This document shows, one piece after another, positions 1 through 64,000 of a stretch of 64,000 nt of DNA. The translations under genes and the position numbers were made by a program. The DNA lies in the NCBI GenBank assembly GCA_008933995.1, contig WARS01000044.1:2500866-2564865 (forward strand), read 5' to 3'. How positions within the stretch are numbered: position 1 is the first letter of the stretch; each line of letters begins with the position of its first letter. The notes beneath the pieces are model-generated. The model had not been told where the DNA came from and did not search any database. It worked only from the letters and a program-made list of their open reading frames with translations. The stretch is from Datnioides undecimradiatus. Taxonomy: Eukaryota > Chordata > Actinopteri > Lobotiformes > Datnioididae.

Positions 1-1060
1 GCTACTGAAGCCGGCCGAAGACAGGAGACAGTGGTCGGTCCGACGGTGTCCGAATAAGATTTTAAATGTGGTCCCGTGGAGGGGCAGAGAGACTGTGCGG
101 TCTGAACTGCATCCAACGGATGTTTAATCATTAACATGCAATCCTTGTAAGAAAATGTAGATTAATTTAACTCACAATTAATCATCCCTCTTTCCAAATC
201 AAAAGCTCAACTTTGTATGACAAAGACGTGACGTTAGCTCGGTAGCTGCTTCACTGTACAAAGTTAGCTCAGAAGGTTAACCCAAAACTTGAGAAAGTTC
301 AGGAAATGTGTAATAGTGGTGGACCCCGGCAGGTTCCTTCAATATATCCGCATCAAAACAAGCTAGCAATCCTGGTTGGCTATCTGTTATGCTAACAAAA
401 ATAGCACCTAGCTAGTTAGCACAGCGACCCAAACAAGGATAGACTGCTTCACATCAGCTAGCTCGGCTAGCTAACGTTAGTTATCCGCAGGCCTAACGCC
501 TGTCTCCACTCCGCTTCTCTATTCCATGGCCACCGGCTGGAAAGTGTGCTGATCTTTCAGCTGTCGACTCCTTCAGTGATAAAGTTGCACCAAACTTCCA
601 CAATAAAGACTCAGCTCCAGTCCCGTGGTGACTGGTTTCTCTTTAATCCAGAAATAATCACCGCTACCGCTAAACCCGTTATGAGGCGCTGAAAGCTTGC
701 GCGCTGCCGGGGACTGCAGTTTACCAGGGGGCGCAAACGATCAACGCTCAGGCCGATGGGTCTTCGGGAACCGCACAGCTAGCCAGAATAATGCCTGATG
801 TAAAATGTCGAATTGTCAACTGTTCTGTACACCGTACTCGTACTTAAATATTGCTATGGACACACCAATAATAAGAAAATATATCCTTTGTTATTACTGA
901 TGCTGTATCATTTCTGTTTTCTGGCACAGTCATGAATCAAACACACCGCACCGTTTCTGTGGGCGTGTCTGCGGTCTACGCGGCTCTTTGGTGACATCTT
1001 GTGGTTTTACTGCGGTGTGGCCCGTATTCAGTTTGCCGCAGTTTACTATGAAGTACTCTT
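1..1060. other. CpG-containing left-edge region, possible edge of a neighbouring gene
   Basis: This stretch is richer in CG dinucleotides than the DNA that follows and carries repeated GCTAGC/TAACGTTAG-type words (about 230-480), which I associate with teleost gene starts. No open reading frame of useful length with flanking splice sites could be identified on either strand. In human the gene beyond FBXL2 is UBP1, so an edge of that gene is a guess only. A CTCF-like site lies inside (listed separately). Confidence 0.3.
724..736 (+). promoter_or_regulatory. CTCF-like binding motif
   Basis: The bases ACCAGGGGGCGCA match the core of the vertebrate CTCF consensus (CCASYAGRKGGCRS) almost perfectly. 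It lies between the left-edge CpG region and the presumed fbxl2 3' end, which would suit an insulator between convergent or adjacent genes. Occupancy is inferred from the motif only. Confidence 0.4.
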
Positions 1061-1120
1061 AAGATGTTTGGAGACAAAATCTCACATCGGAGAGACAAAG
1101 CACATTTACTATTAGTCACT

Positions 1121-3185
1121 TTTATTTGTTCATTTGTTTATTTTTTCATTTATTTTCTTAAACATAAAACTGTTAAAACAGCTGTCAAAGAGAGGGCATT
1201 AGTATCACAGCCATTCAAGTCAGCTATGTATCCAGTATCCAGAGTCCATCTGAGTCTTTCTTCATTTTCTGTCTGCTCTCCTGGGTTCAGTCCTATCCAT
1301 CATCCTGCCAATCTCCCCAGTCTTTGAGCACTTGGCACTACACAGCACTTGCCAGTCTCTTGTTTAGCAAAATACTTAAAGCTGCTTCTGTTTTGTTGTA
1401 TTATCAGTGCTTTCAGTGGTGGTGTTTCAAGCCCAATATGTTACTCAACAAAACAAGATCCTGTTGTTCAGATGGAGTGTCTGTATAGAGTAAACAAAGT
1501 TCTAGTCACTGCATTGACATTCCTGTCACATATGTTTTGTTGGATTGGATGAGAGGGAGATTGATGCTGGTTAATTTAATACATGTGATTGGCAGATCTC
1601 ACCAGAGCTGAGCTAATTCTAAATAATTCCCCATGTGCTGTTTGGAGCATTAAATTAGTGGAATATATTAAATAGATAATTCATTATGTCCTACGTCATC
1701 AGTAAATTTCCAATTTCACCAAACTACACTAAAATTAACTTTCAAATACAGAAATTCACATGATTGTCAAAACGTTGAGGTGCATTTGCTCACATTCTCA
1801 TACTTCTCAACTTTAATCAAATTTCCATTTCATTTTGAGGCAAAGTTGCACCAACATTAGCCCTGATTGATATCCAAATGCACACAGTAAATTGAAATAA
1901 TAGACCCCACAGTCCAGTTAAAAACAGTGGGTATAACACAGTTTTGTTTAAGTGTTACTAAACTCACTCTGAATAGTAGGGAGACTGGACACCTACTAAT
2001 GTAAACAAGTTTGTCTGTGGGGCTAACCTAATCCAGGATGTAAACAAATGCTTAAGTCAAGTAGGAGCTAGTGCACAGGGCTACTGACAGGATTGGATCA
2101 GGGCCTACGAGCCAACTTAACCACGCAGTGCACAGGAGAGGCCACTCATCCCAGTAGCATACAGAGTCAACATAATGCACTGAGACTCTGAGGGTCTGAA
2201 TCATAGGTCCATTTTTTGTCAAACAGCAACAGTTTCTTTGTTTTCATTTCAAAAAGAATGACAAATCTATCTTCCTCTCTGGATAGACAGGCATGGACAA
2301 TTACATTAAGCACTGAAAAAAAGAAGAAAAGAAAACAATTTTTTGTTGGCCTACCCCAATTTTCAGTGAGTTGCCATAAGTGTAATTCTTTTTTTCTGTT
2401 GCAAAACATTCTCTGTACGAACAGAATCAAAATCTTAACAAAAGTTTCTCAGATGCACAAATATGTCACATGTCCCATTCTGCACTTCCTGTTTTTTCCT
2501 CAACTCTTGCACACTAGAGAATTGAGCTGGCTGTACCAAAGCTTTACTGTTTATATCCAGAAGATCTGCCTTTCCTACAACCCAGCTCTCCTCTCCCTCC
2601 ATGCTGCGTGTTACTGGTCAAAGCAGAATGAATCACAGGATGGTCACATAGAGGTGTCATGTGATTGGTTGAGATGGTACTCCACAGAGAGCAAACGGCT
2701 GTGCAAGATGACAATATCATCATATATTTTTTAGTTTGAACATGATGCACTGTAGCTCCACTGTTCAGACCCCTTCCCTCCATCTCCAGATGTCCAGAAG
2801 CAGTCTTCTACGCCCACAGGTGGGGAGTCAGGAGTGTGAGAAGCAGAATGAGAACCTGTTTTTGCCTTTACAGTGAGAAAGAGAGAATGAGACACAAAGA
2901 GAAAAAGTCCATCCATCCGTGTTCTTTCCACCCACCTCTCCACGCCCAAAACCGGGACTGCTGCAACACTGTTGGTGAGCAAGAGGAGAGAGGAGGGGCG
3001 GGTTCAACTGATCAGGGATCAGTGGCGATCTGTCTGTGTATTGATCAGTGATCAGGAGCAGTGAGTGGGTCCAGCCCCTCCTCTCCCCAACACCTACCCC
3101 AGTCCCCCCCCCTCCCACCCCATTTCAGCCCATATCAGAGCAGCAGGACCTGTAGACAGAGGTGGCCCCCCCTGGCCCTCCACTG
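1121..3185 (-). other. fbxl2: presumed fbxl2 3' UTR and downstream flank
   Basis: No other gene is recognisable between the fbxl2 stop codon and the left edge. Three closely spaced AATAAA signals on the minus strand (complements at 1121-1126, 1137-1142 and 1148-1153) are the nearest strong poly(A) cluster and would give a 3' UTR of about 2 kb. The open frames in this stretch are short, lack splice context and resemble no family I know. Confidence 0.35.
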
Positions 3186-6100
3186 TCAGAGGATGATGCA
3201 GCAGCGGCACAGACGCTGGCCACCTCCATGTACAGAAGGTGGGGGTGTCACTGGGGCAAAGTAGGCATGGACCTTGATCTCTGGAAGGTGGGCCTGGGGA
3301 GGAAAGAGTTGTGTTACACGAAGGTAAGAAAAGAAAAAAAAACAGAGAAGAAAAACATGTGGTCATGCTTCTCAGGTGTCTTCTCAAAATTCCTATTTTT
3401 GCTTGAAGAAGTAGTTTGACGTTTTGGGAAATCCGCTTATTAACGTACTTGTTGAGAATAAAATGGGAAGATCAATCCACTGCAGCCAGCAGTGGGACAG
3501 CTCAGTTTAGCACAAAGACACGAACCAGTGACAGTACTTTTCTGGATTCATTGCAGGTAAGTTACTGTGCATAACCCCCGGTAAAACCCCAAACTGTCAT
3601 TTTTACACTTGTTTGTGTTTGTTTTAGGGATTCTGGTAGGCACATTATTTAAACTTTGGGCAGAGCCAGAGTGGCTGTTTACTCCATATTTTTGTCCTTA
3701 AGATAAAATAAGCTAACCAGCTGCTGGCCCTAGCCTTATATTTAACTGAAACACATGACAGTGGTAGCAATAATCTCATCTAGCTCTCAACGAGAAAAGG
3801 AAAAAATGTAATTACTAAAATGTTAAACTATTTGTTTAATGCCAGTAAAAACTACAGTGTATGGTTTGATAAGATTACTCTGTTGTTCTCTACATATGAT
3901 TATGCAGTATCTGAGTATAACAGAGTAGAGAAATGATTTTATGAAGCCACTAATCAGACCCGTAACATGAGCAGAAAAACAGTTGTTATTCCCAGATGAC
4001 TTCCACTGACCCGGATGCGTTTGATGCCTGCCCGGGTGACTTGCTGACAATCGTAAAGCTCAATACGCTCCAGACGATGGCAGCTCTTCAGGTGCTCCAG
4101 TGTCACATCAGTAATGAGGGGGCAGTTGTCCAGCTCCACCACGGTGAGGCGCTCTTGGCCACAGGTACTGCTGCTCAGAGCTCTGATGCCATCGTCTGTG
4201 ATCAGCTCGCAGTGGGACAGGGACTGTTCGGTGCACAGCAGTGTGGGGTTGAAGACACACAGATAAATGGATTAAAGCTCTATATTCATGCAAAAGCTGG
4301 CACAAAATCAGAACTGCAGGTGTAGATGTTTACCAGTGCTTGCAGGCGAGGGCAGTGGATAGAGAGCTGAACCAGGGTGTTATCTGTCACCTGAGGAGAG
4401 GACCAGCTTGATAAACATACTGTTCTCACATGTCTAGAGACAGACGAGACTCTTAATTCACTATTTCTGGAATCAGGTGGTGTCATAGGTGTGTTTTCTC
4501 TCTGCACTCTGTCAAAATAATTTTAAATACTGTGCACATGTGTTGGGCTCATTGTACATATTTGTCTTACCAAAATACATTCTTCTAAGTCCATTTTTTC
4601 AAGCTCATGACAATTCTGTGAAAAAAACAGACATATTTTTTGATTAAATCCAGAGATATTAAGGTGAAATGATCCAACAAAAAGTTCAAAGAAGGGAAAA
4701 CAGGACAAACAGAGCAGAATGAAACCCACCCTGGCCAGCACAGTGAAGCCAGCATCTGTAACATGGGAGCATCGTGCAGCTTCAAGGATCCTGAAAACAC
4801 ACAGATACACAAACAGCTTGTAAAGGCAGCCTAGATGGTGCAGGTTAGCGTGATGTGTTACTATCATTGATCATAATTGTTAGGCAGCCATTGGGCATGA
4901 AGAGGTAGCTAGTAGACTTCACTGGGCCAGCACACAGTAACTAGGTTTAGGATCAGATGTCAGAGATCCTTTGTTTGACTGAAACATTGTGTGTGTTGTG
5001 TGAAACAATGTGTAGTGCCTTTTCTTTTGTTTGCCCCAAAGAATATGGAAGGACAACACAGGTGAAAAAGAGACTTTCTGTGGCATTTTCAGAGACCTAA
5101 ATGACTTGCAAATACAACAAATACCAGATTTTAAACCATTTCTTTGGAAGTGATAGTAGTCAGATTCCCTGAGAGGGAGATTTTGTGGATACTGAAGCAA
5201 GCTTTTAGTGTCCTTGTGTCCTGATGTGTGTGTGTTTTTCTCACTTGAGTCGGGGACAGTTGAGTCCCATTGCAGTGAGGGAGGCATCAGTGATGTTACT
5301 GCAGCCAGACACACAAAGGATCTGTAGCTTGTGGCATCCTCGGCACAGGCTGACCAAGCCTTCATCTGTTATTTGCTGGAGGCAGCAGACACACAAGACA
5401 AATTACACAAACACAGAAGCATCCAGACACATCCCTCATGCATTATTATGTGCCTCCCCGCACCCACACAACCAAATGTTTGTCTTACTGTGCAAGACTG
5501 CATATTGATGGTGGTGAGTTCTGGGCAGTGTTTCTGAAGGTGTTTCAGCGCTCCATCGTCCAACTGGGTTAAAATACAAAATACACTTTACTGTTAGTCA
5601 AACACCTCAATTAATCATTTCTGTATGTGTGTTGATGTATCCGCAGTGATGATTGTGGGGGCTTTGTAGGTTTTTTCCAGACAAGACTTCAGAAAAAATA
5701 AAATTGCAAAAAGTGACCAAACTGCCTGAAGAAAATAGTTTTCTCTACGAAGGCAGCAGGAAAAGAAAATGCCAGCCTGACACAAAACCACTACATAAAC
5801 AAAAAAATTACATGAACAAAAATTAAAATTAAATTACATGAACATAAAACATATTCCATGGGATGGAAAATCTTCTGTGAAACAGCAAGTGAGTCAAAGG
5901 GCACAATTCACTTTAGTGAAAAATGTTTTTTTAAATAATCTAGAAATTTTAGGTTTTTGTTTTGAGTTTAATATTTTATCCTTAAATGAAGTATATTGTG
6001 AGTTGTTTTACCAGCAGAGGACCCTGTTTACAGTAAACTAACACCACAATGTCTCGATGCATGGGAGGATAATAACCAGATCAGTTAAAGACTTTCCTTT

Positions 6101-9100
6101 AAAGAAATCTGGTCATTCTACAGCCTTGAATAATTTCCATCTTTTATGATATTTGAGTTACAATGGTGTTTGTTTCAGATAGTATTTCAACATAAGATAA
6201 AAGCACCTTGCACCACTGAGTCTTTAAAATTCCAACTGAAAGCAAAAATAAATTCTTGCCCTGGTGTGTTTGTGTGTGTGTGTGTGCGCGCGTGTGCATG
6301 TGCAGGGCCATTACTGCACCTGTGTGCAGCCTCTGAGGAACAGAGCTCGTAAACCATTGCAGCCTCTGGCCAGAGCCTCAATGCCATCACGTGTGATCTG
6401 GTCGCACCACGACAGGTTCAACATCTCCAGCATTCTGCAGCCATCGCTGAGTATACACACACATTACACAGTGAAGATAAACAGAAAACACAAAGGAAAT
6501 TTGAAAGTATTGGAGATATGTCATTTATTGGACCTTTGTACTTTAATAATTTCCATAAAAATTTGCACAGTGTTGACTGTGTGTGAATGCTTAGGGGTAA
6601 TTGAGAACCATTTCCTTAAGCTGATAATGGAGGTTGTGTTACATGCATTTGGGTCTAAGGAGCCAATGCCAAGTGTGCAGGTGCTACCTGAGGGCCTTGA
6701 GGGAGTGGTTGCTGATGGACACACAGGAGGTGAGATCTAGCTGTTTGAGTTTTGAGCAGAACTTGCTGAGGCTGACACAGGTGCTGTCTGTGATCTTGGT
6801 GCAGCCGTTCAGGTTCAATACTTCGATGTTTCTGCAGTTCTGAGCAAATGTCCTGGGACACAGACAAACAGTAGAGAGGGAGAAGGGGAATTACTCGAGA
6901 GTTGCTTCATTGAATAAATAAGACGTCAGATGCTGGGAGCTGCTCAGGAGACAATTAACAGAGTCATCTCCAGGCCCATGGGAGGTTGTTGTAAAGGTAC
7001 TGCATGCTTCTATTTTCTTACCCTCCAAAGAGCAGCTTGTGCTTCTTTAAAACAGTTGCTTATAGACGTTATAAAAATCTTCACGTGAAACCATGACAAC
7101 AGGCAGATTCAACAGTTTCATGTAAAAACAGAACACTGCCACCATTGCTCTTATTTTGTATTGCTTGTATGTACACAGTAAAGTGAGATTTAATGGAATA
7201 AAAGAAGAGACTCACACAGATTCCCCTGGGACTGAAAAGGCAAAAGCTGCTTTAACTTTAAACATAATCACATGTGAACATAATTAGTGTAGCGAATAAT
7301 CAGACCAACAAGTCTTTTGCTAAAAGTCATAGTAGAACCATACTTTTTATGTCAGTGTAAGCTAGAGACACAATGAGAATCTCACTTCATGGAGGCATCT
7401 CCCACACTCAGGCAGCCCCTGAGGCTCAGCTGCCTCAGGAAGCCTCCACATCGCTTCGAAATGTTCTCCACCACCCGACCCTGTGGGACACAGGGACAGA
7501 GAGAAAGAGAGAGAGAGATGGACAAAGAGAGAGACAGAGCCACAGGACAGAGGATCAGCTGCAACGTCACTGTCGGCACCAAAGCCTACTGACCCAGCAC
7601 TAAGCCTTGGGCTGGATAATGCTACTCAACAAGCACACACGTGCAGCATATATAGGCAAGCAAATACACACAAATACTATCATCCTTCACTCTTCCTTTT
7701 GTCCCTCTCTCATTAACGCATCCCTCACCTCTATGTCTGTCTGGAAGTTGAACAAATCAATCTTCTGCCAGTTACTGCCGTCTAGGGCCAGGACGTTCCA
7801 CGCCTGAGAGGGTGACAGACAGGTTGTGGACAGAGACGGACATGTGGGTCAGACAGAGGTGGGGGGGAGGGGGTGAATGGGGACTCTGTTATCATAATAT
7901 GTGAGAAAAATGAATGAACATAGTGGGTCAACCTGTACTGCACAGCGTTCTCTGGGTTTGGCAGGTTCTTCCAGCCTTTCTAATGTGAGGATTTGCTTCT
8001 TTTCTCTGTTTCACATTACTGTAAACTGAAATATTTAGGTTTTTGACTCTTGGTTGCACAATTTAACATACCCCCTCAGGCCCGCAGATGTTACAATGGG
8101 TATTCTGTCTGATACTTAATAGTGAACACAATACTGACTAGCCAAGAAAATGATCAGCTGATTGATAAAAACAAAGGTTGAACATTTAGACAAAGATAAG
8201 ATATTGCTTATTGAAATTTATTAGAGCTGTAGCAGCCCCCACAGCCCTGCTTCCCAGTCCATGTGCCAATCCCTCATTATTCACAGGTTGCTCATTCATA
8301 AATGGCTTTTAGCTGCAGTGCAATGTGGCTAAAAAGTGGTCTAGTTACACATAACCAGCAGATGGCACTGTGTTATAGACACCGCAAAAGAATTCTGTAG
8401 TAGACAGGTTTTAATTTGGGTTGCACTAACATTTAGAATTACATCAATCCATTCCCTTAAAACACTGAGTGTGTTAGTCCACAGTGGGTGGTTTGGAGGT
8501 GTAGAGAGGGAAGTGCTTACCTTGGATACTTGGGCACACCTACAGAGTGTGACCACATCTAAATAGGAGAATATTCTGGAAAGACAGGCCAAAAAGACAG
8601 AATGAGTTTGTGTTGGCTCACCGATCACTCAAGAGCTCAGTTTCTCACTTAACTTTACGTGTGATAATGGGGTTTTCTTCTCTGTGATTTATTATATGTT
8701 TTTCTGTATATGTGTGTGTGTCTGTATAAAACAGAACAATCCCCTGTGTTTGCTTGGTAGCCCCACAGACAGGCAGTGTTTGAGCTGTGGGCCGGTCAGC
8801 GACAAAGGGCTGCATGCAGCAGGGCTACTGGGTCAGCTCAATCCATTAATCTGCCAATGAGTAATCTCTGGCTCTCAGACAGGCAAGGCCATACACAGCA
8901 TGGGACAGACAGACAATCATACAGTACATACATTTGCAAAAGGACACACTTACATCAAACTAAACATGTATACCCTGTTTGAAAAGTGCCTTAAAGGGTC
9001 AATCTGTAGAAAATTTGAGGTATTCAGAGAATTGTCATGGTGCCAAAGCTTTGAGTGCAGCTGAGGTCTGAATGTCCTTTTAACCCTTGGAAACAGGAGC

Positions 9101-12100
9101 TGGCCATTGTTTCCTTCATATAGGCGCAGACAATGGCTGTGTGTTTTGATGTGTGTTGGACCAGGGCATGTTGGGGCATGTCTATATAATATATCCCGGA
9201 GTCTTGCTTCAGGGAGTGCATGCATGCGATCAACAAAGCGATGCAAAGCCACCCACACATGCACACACATATACACAATCTTAGTAGTGATTGCAGACCA
9301 CCAGCAGTTGACCAATCAAGCAGGTGCTCATCGATCTCCCTCTCTAATAACTGGTTAATGGCTGTGACGCTAATCATTGACTGACTGTCTGTTTTAATCA
9401 AACGCAATCTGACTTTCCAATATGTGCAAGAGAGAGGCCCTTTACCCACCACAGAAGAATTCTTGTTAATCATACTCACAAGGAAACAATAAGTCAATTT
9501 GATTTAAGTCCTATTTTGACATTTCTACTTGATATAAAGGCATTTTGAGAACAGGCCCGTCGCTTTTGGACGAAGATTGTTGAATACAGACTGTACCTGT
9601 ATCACTAAAGTAGACATTTTCATAACAGTGAGGTGAAATAAGAGAGCCACATCGAGATGCACAACATCATAAGTGTTTTTTCCACTTAACTTCATACAAG
9701 AAAGCCCCAAAGCTGCCTCCAAACACAGACAGAACAAAAAATAAGTTAGCTGCCTTTGATTGCTCTGTCAAATTCTGCCTGAGAACGCCTATTTTTCTGA
9801 CATGGTACATAATGGGATTTTAATTGAGCATAGTCCCATTTGTTGACAAAATGTACACCTGGCCCTTCAAGCACAGCGAGATAAGAGAGAGTCAAGCCTT
9901 CACCGTGAGTCCAGGACTGGTTGCCACGGTAACCCTGGTTAGACATGAATTTGGGTGGTGGCTGGGAGGGTGCTGAGTCAGTGCTTCTGGGTAAGAAGAC
10001 CCTGAACAGCTCTCAACTCCCAAGGCTTGTCTGTCAGACAAGGTTCTTCTATATCAAGGCACGGTTATCATAGTTTACATTCATGCTGCACTGGCCTAGA
10101 TAACAGCTGCTTATAATGCACCACCTGGAAGGCAGATGAACGCAAAAAACAAGTCAGGTACTCATGCTTGCTCACAGTGACATATTGAACATAAACAGTA
10201 ATTTTAAAGCGAACACTGATTAATCAAACTGAACATATTTGCCAACAAGTAAAACCTGGGTGATCTAACCTTGAAATTAAGCGCTGTCTGCTCTGCTCTG
10301 GTGCAGGCAGTTTAACCAAACCCTCTCAGAGTGACTCACCACAGAACTGAAGGAATAAGTTGATTTGTTAATCCACAGAAAATGAATCAGCAGCTTTTGT
10401 ACTAATAGTCCTTCAAGTCATCTCTTAAAGTCCAAAATATTTATTTTTGAATGGGATGATTTCTTGATTTCTTCTTCATAGCATCAATATTTTTGTTTGT
10501 TGAATAAAACAAGCAATGTGAATACCTTTTTACATTTTACAGCATTCAGTTGATACATTTATTCACCAATTAATTGAGAAAATAGATAAATCAATTGAAA
10601 AGTAACAGTAATTTATGCATTTATGTCTGAAGAGGAATAAGCAAAGACTTATGAGACATGAAAAATAGCAGTAGAAAACAACTTTTGGTCTTTTTTTGTA
10701 CCAGTAACCATCTCACAACCCCTTAGACCAAATTTACAACCACTTTTAGGATTTTTAATCCCCAGATTGGGAGCCTTTGATTTTCTCTATACTCCTGATT
10801 AATGTCTAATTATGAATGTGGAATAGAGATATTTCCTATATTCCTACACAGATGCATTATACAAATGTACCTGAGACACAACTTTCCTTACAGTGCAGCA
10901 TAACACAGCATAACAAAATTATAAATACAGGGGGAAAAAAACTCCACTCAACCCACTTTCCATGGTTTGACACACATGACACATGTGACAGTAGGTCATG
11001 TGCTGTAGCTAGGGAGTGCATGAGAGGGGCTCATGTTTTTCTGTTCACCAGTAAAAAGCAGCGCTGGTGGTAATGGGTGTACTGGTTATCTCTGTGAAGC
11101 ACAGCTGGAGCAGCAGAAGAGCACAGCATTGCGGAATTCCCCACCAGCTAACACAAGCTATTTATAGCACACATACACAGACATACAGTTTGCATAGGCC
11201 CAGGAGCTTTTCACACACACATGGACACACAAACACACAAGCAGGAATAAACAGTCCACATCATATGTCTACAAAACTACATGCAGGTGCACTGCTTTGG
11301 ACCATACATACAGACACAAAGACACACAAGTCCACACATATATCAATGTGGGGGATGAACACGTCCAAGTGTGTGTGCGTGCATTTAGCATGTGTCAGCG
11401 TATGTGCTGGATTTATGGGTCACAGCAAAATATTGGTCTGTAGGTCACACAGTTAACAGAACCTCATTTCAGACTACTGACCAAAAAAAAGCTACCTACA
11501 CAACACACACACACACACACACACACACAACTAGTTACAAAACAAACATAGACTGACACAAACACACACATACACACTCCTATGCATAAGTGTCCAAGAC
11601 TGCTTCGGCTAATGAGTAACCCTGACCTAAGCGCTTGTCCCAGAGTATGTTGTGTTGTATTGTGTGTGTGTGTGTGTGTGCGTGTGTGTGTGTAGGTGGG
11701 TGGTTTCTGTATTATTAATCTTACCTAAGAAGAAGCTCTTTGGGGAGCTTCTTGTTAATGGGGGCTTCATCGCTGTTTGAGAACACCTGCCGAGACACAA
11801 GATAAACAATAACAATAAGTGTGTGTTTGTGTGTGTTGTGTGTGTGTTGTGTGTGTTTAAGGTGGTCAAGAGCAATGAGACAGAAACAAGATACAAGCTG
11901 TTACAATAGCAACAGAGATCAACACACAGAAAGCATCATTAGAGCACCATGAGAACAAAAAGAAAACACTGATCTAAATCAGGCCTGGGGGCATTATTGT
12001 TTTGTTTTATTAGTGCAAAATGTGTTTCATGGATAATTTCATATTTTTCCAAGTCAGTCTCAGATTCCCATGTGCATTAGGCACTGAGGGTCACTTTAAT

Positions 12101-12821
12101 GGTTCCTTCTGTCTATACTTGCCACAAAATGTCACTTCATAAAACAATTTAAATGCACGAGAGGAAGAACAAAAACAACACTGCTTATTCTGCGTAGAAA
12201 ATAATAGAGTAGAATAGAAATCAACGATTAGCAGAAGCTACAATAAGATGCTTCAGTTAGTCAGATCAAATCAGGATCTTTCAGTCTCTTTGTAGTATCT
12301 TTTGTAGTATAAAATTCCCTCTTTTTGTCATTATCTGTCCACCGCAGCTCAGCAAGGAAACTGTCTGTGGCAAAAAAAAAGATTTGATACTTAACAAACT
12401 TTAGAATACATGCATTACATTTGTCTGGCTCATAAAAACATGTTTGAGACTGCACAGAAATGGGATGTAGGTGAATTTTGTCCTCCTTCACTAACATTAG
12501 AAAGGTATCACTTTGTAGGCAGTATGGACAAGAGAAACCAATAACACTTTCAATGTACAAGCATGTGAGCGTTGGTTTATGGCAGACTTGAAAAAAATGT
12601 GAACCTATCCTTTAATAAAAATAGAACATTGCACTATCACTCCAGTTACTATAGAGAAAAACAGCTATTACCACCTTAAGGCATGCTAATAAACAAGCCA
12701 GAACTACATTTGGCTTTCCATGTCCCCTCCTTACAAGCTTATAATTCTGTTAGCCTGGTCAGCTTGTTGGCATGCTTATCTCAATTAGTCTACTCGCTGG
12801 ATGTCTGGCCATCTGCTGAGT

Positions 12822-12863
<42 letters not shown>

Positions 12864-15800
12864 TACGCACTCGCAGGTGATTCAAGTCAGACCTCTCCGT
12901 GTGAAGAACAGAGGCAGAACATTCTAGATCAGGTGGGCTGTATTCAGCCATGAATTTAAATTACGGCAAACACCCACATTCGCAGTGCCTCTGCAGACAC
13001 GCATCCTGCCAGGGATACTTGTATCCTCAAAGACTCCGAAACTGTATCTAATGAGGGGGACTCCCCGCTGTGTCACACGCAAACTCAAACACTGAAATGA
13101 GAAAACACAAAGGGAAGCAAGGAAAGGCACGGCAGGAGCAAAGGTTGATGCTGAAAACGTCTTGGCTCCAGCCAGCTCCATGACAGATGCAAGCTCCTCG
13201 AAAGAGAAAGCAATAAAGGAGAGAGAAGATGGGAGGACGAGGGAGGAAGGGGGAGGAGGAGTAAGTAGGAGACAGAGGCAAACAAAGAAATTGTGCTACT
13301 GTCAGGGGCTACAGGAAAAATGTGTACAACGGTCATTATTAAAATCAGAGAGAGAGAGGAGCAGATGGAAAGGGAGAGAGGTGAGGAGGAAGTAAAGGCT
13401 ATTTGCAAGGAAGTGGAGTCAAAAAGACAAAAAAAGGAGTTGGTCCATTCAAGGTCCAGCAAAAGATTAACTAAGTTGGTTTGAATTTTAACATTTATAC
13501 ACAACTCAACATAGTGGACAAACGGGTTTAAAATAGAGATCTGAACCTATTGGTTATCCAATAATAGCTGCAGGATATAGTTAGCAACCTTTTCCATCAC
13601 TGGTTCCCACATACCTCAAGAGTGAATAACACACAATCTGACAATGAGGGCTGGGGCCAACTACCTGGAAACATAAAGAAACAAACCTCTGGCTAAAAGC
13701 ATAATTTCCAGTTTCAGTTAATTTAGAGCTGTGGCAACTGAGTAAACTAAAAGTAAATTGACCTAAATTGTAAAATACTGTCCGTACTGACTAGCAGGAA
13801 GAGAACTTGACCTGTCAGTAGACAAGGCCTACAGGATATTAACTCAGTGTCTCTCTAAAGCCAGAGGTGGCTTAGGATTTAGGACTAAATTTAGACTTAA
13901 TGCCAAACCACCTCTGTAACACATCACTCACCTTTGACTTTTGCTTCAACAGACACATAGTTACACTTAACAAAGATGAAACCTGGTGGTCAAGATAGTA
14001 TAGCCAAAGAACATGAATTACAAACTAAATAATCTTTTCAAGGTGTGGTTTAAACTTGTGGGAAATTACCAAATATTTGCTAGTTTTAGCCTGCTCCTGT
14101 TGTCTCTTCCATATCATTTAAGGCTACTGCTAACACATATTTTCATTATTGATTAATCTGATGATTATTTTCTTGATTAACTGATTGTTTGGTGTATTAA
14201 TCTACATAAAATCATATAATTATAATATATAAAAAAATTATTTTGTGTCAAACAACAAAGGTTTGCTATAAAATAAGACAAGAAAATCAGTGAAGCTGGA
14301 AAAAGCATTTTTCACTTGAAAATTGATTGATGATTACTTCAGAAGTAGCAAATTGAACTTCTATCCAACAAGCAAGCAACTTGGCTATGTTACCTTGAGC
14401 AATCAGATCTTGTAATTTACATTCTTCACTATTTTTATAGATTACAGCATTAATCAGAAAAGGAACTAGTTATCTTGCACTCAACTTGTGTAAGTCAATT
14501 ATCTAGCCAGGACACAGTGTATTCTCCCTTTTCCTCCCTGAGTGTTATGCAAACCAAATCTCATGGAAGAAGTTGCCAGGTGGAAAGGCATGAGCAGAGT
14601 ATTAGGTATGTAATCTCCACCTTTATTGCCGGGCATGGCATTATGACAGCGGTTCAAAGCAATCTCTGGTACACATGCCTCATTAAAGTCATCACCTCAG
14701 CGTTCTGGTGCCCTCGTTCCCTGTGCCAGCAAAGCAGCATTCCCAAGCAGGGAGTTCCTCTCTGCAGTCATCCTCCTATTCCTAGACAGTGTTCAACAGG
14801 GTGGCTATGCAAATATGATTTCTGAACATGCATGGCTCTGGTTTAGAGTTTCTTTGCCATATAAAAGCAACTATGAGGAAATTAGATCTGGGTGATATTA
14901 TTGGTTCAATTTCTGACCTGCAATGCAACAACTACAAGCAGCCTGTGCCAGGCGTTCATAATGAAGCATCAGCAGGCTGTAGGTCAAACCCCCCAAGTAC
15001 TACTCTATTAGCCTCTGTGTTTTGGCCCCCCTGTGTTACACACAACAGCTTGTTTCTCACCATACACTGGTTCTCATCTGCTTTTAAGAAGCTTACAGCT
15101 CTGTTGAGAAATCCACTGATATGGTTACACACATCAGCACCACTACCACCTTCTGTTCTCATTCACTTACACGCAGACATGTGTACATACTACAGACAAG
15201 CTCACAGTGGCTGAACACCTGACAGGGAATGTCAAGTACCATCAAGTCAAACCTCAAAGAATCTCAACAATGGGTGAATGATGTTTCAGATAAACAGCGT
15301 ACAAGACTGGCTGGATGGGAGCTTATTTAAGGTTCGTACTCAACTGCAAAAAAAAACAAAACAAAAAAAACAACCCACTGACACAGCAAAACATGATAAT
15401 TATTGTATCTCAGTTACTGAACAGGAATGATGGTAGTAGGTAGACTATGTGTACTCAAGTATTTCACTTAGGTTTCCATGAATATTAATGAATTATTATA
15501 TGCAACTTTATACTATAAATTCACTACAATTCAGAGGCAGATGTTGTAGCTATAGCAATTATTTGAGGGCTGTAACTACAAGAGTAGTGAAACTTCACCT
15601 TGTAGATTTGCATCAACCTGCTACAACATAGAATGCTATGCACAAAGCAATGCCTTACTAATAATGTCCAGTAATATAATATAACACTGGCAGGGATCAT
15701 CCTGACTTGATAATAAGGTTACTTGTGATACTTGTTTTGATGGCTTGTTGCTAACACTTTTACTTGTAAAGTATTTTTATAGCTTGAGGTGTTCCTATTT

Positions 15801-16516
15801 TTACTTGAGTAAAGAATCTGAATACTTCTTCCACCTAAAAGAGCTCTAAACCTATGAAAGGTGTGTGTTTACCACTTTTCCTGCAAAAAATATAAAGAGG
15901 TTGTGGGCGGAACGCAATCATTTATGGTAATATCCTATATTATGACTGACTCTTGAACGCAGTGCCATCTGTAGTGTGCCAGTGACTCTCAGACGGCAAC
16001 CCAAACCTCCCGTGGCACCTGTCATTCACAGGTACCACAGGAGGTGTCACAGGTTTTGCAGTGATGATGACTAATTGAATGCTGCTGCTTACACCGCCTG
16101 TATTTACAACATTGCTCTCCATCTGCAGACCCAGTCTCCCCCTCCCCTCCCTCCCTCCCCAATCCTCAATGCCTGTAACCTCAGGCGACAGTGCCAGCCA
16201 GCCTCGGCCCTGATATATTGACTATCCTCAGCCACAGCCCTCCTGTCCCGCAGTCTTCAGCTCCATGTTTGTCGCTGTCTACTGGTGCGGCAGGACAATA
16301 ACAGGATTTCGGATTACCGTTGACCAACAAAACGCCTCAGCTCCCGACTGCATGTAAAATTAGGAGCTCGGTCGACCACACGCACACTCAAACACACGTA
16401 CACACTTTGCTTATACAAGCCCACGACTCCCACGTCTACTAGAAACAAACAGTTTAACCGTTGCTGGTCCACTCCCTCTGTCATACCTCGAACCGGCCCT
16501 TGGTGATACCGTTCAT
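3186..16516 (-). CDS. fbxl2: F-box and leucine-rich repeat protein 2 (FBXL2), 14 coding exons
   Basis: Substrate-receptor subunit of an SCF (SKP1-CUL1-F-box) E3 ubiquitin ligase. Coding exons in transcript order: 16516-16487, 11786-11725, 8575-8521, 7803-7729, 7480-7386, 6852-6688, 6446-6320, 5563-5489, 5375-5245, 4790-4730, 4615-4571, 4390-4334, 4223-4011, 3293-3186. They total 1299 nt (432 aa plus stop) with every junction in phase and GT-AG ends. The F-box is near residues 24-69 (LPKELLLRIFSYLDVVTLCR). Cysteine-containing LRRs (CxxITD, CPxLxxL) fill the rest. The C-terminus is Cys-Ile-Ile-Leu, a CaaX box ending in Leu, which fits geranylgeranylation and membrane anchoring as known for mammalian FBXL2. 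The start ATG is in a 10-residue exon 4.7 kb upstream of exon 2. Residues such as LEAARCSHVTDAGF and QQVTRAGIKRIR follow FBXL2 rather than its close paralogue FBXL20, although the N-terminal exon resembles the FBXL20 form. Confidence 0.95.
3403..3835 (+). repeat. palindromic teleost MITE-like repeat, intron 13 of fbxl2
   Basis: The left end reads GTAGTTTGACGTTTTGGGAAAT and the right end carries a decayed complement (AAAATGTTAAACTATTTG). The interior has the CAGCCAGCAG..AGCTTAG-type core and the GTGGTAGCAATAATCTCATCTAGCTCTC tail half. I recognise this as an abundant dispersed teleost repeat with inverted ends. Two further copies lie in this window at 36.8-37.0 and 44.9-45.3 kb. Confidence 0.65.
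7497..7545 (+). repeat. GA-rich low-complexity tract
   Basis: A run of AGAGA/GACAGA units lies about 15 bases upstream (in transcript sense) of the fbxl2 exon that begins at 7480. On the transcribed minus strand it is a CT-rich tract and so extends the polypyrimidine tract of that acceptor. Confidence 0.6.
11503..11529 (+). repeat. (AC)n microsatellite
   Basis: Uninterrupted CA dinucleotide run in fbxl2 intron 1-2 territory, about 200 bases downstream (minus strand) of coding exon 2. Confidence 0.95.
11661..11693 (+). repeat. (TG)n microsatellite
   Basis: Nearly pure TG run with one CG interruption, about 30 bases downstream (minus strand) of the fbxl2 exon 2 donor at 11724. On the transcript it is a CA-rich intronic tract close to the donor. 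Confidence 0.95.
12825..12859 (+). repeat. (AC)n microsatellite
   Basis: Pure AC run within the large first intron of fbxl2. Confidence 0.95.
14125..14345 (+). repeat. teleost dispersed repeat remnant (GATTAATC family)
   Basis: The stretch around ATTGATTAATCTGATGATTA and CTTGATTAACTGATTGTTTGG, followed by AAGCTGGAAAAAGCATTTTTCACTTG, matches a repeat common in teleost introns that ends with multiple GATTAATC-like words. It is decayed and has no coding capacity. A shorter remnant of the same family is at about 25335-25440. Confidence 0.5.
15440..15838 (+). repeat. teleost dispersed repeat remnant (ACTCAAGTA family)
   Basis: Words such as GTACTCAAGTATTTCAC at the left, and TACTTGAGTAAAGAATCTGAATACTTCTTCCACC at the right (shown as separate words in the sequence), mark a repeat found throughout teleost genomes. 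Related remnants are at 18617-18957 and 22085-22165. Confidence 0.5.
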
Positions 16517-17230
16517 GTCTGCGGCGGCACGTCCCTGCTAAAAACCGCACACACGCGCCAGTCGAGTCGTTTGACGAGCGCCGTTATTGTTTTTGTCGCC
16601 GTTTTATTTTTGGTCGGCCAGAGTGTAGGAGCCGAGCTGGAGCTGGGTCCTCACACCCTCCTCCCCTCGCTGACCCAGCCGTCAGCGAGGCTCCTGTCTC
16701 CGGGTCAGTGAGGTGGTGCTGGTGAGGGTGGTGACGGTCCGGGGCGGCCAGTGGTAACGTTAACGGTCGTTGTCTCGGAGACCGACGGCTCCCCAGCCCG
16801 TCTCATCACAGGGCTACCAAAATAACAATAATAACATGGACGGTCTGTCAAGTGACTTCACTTCCGCCTCTCCCTTCATCGCTCCAGCGCGAGTCAGCTG
16901 TCTCGCGAATCTCCCGAAGTGCGCTAAAAGCAGGCGGGAAACGCCACATTAACGTCCGCTTTCACCTCTCGTGTCACATCCCTTGCATCAAACGCACGTA
17001 TGGCGACTGACATGGACGTTTTTCCTCAATGTTTTCTGTTTACTTGCGGAGAAGGGGGAGGGCCTATGTGACGTCATTGCTGCGGGAAAAGCACGCGTGG
17101 TCGATTTGTTTTGATTGTGGGGTCTTGCAGAGATTTGGAGATGTAACGACACGAGGTCTCTTTCGACCGCACCCGCCGTGCCGGTCACGGTTACACTGGC
17201 ACCCAGACGTGACCTGACACGAACCCGCAG
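16517..17230 (-). promoter_or_regulatory. fbxl2: fbxl2 CpG-rich promoter and 5' UTR region
   Basis: CG dinucleotides become frequent from about 16.3 to 17.25 kb around and upstream of the fbxl2 start codon, in contrast to flanking AT-rich DNA. This is the pattern of a CpG-island promoter. No TATA box is seen at a useful distance. A perfect palindromic cAMP-response element TGACGTCA lies at 17069-17076, about 550 bases upstream of the ATG. The start codon context on the minus strand is GCAGACATGA, with a purine at -3. Confidence 0.6.
17069..17076. promoter_or_regulatory. palindromic CRE (TGACGTCA)
   Basis: Perfect 8-base CREB/ATF consensus inside the CpG-rich upstream region of fbxl2. Function is inferred from sequence and position only. 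Confidence 0.5.
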
Positions 17231-18616
17231 GTCTGGTGAAAGGAAGGAAACACTCGTATCTGTGAACGCCTAATCCTGGATCCAAGACTTTCTCTGCATT
17301 AGAGATGTGTAACACCGTCACATTAAGGCTTCAAGCTGCAGACGGACACGCACACCCAAAACAACTTGGAGGGACTTGGGCTGTCAATCCTGCATTATGT
17401 AAACTGTTTATCAACAGTTATGGAGGAAGTAACCACTGCTTTACTGAAATAGCAATAGACAAATGAAAAATAATCCAATGCTGCATTTTAGTAGTGTAGA
17501 GAATTAGCCTATAAACAGCAAAATGCACTTAAATTAAAAGTACAAAGTAAAGTACTAATTATGACAAATGGCCCCTTTCATAAAGTATATGTATTGTAAG
17601 ATTATTTTCACTAATACATCAATGTGTGAGAAACATTTTTGCTGACAATGTTTTAAGTAGCTCAACCTAAGTACTGTAAAATGTTTGGCATTTGGCAAGA
17701 CATTTCAGTCTGACTTGATCCTTGAAAACGTGTTTCACAAACTGCACACATAATAAATATTCCTCAAGCATGTTTTAATTTTATATATAATCATACGTTT
17801 TGGCCTATATGAAAAATAAACTGCAAAATATTGATAATCAATACTGAAAATCAACTAAGTCGCTATCTAATAGAGGTAAATTTATCTCCTTCAAAAATGT
17901 AATGTAATGAGTACAGTACTTTGGTAAATGTACTAAATGTACATTCAGTAGGTATTGAATTGAGATATGAGGGCAAAACACCACAGTAGTTACAGTCTGC
18001 AGACCTTAACATGTAAACTGTCTGTAAACATCATTTTTCTGTTGTTGACACAGTTATGATTGTGAGGTACATGCACTTTAATTGAAGAATTATTTGACAG
18101 GTATAGCAACTCTGCATTTGATTGAAATATTTTCATCGTAGTGTCAGATTTGTTTATAAGAAGTCAAATAATGACAGTAGCATTACCATATTGTGATATT
18201 GTGGGTTGTAAATTAGGCTGGCAAACCAGACAAATGCAGTTAGATTTACCTCCACCTTATCTATGACAACTATAAGTGTAACAATGAAAGGGTCTAATGT
18301 GGATAATAATGGGGTTTTTTTTTACATTTAAACGTATTTTTCTGATATTACTTTGTAGACTAGGAAAGATATTGAATGTAGTTCGCAGATATTACTACTT
18401 CTTGCACAAGGTTTTGTAGACAGGGCTGCAGACAGACTTTAGTGTGAGTTACACATCCAGAATAAAATATCTTCACAGTCGTTCTCAACAGACACAGCTA
18501 GAGGGCGATCTCATGCAGCAAGCCTAATCTGAGATCATCCTGTACTGTATAGGTACAACAAGGGGATGATCAGTCATAAACAATGTTTACTCCTTTGTAC
18601 TGCAATAACTGACACA

Positions 18617-18957
18617 GTGGTGAAATGCAACAAAGTACATTCACTCAAGGATATACTGTACCTTTTACTTTACATTTACATACAAAGCACATACAGAGTA
18701 AAGGGTGATGCAATCAAACAGGATGTAAATTTAGTTCCATCTAGACCATTTAAATGCTGCTTACAAGTTAAGGCATCAGTAATCTTAGCCCATTAATCAG
18801 TGGTAAAGCAGATTTTATATTTCTTACTCAAGTAAAGGTAATCATAGTGCCGTAAAACTGTTTAGTACAATATTTCCCACTAAGGTATAGTCGTGAAGAA
18901 GTGTAAAACTGCATTAACTGTACAGTAAAGTACTAGTTCCTCAGATTTGTGCACCAC
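18617..18957 (+). repeat. teleost dispersed repeat remnant (ACTCAAGTA family)
   Basis: It begins with GTGGTGAAATGCAACAAAGTAC and contains CTCAAGTAAAGGTAATCAT and ACAGTAAAGTACTAGTTCC, words typical of an abundant teleost repeat. It is decayed and non-coding. Confidence 0.5.
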
Positions 18958-20803
18958 TTACTTACTTAATAATGCACTCAAATTGAAGTCTGGAGGATGC
19001 ACTGCTGTTTTTTTTAAAGAAAAAGATCTAACTGCTTCCTCCGCCGTTGAAGACAGGACAGAGTAGAGCAGACACATTAAAAACAGCAAGTTTTTGTACC
19101 CACCTCAGACACCCAGTGCCACAAGTTTCATGTATGTTAATGAGCTTTTTTCACAGCAGACATTTTGACATGAAAACAGTTGAATGAACAATCACTGCCT
19201 TCTGCAGAACTGCTTCACTCTCAGGGTCCTGGTTGCGCATGCTGTCTCATTGTCACACTGTCATGGCTGACTGAGACACTAAGCATCAGTAATGTTATCA
19301 GTAACAAATTTATGCCATAACACGTTCTTAAACGCCAACGTGGGCATAAGGCATAAGGCACATTCTGGCTCTCACTACTGCTCTCATGGACGACACTTTG
19401 ACTTGTGCAACACAGGTGTAACTAATAACATTACCGATGGATGTATTTTCAGGTTTCAGTGCTCTGATTTAGTGGCACACTCAACAGATAGTCTGGCTGT
19501 TGCTGACAGTCTCTGCCAGTTGGGTCTATCAGAACCTGTCAGGCTGCATACAAACCCCACAGTCTTCACCATACTGGCAAACTTTAATCATAACCATTGC
19601 CAAAATCTTAACCATTTGACTGGTTGAGCTTGTCAGCGGGAGGTATGCAGCCTGACAGCATGATCACTGCCACTGGTCTTTTACTAAAGGATTTTTAGCC
19701 CTCCGACAACTGATAAATGTCCCATATGATATTTAGAAATGTGTGTAATTGTTATGCTGAGAGAGAGAAAAATCAGAAATCAACAGAAATGTCAGGCTTA
19801 TTTCTGGGATTTATTTGGACCAACATGTACACTAAAAAAATCATCACCCATATTTTTTCAGCAATGCTGCAGGCAACGACCATAAAAGTCTCAGTGGCAT
19901 TATGTCTTTCTTTTATTATATTGGTGGAAATAAGAAAAAGAAAAAAGAAAAAAACACAGTCATGTGACAGTTGTAGTCATTAACAGACATATCAATTACT
20001 GATTTCAGTGACTCTATTAGTGTACACACTGTATTATTCCACAGCATAAATATGGAACAGAGACGACCTGGATAGAGGAAACTCTTTGGGCATTTACTGT
20101 GGCATGAACACATACATTTTATGATGCCTATGCTAAGATGTGTCCTTTCATCTCCATTTTAAGTGGTTGTGCCACCCCATCTGACTGCAGCACATGGTAA
20201 TTAACAATCCCTCATCAGAAGTCAAATTAATTATCTCAGCTCTTTGAATAGCATCATGGCCTTCTCATCCCGACACTACCGTGGCTGGCAGCTCTGTGTT
20301 GAATGTGTCCTGATGATCGCAGTGACTCCACTGGTGTCAAGCAAGGACATCATTGTTAAACAGCTCAGCTGTTATGTTTATGAAGGCAACAGGGATTTAA
20401 CTTACGTTCTGTGCTTAATACAATACATTCAAAGTCATATTTGGGGTTTGGCCTTTTTCTCCTAAATATCTGATTTTCTTTTTATTTGTAATAGGCTTTT
20501 TGTTTATTTCATAGCAATCTGTTATCTTTACTGTGCCTGTCTATGAGTATTTATCCTGTCCCCATGATTTAAGAGTGCTATAAAAATACAGATTATCAGA
20601 CATGCTTGTAAACACATAGGTTCAGTATGTATAATCTTAAACCATTTATCTCAAATCTGCTTTTGAGGCATTGCTTTATGCCCTCAACTAGAACAAACTC
20701 TGTGAAGACCCACTGGTTTATTTATGAAATGCATTGTCACATGGATGAAAACAAGGCTGTTTTCCTTGGCTTGTGAATGGTGGAGATACCAGGTTTTCAA
20801 AGG

Positions 20804-20814
20804 ACACACACACA

Positions 20815-20874
<60 letters not shown>
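20804..20874 (+). repeat. (AC)n microsatellite
   Basis: About 70 bases of CA repeat with one TA interruption. It creates spurious poly-His/Thr open frames. Confidence 0.95.
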
Positions 20875-20875
<1 letters not shown>

Positions 20876-22739
20876 CAATCATCTCTCTCAAAACCAATTT
20901 TCACTGCAAGCAGCTTCAACTCTCTGCTTTCAAAGCTGTTCCTGTTTTTCTGGACCTCCACTCCTCATGGAGGTTTAAGGAGGCTGTTGCCATGGAGACA
21001 AAGCCATACCTCCCCTCTGTGCCTGGGCTGTACCAGTATGACCAATGATTTCCTCTGAGTCAACCAAACACCTGCACTACACCTCATTTTGACAGCACAT
21101 GTCTCATATGGGAAGTCACTGGTCTCACACATACTCAGAGCAATCTTGTGGTTGATGTGTGGTTGGTGTGTGTGTGTGTGTTTACTTCCACAGCACAGAT
21201 TGTCTAATGGGTGTGTACTGGAGGCCCTGTGAAATTGCACACCTGTGTGAAGTCTGGATATGTGTCTGTCCCTGAACAGAGCCCCCACCCCACCCCCCAA
21301 AATGGGCACCTGCAACAAACACAATTCTCACCAGCCTCTCTGAGATGGTGCAGGTGTGAATCACCGTCTCTCTCCTCCTCATCATCCTTCTCCCTTCTAC
21401 TGTACGACCCTTACCCCTTCCAGAAATAGCCCAATGTACATGAGTCAGGATCCGGGCCCACCTAGAACACATTCCAGCCATCTGAACAGGAAGTTAAAGT
21501 GTGACAGGTGTAATGGAAAAACATCAGAGGGGGATTTAAAGCCACAATGCAGCTGCACCATGAGTGACTCCACTGGGGCAGGGGGACCATGAAGAATTAT
21601 GAAAATGGAAAAGGTGGGAAGTGACAGAAAGAAATATAGAGAGATGACGAGTAAGTGTGAACTAAAGGTGTCTCTCCTTAGGGAAATTCTGTATCATTGT
21701 TTTTCTGTTTTTTGTATCATCTCAATAATTTTTCTCATTTTAAATCCTGAATTTGTTTGCATTTGATGCATCTGCACACACATACACACATGCACTACTT
21801 CCTGTCCTGTCCTCATTTAAAATGTGTTCTAGAATAAATGAACAGTAAATGAATCAAAGCAGAAATGGTTCCAGTATTTCAGATGTGAGGCATTACTGCT
21901 TTTCTTTGCCTTAAATTACAGAAAAGTATTTAATTTTCAGGTTTGGACTATTGAAAAATTGCCTGAAAAAATAAACAACTGAGATGTCAATCTGGCCTCA
22001 GTAAAATTATATTGGCTTACTAATATAATAACTAAAATAAATCATTTTGCTACTTTTCATTTTTAGTAAAACTGTCAGTGCGATCCCTTTCTTGTAATGG
22101 AGTATTTTTACTCCTGGTGGTAGTGCTACTACCTTCAGGATCTGGATGCTTCTTCCACAAACAGATTCTACTAAAAAAAAACATGTTTTAAAAAAACATC
22201 ATATCAACTTATACTATATCATATTCCATGAGTTGTTTATGTACATGCTTGTGTTTGTAGGCAAGTTATGTTGGCATATGTCCACACAGTAATTACTTTT
22301 AGTGTCTGTGTGTAGTGGTTTTATAGGAGATCATGTTGCTTTAGGTTTCACAGTGTGGATCTTGTACACAGGCTACTGGTCCTTTGTGGGTTTGTTATCT
22401 TCACCTGCAGGCTGAATGATACAATGCCTGTGAGCTGTCAATGGGCTATGGTCATCTATCTTTATCTATCTTACCAAATGTGACACACAGACAGTGACCA
22501 ATAGAAGAAAATTTGGCCTGGCGGAGGGGATGATAAACCTTAATTAAGATTTTAATGTTCAAAGCATCAGCTCCATTTGGGTGCACTGAACTGAGGTTAT
22601 TAGCCACTGGGTGTTAAATTGTCTTAAAACAGCAATGCGCTGCCTCTATGTCATTGTTCAACACAAATACACATCTGCTTACATCCTGAACTTTTACATA
22701 ATGCTTTCATGCCCTGCCAGCCCACAAGTAATGAGCGGG

Positions 22740-23165
22740 CAGAGCAACAAATGCTCAGGGACACTTCAGCAGCACCTTTTTTCGATTCCCCCCTCCTCTT
22801 TCCCTGTAAAGGAGCAATCCGACAGTCTATCTATCCACCCTCAAGAGTTTGAGCCGTGACGTATTTACTGACACTAACGCGCCACTTTTCACACCGGTGC
22901 TCCATCTGCTTGCGAGGGCGACTACTTGGAGGAGATAAACTGAGCCTCGCTCTTGAGCCGCTCTGAGCGTTTTCTTTCCGTCATCACTTGACAACAAGCT
23001 TACCTTCCTCCTGCTCAGTCCACCTCTGGCCACCAGGAGGGAAATAGCGCGACTTCGCTCTCCACTGGCTGTTTGAAGTGCAGGACTGTGAACACAGAAC
23101 GCTTGGAAGTTTTTACACACGCTTTCCAACATAAAAAGTGAGATTTAGACTGCAGCCGTAAGAAG
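22740..23165 (+). promoter_or_regulatory. susd5: susd5 promoter and 5' UTR region
   Basis: CG content and CpG frequency rise from about 22.85 to 23.1 kb immediately upstream of the susd5 ATG. No TATA box is seen at a typical position relative to a defined start. The assignment rests on position and base composition only. Confidence 0.4.
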
Positions 23166-26100
23166 ATGCTGGATCACTGTAAACCTACTGTTCAAACGTT
23201 GTTTTTTGGATGCCTGGTTTGTCTTGTGGTGACCTCTGTTGTAAATGCAGACGGTAAGTTAATATATTATTTGATCTTAAGCTACTGTAACAGAAGAGGT
23301 TTTTTCAAAGATACTTAATAAATGTCACAACTATAGACTTTATAAACTTGCTATTTATTCTCAAATGTATGTAGAACGGGGGGTTTTTTTTCGAATAATA
23401 AACGAGTTCTCGTGATAAAAAAAATAGGTTTCGTTGATGCACTGTTACTTAGAGCAGGTAGAAGCGCGCGCCAATATTTGGCACCTGCCCTGTAGCCGCG
23501 CGTTTCGTAGCTGCGCCTTTCCCCAGAGAGCAAGCTCAGAGGCTTAGCCCCTGGGTTGTTTCTCCCAAATCTCTAAAATTTATATGTCGTCCAATAAAGC
23601 TGTGCGTAAAGTTTATGCAAGCGCATCTTTATGTCAACTTTCTGAACACCAATGATGTGTCAATGGGGTAATAATGAGGGGGACACGGTGCTCCTGCTAC
23701 ACACTGATGAAGCTTTAGCTAATAAGCCATCACAGACGGTGGATAAAGCAGACGCTCACAGACCTCATACTTCTCAGATGAGGTCTACTCTACAATCTGA
23801 CATGCGAGGGTAAATGTTACTTTTTTGTGAAAATTATTATTTGGAGAAGAGCAGAATCGATTAATCGGCGGGTTGAGGACATACTGGTATTAGACCGGTT
23901 CCAGATTATATATGTTTCTAACATGCACCGATATGTGAAGAAGAAAAATGACGGGGTAATATATTGTTGAGTTATAAAAACAATTTTTAAGAGTAGATGA
24001 GATATATATGTAAAATATGTACATTTTTTAATAAACTTATTTCTCTAAGAAAGCTGTCTTCTGAGTACTTGTGCACAGTCCTATTGATGCAAAATCTGTG
24101 CACAATCCACATGGAAAAGGTCTTTTTGGATTCCACCTAAAAAAAAATAAAATAAAATAAATCACTATCAGCTGCCATATTGGTAATCAATGAAATTTTC
24201 CAATCTGAAATAATTATCAGTTTAAATAATAAGTCAGTCTCTAATTCAGTCTTGTTTTGATGAATTGATGACCCACATCTGTATTTGCAACATGGCACAT
24301 CATGGGTAGTGTTTCAAAACCTGCGGACATTTAAGCATAAATATGGGTATGTCTTTGTTTTCATGTAAGATAGAAAAGACTACCAGTAAAGATACTACAA
24401 TATTAGAGATATAAATAACAATTAAAAGTGGTAATAAGAAGTTTCAGAGGTTTTTATTTCTCCCTCCTCTTTCTGTTCTCAGGTCGAGTGTTTGTGTTAG
24501 ACATGAGGAACTCATCTGGCCTGCAAGGCTTCAGAGATGCTGAGCGGGCTTGTGCCTCACGACATGCCCGCTTGGCATCATCGGCTGAGCTCCGTCATGC
24601 TGTGGTGGAGTGCTTCTTCTCCGCATGCACCCGCGGTTGGCTCTATGGAGGCACAGTCGGGTAAGAAAATAATTATTTTGCATGTGTAGTGTGCATGAGA
24701 GTCTTCATTGTTTGAAAGGCACATGGGGGGAGACTTGAGATTTCTAAAGATGTCAGAGGTCATTTTGGTGAGTGCACACCCATGTGTGTGTGTGTCTGAT
24801 GGAGGTTGGAGGAATGATAAAAGAGAAAGGAAGTGAGGGCATCGGTGGCAGTTATAGAGAGTGTGGGAAGATAGAAGAAGAGAGTGACACATTTCAGGGG
24901 GGAAAGAGAAAAAAGTGAGAGGAAGGGAAGGAGAAAGACTCCTCTGTTCCTTCCTGGAGCAGGAGGGAATTCTGAGCTGGGGTGTCATGTCGACAACTGC
25001 CTCCATTTACACCTCTCATCTCCACGGTAACATGACACAGAGCCTTCAGCACTGAGAGACAGAAACAGAAGCAGAGCTGAGGAAGATACATAGATTATAG
25101 TCTGGTGTTTGATTGACAACTTGTATTCTCAGCAGTGATTGTGGTGGATAGGAGTCATTCAGTGTGGGGTGATTTCAAACTTGTAGGGTTTAAAGTGTTG
25201 AGTTCATGGATAGTGATATGATGCTTTTGCATTTCAAAGTTCAAAGAACATAGGGAGTAATTATTATTATTTCCCTTCCCTCCTCAAAACTTTGAGACAC
25301 GGTGAAACAGACACATTGGCCATTTTAACTCAATCTTAAAACCAGTGCTGCAACTAACTGTTATTTTCTTTATCTACTGACTCTCATCATTAATTGTTTT
25401 TTAAAACATTAAAAAATATAAAAAAAGTTCCCACTTTACGAGGTGATAGCAAAAATTGCAAAAACAAGCTAATAGTTAAGCTGTACTTTAAACAGTAAGT
25501 TATAAATATGATAAACATGGGGAAGCACAAAAAAGGCAAAACGATAAGACATTGAGGCGATGTACTGCATCATCATAGTTTAGCGTGCTAGCTATCTTTT
25601 GCTAATTATAGCAGTCTTGAACCTATGTATTGGACAAATGATGGTAAATGATGGTCCTTTATGGAATGACTTGGAAAAGTAGTATATGATGTATGGAAAA
25701 CAAATAATATTTCCCCAAATCATCAGCCAAATGACAAATGATCAAGTCATGAAAATGAACTTTCTAAAAAATGGTGGCTGCACTAAGACTGACGAACGCC
25801 TGGTCAAAGGAAAAGCTGACACACTCCCTGCCTGCTACGTGTTAGCCACCAGACATCAGCTATCACACCTGCTTACCATGTTTGACAGTATATCACCCAG
25901 CTCTGGCTCTGTCTGTCGAAGTTGACCCCCAACCCCCTCTTTAAACCTTTCGATCTGGACTCACCTCAACCCTCTGCTATGTTGGTGAAGAAAATGGAGG
26001 TTAAGTAAAAGTAGGCCAGAGGTCCTTCTCCTAGTTACATCATATTTTATTTCTTATTTCTATTTCTATTTATTATATTTGTTGTTTTCTGAAATGTAGA

Positions 26101-27191
26101 TTTTCAGCTATATTCCAGTAGCATTAAGTATTTAAGCATTTACAACCATAAACTGGTATATTATGTCACGATTGTACCTCATAGGGAACAGGAAAACACA
26201 AGGGGGAGGAATCAAATGCAAATCAAACACAGCTCTCTGACAGTTCAATAAATTAACTACAAATAAATCCTTTCATTAAATTAAATTAAACCAAACAGAA
26301 ACTTGGAACTGTAACATATTACATAACGTCATCTTTCGTTCATTGTGTATTTTTGATGGAGTTAGGCAGTTTAATCTAAATACACTTGTCAGTATGTCGG
26401 TATGATCACAAGCTCATGCACCACTGTAATGTTTGTACTCACAGTTATTTCTAGAAGAAGAAGAAGATTTATTTATCCACGAGTGGAAATTAGATCTCTG
26501 CATTTTACCCACTCACATGCATGTACAACACACACACACACACGCATGCTGGCAGTGGGCACTTTAAGGTGTCCGGGGAGCAACTAGGGGGGTTAAGGGC
26601 CTTGCTCAAGGGCCCAAAGTGGTGGCCAAATGATGCAGATCTTGGTCACAGTCACAGTCGGGGTCGCAGTTTCTTCCTCTCATGTCTCCCGTGCCGACCT
26701 CTCATCTGGTCTGGATTTGAACCGGCGTCTCGGTTGCCTCCAAGTTGTGGGGCTCACCTCTTTATCCACTTGACCACCACTCCCCCTACATGGTATCTAT
26801 ATGGTATTACTATACTATATGGTATTACTGTGTCAATTGTGCTTCCACGGTAGTAACACTCTGGTGTTTGTGCCACTCAGCCTATGTTCTGCAGAGTTGC
26901 ATTGACATCATTTTTAGGTCTGTTGCATAATGTCAAGTGTTTCTCAGACTGACCCCCTTACCCTAACATCCTTCTTTTACCTGTCAGTCATAGATCTGTT
27001 GCCCCAGTAACCAAACACAATAATAGCAGCAGACTGAGTTAACATTCAGTTTAATACAAACACACATACCTATGAGTTTTCCCTTGTAATGGTTGTGTCA
27101 TGTACGGTGAGAGGGTTGGAGAAATGGTTTCTATGGTCAGGTGAAAGTTCCCTGACTCCCTCTCGCTCTCGCTCTCTCTCTCTCTCTCTTG

Positions 27192-27228
<37 letters not shown>

Positions 27229-27245
27229 TCACTCTCACACACTCA

Positions 27246-27278
<33 letters not shown>

Positions 27279-28747
27279 CCCGCAGGAGCTACAGTTTAAT
27301 ATGAAAACAGTCTTTGTGTTTTTTGTGTCTATCTGAGTGTTTTCTTGGCAATTTCTGTCTCGTTGCCCATTTTTCTCCCCCTCAGACTTTTGTCCTTATA
27401 AGCTGAAGTTAGCATGGCACAAGCACGGAGCATGACTCACGCCGCTGCTCACAGTCTCGCTGCACTGCCAGTCAAATTCTTTCCAATTATTGACGCTTTG
27501 ATTAAATTGGTTACACAAGTGCGCACACACACACACATACGCACAGACTCAAACATACACCCGCATTTAAGTCTGAAGTCAATGATTCTTGATTAATAAT
27601 AATACCAATCAAACCTGTTTTTAATGTAAAGTATAATGTCTGACTTTTAATGATGTTTCTAAGCCCAGACAGGCTTTGACTGGTGTCGGGAGCTGCCATG
27701 GGAACATGATTTGATTGGCCTGGGAAGTCTGAGTCAGCCTTATCTGCTACTTTTGGATGACAAATGGGTTAATGATGCTATAAACATTAATGTGGCAAAA
27801 AATTAGACTATTTACTCAGCATTTTTTTGCAACCAGTGCTTGTAGGCGTTGTGCACTGACCACATTATTCATTTGGTCCCTGTGGAATACATATATATAT
27901 ATTAAGTCCCCAATGTTATGATTGTTCCATATGAGGCTAGCTGTAACTTTAGGCTTCTGCATGGGAACGTCTACTTGAAATGTGCTATGGTGTGATAATA
28001 TTGTGACACAGGCTACAACTGCTGATACTGCAACATGTCTCAGCCATGATATGTGTGTTCCTGGACTCTGACGTTATGCTGTAATAATATTTGAAGAGTC
28101 ATGCTGTGACTGAGAGACCAGATGGTGCAGCACATATCTGACCACGTGTGTAGTCAGGTAACATATATAAACCAGAGATGCAGCTTGACATGTTATTCGG
28201 GAGAATGTCACTTTACTTTAATCAGTAATGTTATCAGTGCAAGAAAAAGTACTCAAATAAACAGCATATAGTGGATTCATTCTTAATTGTAATGATAGAA
28301 GTAAGATTACTGCATTCAAAATCCTCCTTAATTAAAGGTACTTAAGGTGCGTCTTGTTTCATCTTTTTTATATCTTGTATTTTAGTCCACTGGTTTTAAA
28401 AATGTGGGTCAAGCCCCCTCAAAAGGGCTGGTGGCCATGACATTATTAATGGTATAGGGAAGGAAGGGGCCCAACCAATTAATTAACTGAGGAAAAGCTG
28501 TTTTGGTGGATCCCCGACAACTCATATAATTCTGAAACATGACAAGAGGACACATCTATATACTGCAGTCAAGTGCAAGATGTGTACTTGAAGGAGTAAG
28601 TCTATGTGTGTGTTTGAGTGTGTTAAAAGTAAACATACTGGGTCTAATTATGACCACCCTCAATCCTAGAGTCCCTAAGATGTGCTTAAGTGCTCCACTG
28701 TAGGCCATTTGCGCTCACAACTACGTTGTTATTAATGAGTATTTTTG

Positions 28748-28793
<46 letters not shown>

Positions 28794-31700
28794 AATCTTG
28801 CTTAACCTGCAGGACCACAGTATGTAACGTTGTTGGCGGTGTGGTGAAAGCAGTAGATGTTAGAACAGAAAATGCCACAGAGGATACTGCACATCTGGAC
28901 GCATTCTGCATCAAAGACAAAGGTCAGTAAAACAAACACAACATTGTACAAACTCATAATTATGAATCTGATGTGAGTAAGGGTATGAATGGATGGGCAC
29001 ACATAATGTATGTACTTCTGTATGCTTGTGTGTCAAAGTTTTCTTTCCTGAGATATGTACTGAGGTGTGATAGAGGCTCTATTCCTGCACTCCTTCCATC
29101 TACACCTCTACTTTCAACACAGTCCATCCTGCAAGTGTGTGTGTGTGTCTGTGTGTGTTTGTGTGTGTGTGTGTGTGTGTGTTTGCACAGGTTTGATGAG
29201 GTTGTCATTATATTGGAGATGTCCAACATTGTTTTGAGCACCAAAGTGATATATTATTATTTTAATAGCAAATATATATTATTGTTTGGTTATATAAAAT
29301 TTCAAACGCATTTGATGCAATCATATTTTGGTGGGAAAATTTGAAATCTAAGGAAACCTTAGATTAAAAGTGGCCATTGAACTGACTGACTGTCTGCATG
29401 GAGGGAAAAACAATGCATCAAAACATGTGTTAAAAAAAATGCAGCAATTGCAGCAATTTAAAGAATTGGATTTGATTTGTGAGTTTGTCTGTCTATATGT
29501 GTCAGCCCAGCGACAGTCTGGCAACCTGTCCTGGGTACCTCCATTAAACCATTACCATTAAAGATGAGACCAGAGTCAAGATAATGCAGGCCTTTATCTC
29601 ATCTCTGTGGCATTGTTAGTGATTGTGTTCAAAATTACATCCACATTTCCACAAACCCCATTGCCTCCCATCCCTTGAGATACTCTTATCTATTTCCTTT
29701 TTACAAACAGCAATGCTGTAAAGCTGGATAATAGTAATGAGTCATGTGTCATTGTGTAGTATTGAATAGGGATTGCATTATCCTTATTGAAGAGGTTGTT
29801 CAACGAATCACAACATATACGTTCCAATATGTATATTGTTTTCTTTACATGAATCTCTTTGTGTGTTGTTGATAGGTGTGCCGTGCGGGGACCCACCATC
29901 TTTTCCTAATGCCCGTCTACAGGGACACTCTGGATATGAGATGGGAGACGAGCTGCTGTACACGTGTGTGCCCGGTTATGTAATGCCCAGTGGGCACAGT
30001 GCCTTCAGCCTGCTGTGTGACAGCTGCGGAGAGTGGTATGGACTTGTGGAGATATGTGTTAAAGGTAAGAAGGTCTTTAAACTATTTATGTTGAAGAGTG
30101 GCACAGAAATGGAAAGAGACAGAAGAAGCCCCCCTTTCTTATTGAGAGCTTTGAGGTTCGACCCAGACAGGAGACCACTGTAAGGTCAACGTCTTCTTGC
30201 TTGTTAGCTCTCATTGTTGTTAGGTGACCAGCGCTTGATTCCTGGCTCTTGGAAAACAGAGTCTCGCTTGTGAGTTGGGATGAAAATGGCTGCTATGACA
30301 CCGCAGTGTGACATGCCATAGTGTGGCCCACTTCATAGCAGAGGGAGAGGGGCAAGAGTTGTCTGTGAAGTCAGAATGCTGGGCCTGTGGATAGCTAATA
30401 TGTTTGTGACTGCAATTCTTGAAAGAGATAACATAGGACAAGATATATTTCTGTTACACATAATTAGACTTGTCAGAAAATTCCTCTTTTGAATTTGATG
30501 TTTGATGTAGTTTTATCCCCTGATCCAAGTAAACGTGTCCTTGTGTTGTGTTTCTGCAGACGAGACTGAAAGTCATGTAGACTATGAGGACAAGTTCATA
30601 GATTCCTATGGAGAGGCAGAGCACCACACCCAGAGACCAGAGGAGGCTCATGGGGAGGTGCATGAGGAGCTGCACAGAGTGGCACACTCAGAGGGGAAAT
30701 CTAGTCAGGAGCAGCAAGAGACAAGCTTCAGTGTTGAGGTGGAGGATGAGCATCAAGACCAACATGAAGAGCCTGATGTGCAAGGGGAGGTGATTGGCAG
30801 AAAATATGACAGTGAAGAAAGAGAAACAGAGGATGAACGGGCTGTTGGGCACTATATAGGCCATCCAACTTGGGAGCAGGGGAGAAGGGAGGTGGTCACA
30901 ACTGATGTAGCCGCGGCCACAGAGGCACCTGTCTCTCTTCTCTCCCAGAAACACCTCTTTTGGTTCCCTTCTGAGGCCTTTCAGGATGAGGGACATCCTG
31001 TATCCACCAATCCAGCCACGCAGACCACACAGAGAGCCTCAGGTGCCCAATCAGAGGAGAGTAAAGAGAACGAGAGTCAAGAAAGGTACCATCACCAGCA
31101 TCCTGTTGACCACCATGATCATGAGCCAGACAGCTATGATGATCATGACAGAGACGACCAATATGATCATGACAACAGTGACCATGACAACCAGGATGCC
31201 CATGATAACAGCCACCACGACGATCAAGATGACCATGACAGTCACCAGGACGAAGACAACCATGATGATCATGGGAAACACTACATTCCAGCAGAGGGTG
31301 ACGATCTGGATAGACTGGACCGCCACGAAAGTCATGAAGATCATGATGACCATTATGACATGGGGGAGCACGAAGAGAACCGCGATCGCATTCGCTACGA
31401 GAGCCAGGACTATGATGATCGAGATGATACTTACGACGAACACGAAAGCTATGAAGATCACAAGGATGTCATCGACGATCGAGAACATCCTGATGTCTCT
31501 AAGGAACATCCAGAACATGATGATGATGAGGAGCATTATGACACTGAGGAAGATGACCAACACAATGATCACGATGACCATGATCATGATGACCAAGATC
31601 ACGATGACCATGACCATGATGACCAAGATCACGATGACCATGGCCATGATGACCATGATAGCCATGAGGATGTAGATGGTGGTCATCAGCATGTCATTTT

Positions 31701-32487
31701 TTCTATAGCAGCAGATGAACGTCAGAATGTCACTCAGAGGGGAGAAGGAGAGGCCACCACAGATGAGACCTGGCTGGATGGTTATCCTGTCCACCCAAAG
31801 GAAACAGACAATGGTGGCTCCACAAATCAAAGGGTGAGGCCAGAGGATAGAGAAGGGGGAGCGGTCGTCAGGACAACTGACAAACCCAATGAGGTGGAAG
31901 TTCGGAGACCTGGCTCTTACACCAGTTTACCCGAAGCACCTGAGTCTGCTAGCATAGAGCCTGTCTTGGAGCAAGACGGCACAGAGGAGATGTGGCCCGG
32001 CTTCATCCCCACCACTGCTCCCTCTGCTGACCACGCACAGTCACAGCCATCAGACTTCCCCTCATACTTTGACGCCCTGGACTACGACACACAACAGGTA
32101 GCTCCCACCCGCTCCTGGCTTGAGGACCTCACAGAGGACCCTTTCCTCCATCATGACCTAGCTCCACCGGTGAAAGATGGAGATATCCTGATGGAAGAGC
32201 ACACTTTGCACAACCTGCCTGGTGAGACTGGTCAGAGGGGTGAGATCGAGGGAGAGATGGGGGAGACGATCTGCACAGGCGAGGACTGCCCACCGCCAGG
32301 CTCTTCCAGCCGAGGTCCCACTGTGGCAGCAATAATTGTGGTAGTGTGCGCAGTTGCTGCAGCAGTCATCGTTGGATTGTGGTGTTACCGACGACAACAA
32401 CAGAAGAGCTCAATGTACGAGATGAACGGAAAGGGCCAAAGTCAGACTAGACAAGGCCAACAGATAGAGATGCAGCAAAAAGTGTAA
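23166..32487 (+). CDS. susd5: Sushi domain-containing protein 5 (SUSD5), Link + Sushi type I membrane protein, 5 exons
   Basis: Exons 23166-23253, 24483-24660, 28813-28922, 29876-30064 and 30560-32487 join in phase (2493 nt, 830 aa plus stop) with GT-AG introns. Residues 1-27 form a hydrophobic signal peptide. Residues about 30-125 (exons 2-3) form a Link module (ERACASRHARLASSAELRHA, GWLYGG) of the hyaluronan-binding family. Exon 4 encodes one Sushi/CCP domain (CGDPP, YTCVPGY, CGEWYG) and carries five cysteines rather than four. Exon 5 encodes a long acidic ectodomain with a His/Asp-rich block at about residues 363-562. A transmembrane helix follows at about 777-798 (AIIVVVCAVAAAVIVGLW), then a 32-residue cytoplasmic tail starting RRQQQKSS. 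The Link-Sushi-TM order is that of SUSD5. Hyaluronan binding is inferred from the family. It lies in the CRTAP-SUSD5-FBXL2 synteny block and is tail-to-tail with crtap. Confidence 0.93.
25335..25440 (+). repeat. short remnant of GATTAATC-family teleost repeat
   Basis: It starts AGTGCTGCAACTAACTGTTA, the characteristic end of the family seen at 14.1 kb, in susd5 intron 2. Confidence 0.4.
26448..26797 (-). repeat. tRNA-derived SINE in susd5 intron 2
   Basis: Read on the minus strand, the element begins GGGGAGTGGTGGTCAAGTGG, which contains an RNA polymerase III A-box-like word (TGGTCAAGTGG). About 50 bases on comes a perfect B-box GGTTCAAATCC. A tRNA-unrelated body follows, including GCCCTTGAGCAAGGCCCTTA, a word common in teleost SINEs. 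The 3' end has AATTTCCACTCGTGGATAAATAAATC and a short (TTC)n tail. The open frames across it are incidental. Confidence 0.7.
27159..27277 (+). repeat. (CT)n(CA)n compound microsatellite
   Basis: CTCTCT block followed by CACACA and CTCACA variants, in susd5 intron 2. Confidence 0.95.
28747..28793 (+). repeat. (ATCT)n tetranucleotide microsatellite beside the susd5 exon 3 acceptor
   Basis: About 11 perfect TATC units end roughly 20 bases before the AG at 28811-28812, so the pyrimidine-rich repeat forms most of the branch-point/polypyrimidine region of susd5 exon 3. Confidence 0.95.
29135..29182 (+). repeat. (GT)n microsatellite
   Basis: Imperfect GT run in susd5 intron 3. Confidence 0.95.
31591..31650 (+). 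repeat. susd5: two in-frame 30-bp tandem repeats in susd5 exon 5
   Basis: 31591-31620 and 31621-31650 are identical except for one base. Each encodes ten residues alternating Asp, His and Gln. They sit at the end of the His/Asp-rich block and suggest growth by slippage or unequal exchange. Confidence 0.9.
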
Positions 32488-35400
32488 GAGAGACGAGACA
32501 GACAACAGAGACATTTAGGAGGCATGGTAAAATTCAGATGAACTTGAGAGGACAGCCTCTAATTTTGCTAGAAAATACTAAACAATTGAAGATTTTGGGT
32601 AGGTATGAACTGATCTGAGGAGCAAACCCTTACCTAAGTATTGAGGAAATTTGTAATAAACAGTAAAAACACTAGTGAAACCGGAGTGAAACAAGATGGA
32701 GTGAAACAGTTCTGCCTGTCCCACTCGATGATTTCAAGGAATTTTACCCATCTCTGTTATACCCACCCATCATTTTCAAAGCTCTGACATCTAGCTGGAC
32801 AGGTGGAGGAGCTGGACTGGACTGGACAACTCCACAAAACTGAAAAAGAAGAAGATAAGGAAATGACCATGTAGGTAAACCACAAGAAGGCAAGCCTGCC
32901 CGCCTGAATATATGAACTTTGACTGTAAGCTCCAAAGCTATTAGGTCTTTGTGGTAAATATTTTCTGTGTTATTTTTTTTTTGTTATTTGTTGACATTAT
33001 TCTTGATTCTCAGTCTTTTACGTTGATGAAAAAATCTCTATTCCATGTGTGACTCAGTGCGATAATTCAGAACACTTCAAATCATCGCAGCAGATTTGGG
33101 CCGCTGAACGACTAGTCTGTAAAACCAGCATGAAAAAAGGAACAAAGGTTGATGATGATGATGATGATGATGATGGTGCTGATGATGGTAATGGTGATGA
33201 TGAAATTTTGGCGGTGATGGTTAGAACAGATGAGGGAGTCAACTGGGCAGTACGCAGTAGATAAGGTGTGAGAAAGAAAGATCTTCCCTCCTCTGTTGGT
33301 TTTGACAGTCTTCTAGTGAAACATGTTGAGCAGGTGTCCATCCAGTCTGCAGACTCAGTCCCTGTGTGTGTGTGTGTGTGCGCGCACATATGTGTGTGTC
33401 TGCGTGTCTCAAGTCTGTGCAATCCGCCTGTCCGGCCATATGCTGTGTTTGCTGACAACGTTCAGACCAATTTGAGATCAAACATTATGGTGCTGCCATG
33501 GCAACAGAAAAAACCCCCAACTAAAATTAGGCCCCAGTGTTATAGTTTTAATTTGAAAGATTAATAATAGTCCAACATATTGGGATGGTTTCGGGTTTAT
33601 GTTTTTGAATATAATGTTGAGTTAGGTAACCCTGTGACTGTTGTCAATGGTTGCCTTAGTTATTAGAATTTTAAATATTTAGGATTTCAAATTTGTAATG
33701 AAAAAACTGTGATATGAATACATTTAGCTTGGTAAGAAATGGTTAAGAAATTTAGGTTTGGTTAGGCATCCAGGATTTTATAGTGTACCATATGATTTTG
33801 TGGCGCATAACTCTGGATTTTTCTGTATTATGTCAAATACCTGAGAGCAAGGTCGTATGCTAAAATAAATACAAGCTAAACTTAGGTGCAAATGTAACAA
33901 TATTCATTTGAATAGCCATAAGAGGCTTCAAATTTAGATATTAGAGTTTGTAAGTCAGGCCATTTATGGAGACTACAAAAACAATTATATGGAAGTTACT
34001 TAAATATAAAGTGCTGTAATTAATGTCAGATGTGAGTGGTGGCTTGTAGATGAGGCACTTTATGTTGTCATCAGTCATGAATGTTTGCTTGTTTTTATCT
34101 AATGAGGGTTTTTTTGGGGGGGTTTAGATTTGTTTCAAATTGCTAAAAATATTTCACCAGTACTTCTACTTCTACATTGTGAAGTCAGAAATTGAATAAA
34201 CACTTGTGTCCTAATGTGGCGAGAGCATGGGGAATGAAGTACCTGTCATCCATATGTTCTGTAAATATGAACTGTAATAACTTGCTGTACATACAGTACT
34301 GTAACATTACCTGTGTGGGGGAAATACATTTTCACCAACACAGATGACAGTGGACATTACCTCTTCATGTTTTGCACAGGGCTAGCTAGTATCAACTTTA
34401 CATAAAATCTTCTGCATTTTGCTTCAGCTGCTTTTAGATGCTGCTGTACCAGTAACAGCATAAAGACCACATTAACAAACATCAAGCAATAAGGTGTCAT
34501 ACACATTAGTTTTACTGCATTATTCATGCCTGTGACCTGACCACAGTCATCAAAAATATTACAATACTGAGTTTTGTGCAAAATCGTTACAAATTTGACA
34601 TAGACATTGCTAATATTCCTCCACATCTCCTCCTTCTTCATCTCATACAGCCTGATGTGCGTGATTCCAGGATGAAATGTGTACTTTATGTGTTCTCTAA
34701 ATCACAATAAATTCCTAAACTTGTGGTTTTAAGTCTTGATTTCAGTTTTTATTTCCATCAAGGTCAAACAGACAAAAAAACTGAGGTGTCACAAAATAAG
34801 ATGTGGCTTTGACCTCTGACCTTAACTCCTCACAGTACAGCCTTTATCTTAATTTTAAAAGGGCCCTTCTGTTAGCCATTATACCAAATTTCTTTGTAAT
34901 ATGTTCCAAAAATGTTTTAAAAGGAGCAAAACAGGGTTGTTGAGAGATAAAGAATTGGCAAGGGAAGGGGAGAAATAATAAAAGAGACATAAATACAGGT
35001 AGGGGAGGAATAAGGACACAGAGTCACAGACACGCTGTAATACAGCGAGAATGTTCCCTGGTGGGTTTTTAACATCACTGTGTGACAAACTGCACAGAGA
35101 CTCAATGTTCAAACATTATTAAACAACTCTCTGTTTTTTCTGGATGTCTCTCTGCTTAGCACAGCCCAGCGTTTGGTCTAAAGGACACTTGCAAACATCC
35201 AGCTTTTTTGTTCACCCTTTCAGCTCTTTAGCTCTCCATCCACCCCTTCCTGTCTCATATCTACATTTTTACTGGCATCCAAAAGACAGAAATGTAAATG
35301 TATTTATATTCTACTTTTCTTTGTGTGTAATAGGAAATTGATAAGTTTTGTGGTTTTAAATAGTTGGTTGGACAAAAAAAGCCAGCTGAAGATGTGAGCT

Positions 35401-35592
35401 TGGGTTTTATAGCATTACAAAGATTCACAGACCAAACAACTGATATATTCATTGAAAAACTAACTGGCAGATATAGTTGCAGGCCTTGACTGAAGGGGTG
35501 TTCTTCACAACTGGCCACATCTACAAAAACAGCAACTGCAGCATAACAGCAACTCTGTAAAGACTACCTGAAAGACCTGGTGTTTGGTATGT
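32488..35592. other. susd5 3' flank and susd5-crtap tail-to-tail spacer
   Basis: AATAAA signals on the plus strand at 32655-32660, 34195-34200 and 34706-34711 are candidate susd5 poly(A) sites, the first giving a 3' UTR of about 170 bases. A (GAT)n run at about 33150-33200 and a GT/GC run at 33366-33390 are simple repeats. No exon of another gene is recognised. Confidence 0.5.
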
Positions 35593-35902
35593 TTTATTAT
35601 CATTTCCTTGTAAAAATGACCATTTTTGAAAGACAACATACATGATTCACAGTGAAGGAATGAATCCCTAAAACAGCAAGTAAACAGAGTTCCATCTCTA
35701 TTATAGTCAATGCCTTTAAATCATTTAGCCATTATGCTGTAAGTCCATACCACTCAACTGGATATTTAGTGCACAAAATAGGAAATTAAAAAATATGCAG
35801 TATGTAATCTGCAGGTAAGACCACGGTGACAGAGCCTTGTACAAAAACCAATAAATATAAACTGGGGACTGTTGCTGCTGTTTTGTCATTAGTGATTGTC
35901 TC
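35593..35902 (-). other. crtap: crtap 3' UTR
   Basis: The stretch between the crtap stop codon (35905-35903) and the first AATAAA on the minus strand (35598-35593) contains no recognisable coding sequence and fits a 3' UTR of about 300 bases. Confidence 0.5.
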
Positions 35903-37447
35903 TTAGTGTTTTGGTGGGCTTTCCAGTGTGGGGTAGTCATCCTCATCCAGGAACTCATCTATAAACTCCACCACTTCCCCCTGCAGACACATATACAAAA
36001 AAAAGAAAAAAAAAATCAGGAGGAGGAGCGGTCTGTTTTGTGTCAAAGTGATATTCTGCACCAAGTGAATTAGCACAAATCCTCCCACTCAGTTTTATCT
36101 GTGATTTCTCATACCTGGCATTACTAAAGAGATTACAGTCAAGAGCTGAATGGTATTTACCACGTACATCATGTAATCCTGGCTTATGCTTGGTTGCCCT
36201 GATGGCCACAGACCTGGTGCTGCATCATAATAACTTACAGTGTCATGCTGCCATCCTATGGCTATCTTTCATACTGCAGCCTGATAAACACAGGGGCCAC
36301 ATTGTACTGCAGCCACTCATGTGACTTGAGAGAAGTATCCGGGGTTTTTCCATAAGTTACACAAGGACAGATCCTGTGTGAGCTGCAAAAACAACCTAAT
36401 TCAAACTTGAACTGATTTCATGGGAATCATGCAGGCCAGTTTTTAAGTGTGCACTGTGACTTATGTTCCCTTGACTTGACGAAAGCTAAACTCTATAGGT
36501 GGCTATTGGCATCTTGTGAAGCACAAATAAAACAAAGATGTGTGAACACAGGCACGCACCTCATCGTCGCTCACCAGGTGCTGTCTAGAGAACTCCAGCA
36601 TCTGTAGCTGCATGGTGGTTTGATTGTAGTAGCGCAACGCCTCCTGTAGCACACACACAGGTACACAACAGGTAATGTGAGTTATTGTGAATCAATGGCA
36701 CAAAACATGAAAAGATGGTAGAGTTCAAGTGTTCATTCTATTTAACATGTACTTAGTCCAGTAAACCTCTCAGAACTAGTGTGATATTTAGGAAATAAAG
36801 CTTATTTCCTTTACAAAGCCTATTTGCTTTATTGTGAAGGATTTGGTTTGAATGTTCATCGAAAATGTGGCTGCCAGCAACTGGATAGCTTAGCTTAGCA
36901 CAAAGACTGACTAACTGGCTGTTAGCTGTAACTTAGCACACAGACATCAAATGGGCATTTATCATTTCTAACTCTTGGCAAGCAAGGAAGTATGCATCTT
37001 TCCCAAAATTTCAAATTATTTTCAAGGTGTTCTTATGAAGAAGAGTATATGTAGTATTTCAAACTAATAAGTCCGTCTTTTTTTCCCCAAAGACACAAAC
37101 TAGGGACAGAAACTGTGTGTGCTTCATTGTGGGTGCATTCAGTTTGTATTCATTAATATGTCTCACTGCTCTGGGGAGGAAGTCCTCCTCCGTCAGTCCC
37201 CACTGGCTTTTGTGGAACTCGTAATAGGCCACGTTATTCTTCATAACTTCATCACTGGGGTCAAAGAGCATGTAGCTGGCTGCACATGGTACTGCGTTCT
37301 TCAGGTCATTCACTGGAAACACAGCATTTACAGCACTTAAAGCAAGGATTTTCCTTGATATGGGACATGACACATTGGATCTTTTAAAACTGCAAAGGTG
37401 AGTACTCTGATTTTGCAACCATATTTTAAAACAGGTTCAACATGTAC

Positions 37448-37486
<39 letters not shown>

Positions 37487-40400
37487 CAACAACATACTAC
37501 TCACATTTGTAATAGGCAAACTGCAGATAGTGGTACATGGTGGCCACAAACTTCTCCACGACGAACCCTCCAACGACTGGTGTCAGGTCACTTTCACACC
37601 TCACTTTCCTCTCAAGGACCTCTATGTAGTGGTCTGTAAAGGAACAAAATCAAAACTCTGCAATAGACTGCCTGAAGGGATTCAGAAAAATAGCACAGTG
37701 AAAGCTTAATCCTACAAATAACAAGAAACAGGAAAGTCAGAACCGTGGTACTGAAGGTGAACCAGGCGTTAACTGACCAGCTATGGAGGGGTAGAAGTCT
37801 TTAAAGTCTTTGACATCCCTGGGGCCCTCAGACGCTGCCAGACACTCGTCATAGATCTTGAAGAAGTCCCTCAGAGCCAGCTCCATGTCAGACACCGAGG
37901 TACGGAAATTTTCCCCATTATAGGCACGCACTGCACGCACAAACAGAGTCTGGAAAAACACAAGCAGAAGAAAATATCATGTAATGTTCAGTTTTGGTAT
38001 TACTGGATCCCCCATGTGGTTAAATGCTAATGGTCAGTGGTGAATGATCAGTACAATGATTAGGTGCTACATCTGGGACACAAATACATTTCAGCAGCTT
38101 TGATAAGGTAAAGTATGTTTGCCATTCCAAATATAAAAATACAGCTGAATAAAAAACATCCTTTCTCTCATGACCAAGTTATAAAAATTTACAGACAATC
38201 TGAAAAACATAGTTCATTACAAGTATCATTACATACATTTTCTAAGGGCAAACAGAGATGAAACCTCCTCTAAACCCCATCAATGTCCACTAAGGGTGCC
38301 CAAGCCGTGTATCTAGGATGCACTAATGCCGCTGAATGAATCTTCCCATGATGGGGTGGGTTCACCATAGGCTGGTACCACATCAGCACACCCACAGAGC
38401 CAATAATAGTATGGTTTGTGTTTGCAATTCACAACCAAAGTCATCTCAGGGCACTTTACAAACACAGCAGGTCTAGACCACACTCATTACTATTAATTAC
38501 ACCCAACAGATCCACCATGAGCAAGCACTTGGCAACAGTAGCAAGGAAAAACTTCCTTTTATCAGGCAGAAACCTTGGGCAGATCCTGGCTCTAGGTGGA
38601 CGGCCATCTGCCTTGACCGGTTGGGGGGAAAGAGAGAGAGAACATACAACATATGCACCTACACCTGTGCGTATACCTCATAGGATTTGGTCTCCAGGTC
38701 TTTAAGGTGCTCCTCAGCTCCAGGCAGACTCTTGTAGTAGGCCATGTTCCTCTGCATCATCTCATCATCTGGGTGTTTGAGCAGGAAGGTGTGTGCAGCA
38801 GACACTGCCTTGGCCAAATTGTCAGACTGAGTGAAAAAACACAAAATTATAAAGAGGTGTTTGTCCTTTTTTTGTTCTCATCATTAGCTAGAAATAAAAC
38901 AAATGCAATGCAAACACTACACTGTAGACAGAAAAATAGCAGTAAAGAGATTGGCCACTGATAAATCACTAATAAATAATTCCTTAATAACACTGAATCA
39001 AGGACTGACTATTTGGTAGATAATTAGAAATGTAACATTGATCACTTATTTCTCTGTTACTACTCAGCTTTTTGTTTACCTTATGATTAAATGGCATCGC
39101 CATACTTTCTCATGTCAGGGACCCCAAAAGACAAGAGAAACCCTGTGCACCCTATTGGTGTGACCCATCCTAAGATATCCACTGTTCCATATGACTGTTT
39201 ACACTATATGTAGTAATTGACAATGGTTATATAATGTGCCATCATCCAGAGAATGATACTATAGTAAGATCAAACTACTCTAAAACAGGCACTTTAGAAG
39301 GCAGGTCAGGTGACAAATTAAAGGCAAACCCAATAACAATGTGCCATATAAGGTATAAACACACACCTGCAGAGCAGCTTCAGTTCTCCTGAACATAAAC
39401 TACACAAGTTTTTGTCACATGAGCACCTTTGTACTGAGAGGCATTTCCTTGTTTAGTGTTTTGGTGCTGTCAAACATATCAGTCCAAAATCCCTCATCCA
39501 GGTTAAATTGTGAGACATCTGACAGTTTGTGACAACCATGTCTTTGGATTTGCAACATTTTCATACTGATCGAACCATTCAGTGACAGTTGGTGATATTT
39601 TTGATAACAACCCACAATTATATAGCACAATAACAGGCAATACAATAGAATTATAGGTATGTACTTGGGTAAAGTGGACCTAAACCATGCCAGAAGAAAT
39701 GAACCCTGCCTGCATTTGTTGTTTCTCATTTTATTTGCAGTATTTAGGGTTTTCCTTTAATTTGTCTTGCCATTGTTTTATATACATTTATTTATACAGA
39801 TACATTCATTGCATGTGTAAACCTGTAAACCTGAATAACCCTAAATCTCATTATAATTCCAACATTTGCCCCTGAATGAACCTAATCCTTTATTCAGACT
39901 GGTTTCCACAGTAGTTTCTTTAGAGGTAATGAGCTGTAAAATGTCCTCATGCGTCCTTATAAGGGGCCTCTCTCCTTGTACTTTTTTACTCAGGTGTACA
40001 CAGGTTGAAGTTCAGGACCTTCCTGTTTAGGAACAGAGCTCCCTGTGCATCCGTGGCACGTATGTGACGTCAGAACGTATTTCAGTGACGTTGTTGTGTG
40101 GAAATCGTGTATGCACAGTAAAAAACATCATCTTACACTGAAAATCCTAACAAGGTAACTACAGACGTGTAAAAGTCCTCTGTGCTTGACCTCTATTGGT
40201 GATTTGCAGCAGCCCCTTGACCCCCGATGATCCCAGCATAAATAACAGCATTCCTTACTTTGAAGTAGGCGTACTGCAGGTATCTGTACGGCTCTCGCCT
40301 CTCAAATTCATCTATGGTGTCTCGACTGGGCATAGTCTGCCTGAAAGCAGGCAGCCCCTGTTTGCAGCGCTTCAGGCACTGCGCCCTCTTCATAACGTTA

Positions 40401-40720
40401 CCAAACGCCCGCAGCTCTGGAAACTCCGCAAACTTCTGCTCGTCGTCGAGCCTGACGGAGCTGCAGTTGAGGTTGCAGAAGGCCTCGCTGTCCCGCAGCA
40501 GCCGATACAGCCTGAGAGACACCTCCATGTACTCCACCGTCTCCTTCCACTTCTCCCCGGTGTACTGGTCCAGTGCGTATTTGTAAGCGGACTCCAGAGG
40601 CATCAACTCATTCCTAGGGAAACTCCTGAAACTGTATTTTTCATACTGAGAGTTGGCACAAGAGGCGAAAAGGGCGATTAAAAGCCCAAAGAAGAGTTGG
40701 GAAGAAATGGAGGGTGCCAT
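35903..40720 (-). CDS. crtap: Cartilage-associated protein (CRTAP), 7 exons
   Basis: Non-catalytic member of the prolyl 3-hydroxylase family. In vertebrates it forms an ER complex with P3H1 and cyclophilin B that 3-hydroxylates a proline in fibrillar procollagen chains. Exons in transcript order: 40720-40259, 38826-38677, 37949-37778, 37633-37505, 37312-37167, 36643-36560, 35980-35903. They total 1221 nt (406 aa plus stop; human 401) with all junctions in phase. Residues 1-24 are a signal peptide ([20 protein letters not shown]). The mature protein starts [19 protein letters not shown], nearly identical to known CRTAPs. Paired CxxxC-type motifs ([14 protein letters not shown]) and TPR-like helices ([22 protein letters not shown]) follow. 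The C-terminus is acidic and lacks KDEL and the 2-oxoglutarate dioxygenase domain, as expected. An in-frame ATG lies 5' at 40813, but the internal ATG gives a clean signal peptide and is preferred. It is head-to-head with fkbp9. Confidence 0.95.
36770..37025 (-). repeat. teleost MITE-like repeat, crtap intron 5
   Basis: It contains GGATAGCTTAGCTTAGCACA and, at the right end, TTTCCCAAAATTTCAAATTATT, the same terminal words as the copy at 3.4-3.8 kb. It is decayed. Confidence 0.6.
37451..37485 (+). repeat. (GT)n microsatellite
   Basis: Pure GT run beginning about 20 bases past the exon 4 donor of crtap (minus-strand donor at 37504). Confidence 0.95.
38425..38632 (+). repeat. teleost dispersed repeat (AAGGAAAAACTTCC family) in crtap intron 2
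   Basis: The words CAAAGTCATCTCAGGGCACT, AGCAAGGAAAAACTTCC, GGCAGAAACCTTGGGCAG and CGGCCATCTGCCTTGACCGG occur in order, diagnostic to me of a repeat spread widely in teleost genomes. It lies just beyond crtap exon 2 on the transcript side and does not touch the splice donor. Confidence 0.65.
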
Positions 40721-41859
40721 TTTTAAGTTTGCTATGGAGGAGTTTGCTAGAATGATGCCCCCCTCCAACGGTCGGTGTGCGTGGGTCTTTAGGACCGCCT
40801 CAAGTTCCACCACGTATCTGGACTAAACCCCCCCTCCCCCGGGCGCAGGGCTGGAGCAACCGCTCCTGCTGGCAGGGGCTACTGGAGCTGCTCCTCCCAC
40901 TAAATCACTAAGTAAATCACTGTTGTTGTTCTGTTCGTACACAGGACGTGTAAAAGCTTGACAGAGACAAGGAGTTTTATAACTTCATATGAGAACTGAG
41001 GAAGAAAACCCTATAGTTTCCCATAAAAGGCAGTGTAATTTTGCATTTTCAAAACAGGACTTGTCAGCAGCTCGTTATTCAATGAATGACTTCTCTTCTA
41101 TGTTATAAGTTGCTTCCTCTAGGTCACTAATTGGACCCCTGGTGAGAGTGGAGTGTCCCTCCCCCTGCCACTGCCACGTAGAGACATTCCTGCCGGGTTT
41201 GCTCCCCTCCAAAAGGCCCGAATCCCACTAACACAAAAGGATCAGTGTATACCGCCATGCACGAGGAAACTTTATTTGTCCTGCTCTTTGTTAAATGTTT
41301 ACTGGAATTTAGGAGGCCAGATGCGCGCGCTATTCTGATTGAGACGGATCCAGAAGGGGTTGTGCCTGCAGTTGTGTGAAGACCCCTACGTTACCACGTT
41401 GACATATCTTAGAGGCTGCACTGCGCAGGAGCAATACGTGGTGCCCAAAACTATCCCATCCAAGCCTAAAGTGCGTCAAGGGAGCCTAGAAGCTGTAGAA
41501 CTAGTAGGAAATTAATACATTGATTTCAAAATAAAAGCACAATTGGCTAACTAGAGCTTTCTTTGCATTTCCTTGTGCCACATACAGACATAGGGGTGTA
41601 TATTCTCAATGATCTCCTTAACGTTCTGTGGATAAAACTTTGCATTTTGTGCCACAAGTTTGAAGCTTTACCTTTAAAGTCTAACCGGATGTTGTGCATT
41701 TTTTGTCTGTCTTGACACGTGATCAGCCCTTTGCTGGGACCGGAGGCAGGACTTCTATCCAAGTCGGAGTAGAGGAAACCAGAGCAACAGAGAAGCGCGT
41801 ATACATATAGGCCGTTCCCGCAGTTGTCCTCATCGTCGGAGAGTTTGTCTGTAGCTAAA
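40721..41859. promoter_or_regulatory. shared crtap/fkbp9 bidirectional promoter region
   Basis: This is the whole 1.14-kb interval between the divergent crtap and fkbp9 start codons. It has elevated CpG, no TATA box at a clear distance from either start, an NRF1-like half site CTGCGCAGGAGC at about 41421, and seven ACGT tetramers (starting at 40812, 40946, 41176, 41388, 41396, 41436 and 41717). ACGT is the core bound by ER-stress and CREB-type bZIP factors. No other gene is present. Co-regulation of the pair is inferred from layout. Confidence 0.6.
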
Positions 41860-44800
41860 ATGACCCAGTGCGTGCAGGGGATGTTGTATTTGTCGGTTCT
41901 GGTGGCGTTTGCCGCCTGCAACGCTCCTCCGGTACCGTTAGACGACATTATCATTGAGAAAACTTTCGTGCCAGAGCAGTGTGTGCGCGCCGTCAAAGTA
42001 GGGGATTATGTTAGGTATCACTACATTGGCATGTTTCCGGACGGCAAAAAGTTCGACTCCAGGTGAGTTTGAAGCAAAGAATGAATTGATTCACACGTTA
42101 GTCTGATCGTGCAGAGCAGACCGGGTGCACGGCAGCGTGCGCGATGCGTAAAGTGCGCGTCTAGTGGTTGGTCCTTGTTAGCCACGCAGGCAGGGAGACA
42201 GGCTGACTGAGCTGTGGATCCATAAGTACTTAAAGCCAAAAAAACTTTTTCATATCGACCACCACCACGGGGGTTACACCGAGATATGACTATTTAATCA
42301 GGTGGACATTTTCGCCATTAGATATAACCATATATATTAATCATATATAGTAGCTTACTTAGTCACATTAGGTTAATTGAAACCTGGAACAACACTTTAT
42401 GTTTGATGTTGAACCTGCTTCCAGGCCCGCTGAAGTTCTTTGGATTCCACTTTAGAAACCACTGTGGTGACTGTCCATAACTGCAAGGCCCGAGATGCAC
42501 TTTTGGCCATTTGACTTTTGCTCATGAAATGTGTAAATTATTGCCACTAAAGTGCAATATCACTAGGGTGGGCCTTGTAGTGATAGCTAATGTTGTGTGC
42601 TTGCATATATTCCTAAATAAAGTCACATTTGATAAAGTTTGGCTCAGCCACATGCACCTGTATGAAATATCCTAAAAAATTACAGGCTGGTAATGGTTGG
42701 TACAATTTGAATGTCACATTCTGAATAACTTGAGTTCAGGCTCAAAATGACAATGCAAAAATCAAACTGCAATTTGCACAAGTAACTACAATTAGATCTT
42801 GGTGCATCCCCTTACACCGTACTACTTTCTGATGAATCTGAGCACGGGACAGTGTGGTGTAATATGAGCTAGTCTTCAGAGCAAGAGGAGTAAATTTGCA
42901 TCCAAATCTGTTCCAGTTACGACCGTGGCAGCACCTACAATGTGTTTGTTGGTAAGAAGCAGCTGATCGAAGGGATGGACAAAGCTCTGGTGGGGATGTG
43001 TGTCAACCAGCGAAGTCTGGTGAAGATCCCGCCTCATCTTGCCTACGGAAAACGGGGATATGGTGTGTATGTTTTAAGTGTGTTTTAAACTTCCCGTCCT
43101 ATCAGTGCATCCCTGTGTCCCATCACCACTGATTGCTCTGAATCATTCAGGTTAGAATGTAACATGTTCTCTGTTAAGTTAGTGGACAGGCCTGTGTTTA
43201 TTCCTGTGGGAAGTCATTATAAATACACAGATGAGTGAGCACATGGCTGGCACTGCTCATCATAACAGTCAGAGGATTCAGTCAGACTCTGGCAGATGTA
43301 CAAGAGACAAAAATTACAGTCTTTCTACAGAAAGTGTCGGACTGTGTTGTACTAGAGTCAGGCGAAGTAGAGAGGAAGTGGGCTGCTTCCCAGCATCCAT
43401 GCTGAATGATGTAAGAGGTGCGTCACAAAACAGGAAGCAAAATCTTAGATCAAGATTTTCAGATGATAGTAGAGGACAAACTCTTGATCTGTCTATGAAC
43501 ATAAATAAATCTGGGCTTCTGTCCAAGTAAGACAGTGTTTTATGCCAAAAATTTTATTAGATTATAGTGGTGAGAAGAAAACGTTGTAGCTCTGTTTACA
43601 TAAAGAGACGGGTGTGCATATTTGTGTGTGTGTGTGTGTTTGCATGAAATAGTTAGATAATCGGAGAGAGAGTGGAGGCGTGTGTGGACAGGTAAAAGCT
43701 GAGGCAGTCTGTATTAGAGGGAACATCAGAGAGAAAGAACAAAAACACAGAGATGAGGTTTTGAAGGAGGAGGACAGAGATTTAAACCCGGAAAGAGACC
43801 TGCCACGCCACCTCATCAGGAGAGAAGACTTAATGACCACCACCCACGTAGTCTTAGCACCCCTCTTCCAACCTCACCCCCTGCCACTCTCATCTACAGT
43901 TTTTTACTGATCTAACAATCTATGGTCTAATAATATATATACTCACCCACATTTAACCATGACAATCAATCAGCCAACAAATATTAATACTAGAATTAAA
44001 TGGAATAAAGATTTCAAGAGATTTGCTTTTCTCTCCTCTTCAGGTGACATCATTCCTCCTGACTCCATCCTCCACTTTGATGTCCTGCTGCTCGATGTGT
44101 GGAACCCAGATGATGGCGTCCAAATCAACACCTACTACACACCATCAACCTGCTCCAGAAAGGTGGAGGTGTCTGACTATGTTCGCTACCACTATAACGG
44201 CACCCTGCTGGACGGGACCCTGTTTGATTCCAGGTTTGTTTAATGTAAAAACTCATTCACACACAGACTGGCACATAAAAAAGAGACCCACATATATGTG
44301 TAACCTCCACCCTCCTTTGCAGCCACACCCGTATGCGTACCTATGACACTTACGTTGGTATTGGATGGCTGATTGCCGGTATGGATCAGGGTCTTCTGGG
44401 TATGTGTGTTGGAGAGAGACGCATCATCACTATGCCACCATCACTTGGATATGGAGAGAATGGTGACGGTGCGTATTGACAGTTTCTTTATTATTATTAT
44501 TATTTGTTTCTGTGAACCCGATCACATTCCTGAGTGAGTGACTTTAAAGCCCTTTAAAGCATCAACTCTTCTGTAAATAACAAGAGATAATAATAGTTGT
44601 AATGCAGGGTGGCAGGTCATGTAGTTGCATACTTTGAGCATAGGGTGTCAGTACATCACACAAATATGCAGTTACACTGTATATCTCAGTCTTGTCATCA
44701 ATAATAATACCAACAAAAACTACAAAATTACATACAATTACATGCAGCAAGTGCTTCACGTAACACAGAACGAACATAAAAATAGGGATAGATTGTCATA

Positions 44801-47548
44801 ATTACATAAATATGATTAAAGTTAGATAATCCCGATCAATCTCTTTGCAAAATGTAACTTCCATAATACATTTTGTCTTCTAAAGTCAGACTGGAAACAG
44901 GGAGAAACAGATTACCCTGACTATTTAACACGCTGTTTCTTATTTGGTTAACCAAAATGTGTAAAAAGGACAACTTAACATTTAACGTTGTGTATCAGAC
45001 TGATACTTAGCTACATAGCTTTTAGTCTAACCCTGACCCTAAACCCTAGTCCATTACATGACCCGTGGTTTTATTTGAGGTCATGTGAGTTACAGATTTA
45101 ACTAATGAGTTGCCTGTTACATAGTGAACTTTAGATATACTACAGATAGTACACGCTACCGTTTTTAGGCTAAGCTAAGCTAAGCTAAACAAAGATAACT
45201 AGTTGCTGACTGTAGCTTTATTAGGCTGCTCATCCAGCTCTCACGAAAGGAATAAAAATGTGTAAATGTATTTCCTAAGATACCGAACTATTCCTTTGAT
45301 TGACATTTAACATTTTGTGACAATATTTATACACAAGAGACATTTTTTCTTCAGTAGGGTCTCAAAGTCTATTCTTTTACTAGCAACACGTTCAGTTTAC
45401 ACATTTTCCAATTAACCTCCAACATTAAAGTGAGAGAGAGTGAGAGTATCAACATCATTTCACCAACATTTAAGTTAGATTTTCTGTATTATGCCAGATG
45501 TATGAAAAATACAAAAAACAACACAATCATGTAAATAAATTATTCTTTGATTTCACTCAGTACTTACATCAGTAATGTTGTTGTCATGATTACATGAAGA
45601 AGAATGATGAGGATTATTTCTGCAGTTCATCTCATCCTCCTCTATCCATACCTGTCTCCATACGCCTCCCACATCTCATCCTCAACCTTTGTTTTCTTGC
45701 AGGCAGTGACATCCCAGGCCAGGCGTCCCTGGTATTTGATGTCGTACTTCTGGACCTCCACAACCCTAGAGATACGATTACGGTGACCAATCAGATCGTC
45801 CCTGAGTCCTGCACGAGGAAGACTGTCTCTGGAGACTTTGTCCGCTACCACTACAATGGCAGCCTCCTGGATGGAACATTTTTTGATTCCAGGTGTGTGT
45901 TTCAGTATTTGCTAATCCTCAAGTTAACCACACAGCATACTTCTTTAGTTTTAAAATAGAAATCAATGTGTATTAGCTGTTGTTCCTCAGCAGCCTCAGG
46001 GTGGCAGCATTTCTCTGTGCACTGAAGATGTGCCGAGGGATGAATCGAAACTTAACCACTACTGGGAATGGTTGGTCAGCAGACAAGCAGTAAAATTATG
46101 GACTGTAAAGGTATTAACATATTTTATGTTTTCGGTTGTTAAAGGTCGTATTTGCTTATCATGTCTACAGTCTATGCAGACTATAGAAGCGAAACACAAC
46201 AGTAATTACTTTACAATAATGTAAAAGTTACAGAGTTTGGACTGTCATATCTTTAAAACCTTAAAATTTAAAACTCTAAAAAAGCGATGCCTACAGATTC
46301 TTAATTGTGTAGTTATGGGTTAGGAAATAAACCTAATAATAAAAATAATCTCCGTAAGGTTGACAGACTATATCAAACATGTGGTTATAATTTGTAGAAA
46401 GGGAACCTGCTTGTGTCGAAGAAAGATTTGAGAACAACGATTTGACGCAGGATCAGTCAGCAACCTTGTGGGACTTATTTGAAGATGCAGAATACAGCCT
46501 CAACAATCAAATGGCTTTCTTGAAGCAGCACCCATACAGTTTTTAGTCACCAAAGCATCACCACAACATCCTGCTTTGCTTCGCTATGTGTATGTGTGCG
46601 TGTGTGTGGGTGTATGTGCGTGTATGGACGGTTCTATCTATTCTCTATTTTCCGTCAGTTATCTGATATTACACCATAAACTCCCAGAACGTCCCACAAA
46701 GACCAGAACAAACATGCTTTGATCAACTAGCCTTACCTTCACTACACTTGAAACACCTGTTTTGATACTTTGCATGAGATGCTAAAAGCTTTGCTTAAAT
46801 CTTACCATGTCTACAAAATATGTGTATTTTTCAGGAAATCCTCTTAAACATTCTGTACAGGCTTTATAGAGTCACAAAAGTTAAGCTGTTAGTGTGACAC
46901 ACATTGCCATCAGATTGACCATGTATTTTTTTCTTTTTGGAGCTGTACAGTAATACATTTACTAATATTTTTTTGTCCCACAGCTACTCTCGTAATCACA
47001 CCTATGACACCTATGTGGGTCAAGGCTACGTGATTGCAGGCATGGACCAGGGTCTGATTGGAGTTTGTGTTGGAGAGAAACGCACCATTACCATCCCCCC
47101 ACATCTTGCATATGGAGAGGAGGGCACAGGTGTGTGTGTGTGTGTTTCAGATTCCAACGAACAGCACCCAACTCCATCACTCATACATCTTTTGTACTTG
47201 TCTCACCAAAGAAATCTTGTGTCACTCTATGTGTGTGTATGCGCATGTGTCTGTGTGTATATGTGTCGACTTTCTTATCATTTTGGAAGGTCAGGTCACT
47301 CTGATTTCTGTGACATTTCAGAGGTAAACAGAATCAGTAAAAAACATCCTTACCTCATACGACTGACCTCGTACAAGGACAGAACTTACCCCAATTAAGG
47401 TTATCCAGAGGTAAAGAGAATTAGTACAAAACAATTCTCGCCACCGTGTACACCACAGATGTAGTGTTTGCTGAGTGACAATCATGTTCTTCCTTAACTG
47501 TATCAACATTTATCCTCCTTTGACCACAGCTTTGTCAGCCCCTTACCG

Positions 47549-47612
<64 letters not shown>

Positions 47613-49861
47613 GCTCCAAGATCCCTGGATCAGCTGTGTTGGTGTTTGACGTTCACATCATTGATTTCCACAACCCGTCAGACAGCACTGAGATCACCGT
47701 CACTTACAGGCCAGAGGAGTGTGAGAAGCAAACAAAGAAAGGAGACTTCATCAAGTATCACTACAATGCCTCTCTGATGGATGGCACAGCTATCGACTCC
47801 ACGTGAGTAAAACCGAGAAACCAAGAGACACAAAGTCTCACAAAGTCCTGGAGAAATATCACCTCATCTTAGATTTAATGCTTTGTCATCTCATCCGTGC
47901 TAGAGGGATAGTTATAAGTAGTGTGGTTAGGAATATAATGGAGGTACACTCAGACTTGACATGAAGTCCATAGAATATGTGCTTCTCCGCTATCCGCTGT
48001 ATCTTGTTCAGCTGTTGATGCTAGCACAGACCGTACTTGATGAATAGAAACTTACAGAATTTAGACAGAGGATTCACACAAGATTAAATGAAGATACGTA
48101 TGCAAAAAAGATTAACTGAAACCCAATGAATTTCTTGAATAAATGAGTGAACACATATCAATTTTCCAGCACCATATAATAACTGATGATGAGAACTACT
48201 TATATTCTGCCACAGTGCACATGTTTCTCGTCCATCCCAGCAGTTAAAGCTCCTTTCAGTATTGTTTAAACAATACAAGCAGCAAGGTTACATTCATGAG
48301 CCATTTTTTTCTGACCAACGCCCTTGACAGAGAAAAGATAAGAGCTTCTCACAGTAAAGGATGATGCTTTGATTCAATGGTCTCTACACAGTGAGGTCAG
48401 TTGGTAAAACGATAAAAACGATCATCTGATTTACATACACAAAAAACATTTTCCAAAAACATATGTGGGAGGCCACTGTAAGAAGTAATATACATGTGTT
48501 TGCTAAGATATCATAATTTCTAGAAATGCAGATATGTTGTTGGTCTCAGTTTCTCTCTGACATTTGTTTATCCTGCTTGTCCTGTTGTTTATCCTGTTTA
48601 GGTATAATTATGGAAAGACATACAACATTGTTCTGGGAGCTAACCAGGTAGTCCCAGGGATGGAGGACGGACTGAGAGAAATGTGTGTGGGAGAGAAAAG
48701 GCACCTTGTCATTCCTCCTCACCTGGGTTACGGGGAAAGAGGAGTCAGTAAGTCAATTTATTATTGTTTATGGATCCTAGATGGGAGAACATTCAGAAAC
48801 CATTAAACACTTCTTGACATATATGTACTCTTTGACACTCCACATAAGGTTGGATCAGTTGTACTGCTGGTCTCTGATCTGATTCAGTCATTGCTTTAGA
48901 AACCCCATCTAACATAGGAAAATGTGTGAAAAACAGGAAACAGCAAACCACGAGACACACCCACATGATTTAGCACAGTAAAGGAGAATATAGTGTTTGT
49001 TAATATCAGCGTGAGTTCCGGTGGAAAACAGTCACACAGTCAAAAGCAAACTCAAACATACATACTCCAACAACAAAAATGAACCTTGTCACAAGAAAAC
49101 AGTAGGTGCATCTGTTATCTCTGGCATGTCATGTTTTATGTATCTGATGCAATAGTGTGTAAACAGTTTTGGATTTATGGAGTCAGTGACCTCTGGGAAT
49201 CCTCAGTTGCCCTGGCAACCAGCGTAGACTTTTATTTAACACTGTACTGTTTTCTGTTTCCAGTACTGACGCTTAACTAAAGTATGAATGAAATCTGTTC
49301 ACAAACTGTTGAGATATTGTGCCTAACTAATGAATGTGTGTGTGTGTGTGTGTGTAGCTGATGAGGTTCCAGGGAGCGCTGTGCTGGTGTTTGACATCGA
49401 GCTGGTGGACATGGAGGAAGGACTTCCTGAAGGCTACATGTTCATCTGGAACGACGATGTGTCACCTGACCTTTTCGCTGAGATGGACAAAGACAGCAAC
49501 AAGCAGGTGGAGCCCTCTGAGGTGAGCGATGGCCTGCTTAATGGTGCAAGAGATTACATGCAGCCTTGATAATAATAAAACTATTTTCAATGTAAAGATA
49601 CAGTGGAGTTATGTCAATCAAGGGAGAGAATGAAGTTTCGATTTCAATTTACAATCTTCCCTCCCCTCTTTCTTTCCCTAGTTTACTGACTACATCATGC
49701 GGCAGGTGAATGAGGGTAAAGGACGCCTGGCTCCTGGCTTTGATCCGTATCGCATCATTGACAACATGTTCTCCAACCAGGACCGCAACGGAGACGGAAA
49801 GATCACAGAAGCAGAGTTCAAACTTAAAGCAGACGAATCTGCCGCCCATGATGAGCTATGA
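41860..49861 (+). CDS. fkbp9: FKBP prolyl isomerase 9 (FKBP9/FKBP63), 10 exons
   Basis: ER-lumen peptidyl-prolyl cis-trans isomerase. Exons 41860-42062, 42917-43062, 44044-44233, 44323-44468, 45703-45892, 46984-47129, 47613-47802, 48602-48747, 49358-49521 and 49682-49861 join in phase (1701 nt, 566 aa plus stop; human 570). A signal peptide covers residues 1-21. Four FKBP-type domains lie at about 48-136, 160-248, 272-360 and 384-472, each with RYHY/KYHY, DG..FDS, GMDxGLxGMCVGE and IPPHLAYG motifs; domain 4 is weaker at the DGTAIDST segment. Two EF-hand loops follow at 496-507 and 541-552. The protein ends in HDEL (563-566), an ER-retrieval signal. Several NxS/T glycosylation sites lie in the FKBP domains. 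The HDEL end and motifs such as [13 protein letters not shown] and [13 protein letters not shown] identify FKBP9 rather than FKBP10, which ends HEEL. Calcium binding and isomerase activity are inferred from the family. Confidence 0.95.
44886..45299 (-). repeat. teleost MITE-like repeat, fkbp9 intron 4
   Basis: Third copy of the palindromic family in the window. It contains CAGACTGGAAACAGGGAGAAA at the left and AGATACCGAACTATTCC at the right, with AGCTAAGCTAAGCTAAAC inside, in inverted orientation relative to the 3.4-kb copy. Confidence 0.65.
47551..47611 (+). repeat. fkbp9: (TC)n microsatellite forming the fkbp9 exon 7 polypyrimidine tract
   Basis: TCTG units pass into about 50 bases of pure TC that run directly into the CAG acceptor of exon 7 (AG at 47611-47612). 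The repeat is therefore the polypyrimidine tract itself. Confidence 0.95.
49335..49357 (+). repeat. fkbp9: (TG)n run ending at the fkbp9 exon 9 acceptor
   Basis: A TG dinucleotide run leads directly to TAG at 49355-49357, with exon 9 starting at 49358. A conventional C/T-rich tract is absent. Confidence 0.9.
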
Positions 49862-51397
49862 CGGGACTGGGCGTAGGCTGAAGGGTGAAGGCTGAAGGGT
49901 CATAGATTGGTGGGTGGGGTCATAATACATATGGGGGGTAGACTAGAAAAAGAGAGAGTTGTATGTGTAAAGTGAGCACGTGTGGAGTGAGAAACATGCT
50001 GAGGGATTTTTTTAAATTCTTATTTTCAGGATTTATATGTTGGATAAAATGGGGTGTTGTGCTTAAAGAGCCAAATAAGTCTGAAGACAAAGAGGGAGGA
50101 TTTAGGGACGAGAAGGTGATTTTGACAGCAAAATATTAGAAAGAAAGAAATCGTTTGAAGACTTAAATGACAGAGAATGACTTTGTTTTACCTCCACCAC
50201 CCCTCAACTTAGTGCCTTATTTTATGTGACTTCTTTTATTTTAAAGGGTACAAAAGCACTCCAGTGTGAGAAAACAAACCAAGACCTGCACATCCAACAC
50301 TCCTTCACTGACTTTACTTGTTGTTGATATTTCGTGATTGTGCGTGAAACCGTTTCTTTTTCAGTGGGTGTGAGGTTTTTTTGAAAGCAAGTTAACACTT
50401 AAGGTGGACATGTGGCATATTAAAAGTCTAGATAAGAGCTGGGATATGAACCATGTTTCTTCAATAAAACGTCAACAAACAGCACCTCATAAGTAGCTAC
50501 TGGACTCCCAGAAATATCCAAAAGAACTCACTGGACATGATCAGAGTTCATCACAACAGAGTTCATTCTTCAACAAGTAATAAACATGAGCTGGCTCTGG
50601 AGTCAAACTGAACTGAACCAGCTGTGCCTCATCCTGCTCTGGTGGGCTTTTCACCCAATTTTCTAACAAAACGTATTATTATCCCTAAAACTAAAGCTGT
50701 CACAGTTTCCAAAATTTGCAATGATTGGCCTTGTGGGTCAGTTCTATTGCTAACAGTTTCAGGCACCATTAGTTGACGCCATTAGTTGTGTTTTTTTCCA
50801 GATTCAGGTCCGACCTCTTGACACACTTATTTTTGAAGAATTTCAAACTACATTTTTAAAAAGATATTACTTCTTCAAGGCTTACTGCAGTTTATATTCA
50901 GTAACATACTAAGAACAGATTGTATTGTTACCTTCCACTGTTTTATGTTCAAATACCCATTCAGTGTTTTGTGCTGTTCAGATTATCCCAAAATGACAGT
51001 GAAAATTATGCTGAGTGGATTTGTCCCACCCTTTGATAACTGAACCTCAACTTACACTACTAAGTGTCTCATTGGAGCCTTTAGGTGAAACAATTGGAGT
51101 CTTCAATGCTGAGCTAGTCAGCAGAGTCTGGTGCAGAAAATGATCCCTGGTACTGGTCCCAAAGGACTGAACATACAGTGGCTGTGCTTGTCTTTTTATA
51201 CCAATTCTAGAAACTCCTTTTCTATCAGGTCTACACCTACCCTTTTTTAGTGACTAATCGCGTATCCTTATACCTGTTCTGCGTGTTTCCATGGCCCTTT
51301 AAGATGCCCTTTACATTTTGGTCAAAACACCTTCCTTCAGATGTCAACACTTGTTTGTATGTGTTTACGGCTGTTTGTATTGGTGTGCGTGGGTGGG

Positions 51398-51430
<33 letters not shown>

Positions 51431-51725
51431 AAGAGAGAAAGCGAGAGAGAGAAGCATAAAAATGTTTTTGTTTTACTTTTTATTCACTAGAATACTGGTG
51501 CTTGTTAATGTTGGCACAAATTTGATTAAATGACGTGACCTAAATACATGCCTCGTGCATCCTTTTGTGCTTCAATTAGTACGTGTCTCTGTTGACTTTT
51601 ATTGCATTTACTCCACAGATTTATTTTATTCCCAGTGCTCCTGTCACACTCACACAAAGTTGTTAGAAAAATTCTAAAGCAAACACAGCAGCACTGTCTG
51701 AAGTTCATAAGAGTAGGAGATTTAT
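49862..51725 (+). other. fkbp9: fkbp9 3' UTR and downstream flank
   Basis: AATAAA signals at 50463-50468 and 50579-50584 are likely poly(A) sites, giving a 3' UTR of about 0.6-0.75 kb. A (GT)n run is at 51397-51424. No other gene is evident. Confidence 0.5.
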
Positions 51726-52229
51726 TTTAACTTGCAGCAAGGGAACAACTAACTGAATGTCCTGTTCCTCTCTGATATTCACTTCCTCTCCTGGGCGCAG
51801 CCTCCATCCTCATGAGACAGATGCGCAAACTGTCACACAAGTAATAGCATGAGGTCAATTTAAATAGGGTGGCTGGGTTACTGCAGTCGGAGGGAACAGA
51901 TAGTGCAAAGTGGTACAATTTGCAGGGGGAATAGGAGAATTGAACAGTTTGAGGACACATTGGAATCCATTTGGATTGCTGTGTTGATTCAGAGGAAATG
52001 GAACTGTGCCCAACCCAGGCCTGGCCGCTGCACATGCTAGACAATTGGTTTTGTTTGGTCTATTATTTTGTGCCGTATAAATTAACCATCGAAGCCATTC
52101 ATTTGTATCAATAAATCATGTTTCAAAAGCTACCTTATCCATTATGGTTGCATTAGTAAGGTCTAGATAAGTAACAATAGGGCCTCTCTGTGGTTGGTCT
52201 GGAATGATAGTGGAGCTAGTATTATTCAG

Positions 52230-52500
52230 ATTGGAGACGTTTTCCTGCTATTTATTGTTGAGTTCTCCACACTGAACTTGCGTGTTCATTTGATGAAGGA
52301 TGCAGGAGCCTCTTCAAAGTTAAAAATCATCGATTCTTTTATTTGTCTTCTAACAGCAAAGTGTGCATAAGAAAAAGAGATTGTTTACAGAGCTCCGGAC
52401 CAGACTATGTTTCCCTGACAGACATACAGTCACAGCATCAGTTCACGAAGTCTGATGATCTATCTTTGCCTGGTCCGTGTTATATTAGTTACACATAGGA
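52230..52500 (-). mobile_element. putative 3' LTR remnant of a decayed endogenous retrovirus
   Basis: On the minus strand this stretch carries AATAAA (complement 52338-52343) and the word AGTCTGGTCCGGA (complement 52394-52406). That word recurs in the LTR-like segment on the far side of the integrase relic (54877-54889). Similarity elsewhere is weak, so the boundaries are approximate and the assignment is tentative. Confidence 0.35.
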
Positions 52501-52807
52501 AGTAAAGAATGTGCATATAATCGTCTCTCATTGGCTGCATGGCTGGACACTCCTTCTTGCAGGTGTCCTCCTCGTGTAAACTGACTCCGCTCTCGTGATC
52601 AGCGTCAGCCGTTGATAGCTCCTGTTTTCTGTGTAGAAAAAAGAATACAACACCGCACGTTCCCACACCAAAAGCTATCTTCTGCATTCTTGGTGGCCTT
52701 TCGCCCGAACAGACAGTAACAAATCTCAGAAGGCCACAGCTGGAGATTATACCATTAATGGAGTTGTTCTTGACTCTTGCGGTACATTCTGTTCCCGAAT
52801 ATCTCAT
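52460..52807 (-). pseudogene. open frame with membrane-type segment, possible end of env relic
   Basis: A 115-codon open frame follows the env relic on the same strand. It contains one hydrophobic segment (MQKIAFGVGTCGVVFFF) followed by basic residues and a charged tail, which would suit a membrane anchor and cytoplasmic tail. I do not recognise the family. It could be the end of a degraded env or an unrelated fragment. It is not in frame-continuous contact with the env frame upstream. Confidence 0.3.
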
Positions 52808-52914
52808 TCTGATGTCTCTGTTGAAATTCTTTTCCCATGCAATTTGCTACTCGAAGTGTCTAAGCAGTGTGGCTCTCATATCTGCTGTGATTAAGAATTG
52901 CAAGCGTCTGCACA

Positions 52915-53658
52915 TCAACTTCTCTGCACATAAGCAATGTAGCAATGTATCCCAACATTATTTACTTGTATAAAGAACTGGCCAAGTGGGTCGGTGCCCG
53001 ATTCATAGGCTCCTAAGACATATAACCCGCTATCACTCATTTGTGGATCTTTCAGAGTTAACAGTAACGGATTACAATTACTGTCTTTGCAACCTACTGA
53101 GGTTTGTCCTTTAACGAGCGACATATGACCTAGAAGTGGTTTTGATCCACTCAAGGCCTTCTGCAGTCTGTAACCCCAGTCACTCAGACCAGAATTACAG
53201 ATGACAGAGCTCCAAGATCAACACCATCGACAATGTATGACAGAACAGAAATCAAACCTTGCCATACTATCATGTCCTTCAGTGAAGGTTAGTGTCAGTG
53301 CTATCTTACTACCTTTCAATGACCTTTTTCCCACTTTAACTTGTGCAGCGAGGTCCCTGTTTGTGGACGTGGTTGTCTCATTGAGTGGATGTTGGAGCTT
53401 GTTTCCCTGTAACTCATGCCGTACAATAGGGAACACAATGATAAGTGTTAAAGAGAATAAGCAACAGATGATACCTCGGAGGCCACAGAGGTCTGGCTGT
53501 CGAAACAGATGCCAAGGTTGTGGCTTATCGATGTTGTCAGTTGCTTTTAACTGGCAGATCTCTGTCAGATTCACCTTTGCCCATTCACCTTTAATATCTC
53601 TGGGTGATGTTGGTTTCATCACTGAATCTTGCAGCTGGGTGCACCTATTGTCTATCAC
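52915..53658 (-). pseudogene. retroviral env-like relic, broken
   Basis: One reading frame runs 744 bases with a single in-frame stop (TGA, 53220-53218). It begins just after the end of the integrase frame, where env is expected. Its first part has a leader-like hydrophobic stretch (RGIICCLFSLTLIIVF). The part past the stop has an Ig-V-like motif DSGLYVLG within a short beta-rich segment. A normal surface/transmembrane organisation with a furin site and fusion peptide is not visible, so most of env is missing. Assignment as env comes from position and the leader. It is non-functional as it stands. Confidence 0.5.
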
Positions 53659-53724
53659 CCCCTGCGTCAGAAAGCACTCCTGTTGATGTCACTTTCATCA
53701 GATTTCTACCACAGAGATGTCAGG

Positions 53725-54640
53725 TTACTCAGACGTAGACTCCATCAGTGACAACTGGTGCGCCTTTTTGCAGTGTGAGAGATGGATCAAGAAGCTTCTT
53801 TGTGTGATTTTTACTGCTGTTGGCGTGGTCAGGAGGACTTGGAATGGTCCCTCCCACCTTGGGCTGACCCAGGTTTTCTTTTCAATGACTTTGATGAACA
53901 CCCAGTATCCTGGAACAACGGTAGATGTTGGTTGTTCAAGCTCCTGTGTTGGAACAGAGTTAGCAGATGGAACACTTTTGTTAGTCAACATTTTTCTCAT
54001 GTAATCAGCTAAGGTCTCTTCTGCTGCCTCATCAGTTTGAGTGAATGGTTTCAACTGTGGGATGACGTAGAGTCTCCCATACATCATTTCAAATGGTGTA
54101 AGACCTGTGCTTGTTGGTGTCCCATGTATATTTAACATTACTAGTGGTAAACAATAAACCCAATTCTTTCCTGTTTCCTCCATAGTTTTTCTCAGTTTGG
54201 ACTTAATAGTTCCATTAAATCTTTCTACCAACCCTGCTGATTGGGGTGATATGCACAATGATTTTTTAGTTCTATATTTAGATTCTTTGCTATCAGAGAG
54301 ATGACATTATCGCTATATATTCTTTCTGGAATTCCAAATCACGGTATTATTTCTTTAACCTAGGCTTTCGCAACTGTTAGTGCGTCTGGGTGTGCACAGG
54401 GAAATACTTCTACCCATTTTGTGTGCATATCAATTATTACCAGACAGTATTTCTTTCCTTCACATTTGGTAAGTTCAATGAAATCCATACAAATGTATTG
54501 GAATGGATACTCAGGTTTTGGAAACTGTCCTCTTTTAGGTCTTAAATTACTTTGTGGATTATGTTTGTACAGATTTTACACATTGAACAAAATTTTTTAG
54601 AGTAATTTGTAAATCCATATGTTGTGAACCCCAAAACCCT
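53725..54640 (-). pseudogene. retroviral integrase (pol 3' part) relic, broken
   Basis: On the minus strand the core-domain pattern is readable (LVIIDMHTKWVEVFP, FGIPERIYSDN, VERFNGTIKSKLRK), followed by a C-terminal segment with PGYWVFIKV and WEGPFQVLL, typical of gammaretrovirus- and epsilonretrovirus-like integrases. A CxxC remnant of the N-terminal zinc finger is present near 54.57 kb. Breaks seen: in-frame stops at 54362-54360 and 54341-54339, and a one-base frameshift at about 54241-54250. The final 177 codons (54258-53725) remain open. Reverse transcriptase, protease and gag are absent, so a large internal deletion separates this from the LTR-like segment upstream. Confidence 0.85.
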
Positions 54641-54689
54641 GTGGGTTGTGGCTTGCATATCTATTTTATTGCTGTTATTGCTATTGCAT

Positions 54690-55075
54690 AGATCTTCGAA
54701 GTCAAACCCTTTTCGTTACCTCCTGCTGTCTGTTGTGTAAAAAATTGAAGACCAGGTCTGGGCCAGATATGACACTGGACTTCTTACACCTCCAGTGCTT
54801 CATTGAACATCGACGATGTTCAGAGTTTGATGCAGTAGAGTTTATTCTTACACAGAAGACGTAAACCCAAGCCTGTTCCGGACCAGACTGACTTTCTGTC
54901 CGGACTGCGCCTCTTCTTATACCATAAATCTCTCCCAGATCATTTTCATGAGTAGCATGTTTTGCCCGCCTTTGTACCATAGAACGTCCTACATACTCCT
55001 CCTAGCAATCAGAGAGTATAGGGTCCACCTTCTGTCAAAACGTCGATTTATGATCTAAAGGTCATAGGTCACGGG
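54690..55075 (-). mobile_element. putative 5' LTR of the decayed endogenous retrovirus
   Basis: On the minus strand a TATAA box (complement 54917-54921) is followed about 75 bases later by AATAAA (complement 54841-54846), the spacing of a retroviral U3-R. It lies just upstream of the integrase relic. The shared word AGTCTGGTCCGGA links it to the putative 3' LTR near 52.4 kb. Exact ends and a target-site duplication were not found. Confidence 0.45.
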
Positions 55076-55255
55076 GGTGTTGTGAGAAAGGTCAAAGCTC
55101 AAATGACTTCCTGATCACCAGGGTGGTGAAGATGGAAGGAAGCATCTGTGGTACTAATTACTGACTCTTTCTCGTGCATCTTTGTTTACTGTGTGTACCA
55201 TAAACATGGTTTGAGCCGACATTAGAGTTAGTGCCTTGCCCGGGTCAAAACAGCA

Positions 55256-55389
55256 AACAGGATAACTAAACAGATGTTAGAGTTAGTGCCGTGCTGAGGG
55301 AAAAATAAAAAAGACTGACCGGTAATACAGAGGGAAAACCAAAAGAGGACTGCACAAGCCAATGAAACAATGAAACGTACAAACCAAAA

Positions 55390-55436
<47 letters not shown>

Positions 55437-55900
55437 GCACGTGCAGACGCTTGATGGCCTTTGGCAATGTTGACCAGTGGCTTCATCCACACACTGCAGA
55501 TTGATCTGTGAGAATCTTTGTGGGGTCGAGGAACATGTCCCCAGACCGCACAAGTTAGCAAAGTGCAGATGCATCTGTTTTTAGAGAGGAAAGGAGAGAA
55601 GAGAGTTTTTATTGTCTTTAACGATGTACGTGGTACGAAGAATGTTTGTTATGGAGCAGCGTGAGGTCTCAGGGGTGTGAAGGACTTCCATATAGGAAGT
55701 CTTACTGACTTACTAGGGTACTTACTGACTCTTTCTCGCGCATCTTCGTTTACTGTGTGTACCATAAACATGGTTTGAGCCGACGTTAGAGTTAGTGCCT
55801 TGCCCGGGTCAAAACAGCAAACAGGATAACTAAACAGATGTTAGATTTTAGGCCGTGCTGGGGGGAGAAGTAAGAGAAGAAATGTAACATGTATTGAGCT
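55256..55900 (+). repeat. left arm of a large inverted repeat
   Basis: This arm is the reverse complement of 57034-57744 over nearly its whole length, with few mismatches and small indels. It includes a (AC)n run at 55393-55433. A related 120-140 base segment (GCCTTGCCCGGGTCAAAACA) occurs twice in direct orientation, near 55.16-55.28 and 55.73-55.85 kb. On the minus strand it offers AATAAA at about 55601, downstream of the enclosed ORF. Confidence 0.9.
55393..55433 (+). repeat. (AC)n microsatellite inside the left inverted-repeat arm
   Basis: Pure AC run. Its mirror (TG)n is at 57511-57553 in the right arm, so it was present before the arms were duplicated. Confidence 0.95.
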
Positions 55901-55929
55901 GCTCTCTCTCTTGAAGGTGAGTAGAAACC

Positions 55930-55984
55930 TTCCAGGCAGGGGCCAGGCAGTGGCCAGACAGTGGCCAGGCAGTGGCTCTTTATA
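55930..55984 (-). promoter_or_regulatory. short tandem repeats followed by TATAAA on the minus strand
   Basis: About four copies of a GGCCAGGCAGT-like 11-12 base unit lie at 55930-55976, next to TATAAA on the minus strand (complement 55979-55984). The arrangement resembles a compact promoter firing leftward into the left arm, but could be chance. Confidence 0.25.
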
Positions 55985-56032
55985 TTGTGACTGGGGTAGG
56001 AGGGGTGGGAGTTGCCAGGCGTGGTTAGGATC

Positions 56033-56797
56033 CTAAAAGCTCAGAGTTTTTTTCAGCACTAACATGTCCAACCAATTGCGACAGCTGCGAAAAAGAGCGC
56101 TGAATCTTGCATTTATTTCCTCAAACTTTTCCAACCAAGCGGCTAGTGGCACAGATAATAAAGTCTGAAATACACCACAATCAGAGTTAAAACACTCCAA
56201 GACAATGTTCTCGGCAGTTTCCCCTGGAGGCATCTGAATGCTGGCACGCAAGAACCAGCGGCCGGCTGGTGAAAATTTAGATGGCCATACAACACTGAAG
56301 CCGCTTTTTTTCTGTGTTGTAGAATAGAGTCTGTCCTCTCCTGCTGCGGATTTCATTCGCTTAGCTGGACGAGGAGCAGATCCCTCATCTTCATCTCCCC
56401 ACGCAGCCTCATCATTGTAGACATGATGAGCTATCGACTGTCTCAGCACTCCCCAATCGTTAGAAGTTAGTGACAGCGGGCTGGTCGTCGGTCTCCACGT
56501 CTCATTTTCATCCAGCTGGTACAAACAGAGCTCACCTATCTCATACTTGAATAGATAACCCCAGGATCCAGACCGTCCATAGGGTTCCAAAGACCATTCC
56601 TCCTGCAAAGGCGCCGGCGTCGGCAGCTGGGCCCGAAGCAAGTACAGCGTACGCTTCTTTGGGGAGTCCGTTATGGAAGATGGCTCATGGACGATGGTGA
56701 TAGGTGTCTCACTGATGTACTTTAAGTCAAGTCTCTGGCAGGGCTCTGTTTCTGCAGAGCTGTTGACCAAAGTCAGGGTGCTGGCTGTCTCAGACAT
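56033..56797 (-). CDS. unrecognised intronless 254-aa protein with PC4-like segments, enclosed by inverted repeat
   Basis: I do not recognise this as a named gene. It is an intact single-exon frame starting ATG with A at -3. Residues 80-125 read as beta-strands (YLFKYEIGELCLYQL) followed by SLTSNDWGVLRQSI. This matches the PC4/SUB1 single-stranded-DNA-binding fold pattern, in which strands are followed by xSLTPEQWxxLKexI. Residues 178-236 show a second similar pattern ending VPLAAWLEKFEEI. Between them lie an acidic stretch (129-139) and a basic nuclear-localisation-like cluster PAKRMK (144-149). An AT-rich TATA-like run (56861-56882) is 65-85 bases upstream, and the left arm supplies a poly(A) signal. 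The setting suggests a mobile-element or captured viral gene. The PC4 assignment is inference by eye and could be wrong. Confidence 0.5.
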   Translation of the reverse strand: MSETASTLTLVNSSAETEPCQRLDLKYISETPITIVHEPSSITDSPKKRTLYLLRAQLPTPAPLQEEWSLEPYGRSGSWGYLFKYEIGELCLYQLDENETWRPTTSPLSLTSNDWGVLRQSIAHHVYNDEAAWGDEDEGSAPRPAKRMKSAAGEDRLYSTTQKKSGFSVVWPSKFSPAGRWFLRASIQMPPGETAENIVLECFNSDCGVFQTLLSVPLAAWLEKFEEINARFSALFRSCRNWLDMLVLKKTLSF

Positions 56798-57033
56798 GAT
56801 GAGGCTGTCTTTGTATCCCTTGTAGTGGTGGTAGAAGTGGTGGGTGACTTGTGGCTGAGCATATATGTGTATATATATATATGTTTTAAGGATTCACCGC
56901 CCCTCTTCTCTTATTGGTTTTGGTTTGTACGTTTCATTGTTTCATTGGCTTGTGCAGTCCCCTTTTGGTTTTCCCTCTGTATTACCGGTCAGTCTTTTTT
57001 ATTTTTCCCCCAGCACAGCACTAACTCTAACGT

Positions 57034-57507
57034 CAGCTCAATACGTTACATTTCTTCTCTTACTTCTCCCCCCAGCACGGCCTAAAATCTAACATCTGTT
57101 TAGTTATCCTGTTTGCTGTTTTGACCCGGGCAAGGCCGTAACTCTAATGTCGGCTCAATACATGTTCTTCACACACAGTAAACGAAGATGCGCAAGAAAG
57201 AGTCAGTAATTAGTACCACAGATGCTTCCTTGCATTACCCCCGCCCTGCTATATGGAAGTCCTTCACACCCCTGAGACCTCACGCTGCTCCATAACAAAC
57301 ATTCTTCGTACCACGTACATCGTTAAAGACAATAAAAACTCTCTTCTCTCCTTTCCTCTCTAAAAACAGATGCATCTGCACTTTGCTAACTTGTGCGGTC
57401 TGGGGACATGTTCCTCGACCCCACAAAGATTCTCACAGATCAATCTGCAGTGTGTGGATGAAGCCACTGGTCAACATTGCCAAAGGCCATCAAGCGTCTG
57501 CACGTGC

Positions 57508-57554
<47 letters not shown>

Positions 57555-57744
57555 TTTTGGTTTGTACGTTTCATTGGCTTGTGCAGTCCTCTTTTGGTTT
57601 TCCCTCTGTATTACCGGTCAGTCTTTTTTATTTTTCCCCCAGCACGGCACTAACTCTAACGTCAGCTCAATACATGTTACATTTCTTCTCTTACTTCTCC
57701 CCCCAGCACAGCTCAAACTCTAACATCTGTTTAGTTATCCTGTT
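57034..57744 (-). repeat. right arm of the large inverted repeat
   Basis: It mirrors 55256-55900. On the plus strand it contains AATAAA near 57330 followed by a CT-rich stretch, and CGTACCACGTACATCG. A second direct copy of its outer segment (words GTATTACCGGTCAGTC and ACTAACTCTAACGTCAGCTC) lies at about 56930-57050, so each arm is itself flanked by direct repeats, as a LTR-like unit would be. Confidence 0.9.
57511..57553 (+). repeat. (TG)n microsatellite inside the right inverted-repeat arm
   Basis: Mirror of the (AC)n run in the left arm. Confidence 0.95.
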
Positions 57745-57789
57745 CCTGTATCCTCACATACCTAGTTTGTTGGTATCACCTATCTCCAA

Positions 57790-58830
57790 AGCTGAACCTC
57801 CTGCTGCCTCCACTATCTTCAGAGGGGCTCTTATGCATAATTTATTTAAAGATTATATGGATTAATGAGGTACACAATAAACTTCTGTAATACATCTTAC
57901 ATGCTTTGATATACAAATTAATGTGGTTACACAATGGAGGGTCTGTAATACACTCTACACATTTGATATATATGGTATACTTCAAAATACATGGGTGTGT
58001 GTATTATGCGCCCGGGGTGTGTGTGTGTTATGTGTCCAGGGTGTGTGCTGTATCTGGGATGTGTGTGTGTGTATGTGTGTGTGTGTGTGTGTGTGATGTA
58101 TCTGGTGTGTGTGTTTATGTGTGCATGTCTGCAGACGATTACCCACTGCCTCCTATCCTTGCGCACTGTACCCAGATAGTAGTACTGGCACTTGGCCCAC
58201 GGACAGGCCTTCATGGACCTGCCCACTGATGTGCTGACTACAGAGAAGTCAGTATAGTCTAGCTGGCCATGCTCACTAATTGCTGTCAAATACACTGATT
58301 TATATGCCTATTGGTAGGCTGGCCACAGATAAAACAGCATAGAATATCCATATGCCCTATAACGAAGACCCTGCTTGTGCCTCAACCTTGGATTAGTCAG
58401 CATGGCATGTCAGTACTTTCCACAACACAGTTCCAGCCAGTGTGCTAACCATAGATAAAAGGCATGACGTAACCATAATTCTCACAACACAGTTCCTGCT
58501 GGACGACTCTTTTCTCCTCTACGTCTCCATTATTTTCAGAGAGGCCCTCATTTTAAAAACATAATCCAGATTAATGCGGTTACATGATGAAAGGTCTGTA
58601 ATAAGTTCAACATGCTTTGTGTGCCTCAACATATATGGGTGTGTGTGTGTGTGTGTGTGTGTATGTGTCACCTCTTCTTGCATTCTTAATATGACGGTAT
58701 GCTGGCACCAGACAGCTGTACGAAGTACACAGATATATATGTCTGTTGTGATGCTCACTACAGATAAATCAGTAAAGCATGTCAGTACGCCCTACAACAT
58801 CCAGCTAAATAACTCGGTCTCCTCTACATT
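57790..58830 (+). repeat. diverged tandem repeats
   Basis: A unit containing GATTAATG.GGTTACA, a CTGTAATA word and ACATGCTTTG recurs at about 57850-57905, 57918-57975 and 58560-58630. A second word group (AGATAAAxxAGCATxxxxT..CCCTA.AAC) recurs at about 58325, 58455 and 58765. GT microsatellites interrupt at 58055-58095 and 58638-58662. The copies are old. No coding function is seen. Confidence 0.5.
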
Positions 58831-59099
58831 TGACTGGCAGGAGAAGACTGGCCCACGTGCACAGTATTTCCAGGATGATAAATTAATTTTAGGAAAAGAA
58901 TGTGGAGAATCCACATAAGAAGGAGCAAAGATTGGGACAATGTAAGGAAATGCACAAGCATGCTGTCGTTTTTCTCTCGTTTTCTTAAAGACAAAACTCT
59001 ATTACATTTAACTTTAATCATCACCTGTGTTTTGTTTTGTTTGATCTTTGAGACTCCATTAATCGTACAAAATGTGGTATTCGTGAACTGAAACTCGAC

Positions 59100-59480
59100 T
59101 GGGTGTCTCATACTCATCACACAGAGGGAGGAGTCAGTCCATCGCAGCTCTTGAAATTCGGCGCCGCAGCGGCACATTGCTATTTGAGCACCCAAACTGC
59201 AAACTCCGGATCACAGAGAAGCACCCTCATAGTTTGACGGTTTCGCTTGTAAACAATATCGACGATGCCAGATGCACATTTTTTTCTCTGCAGCTGTTAG
59301 ATGATCCAGTGGGGGTTTTTTTAAGATGCTGCAAATAACTTAAACTTCCGTGCCTTTTCTGCTGGGAAAGGAGTGTTTTTGGTATTTCGCCCAGTAACCT
59401 TTGACCATGGACTGCAACATCTTGGGCTGCCAGGTGGGTGAATCTGTTTGTGCTCGTGGCCCAGAAATGCCCGCGCCTTA
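59100..59480 (+). promoter_or_regulatory. CpG-rich patch, candidate promoter of a gene extending off the right edge
   Basis: CG dinucleotides cluster here (for example GGCGCCGCAGCGGC near 59160) while both flanks are CpG-poor and AT-rich. This is the usual appearance of a vertebrate promoter. A possible short first coding exon lies at its 3' side (separate entry). Confidence 0.45.
59407..59433 (+). CDS. possible short first coding exon of an unidentified gene
   Basis: ATG in a good context (TTGACCATGG) opens nine codons (MDCNILGCQ) ending in CAG followed by the donor GTGGGTG. It is embedded in the CpG-rich patch. No family can be recognised from nine residues, and no downstream exon was found up to 64000. 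It may be a chance ATG. The gene, if real, continues past the window. Confidence 0.25.
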
Positions 59481-59499
59481 GTCTTGTTTCTTTGTGGCC

Positions 59500-62400
59500 G
59501 CAGCCATCGACAAATACACGATATCAAGATTTAATTTAACTACACAGGAACGATGTTTTTTTTCGTGTGTGTGTGTGTGTGTGTCGTATGTGCATGTGTA
59601 TTCGAGATTGTTTTATTTTCTATCCTATCAGATTGTTTATCACGTGCACTTGGCTGCAAAGGTGTTACCCATTTCCCAAAAGATGACATCAGTGAAATAT
59701 AAAATTGATGGAAAAACTCTGTTATCTTAACTCCTGCACCGTAAACAAAATGCAGACAGACGACAAATTAATGGATGGCATGCAAAACTTTAGCGGCCAT
59801 AGTGTTTACCATGTTAATCTTAACGCAGAGTGGATGCAAACATTTTCTCATCGGCACTATGAAAATAAAATAGGCTGCAGCTGAGGATGGTGGCTATGTT
59901 TAGCATGTATTTGTTGTTAACATAATTTATAACATAATTTTTTTTTTACCAGGCACCAGAATAACGTTTGAGACTTAATTCAAGATAAGTGCTGTCCCTA
60001 ACCCTCAATCAGAAGAACTGTTGCTTAAAAGAAAAGATAACAAATATTGCCCTTTAATGTTTAATATGGTTTTGTATTCTACTGTGAATCTGGCAAAATT
60101 AAGACATTTCCTATGAGTTCCACACAGAGCAGCATTGTCTCGGGGTGGTTTAAGCTTACAAAACGATGGATCTAATACTGGCAAAGGACACGAGTGCAGT
60201 CCTGCTTGCCAGGGTACCTGCTTGTCTGGGTAGTCCTAGTGCAAAAGGGGGAGGGTGTGCCTGTGTTGGTGTGTGTAAAGCATGCTGTAGGAATAGAGCT
60301 TAGAGCTAAAAAAAAGTTTTCAAAGGAAAATCAGTTCTTTGTTCAGTCCACAAATTGCAAATACCTGAGTTATTCCGCAAAGAGCAATTGAAAAGTCAGT
60401 GACAGTACAGCAACATATACACAGTATAGGTTACGTAGGGTTCAAAACGATGACTGAAGCAGATCAGAGACCTGTAGTATAGTTGATCAAAGCTTTGCTT
60501 CACACCCAGTATGTAAAATGGAGGGACAAAGTGGAAATATATGTTGGGGAGTATTTAACAGGAAAGGGTTCTGGACTGCATTCCTCAGCTAACCAAGCTC
60601 AACCGTAGTTTACCGTACATCACTGGATGTTGAACACTTGGTCATAATTTGACTGATGGTGAAAGGAAATGAACAAAAAGAAAAACTGTTTAAAAAAATC
60701 GTAAAATGAAAATAAAGTTAAATAAAGTCAGTATACCTTGAATTTGAGAAACCAAAGGCAAACCTTTACAAAGTCAAACCTCAGCATTAAAAAAAATGTA
60801 AGTGTAACCACAGGAAACTCACCCACAGAACATATTTTGCATATTTGGCACCTGCTTCCACTTGTGACAGGCTTGACTAATGGTGAGACAGAGACAATAA
60901 GTGGAACTGCACCTCAGTAGCCTCTTCCAGCCACTCATGGTATTTTGAATAGAAAAGTGTGCAGCACCAAAAGTGGTGGTTTTATGACACACATCCTCCA
61001 CAGTCCCCCACAAAACATCTGCTGTATGACAGCCAAACTGGGTACAAACATATCAAACCAAATGTGTCTTTGCAAGCAAAGCAATCAGTTGCGATTCAAA
61101 GGTTTTACACGCCACCAAATGTGGTTGACTTAAGTGGAGTGAGATGAGGTGACATTTCCGTCTCAGTGCAGTGTACTGGTGTGATGAGATGGGAAAAAAA
61201 AAAAAAGCTTTTTACACTGTCATATTAGAGGCAAAGTCACCAAACTGTTTATTATTAGATTTGACTGGTGTTTCTATACATTGAAAGTGAAGTTATGGCT
61301 CTTTCCACATTCATTCAGACAGAACTGTAACTGTTCTCTAACTGGTCATTGCTTGTTCGTCCCCTCTTTGTAATTGGTTAGATATAAATGCTTCCCTTAT
61401 GTTATTTATTTATTTATATGTAAAATCAGCATTTTTTTCAATATCTTTCAATCATCTGACCCACCTGTTAGTGACATTCCATTCTGGTCACCAGCTCTTT
61501 CTCTTCATCCCCTTGGTCTTCATTTTTGCCCTTTTGATCTTTTCCGTCCCTTTTCTTTCTCTGTCCTCAAGTTTCATGAGCCAAAAGCTTTTTTTCCCCA
61601 TCCTCGCCCTGTTCTGCTCACCATGTTGGCATTTGGTGTCATTTGGAAAGTGTCCTTCTCTGGCTGGAAAAGCAACAGATCTGTCAATAGTGAGACTCTA
61701 CAACAAGAAGATAAAGATGCCAGGAGCATTCCCATCATCAGCTGATGCAACATGATGGACATCTTCACTGACAAAGATGCCAGAGATGGCGCTCTACTCG
61801 CCACCCTAACTTTCATGATGATTTTCCACTAAATATGTTAATATTGTTTTCTTAATGGATGCTTCCATCTTATCCCGGGTGCCACCCAAGAAGTGAGCCC
61901 ACTGATGCTGAGTATGGCCCTGTCCTGGTGCTGAAGGTTGTGGGGAAGTGGAGAGGCATTATGACTCAGTGAAAGAGAATTGCTATGGAAATGCGACAGT
62001 TGCATAAATGCACAGGGTGAGTGTATGTATGAGGGACCCTAACATTTGCATGGGCAACCCCCTCTGACCAAGGCCCAAGTTGCCTCTGCTCTGCTGCATT
62101 TTTGATAGGTGTAACAAACACAATGTATTTTGTGTGCGAGATGGAGAAGTGAAATTGATGATGTAACAGTTCTTCACGTCTGAAAGTAAATGATTGTATG
62201 TCTGTGATTCATTAAGTGGTTTGGAAGTTAAAGAAAGAAAGGGAAATGACGCAGTATTACAAGCTGTGATGCTAATTAGGTGAATAAGTGACGACAGCTG
62301 CATAGGGCATCTAAAGCTATACTGCTTTCTGACAGTGAGGGTAATTGTTGTTGACATGCCTGTGATGCCATAGGCTTCATTGTGCTCCTCGTGTCTGCAG

Positions 62401-63240
62401 CCCACTCTATAGCATTGGTTGCTTGGTTGTTCCTTTAGTTGTAAAAGTTCTGCACTATAGCTTTAAGCTTCCTATCTATAAGGCAACTTCTGAGAATGTT
62501 ATAGTTAGGCTAACCAGTTTCCAGTTCCAATTTTGTGTCTGTCATGGCTCTGTGTCAGATGTGCAAAAACCTACTTAAAAAAAGGATGCTCCCATTAGCC
62601 TCAGTTGCATGTTACCATGCTGAAATTAGTACTAAGGACAAAGCACCACTGTGCCCATGTATAGCCTCACAGAGCTTGGCTGTTGACCCTTGGCCTAATG
62701 GCACAGCCAGTTCTAACCTTGAGAATTATATAGCAGGCTTCATAAGTTAAAATGGGTCTCGCAGTTCTTTCCCAGAGCAGCACAGTAGCTGAAAGTGTTC
62801 CATAAATAGTGCTGTGTTTGGAGAAATGGAAGAACAAGCTATCCTATCTTGCCAGCTTTCTTTCTTTCTCACTCCTACCAGCACTGTTGTGATCTAGCTT
62901 CAGCATGTGAACTACAGAACTGTGGTAAATACAAATGCAAATCCTACTCTCTGAAGGCATTTAAGAAGTAAACCTTTTTTTAAAATTAGATTTTACATGC
63001 ATCACTGTATTATGTTTTCCAGTTGCTCATGTGTCTGACTATACGTCCAGCCCAAGAACGCAATATCTCAAGAGTGTCCTGAGGAATTATTTATTTATTT
63101 ATTTTTCAAATTTGGCACAAGCATACCCTTGGACTCAAGGATGAACTGATCAGATTTTGTTGGGAATAGGTCACAGTGATGTTGGGCCTCATACAGACAA
63201 CAGGCCCCCAGCAAGGTTTATGACCTGAGGTCTGATACAG
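59500..63240. other. AT-rich non-coding stretch, intergenic or intronic
   Basis: No conserved exon, RNA gene or named repeat is recognisable. Open frames of up to 123 codons lack splice or family support. If the exon at 59407 is real, this is its first intron. Confidence 0.5.
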
Positions 63241-63249
63241 ATTAAAGAT

Positions 63250-63750
63250 TGCAGACCAACCAAATGGCTGCTCTCTTTGTCTAAGACCTGGGAGCCAGGT
63301 CACAAAGGTATGCAGGACACCTCCATCCCCACTCACTCTGCTGCCCCCCTGCTGGGTGCAGCCCCCAACTGGACAGAGCTCCTTATCTTAGACCTATGGG
63401 CCAGAGCACACAGGAATGTGGGACACCTCTGTCCCTACTTGCTCGGCCGCCCCCCTGGTGAGCGCTGACCGCCAAATGGCACGAGAACCACCAGCACCCC
63501 GCTCCATTTGTCTAAGATCAAAGGGCCAGACCAGGAAGGACTCGGGTCACCTCCAGGCCACCTCCGTTCCTACCCCCTCTGTCGAAAGAAAGGACCGCCG
63601 CGTCTTTCTTCAACCAAGCCGACTCGTTGCCAAATTCCTGCTGACCGCAGAGAATTACCTGGCCACCGCCGCAGACGCTCTCAAAGTACCTGAAGAAGGA
63701 AGAAAGGGCTGCGTCTTTCTTCAACCTATGCAACCTGCCGACAGAGCGGC
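63250..63750 (+). repeat. GC-rich tandem repeats
   Basis: A unit of roughly 110-130 bases recurs about three times between 63268 and 63590. Each copy starts TGTCTAAGA / TATCTTAGA and contains GGGCCAGA/GGAGCCAGG, GGACACCTC and GCCCCCCTG words. A second repeat, GCGTCTTTCTTCAACC, occurs at about 63600 and 63710. No known element is recognised. It may be the edge of an LTR element or a small satellite. Confidence 0.6.
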
Positions 63751-64000
63751 ATGACCCACCGTCGTCATCCGAGCCGAGGAACCGAGCCGGACCCAAAGAC
63801 GGATCTTTGATATTTGTATTTGATTTAGTTGATCGGGCATACCACGGTCTGACAACCGGAGCCCAAAGAATTTGTATTTATGTGCTGCGTTTTCCCCTCT
63901 TTCCCTTTTTACCACACACACATACACACCGGCTATACATCGGTTGAACCGCACTGTCAGAGACATACAGGCTAAGCTCACAGACGCCACTAGCCGTTGT

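Follow-up and report, generated by a model that had tools for sequence, protein, structure and literature searches.

The crtap-fkbp9 head-to-head pair of Datnioides undecimradiatus, probably one of three sister gene pairs in the genome

In mouse, P3h4 (Sc65) and Fkbp10 lie head-to-head and are read in opposite directions, less than 900 bp apart (excerpt of PMC4847768). The locus analyzed here, from the fish Datnioides undecimradiatus, resembles mammalian P3H4-FKBP10 in both gene families and in the divergent layout, but in place of these two genes contains their paralogues, crtap and fkbp9. A precedent from matrix biology is found in the collagen IV genes, which likewise form three head-to-head pairs in one mammalian genome, COL4A1/COL4A2, COL4A3/COL4A4 and COL4A5/COL4A6; the first of these is conserved across metazoans, and work on its bidirectional promoter has been published, according to titles in the reference list (excerpt of PMC12141075). 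The collagen IV partners are members of a single family whose products are the matrix itself, whereas crtap and fkbp9 encode unrelated ER helper proteins. CRELD2-ALG12 is also a head-to-head pair of ER-related genes, with less than 400 bp between them, and is reportedly under the control of an ER stress response element (excerpt of PMC3091781), while the stretch between crtap and fkbp9 carries no exact consensus of this element. No direct mention of the crtap-fkbp9 pairing was found in the open-licence literature, judged largely from listings. We know of no bidirectional promoter work on this pair.

The crtap-fkbp9 pair and its neighbours

The window, i.e., the whole stretch of 64,000 nucleotides that was analyzed, contained two complete divergent genes, minus-strand crtap and plus-strand fkbp9, with 1,139 bp between their start codons, in agreement with the sequence-only reading, which had placed two divergent genes about 1.14 kb apart; their first exons have their 3' ends at positions 40259 and 42062. 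Bidirectional pairs are defined as divergent genes on opposite strands with transcription start sites at most 1,000 bp apart (excerpt of PMC2648788); crtap and fkbp9 are divergent, and their 1,139 bp separate start codons, while the definition counts transcription start sites instead.

The crtap gene (35903..40720, minus strand) encodes 406 aa in seven exons, 40720-40259 with the start codon at 40720, 38826-38677, 37949-37778, 37633-37505, 37312-37167, 36643-36560 (or from 36640) and 35980-35903. Two exon chains with GT/AG borders passed, which differ in a single residue at exon 6. The places aligned to gar CRTAP by tblastn matched the exons, except for the last small one, which gave no match. 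In Pfam, the product matched TPR_leprecan (E 3.9e-115) and otherwise only TPR_P4H, indicating a leprecan TPR-like region without the catalytic hydroxylase domain. Human CRTAP was matched in the PDB (8k0e_B, E 1.2e-184) with 617 bits, and P3H1 with 185 bits. The best fish match was a perch record under another name (92% identity), the best record named cartilage-associated protein reached 90%, and the protein was closer to CRTAP than to P3H4. A scan of viral contigs for CRTAP confirmed nothing.

The fkbp9 gene (41860..49861, plus strand) encodes 566 aa in 10 exons, 41860-42062 with the start codon at 41860, 42917-43062, 44044-44233, 44323-44468, 45703-45892, 46984-47129, 47613-47802, 48602-48747, 49358-49521 and 49682-49861. 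Eight chains passed, from which the one fitting relatives was chosen, and the tblastn alignment of gar FKBP9 fell on the same places. The product showed four FKBP_C stretches and an EF hand in Pfam, and ended in HDEL. Its identity was up to 95% to FKBP9 records, and 71% to human FKBP9 versus 59% to human FKBP10.

Elsewhere in the window, the frames at 29791..32487 (plus strand), read as open frames rather than as bordered exons, belong to a sushi-domain gene that we take to be susd5; a Sushi match (E 1.7e-8) was obtained within 29791-30183, and 30511-32484 gave no Pfam match. A leucine-rich-repeat-like piece at 3957..4271 (minus strand), an open-frame reading with no Pfam match, is presumably part of fbxl2. 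SUSD5 and FBXL2 neighbour CRTAP in human and cattle gene lists (excerpts of PMC4074351 and PMC12837429). On the fish contig, fkbp14 was found together with the pair, and an Rfam search gave no match at gathering score.

Sister pairs in the genome and linkage in other vertebrates

In the 581-Mb genome, all three loci found with four FKBP_C matches were head-to-head with a gene of the CRTAP/P3H4 type. These were crtap-fkbp9 in the window, p3h4-fkbp10 on C465, and p3h4-fkbp10 on C193/C196, the latter two counted as one locus, with C196 99.64% identical to C193 over 9,993 bp. Start codons were separated by 1,139 bp in the window, 1,111 bp on C465, 2,558 bp on C193 and 2,557 bp on C196, those of C465 and C193 being picked by eye. 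As expected of ohnologues, both genes thus have paralogous copies elsewhere in the genome, at C465 and C193/C196, arranged in the same layout. The proposal that fish kept the crtap-fkbp9 copy and mammals only P3H4-FKBP10 does not hold, as D. undecimradiatus has both kinds, with two copies of p3h4-fkbp10. The other leprecan loci found (C315, C312 and C307) had no neighbour within 3 Mb among the 37 listed FKBP_C matches. C334 carried three FKBP_C matches and was two-domain in appearance.

The trees of both families were built without lamprey, amphioxus or other invertebrate rows. FKBP10 (human, C465 and C193) separated from FKBP9, including the window gene, at 100/100, and the p3h4 rows fell outside the CRTAP clade that contained the window crtap (98/99), with C465 p3h4 on a long branch of unsure placement. 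The C193 p3h4 product was 43-51% identical to CRTAP versus 49% to human P3H4, and that of C465 37-41% versus 43%. Since these identities to CRTAP and P3H4 are about equal, the name of the fish P3H4 genes rests on the tree, the C-terminal P3H4 match and the neighbours.

The sequence-only reading had also set both pairs near NT5C3 paralogues, and this was only partly borne out. An nt5c3 gene stood beside both fish fkbp10 genes, a further likeness to the mammalian pair, as a cattle BTA19 window lists JUP, P3H4, FKBP10, NT5C3B and KLHL10 together (excerpt of PMC12075139). The same source lists NT5C3A and FKBP9 together in a BTA4 window. The remaining fish nt5c3 locus found, C307, was not by fkbp9, and searches of the window, of the next 60 kb past fkbp9 (human query) and of C480 (family search) detected no nt5c3.

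Of 12 ray-finned species, 8, gar and sterlet among them, had CRTAP and FKBP9 on contigs of identical size, where equal size stands for the same contig and not for adjacency; none of 9,363 cross-species pairs had equal contig sizes. The sizes differed in 11 of the 21 shared species, i.e., in four of the 12 ray-finned species (Anguilla, Arapaima, Paramormyrops and Pleuronectes) and in seven of nine amphibians (seven of eight frogs). The rows of Nanorana and Pleuronectes include short contigs, and in Anguilla and Discoglossus the two sizes were nearly equal, which may reflect two assemblies or haplotypes; the remaining frogs look chromosome-scale. The amphibian matches, axolotl and Spea, could be due to chance, so with seven of nine species differing, the tetrapods gave no clear support for linkage. 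A recent teleost rearrangement, named earlier as what would undo the proposal, is countered by gar and sterlet, and the linkage is therefore not of such recent origin. Human FKBP9 lies on chromosome 7 (7p) and FKBP10 on chromosome 17. That human CRTAP and FKBP9 are unlinked agrees with the human gene list around CRTAP, from which FKBP9 is absent in the excerpt of PMC4074351; in cattle, the two genes are on different chromosomes (excerpts of PMC12837429 and PMC12075139).

The stretch between the start codons

The intergenic stretch (40721..41859; 1,139 bp) had a GC content of 0.47 and a CpG observed/expected ratio of 0.57, versus 0.37 for the window. The CpG ratio rose at either end with a valley in the middle, and a CpG-rich stretch covered the fkbp9 5' end (41601..42300; 0.99-1.14 in 400-bp windows). 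This profile is no worse a fit to two promoters than to a single one. A 33-bp block at 41667..41699 (plus strand), 160 bases upstream of the fkbp9 ATG, resembled a block on C193 that lies 156 bases upstream of the fkbp10 ATG, with 26 of 33 positions identical, and none of 1000 shuffles gave a match as good. Its 23-bp core (41677-41699, plus strand) contains ACCGGAWGT, which we take to be ETS-like. Genome-wide, the exact core was present only in the promoters of fkbp9 and fkbp10 (C193/C196); no site was found at one or two mismatches, and at three mismatches there were 22 sites versus 19 for the reversed-pattern control. The C465 promoter had no block in common with the other two beyond chance in the shuffle comparison, and none of the window-C465, C465-C193 and three leprecan-side promoter pairings clearly surpassed shuffles.

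A 15-mer, TTTCAAAATAAAAGC (41524..41538, plus strand), occurred in each of the three head-to-head intergenic stretches and pointed the same way relative to fkbp. With up to one mismatch, it gave four matches in 194 kb, all inside these stretches. The longest word common to the three stretches was 15, versus at most 11 in two kinds of Markov resampling with 1000 runs each; of 1000 triplets drawn at random from real sequence, 14 had a common word of at least 15. The 15-mer as a private element of the three pairs was ruled out by its 493 exact genome copies, versus four for the reversed control; it is thus a dispersed motif of little weight, and searching fish promoters for its reverse sequence brought up nothing of use. 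The 1,139-bp stretch had no exact ERSE or ERSE-II consensus, and one UPRE-like TGACGTGA was located near the fkbp10 start on C465.

Origin and possible shared control of the pairs

A common origin of the three pairs in this genome is very probable, and we have good confidence in the full explanation, in which the window holds an intact crtap-fkbp9 pair, one of three sister pairs from a pre-2R divergent pair. The ancestral CRTAP/P3H4-FKBP9/10 divergent pair put forward from the sequence alone gained ground from the three such pairs in one genome, mouse P3h4/Fkbp10 and the gar and sterlet linkage, and its age beyond the early vertebrate duplications is well supported, the duplication nodes being undated here. 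One divergent pair, composed of a non-catalytic leprecan and a four-domain ER FKBP, would have existed before these genome duplications; 2R would have produced crtap-fkbp9 and p3h4-fkbp10 by common descent, a later fish-specific duplication would have doubled the p3h4-fkbp10 pair, and CRTAP and FKBP9 would have been separated on the path to human and cattle.

The layouts could instead be independent, with a ray-finned rearrangement joining crtap to fkbp9 and P3H4-FKBP10 assembled separately. This would fit the different-size contigs in seven of nine amphibians and the human list, where TMPPE and GLB1 stand by CRTAP on the side opposite SUSD5 (excerpt of PMC4074351), but the same two families must then have met more than once, in the same orientation and at about 1-2.5 kb; moreover, the promoter block common to fkbp9 and one fkbp10 has an exact core with no other occurrence in the genome, and both genes sit on identical-size contigs in gar and sterlet. 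We regard independent layouts as very improbable. We also regard as improbable that the pairs are homologous but stem from segmental rather than whole-genome duplications. The trees, lacking an invertebrate outgroup and with undated duplication times, leave room for this, but human FKBP9 and FKBP10 lie on chromosomes 7 and 17, two chromosomes of the Hox paralogon, and a third family, NT5C3, is in the same block. Chromosome 3, which carries CRTAP, has been proposed as a member too, its linkage to chromosome 2 or 7 being left open in 2008 (excerpt of PMC2566581).

As for control, a claim separate from origin, the preferred pre-2R reading would have each gene with its own core promoter inside about 1-2.5 kb of shared open chromatin, and two ER collagen-folding helpers might be transcribed outward together in matrix-secreting cells. 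Real co-regulation of the paired genes is possible, although we lean somewhat against it. More tentative still is the combined reading that this "collagen-folding" unit predates the duplications, that a promoter module located some 160 bp upstream of the start codon, AAGTCNAACCGGAWGTNGTGCAT, was kept in two of three fish descendants, and that the mammalian CRTAP/FKBP9 break cut an ancient shared regulatory region, with P3H4-FKBP10 as the only intact human unit. A single bidirectional promoter in the 1.1-kb stretch, serving both genes in collagen-secreting cells, would agree with the short intergenic distances at all three loci and with mouse Fkbp10 and Sc65, which according to the authors likely have common regulatory elements (excerpt of PMC4847768). 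Such a promoter is nonetheless rather unlikely, given the valley that separates the two CpG rises, the lack of an exact ERSE or ERSE-II consensus, and the fkbp-proximal position of the conserved block in both loci that carry it.

The contig on which crtap, with the presumed susd5 and fbxl2, adjoins fkbp9, and which also carries fkbp14, favours chromosome 7 for the chromosome-3 linkage in the Hox paralogon question, taking human FKBP9 and FKBP14 to lie on chromosome 7. CRTAP and FKBP10 are osteogenesis imperfecta genes (excerpt of PMC4847768), and their partners, FKBP9 and P3H4, are members of these two families. Should the pairs be sister units, FKBP9 would be a candidate functional partner of CRTAP, and fish with all three pairs would provide a test of the need for common control of leprecan and FKBP helpers.

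Head-to-head pairs in the window and elsewhere in the genome

In the window, crtap and fkbp9 were found as two complete genes lying head to head, bearing out the sequence-only reading. Chaining of exons with GT/AG borders gave a seven-exon crtap gene on the minus strand (ATG at 40720, product of 406 aa) and a ten-exon fkbp9 gene on the plus strand (ATG at 41860, product of 566 aa with a terminal HDEL), and 1,139 bases separate the two ATGs; the fkbp9 model is one of eight passing exon chains and was selected for its fit to relatives. Pfam analysis showed a leprecan TPR region in the crtap product, and an EF hand with four FKBP_C stretches in the fkbp9 product. The former matched human CRTAP in P3H1-CRTAP structures (E 1.2e-184), and in protein searches the best named matches were from perch for crtap (92%) and sea bream for fkbp9 (95%). 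To the left of crtap are a sushi-domain gene and a leucine-rich-repeat-like gene, which we take to be susd5 and fbxl2, respectively.

The window occupies C480:2500866-2564865 in the 581-Mb genome of this fish. Family searches of the genome, which give lower bounds, detected at least 37 FKBP_C matches, with four apiece at the window gene and on contigs C193, C196 and C465, and at least 33 TPR_leprecan matches, found at the window gene, C193/C196, C465, C315, C312 and C307. When 10-kb stretches around these loci were examined by tblastn, C465 showed the order nt5c3 (+), fkbp10 (-), p3h4 (+), and the same order was observed on C193 and C196. The fkbp10 and p3h4 start codons, chosen by eye, are separated by 1,111 bp on C465, 2,558 on C193 and 2,557 on C196. 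The last two contigs, both of 1.11 Mb (loci L013 and L017) and both carrying nt5c3-fkbp10-p3h4, share 99.64% identity across 9,993 bp and are probably alternative, uncollapsed haplotypes. All three distinct fkbp9/10 genes found in the genome are head to head with a crtap/p3h4-type gene. Among the matches listed, no FKBP_C match was within 3 Mb of the leprecan loci on C315, C312 and C307. The one other nt5c3 locus detected is on C307, and the 60 kb that follow the window on its right yielded no copy.

In the tree, FKBP10 (C465, C193 and a human row) was split from FKBP9 at 100/100, and the two fish fkbp10 rows, joined like the other C465 and C193 rows from tblastn pieces, clustered at 94/91. 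The FKBP9 side held the window gene, gar, elephant shark, Xenopus, turtle and a Latimeria record, P0216; the latter is named FKBP10 isoform X2, and is probably mislabelled. The CRTAP clade was recovered at 98/99, with the p3h4 rows falling outside. The C193 row was 49% identical to human P3H4 vs. up to 51% to CRTAP, and the C465 row 43% vs. up to 41%; for several exons of these rows, gar CRTAP was the top tblastn match. Identity to P3H4 is thus at best barely above that to CRTAP, and the placement of the C465 row, which forms a long branch, is unsure; the name p3h4 therefore rests on the tree, a C-terminal P3H4 match and the neighbours. The rows are all from vertebrates.

Mobile sequences were also observed in the window. 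An inverted repeat with 328-bp arms (55368-55695 and 57249-57576, 100% complementary) encloses a 286-aa open frame on the minus strand (56036-56893) with no Pfam match, and together they look like a recent mobile element. Another minus-strand frame (53731-54306) encodes a murine-leukaemia-type integrase C-terminal domain and is a retroelement remnant.

Linkage in other vertebrates

As a linkage proxy, the length of the longest contig carrying the CRTAP cluster was compared, per species, with that for the FKBP9 cluster, equal length indicating the same contig, not adjacency. The CRTAP rows were the best 120 of 711 and the best 120 of 762 matches, and the FKBP9 rows the best 120 of 2,106; rows with no species name or contig size were excluded, and after transcription 138 and 68 species were available, respectively, with 21 common to both. 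Among the matches listed, sizes were identical in 10 of the 21: gar, sterlet, the teleosts Aplochiton, Chanos, Merluccius, Myxocyprinus, Polymixia and Stigmatopora, and the amphibians axolotl and Spea. The cross-species control gave equal sizes in 0 of 9,363 pairs. Sizes differed in 11, comprising Anguilla, Arapaima, Paramormyrops, Pleuronectes and seven frogs (Bufo, Discoglossus, Gastrophryne, Mixophyes, Nanorana, Ranitomeya and Rhinophrynus). The Pleuronectes and Nanorana mismatches involve short contigs, and the near-equal sizes in Anguilla and Discoglossus may represent two assemblies or haplotypes. Contig sharing, seen in gar and sterlet too, speaks against the alternative that a recent teleost rearrangement joined crtap and fkbp9. 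Both amphibian matches could be chance, so this argument does not reach the tetrapod ancestor. Among the matches listed, Paramormyrops had two CRTAP clusters (protein records P0107 and P0094, the latter with no contig), and FKBP9 was represented twice in Brienomyrus (P0172 and P0199, on contigs of unequal size); therefore, these osteoglossomorph fishes may retain both copies of the pair from the teleost duplication.

In the mouse, one report places exon 1 of Sc65 (P3h4) less than 900 bp from Fkbp10, in the opposite direction, and its authors supposed common regulatory elements (PMC4847768). Published gene lists give JUP, P3H4, FKBP10, NT5C3B and KLHL10 on cattle BTA19, and RP9, NT5C3A, FKBP9 and KBTBD2 on BTA4 (PMC12075139); CRTAP, SUSD5 and FBXL2 side by side on BTA22 (PMC12837429); and GLB1, TMPPE, CRTAP, SUSD5 and FBXL2 on human chromosome 3 (PMC4074351). 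Therefore, P3H4 and FKBP10 are together in the mammals examined, and cattle CRTAP and FKBP9 are on separate chromosomes. This fish has both crtap-fkbp9 and p3h4-fkbp10 pairs, and the proposal that different copies were retained in fish and in mammals is incorrect in its case.

The window's contig also carries fkbp14 (L003, at ~358 kb on C480; PDB FKBP14, E 2.1e-92), ~2.2 Mb from fkbp9. We take human FKBP9, presumably at 7p, and FKBP14 to be on chromosome 7. According to a 2008 study, human chromosome 3 had been proposed to belong to the Hox paralogon, but whether it was linked to chromosome 2 or to chromosome 7 was left undecided (PMC2566581). CRTAP-side genes linked to fkbp9 and fkbp14 favour chromosome 7 over 2.

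Putative promoter elements between the paired genes

CpG observed/expected, calculated in windows, reached 0.65-0.74 across crtap exon 1 and 0.99-1.14 at the 5' end of fkbp9, dropping to ~0.4-0.5 in the valley between them. These paired rises suggest two promoters, and the rise at crtap may be partly coding sequence. No exact ERSE was found in this intergenic stretch. Upstream of fkbp9, 160 bases from its start codon, a 33-bp block (41667-41699) agrees at 26 of 33 positions with one that precedes the fkbp10 start on C193 by 156 bases, this being the best among six promoter pairings compared and to be weighed accordingly; C465 was devoid of it. A block as good appeared in 0/1000 first-order Markov resamplings with offsets of up to 15, and in 0/300 with offsets of up to 60. 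The 23-bp core of the 33-bp block contains the ETS-like ACCGGAWGT, and the exact core pattern occurs genome-wide only in the fkbp9 and fkbp10 promoters (C193 and C196 counted together), a uniqueness that is expected, since the pattern was built from its two sites. At up to three mismatches, 22 further sites were found genome-wide, all with exactly three, vs. 19 for the reversed control. What counts is the similarity of both sites and their near-equal distance to the start. The 15-mer TTTCAAAATAAAAGC (window position 41524), common to all three head-to-head intergenic stretches, had 493 exact copies in the genome vs. 4 for the backwards pattern, ruling it out as a private element of the pairs.

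Origin and possible meaning of the pair

The proposed divergent CRTAP/P3H4-FKBP9/10 pair, probably older than the vertebrate genome duplications, is well supported, and better than could be known from the window, because this fish has all the descendants. In the literature found, no FKBP9 role on collagen is established. Three head-to-head COL4 pairs (PMC12141075) resemble this divergent pair kept through duplication. Coordination of the paired genes is the likeliest, though tentative, reading of their observed layout: close divergent promoters would allow two ER helpers, one of leprecan type and one of FKBP type, to be switched on together in matrix-secreting cells.
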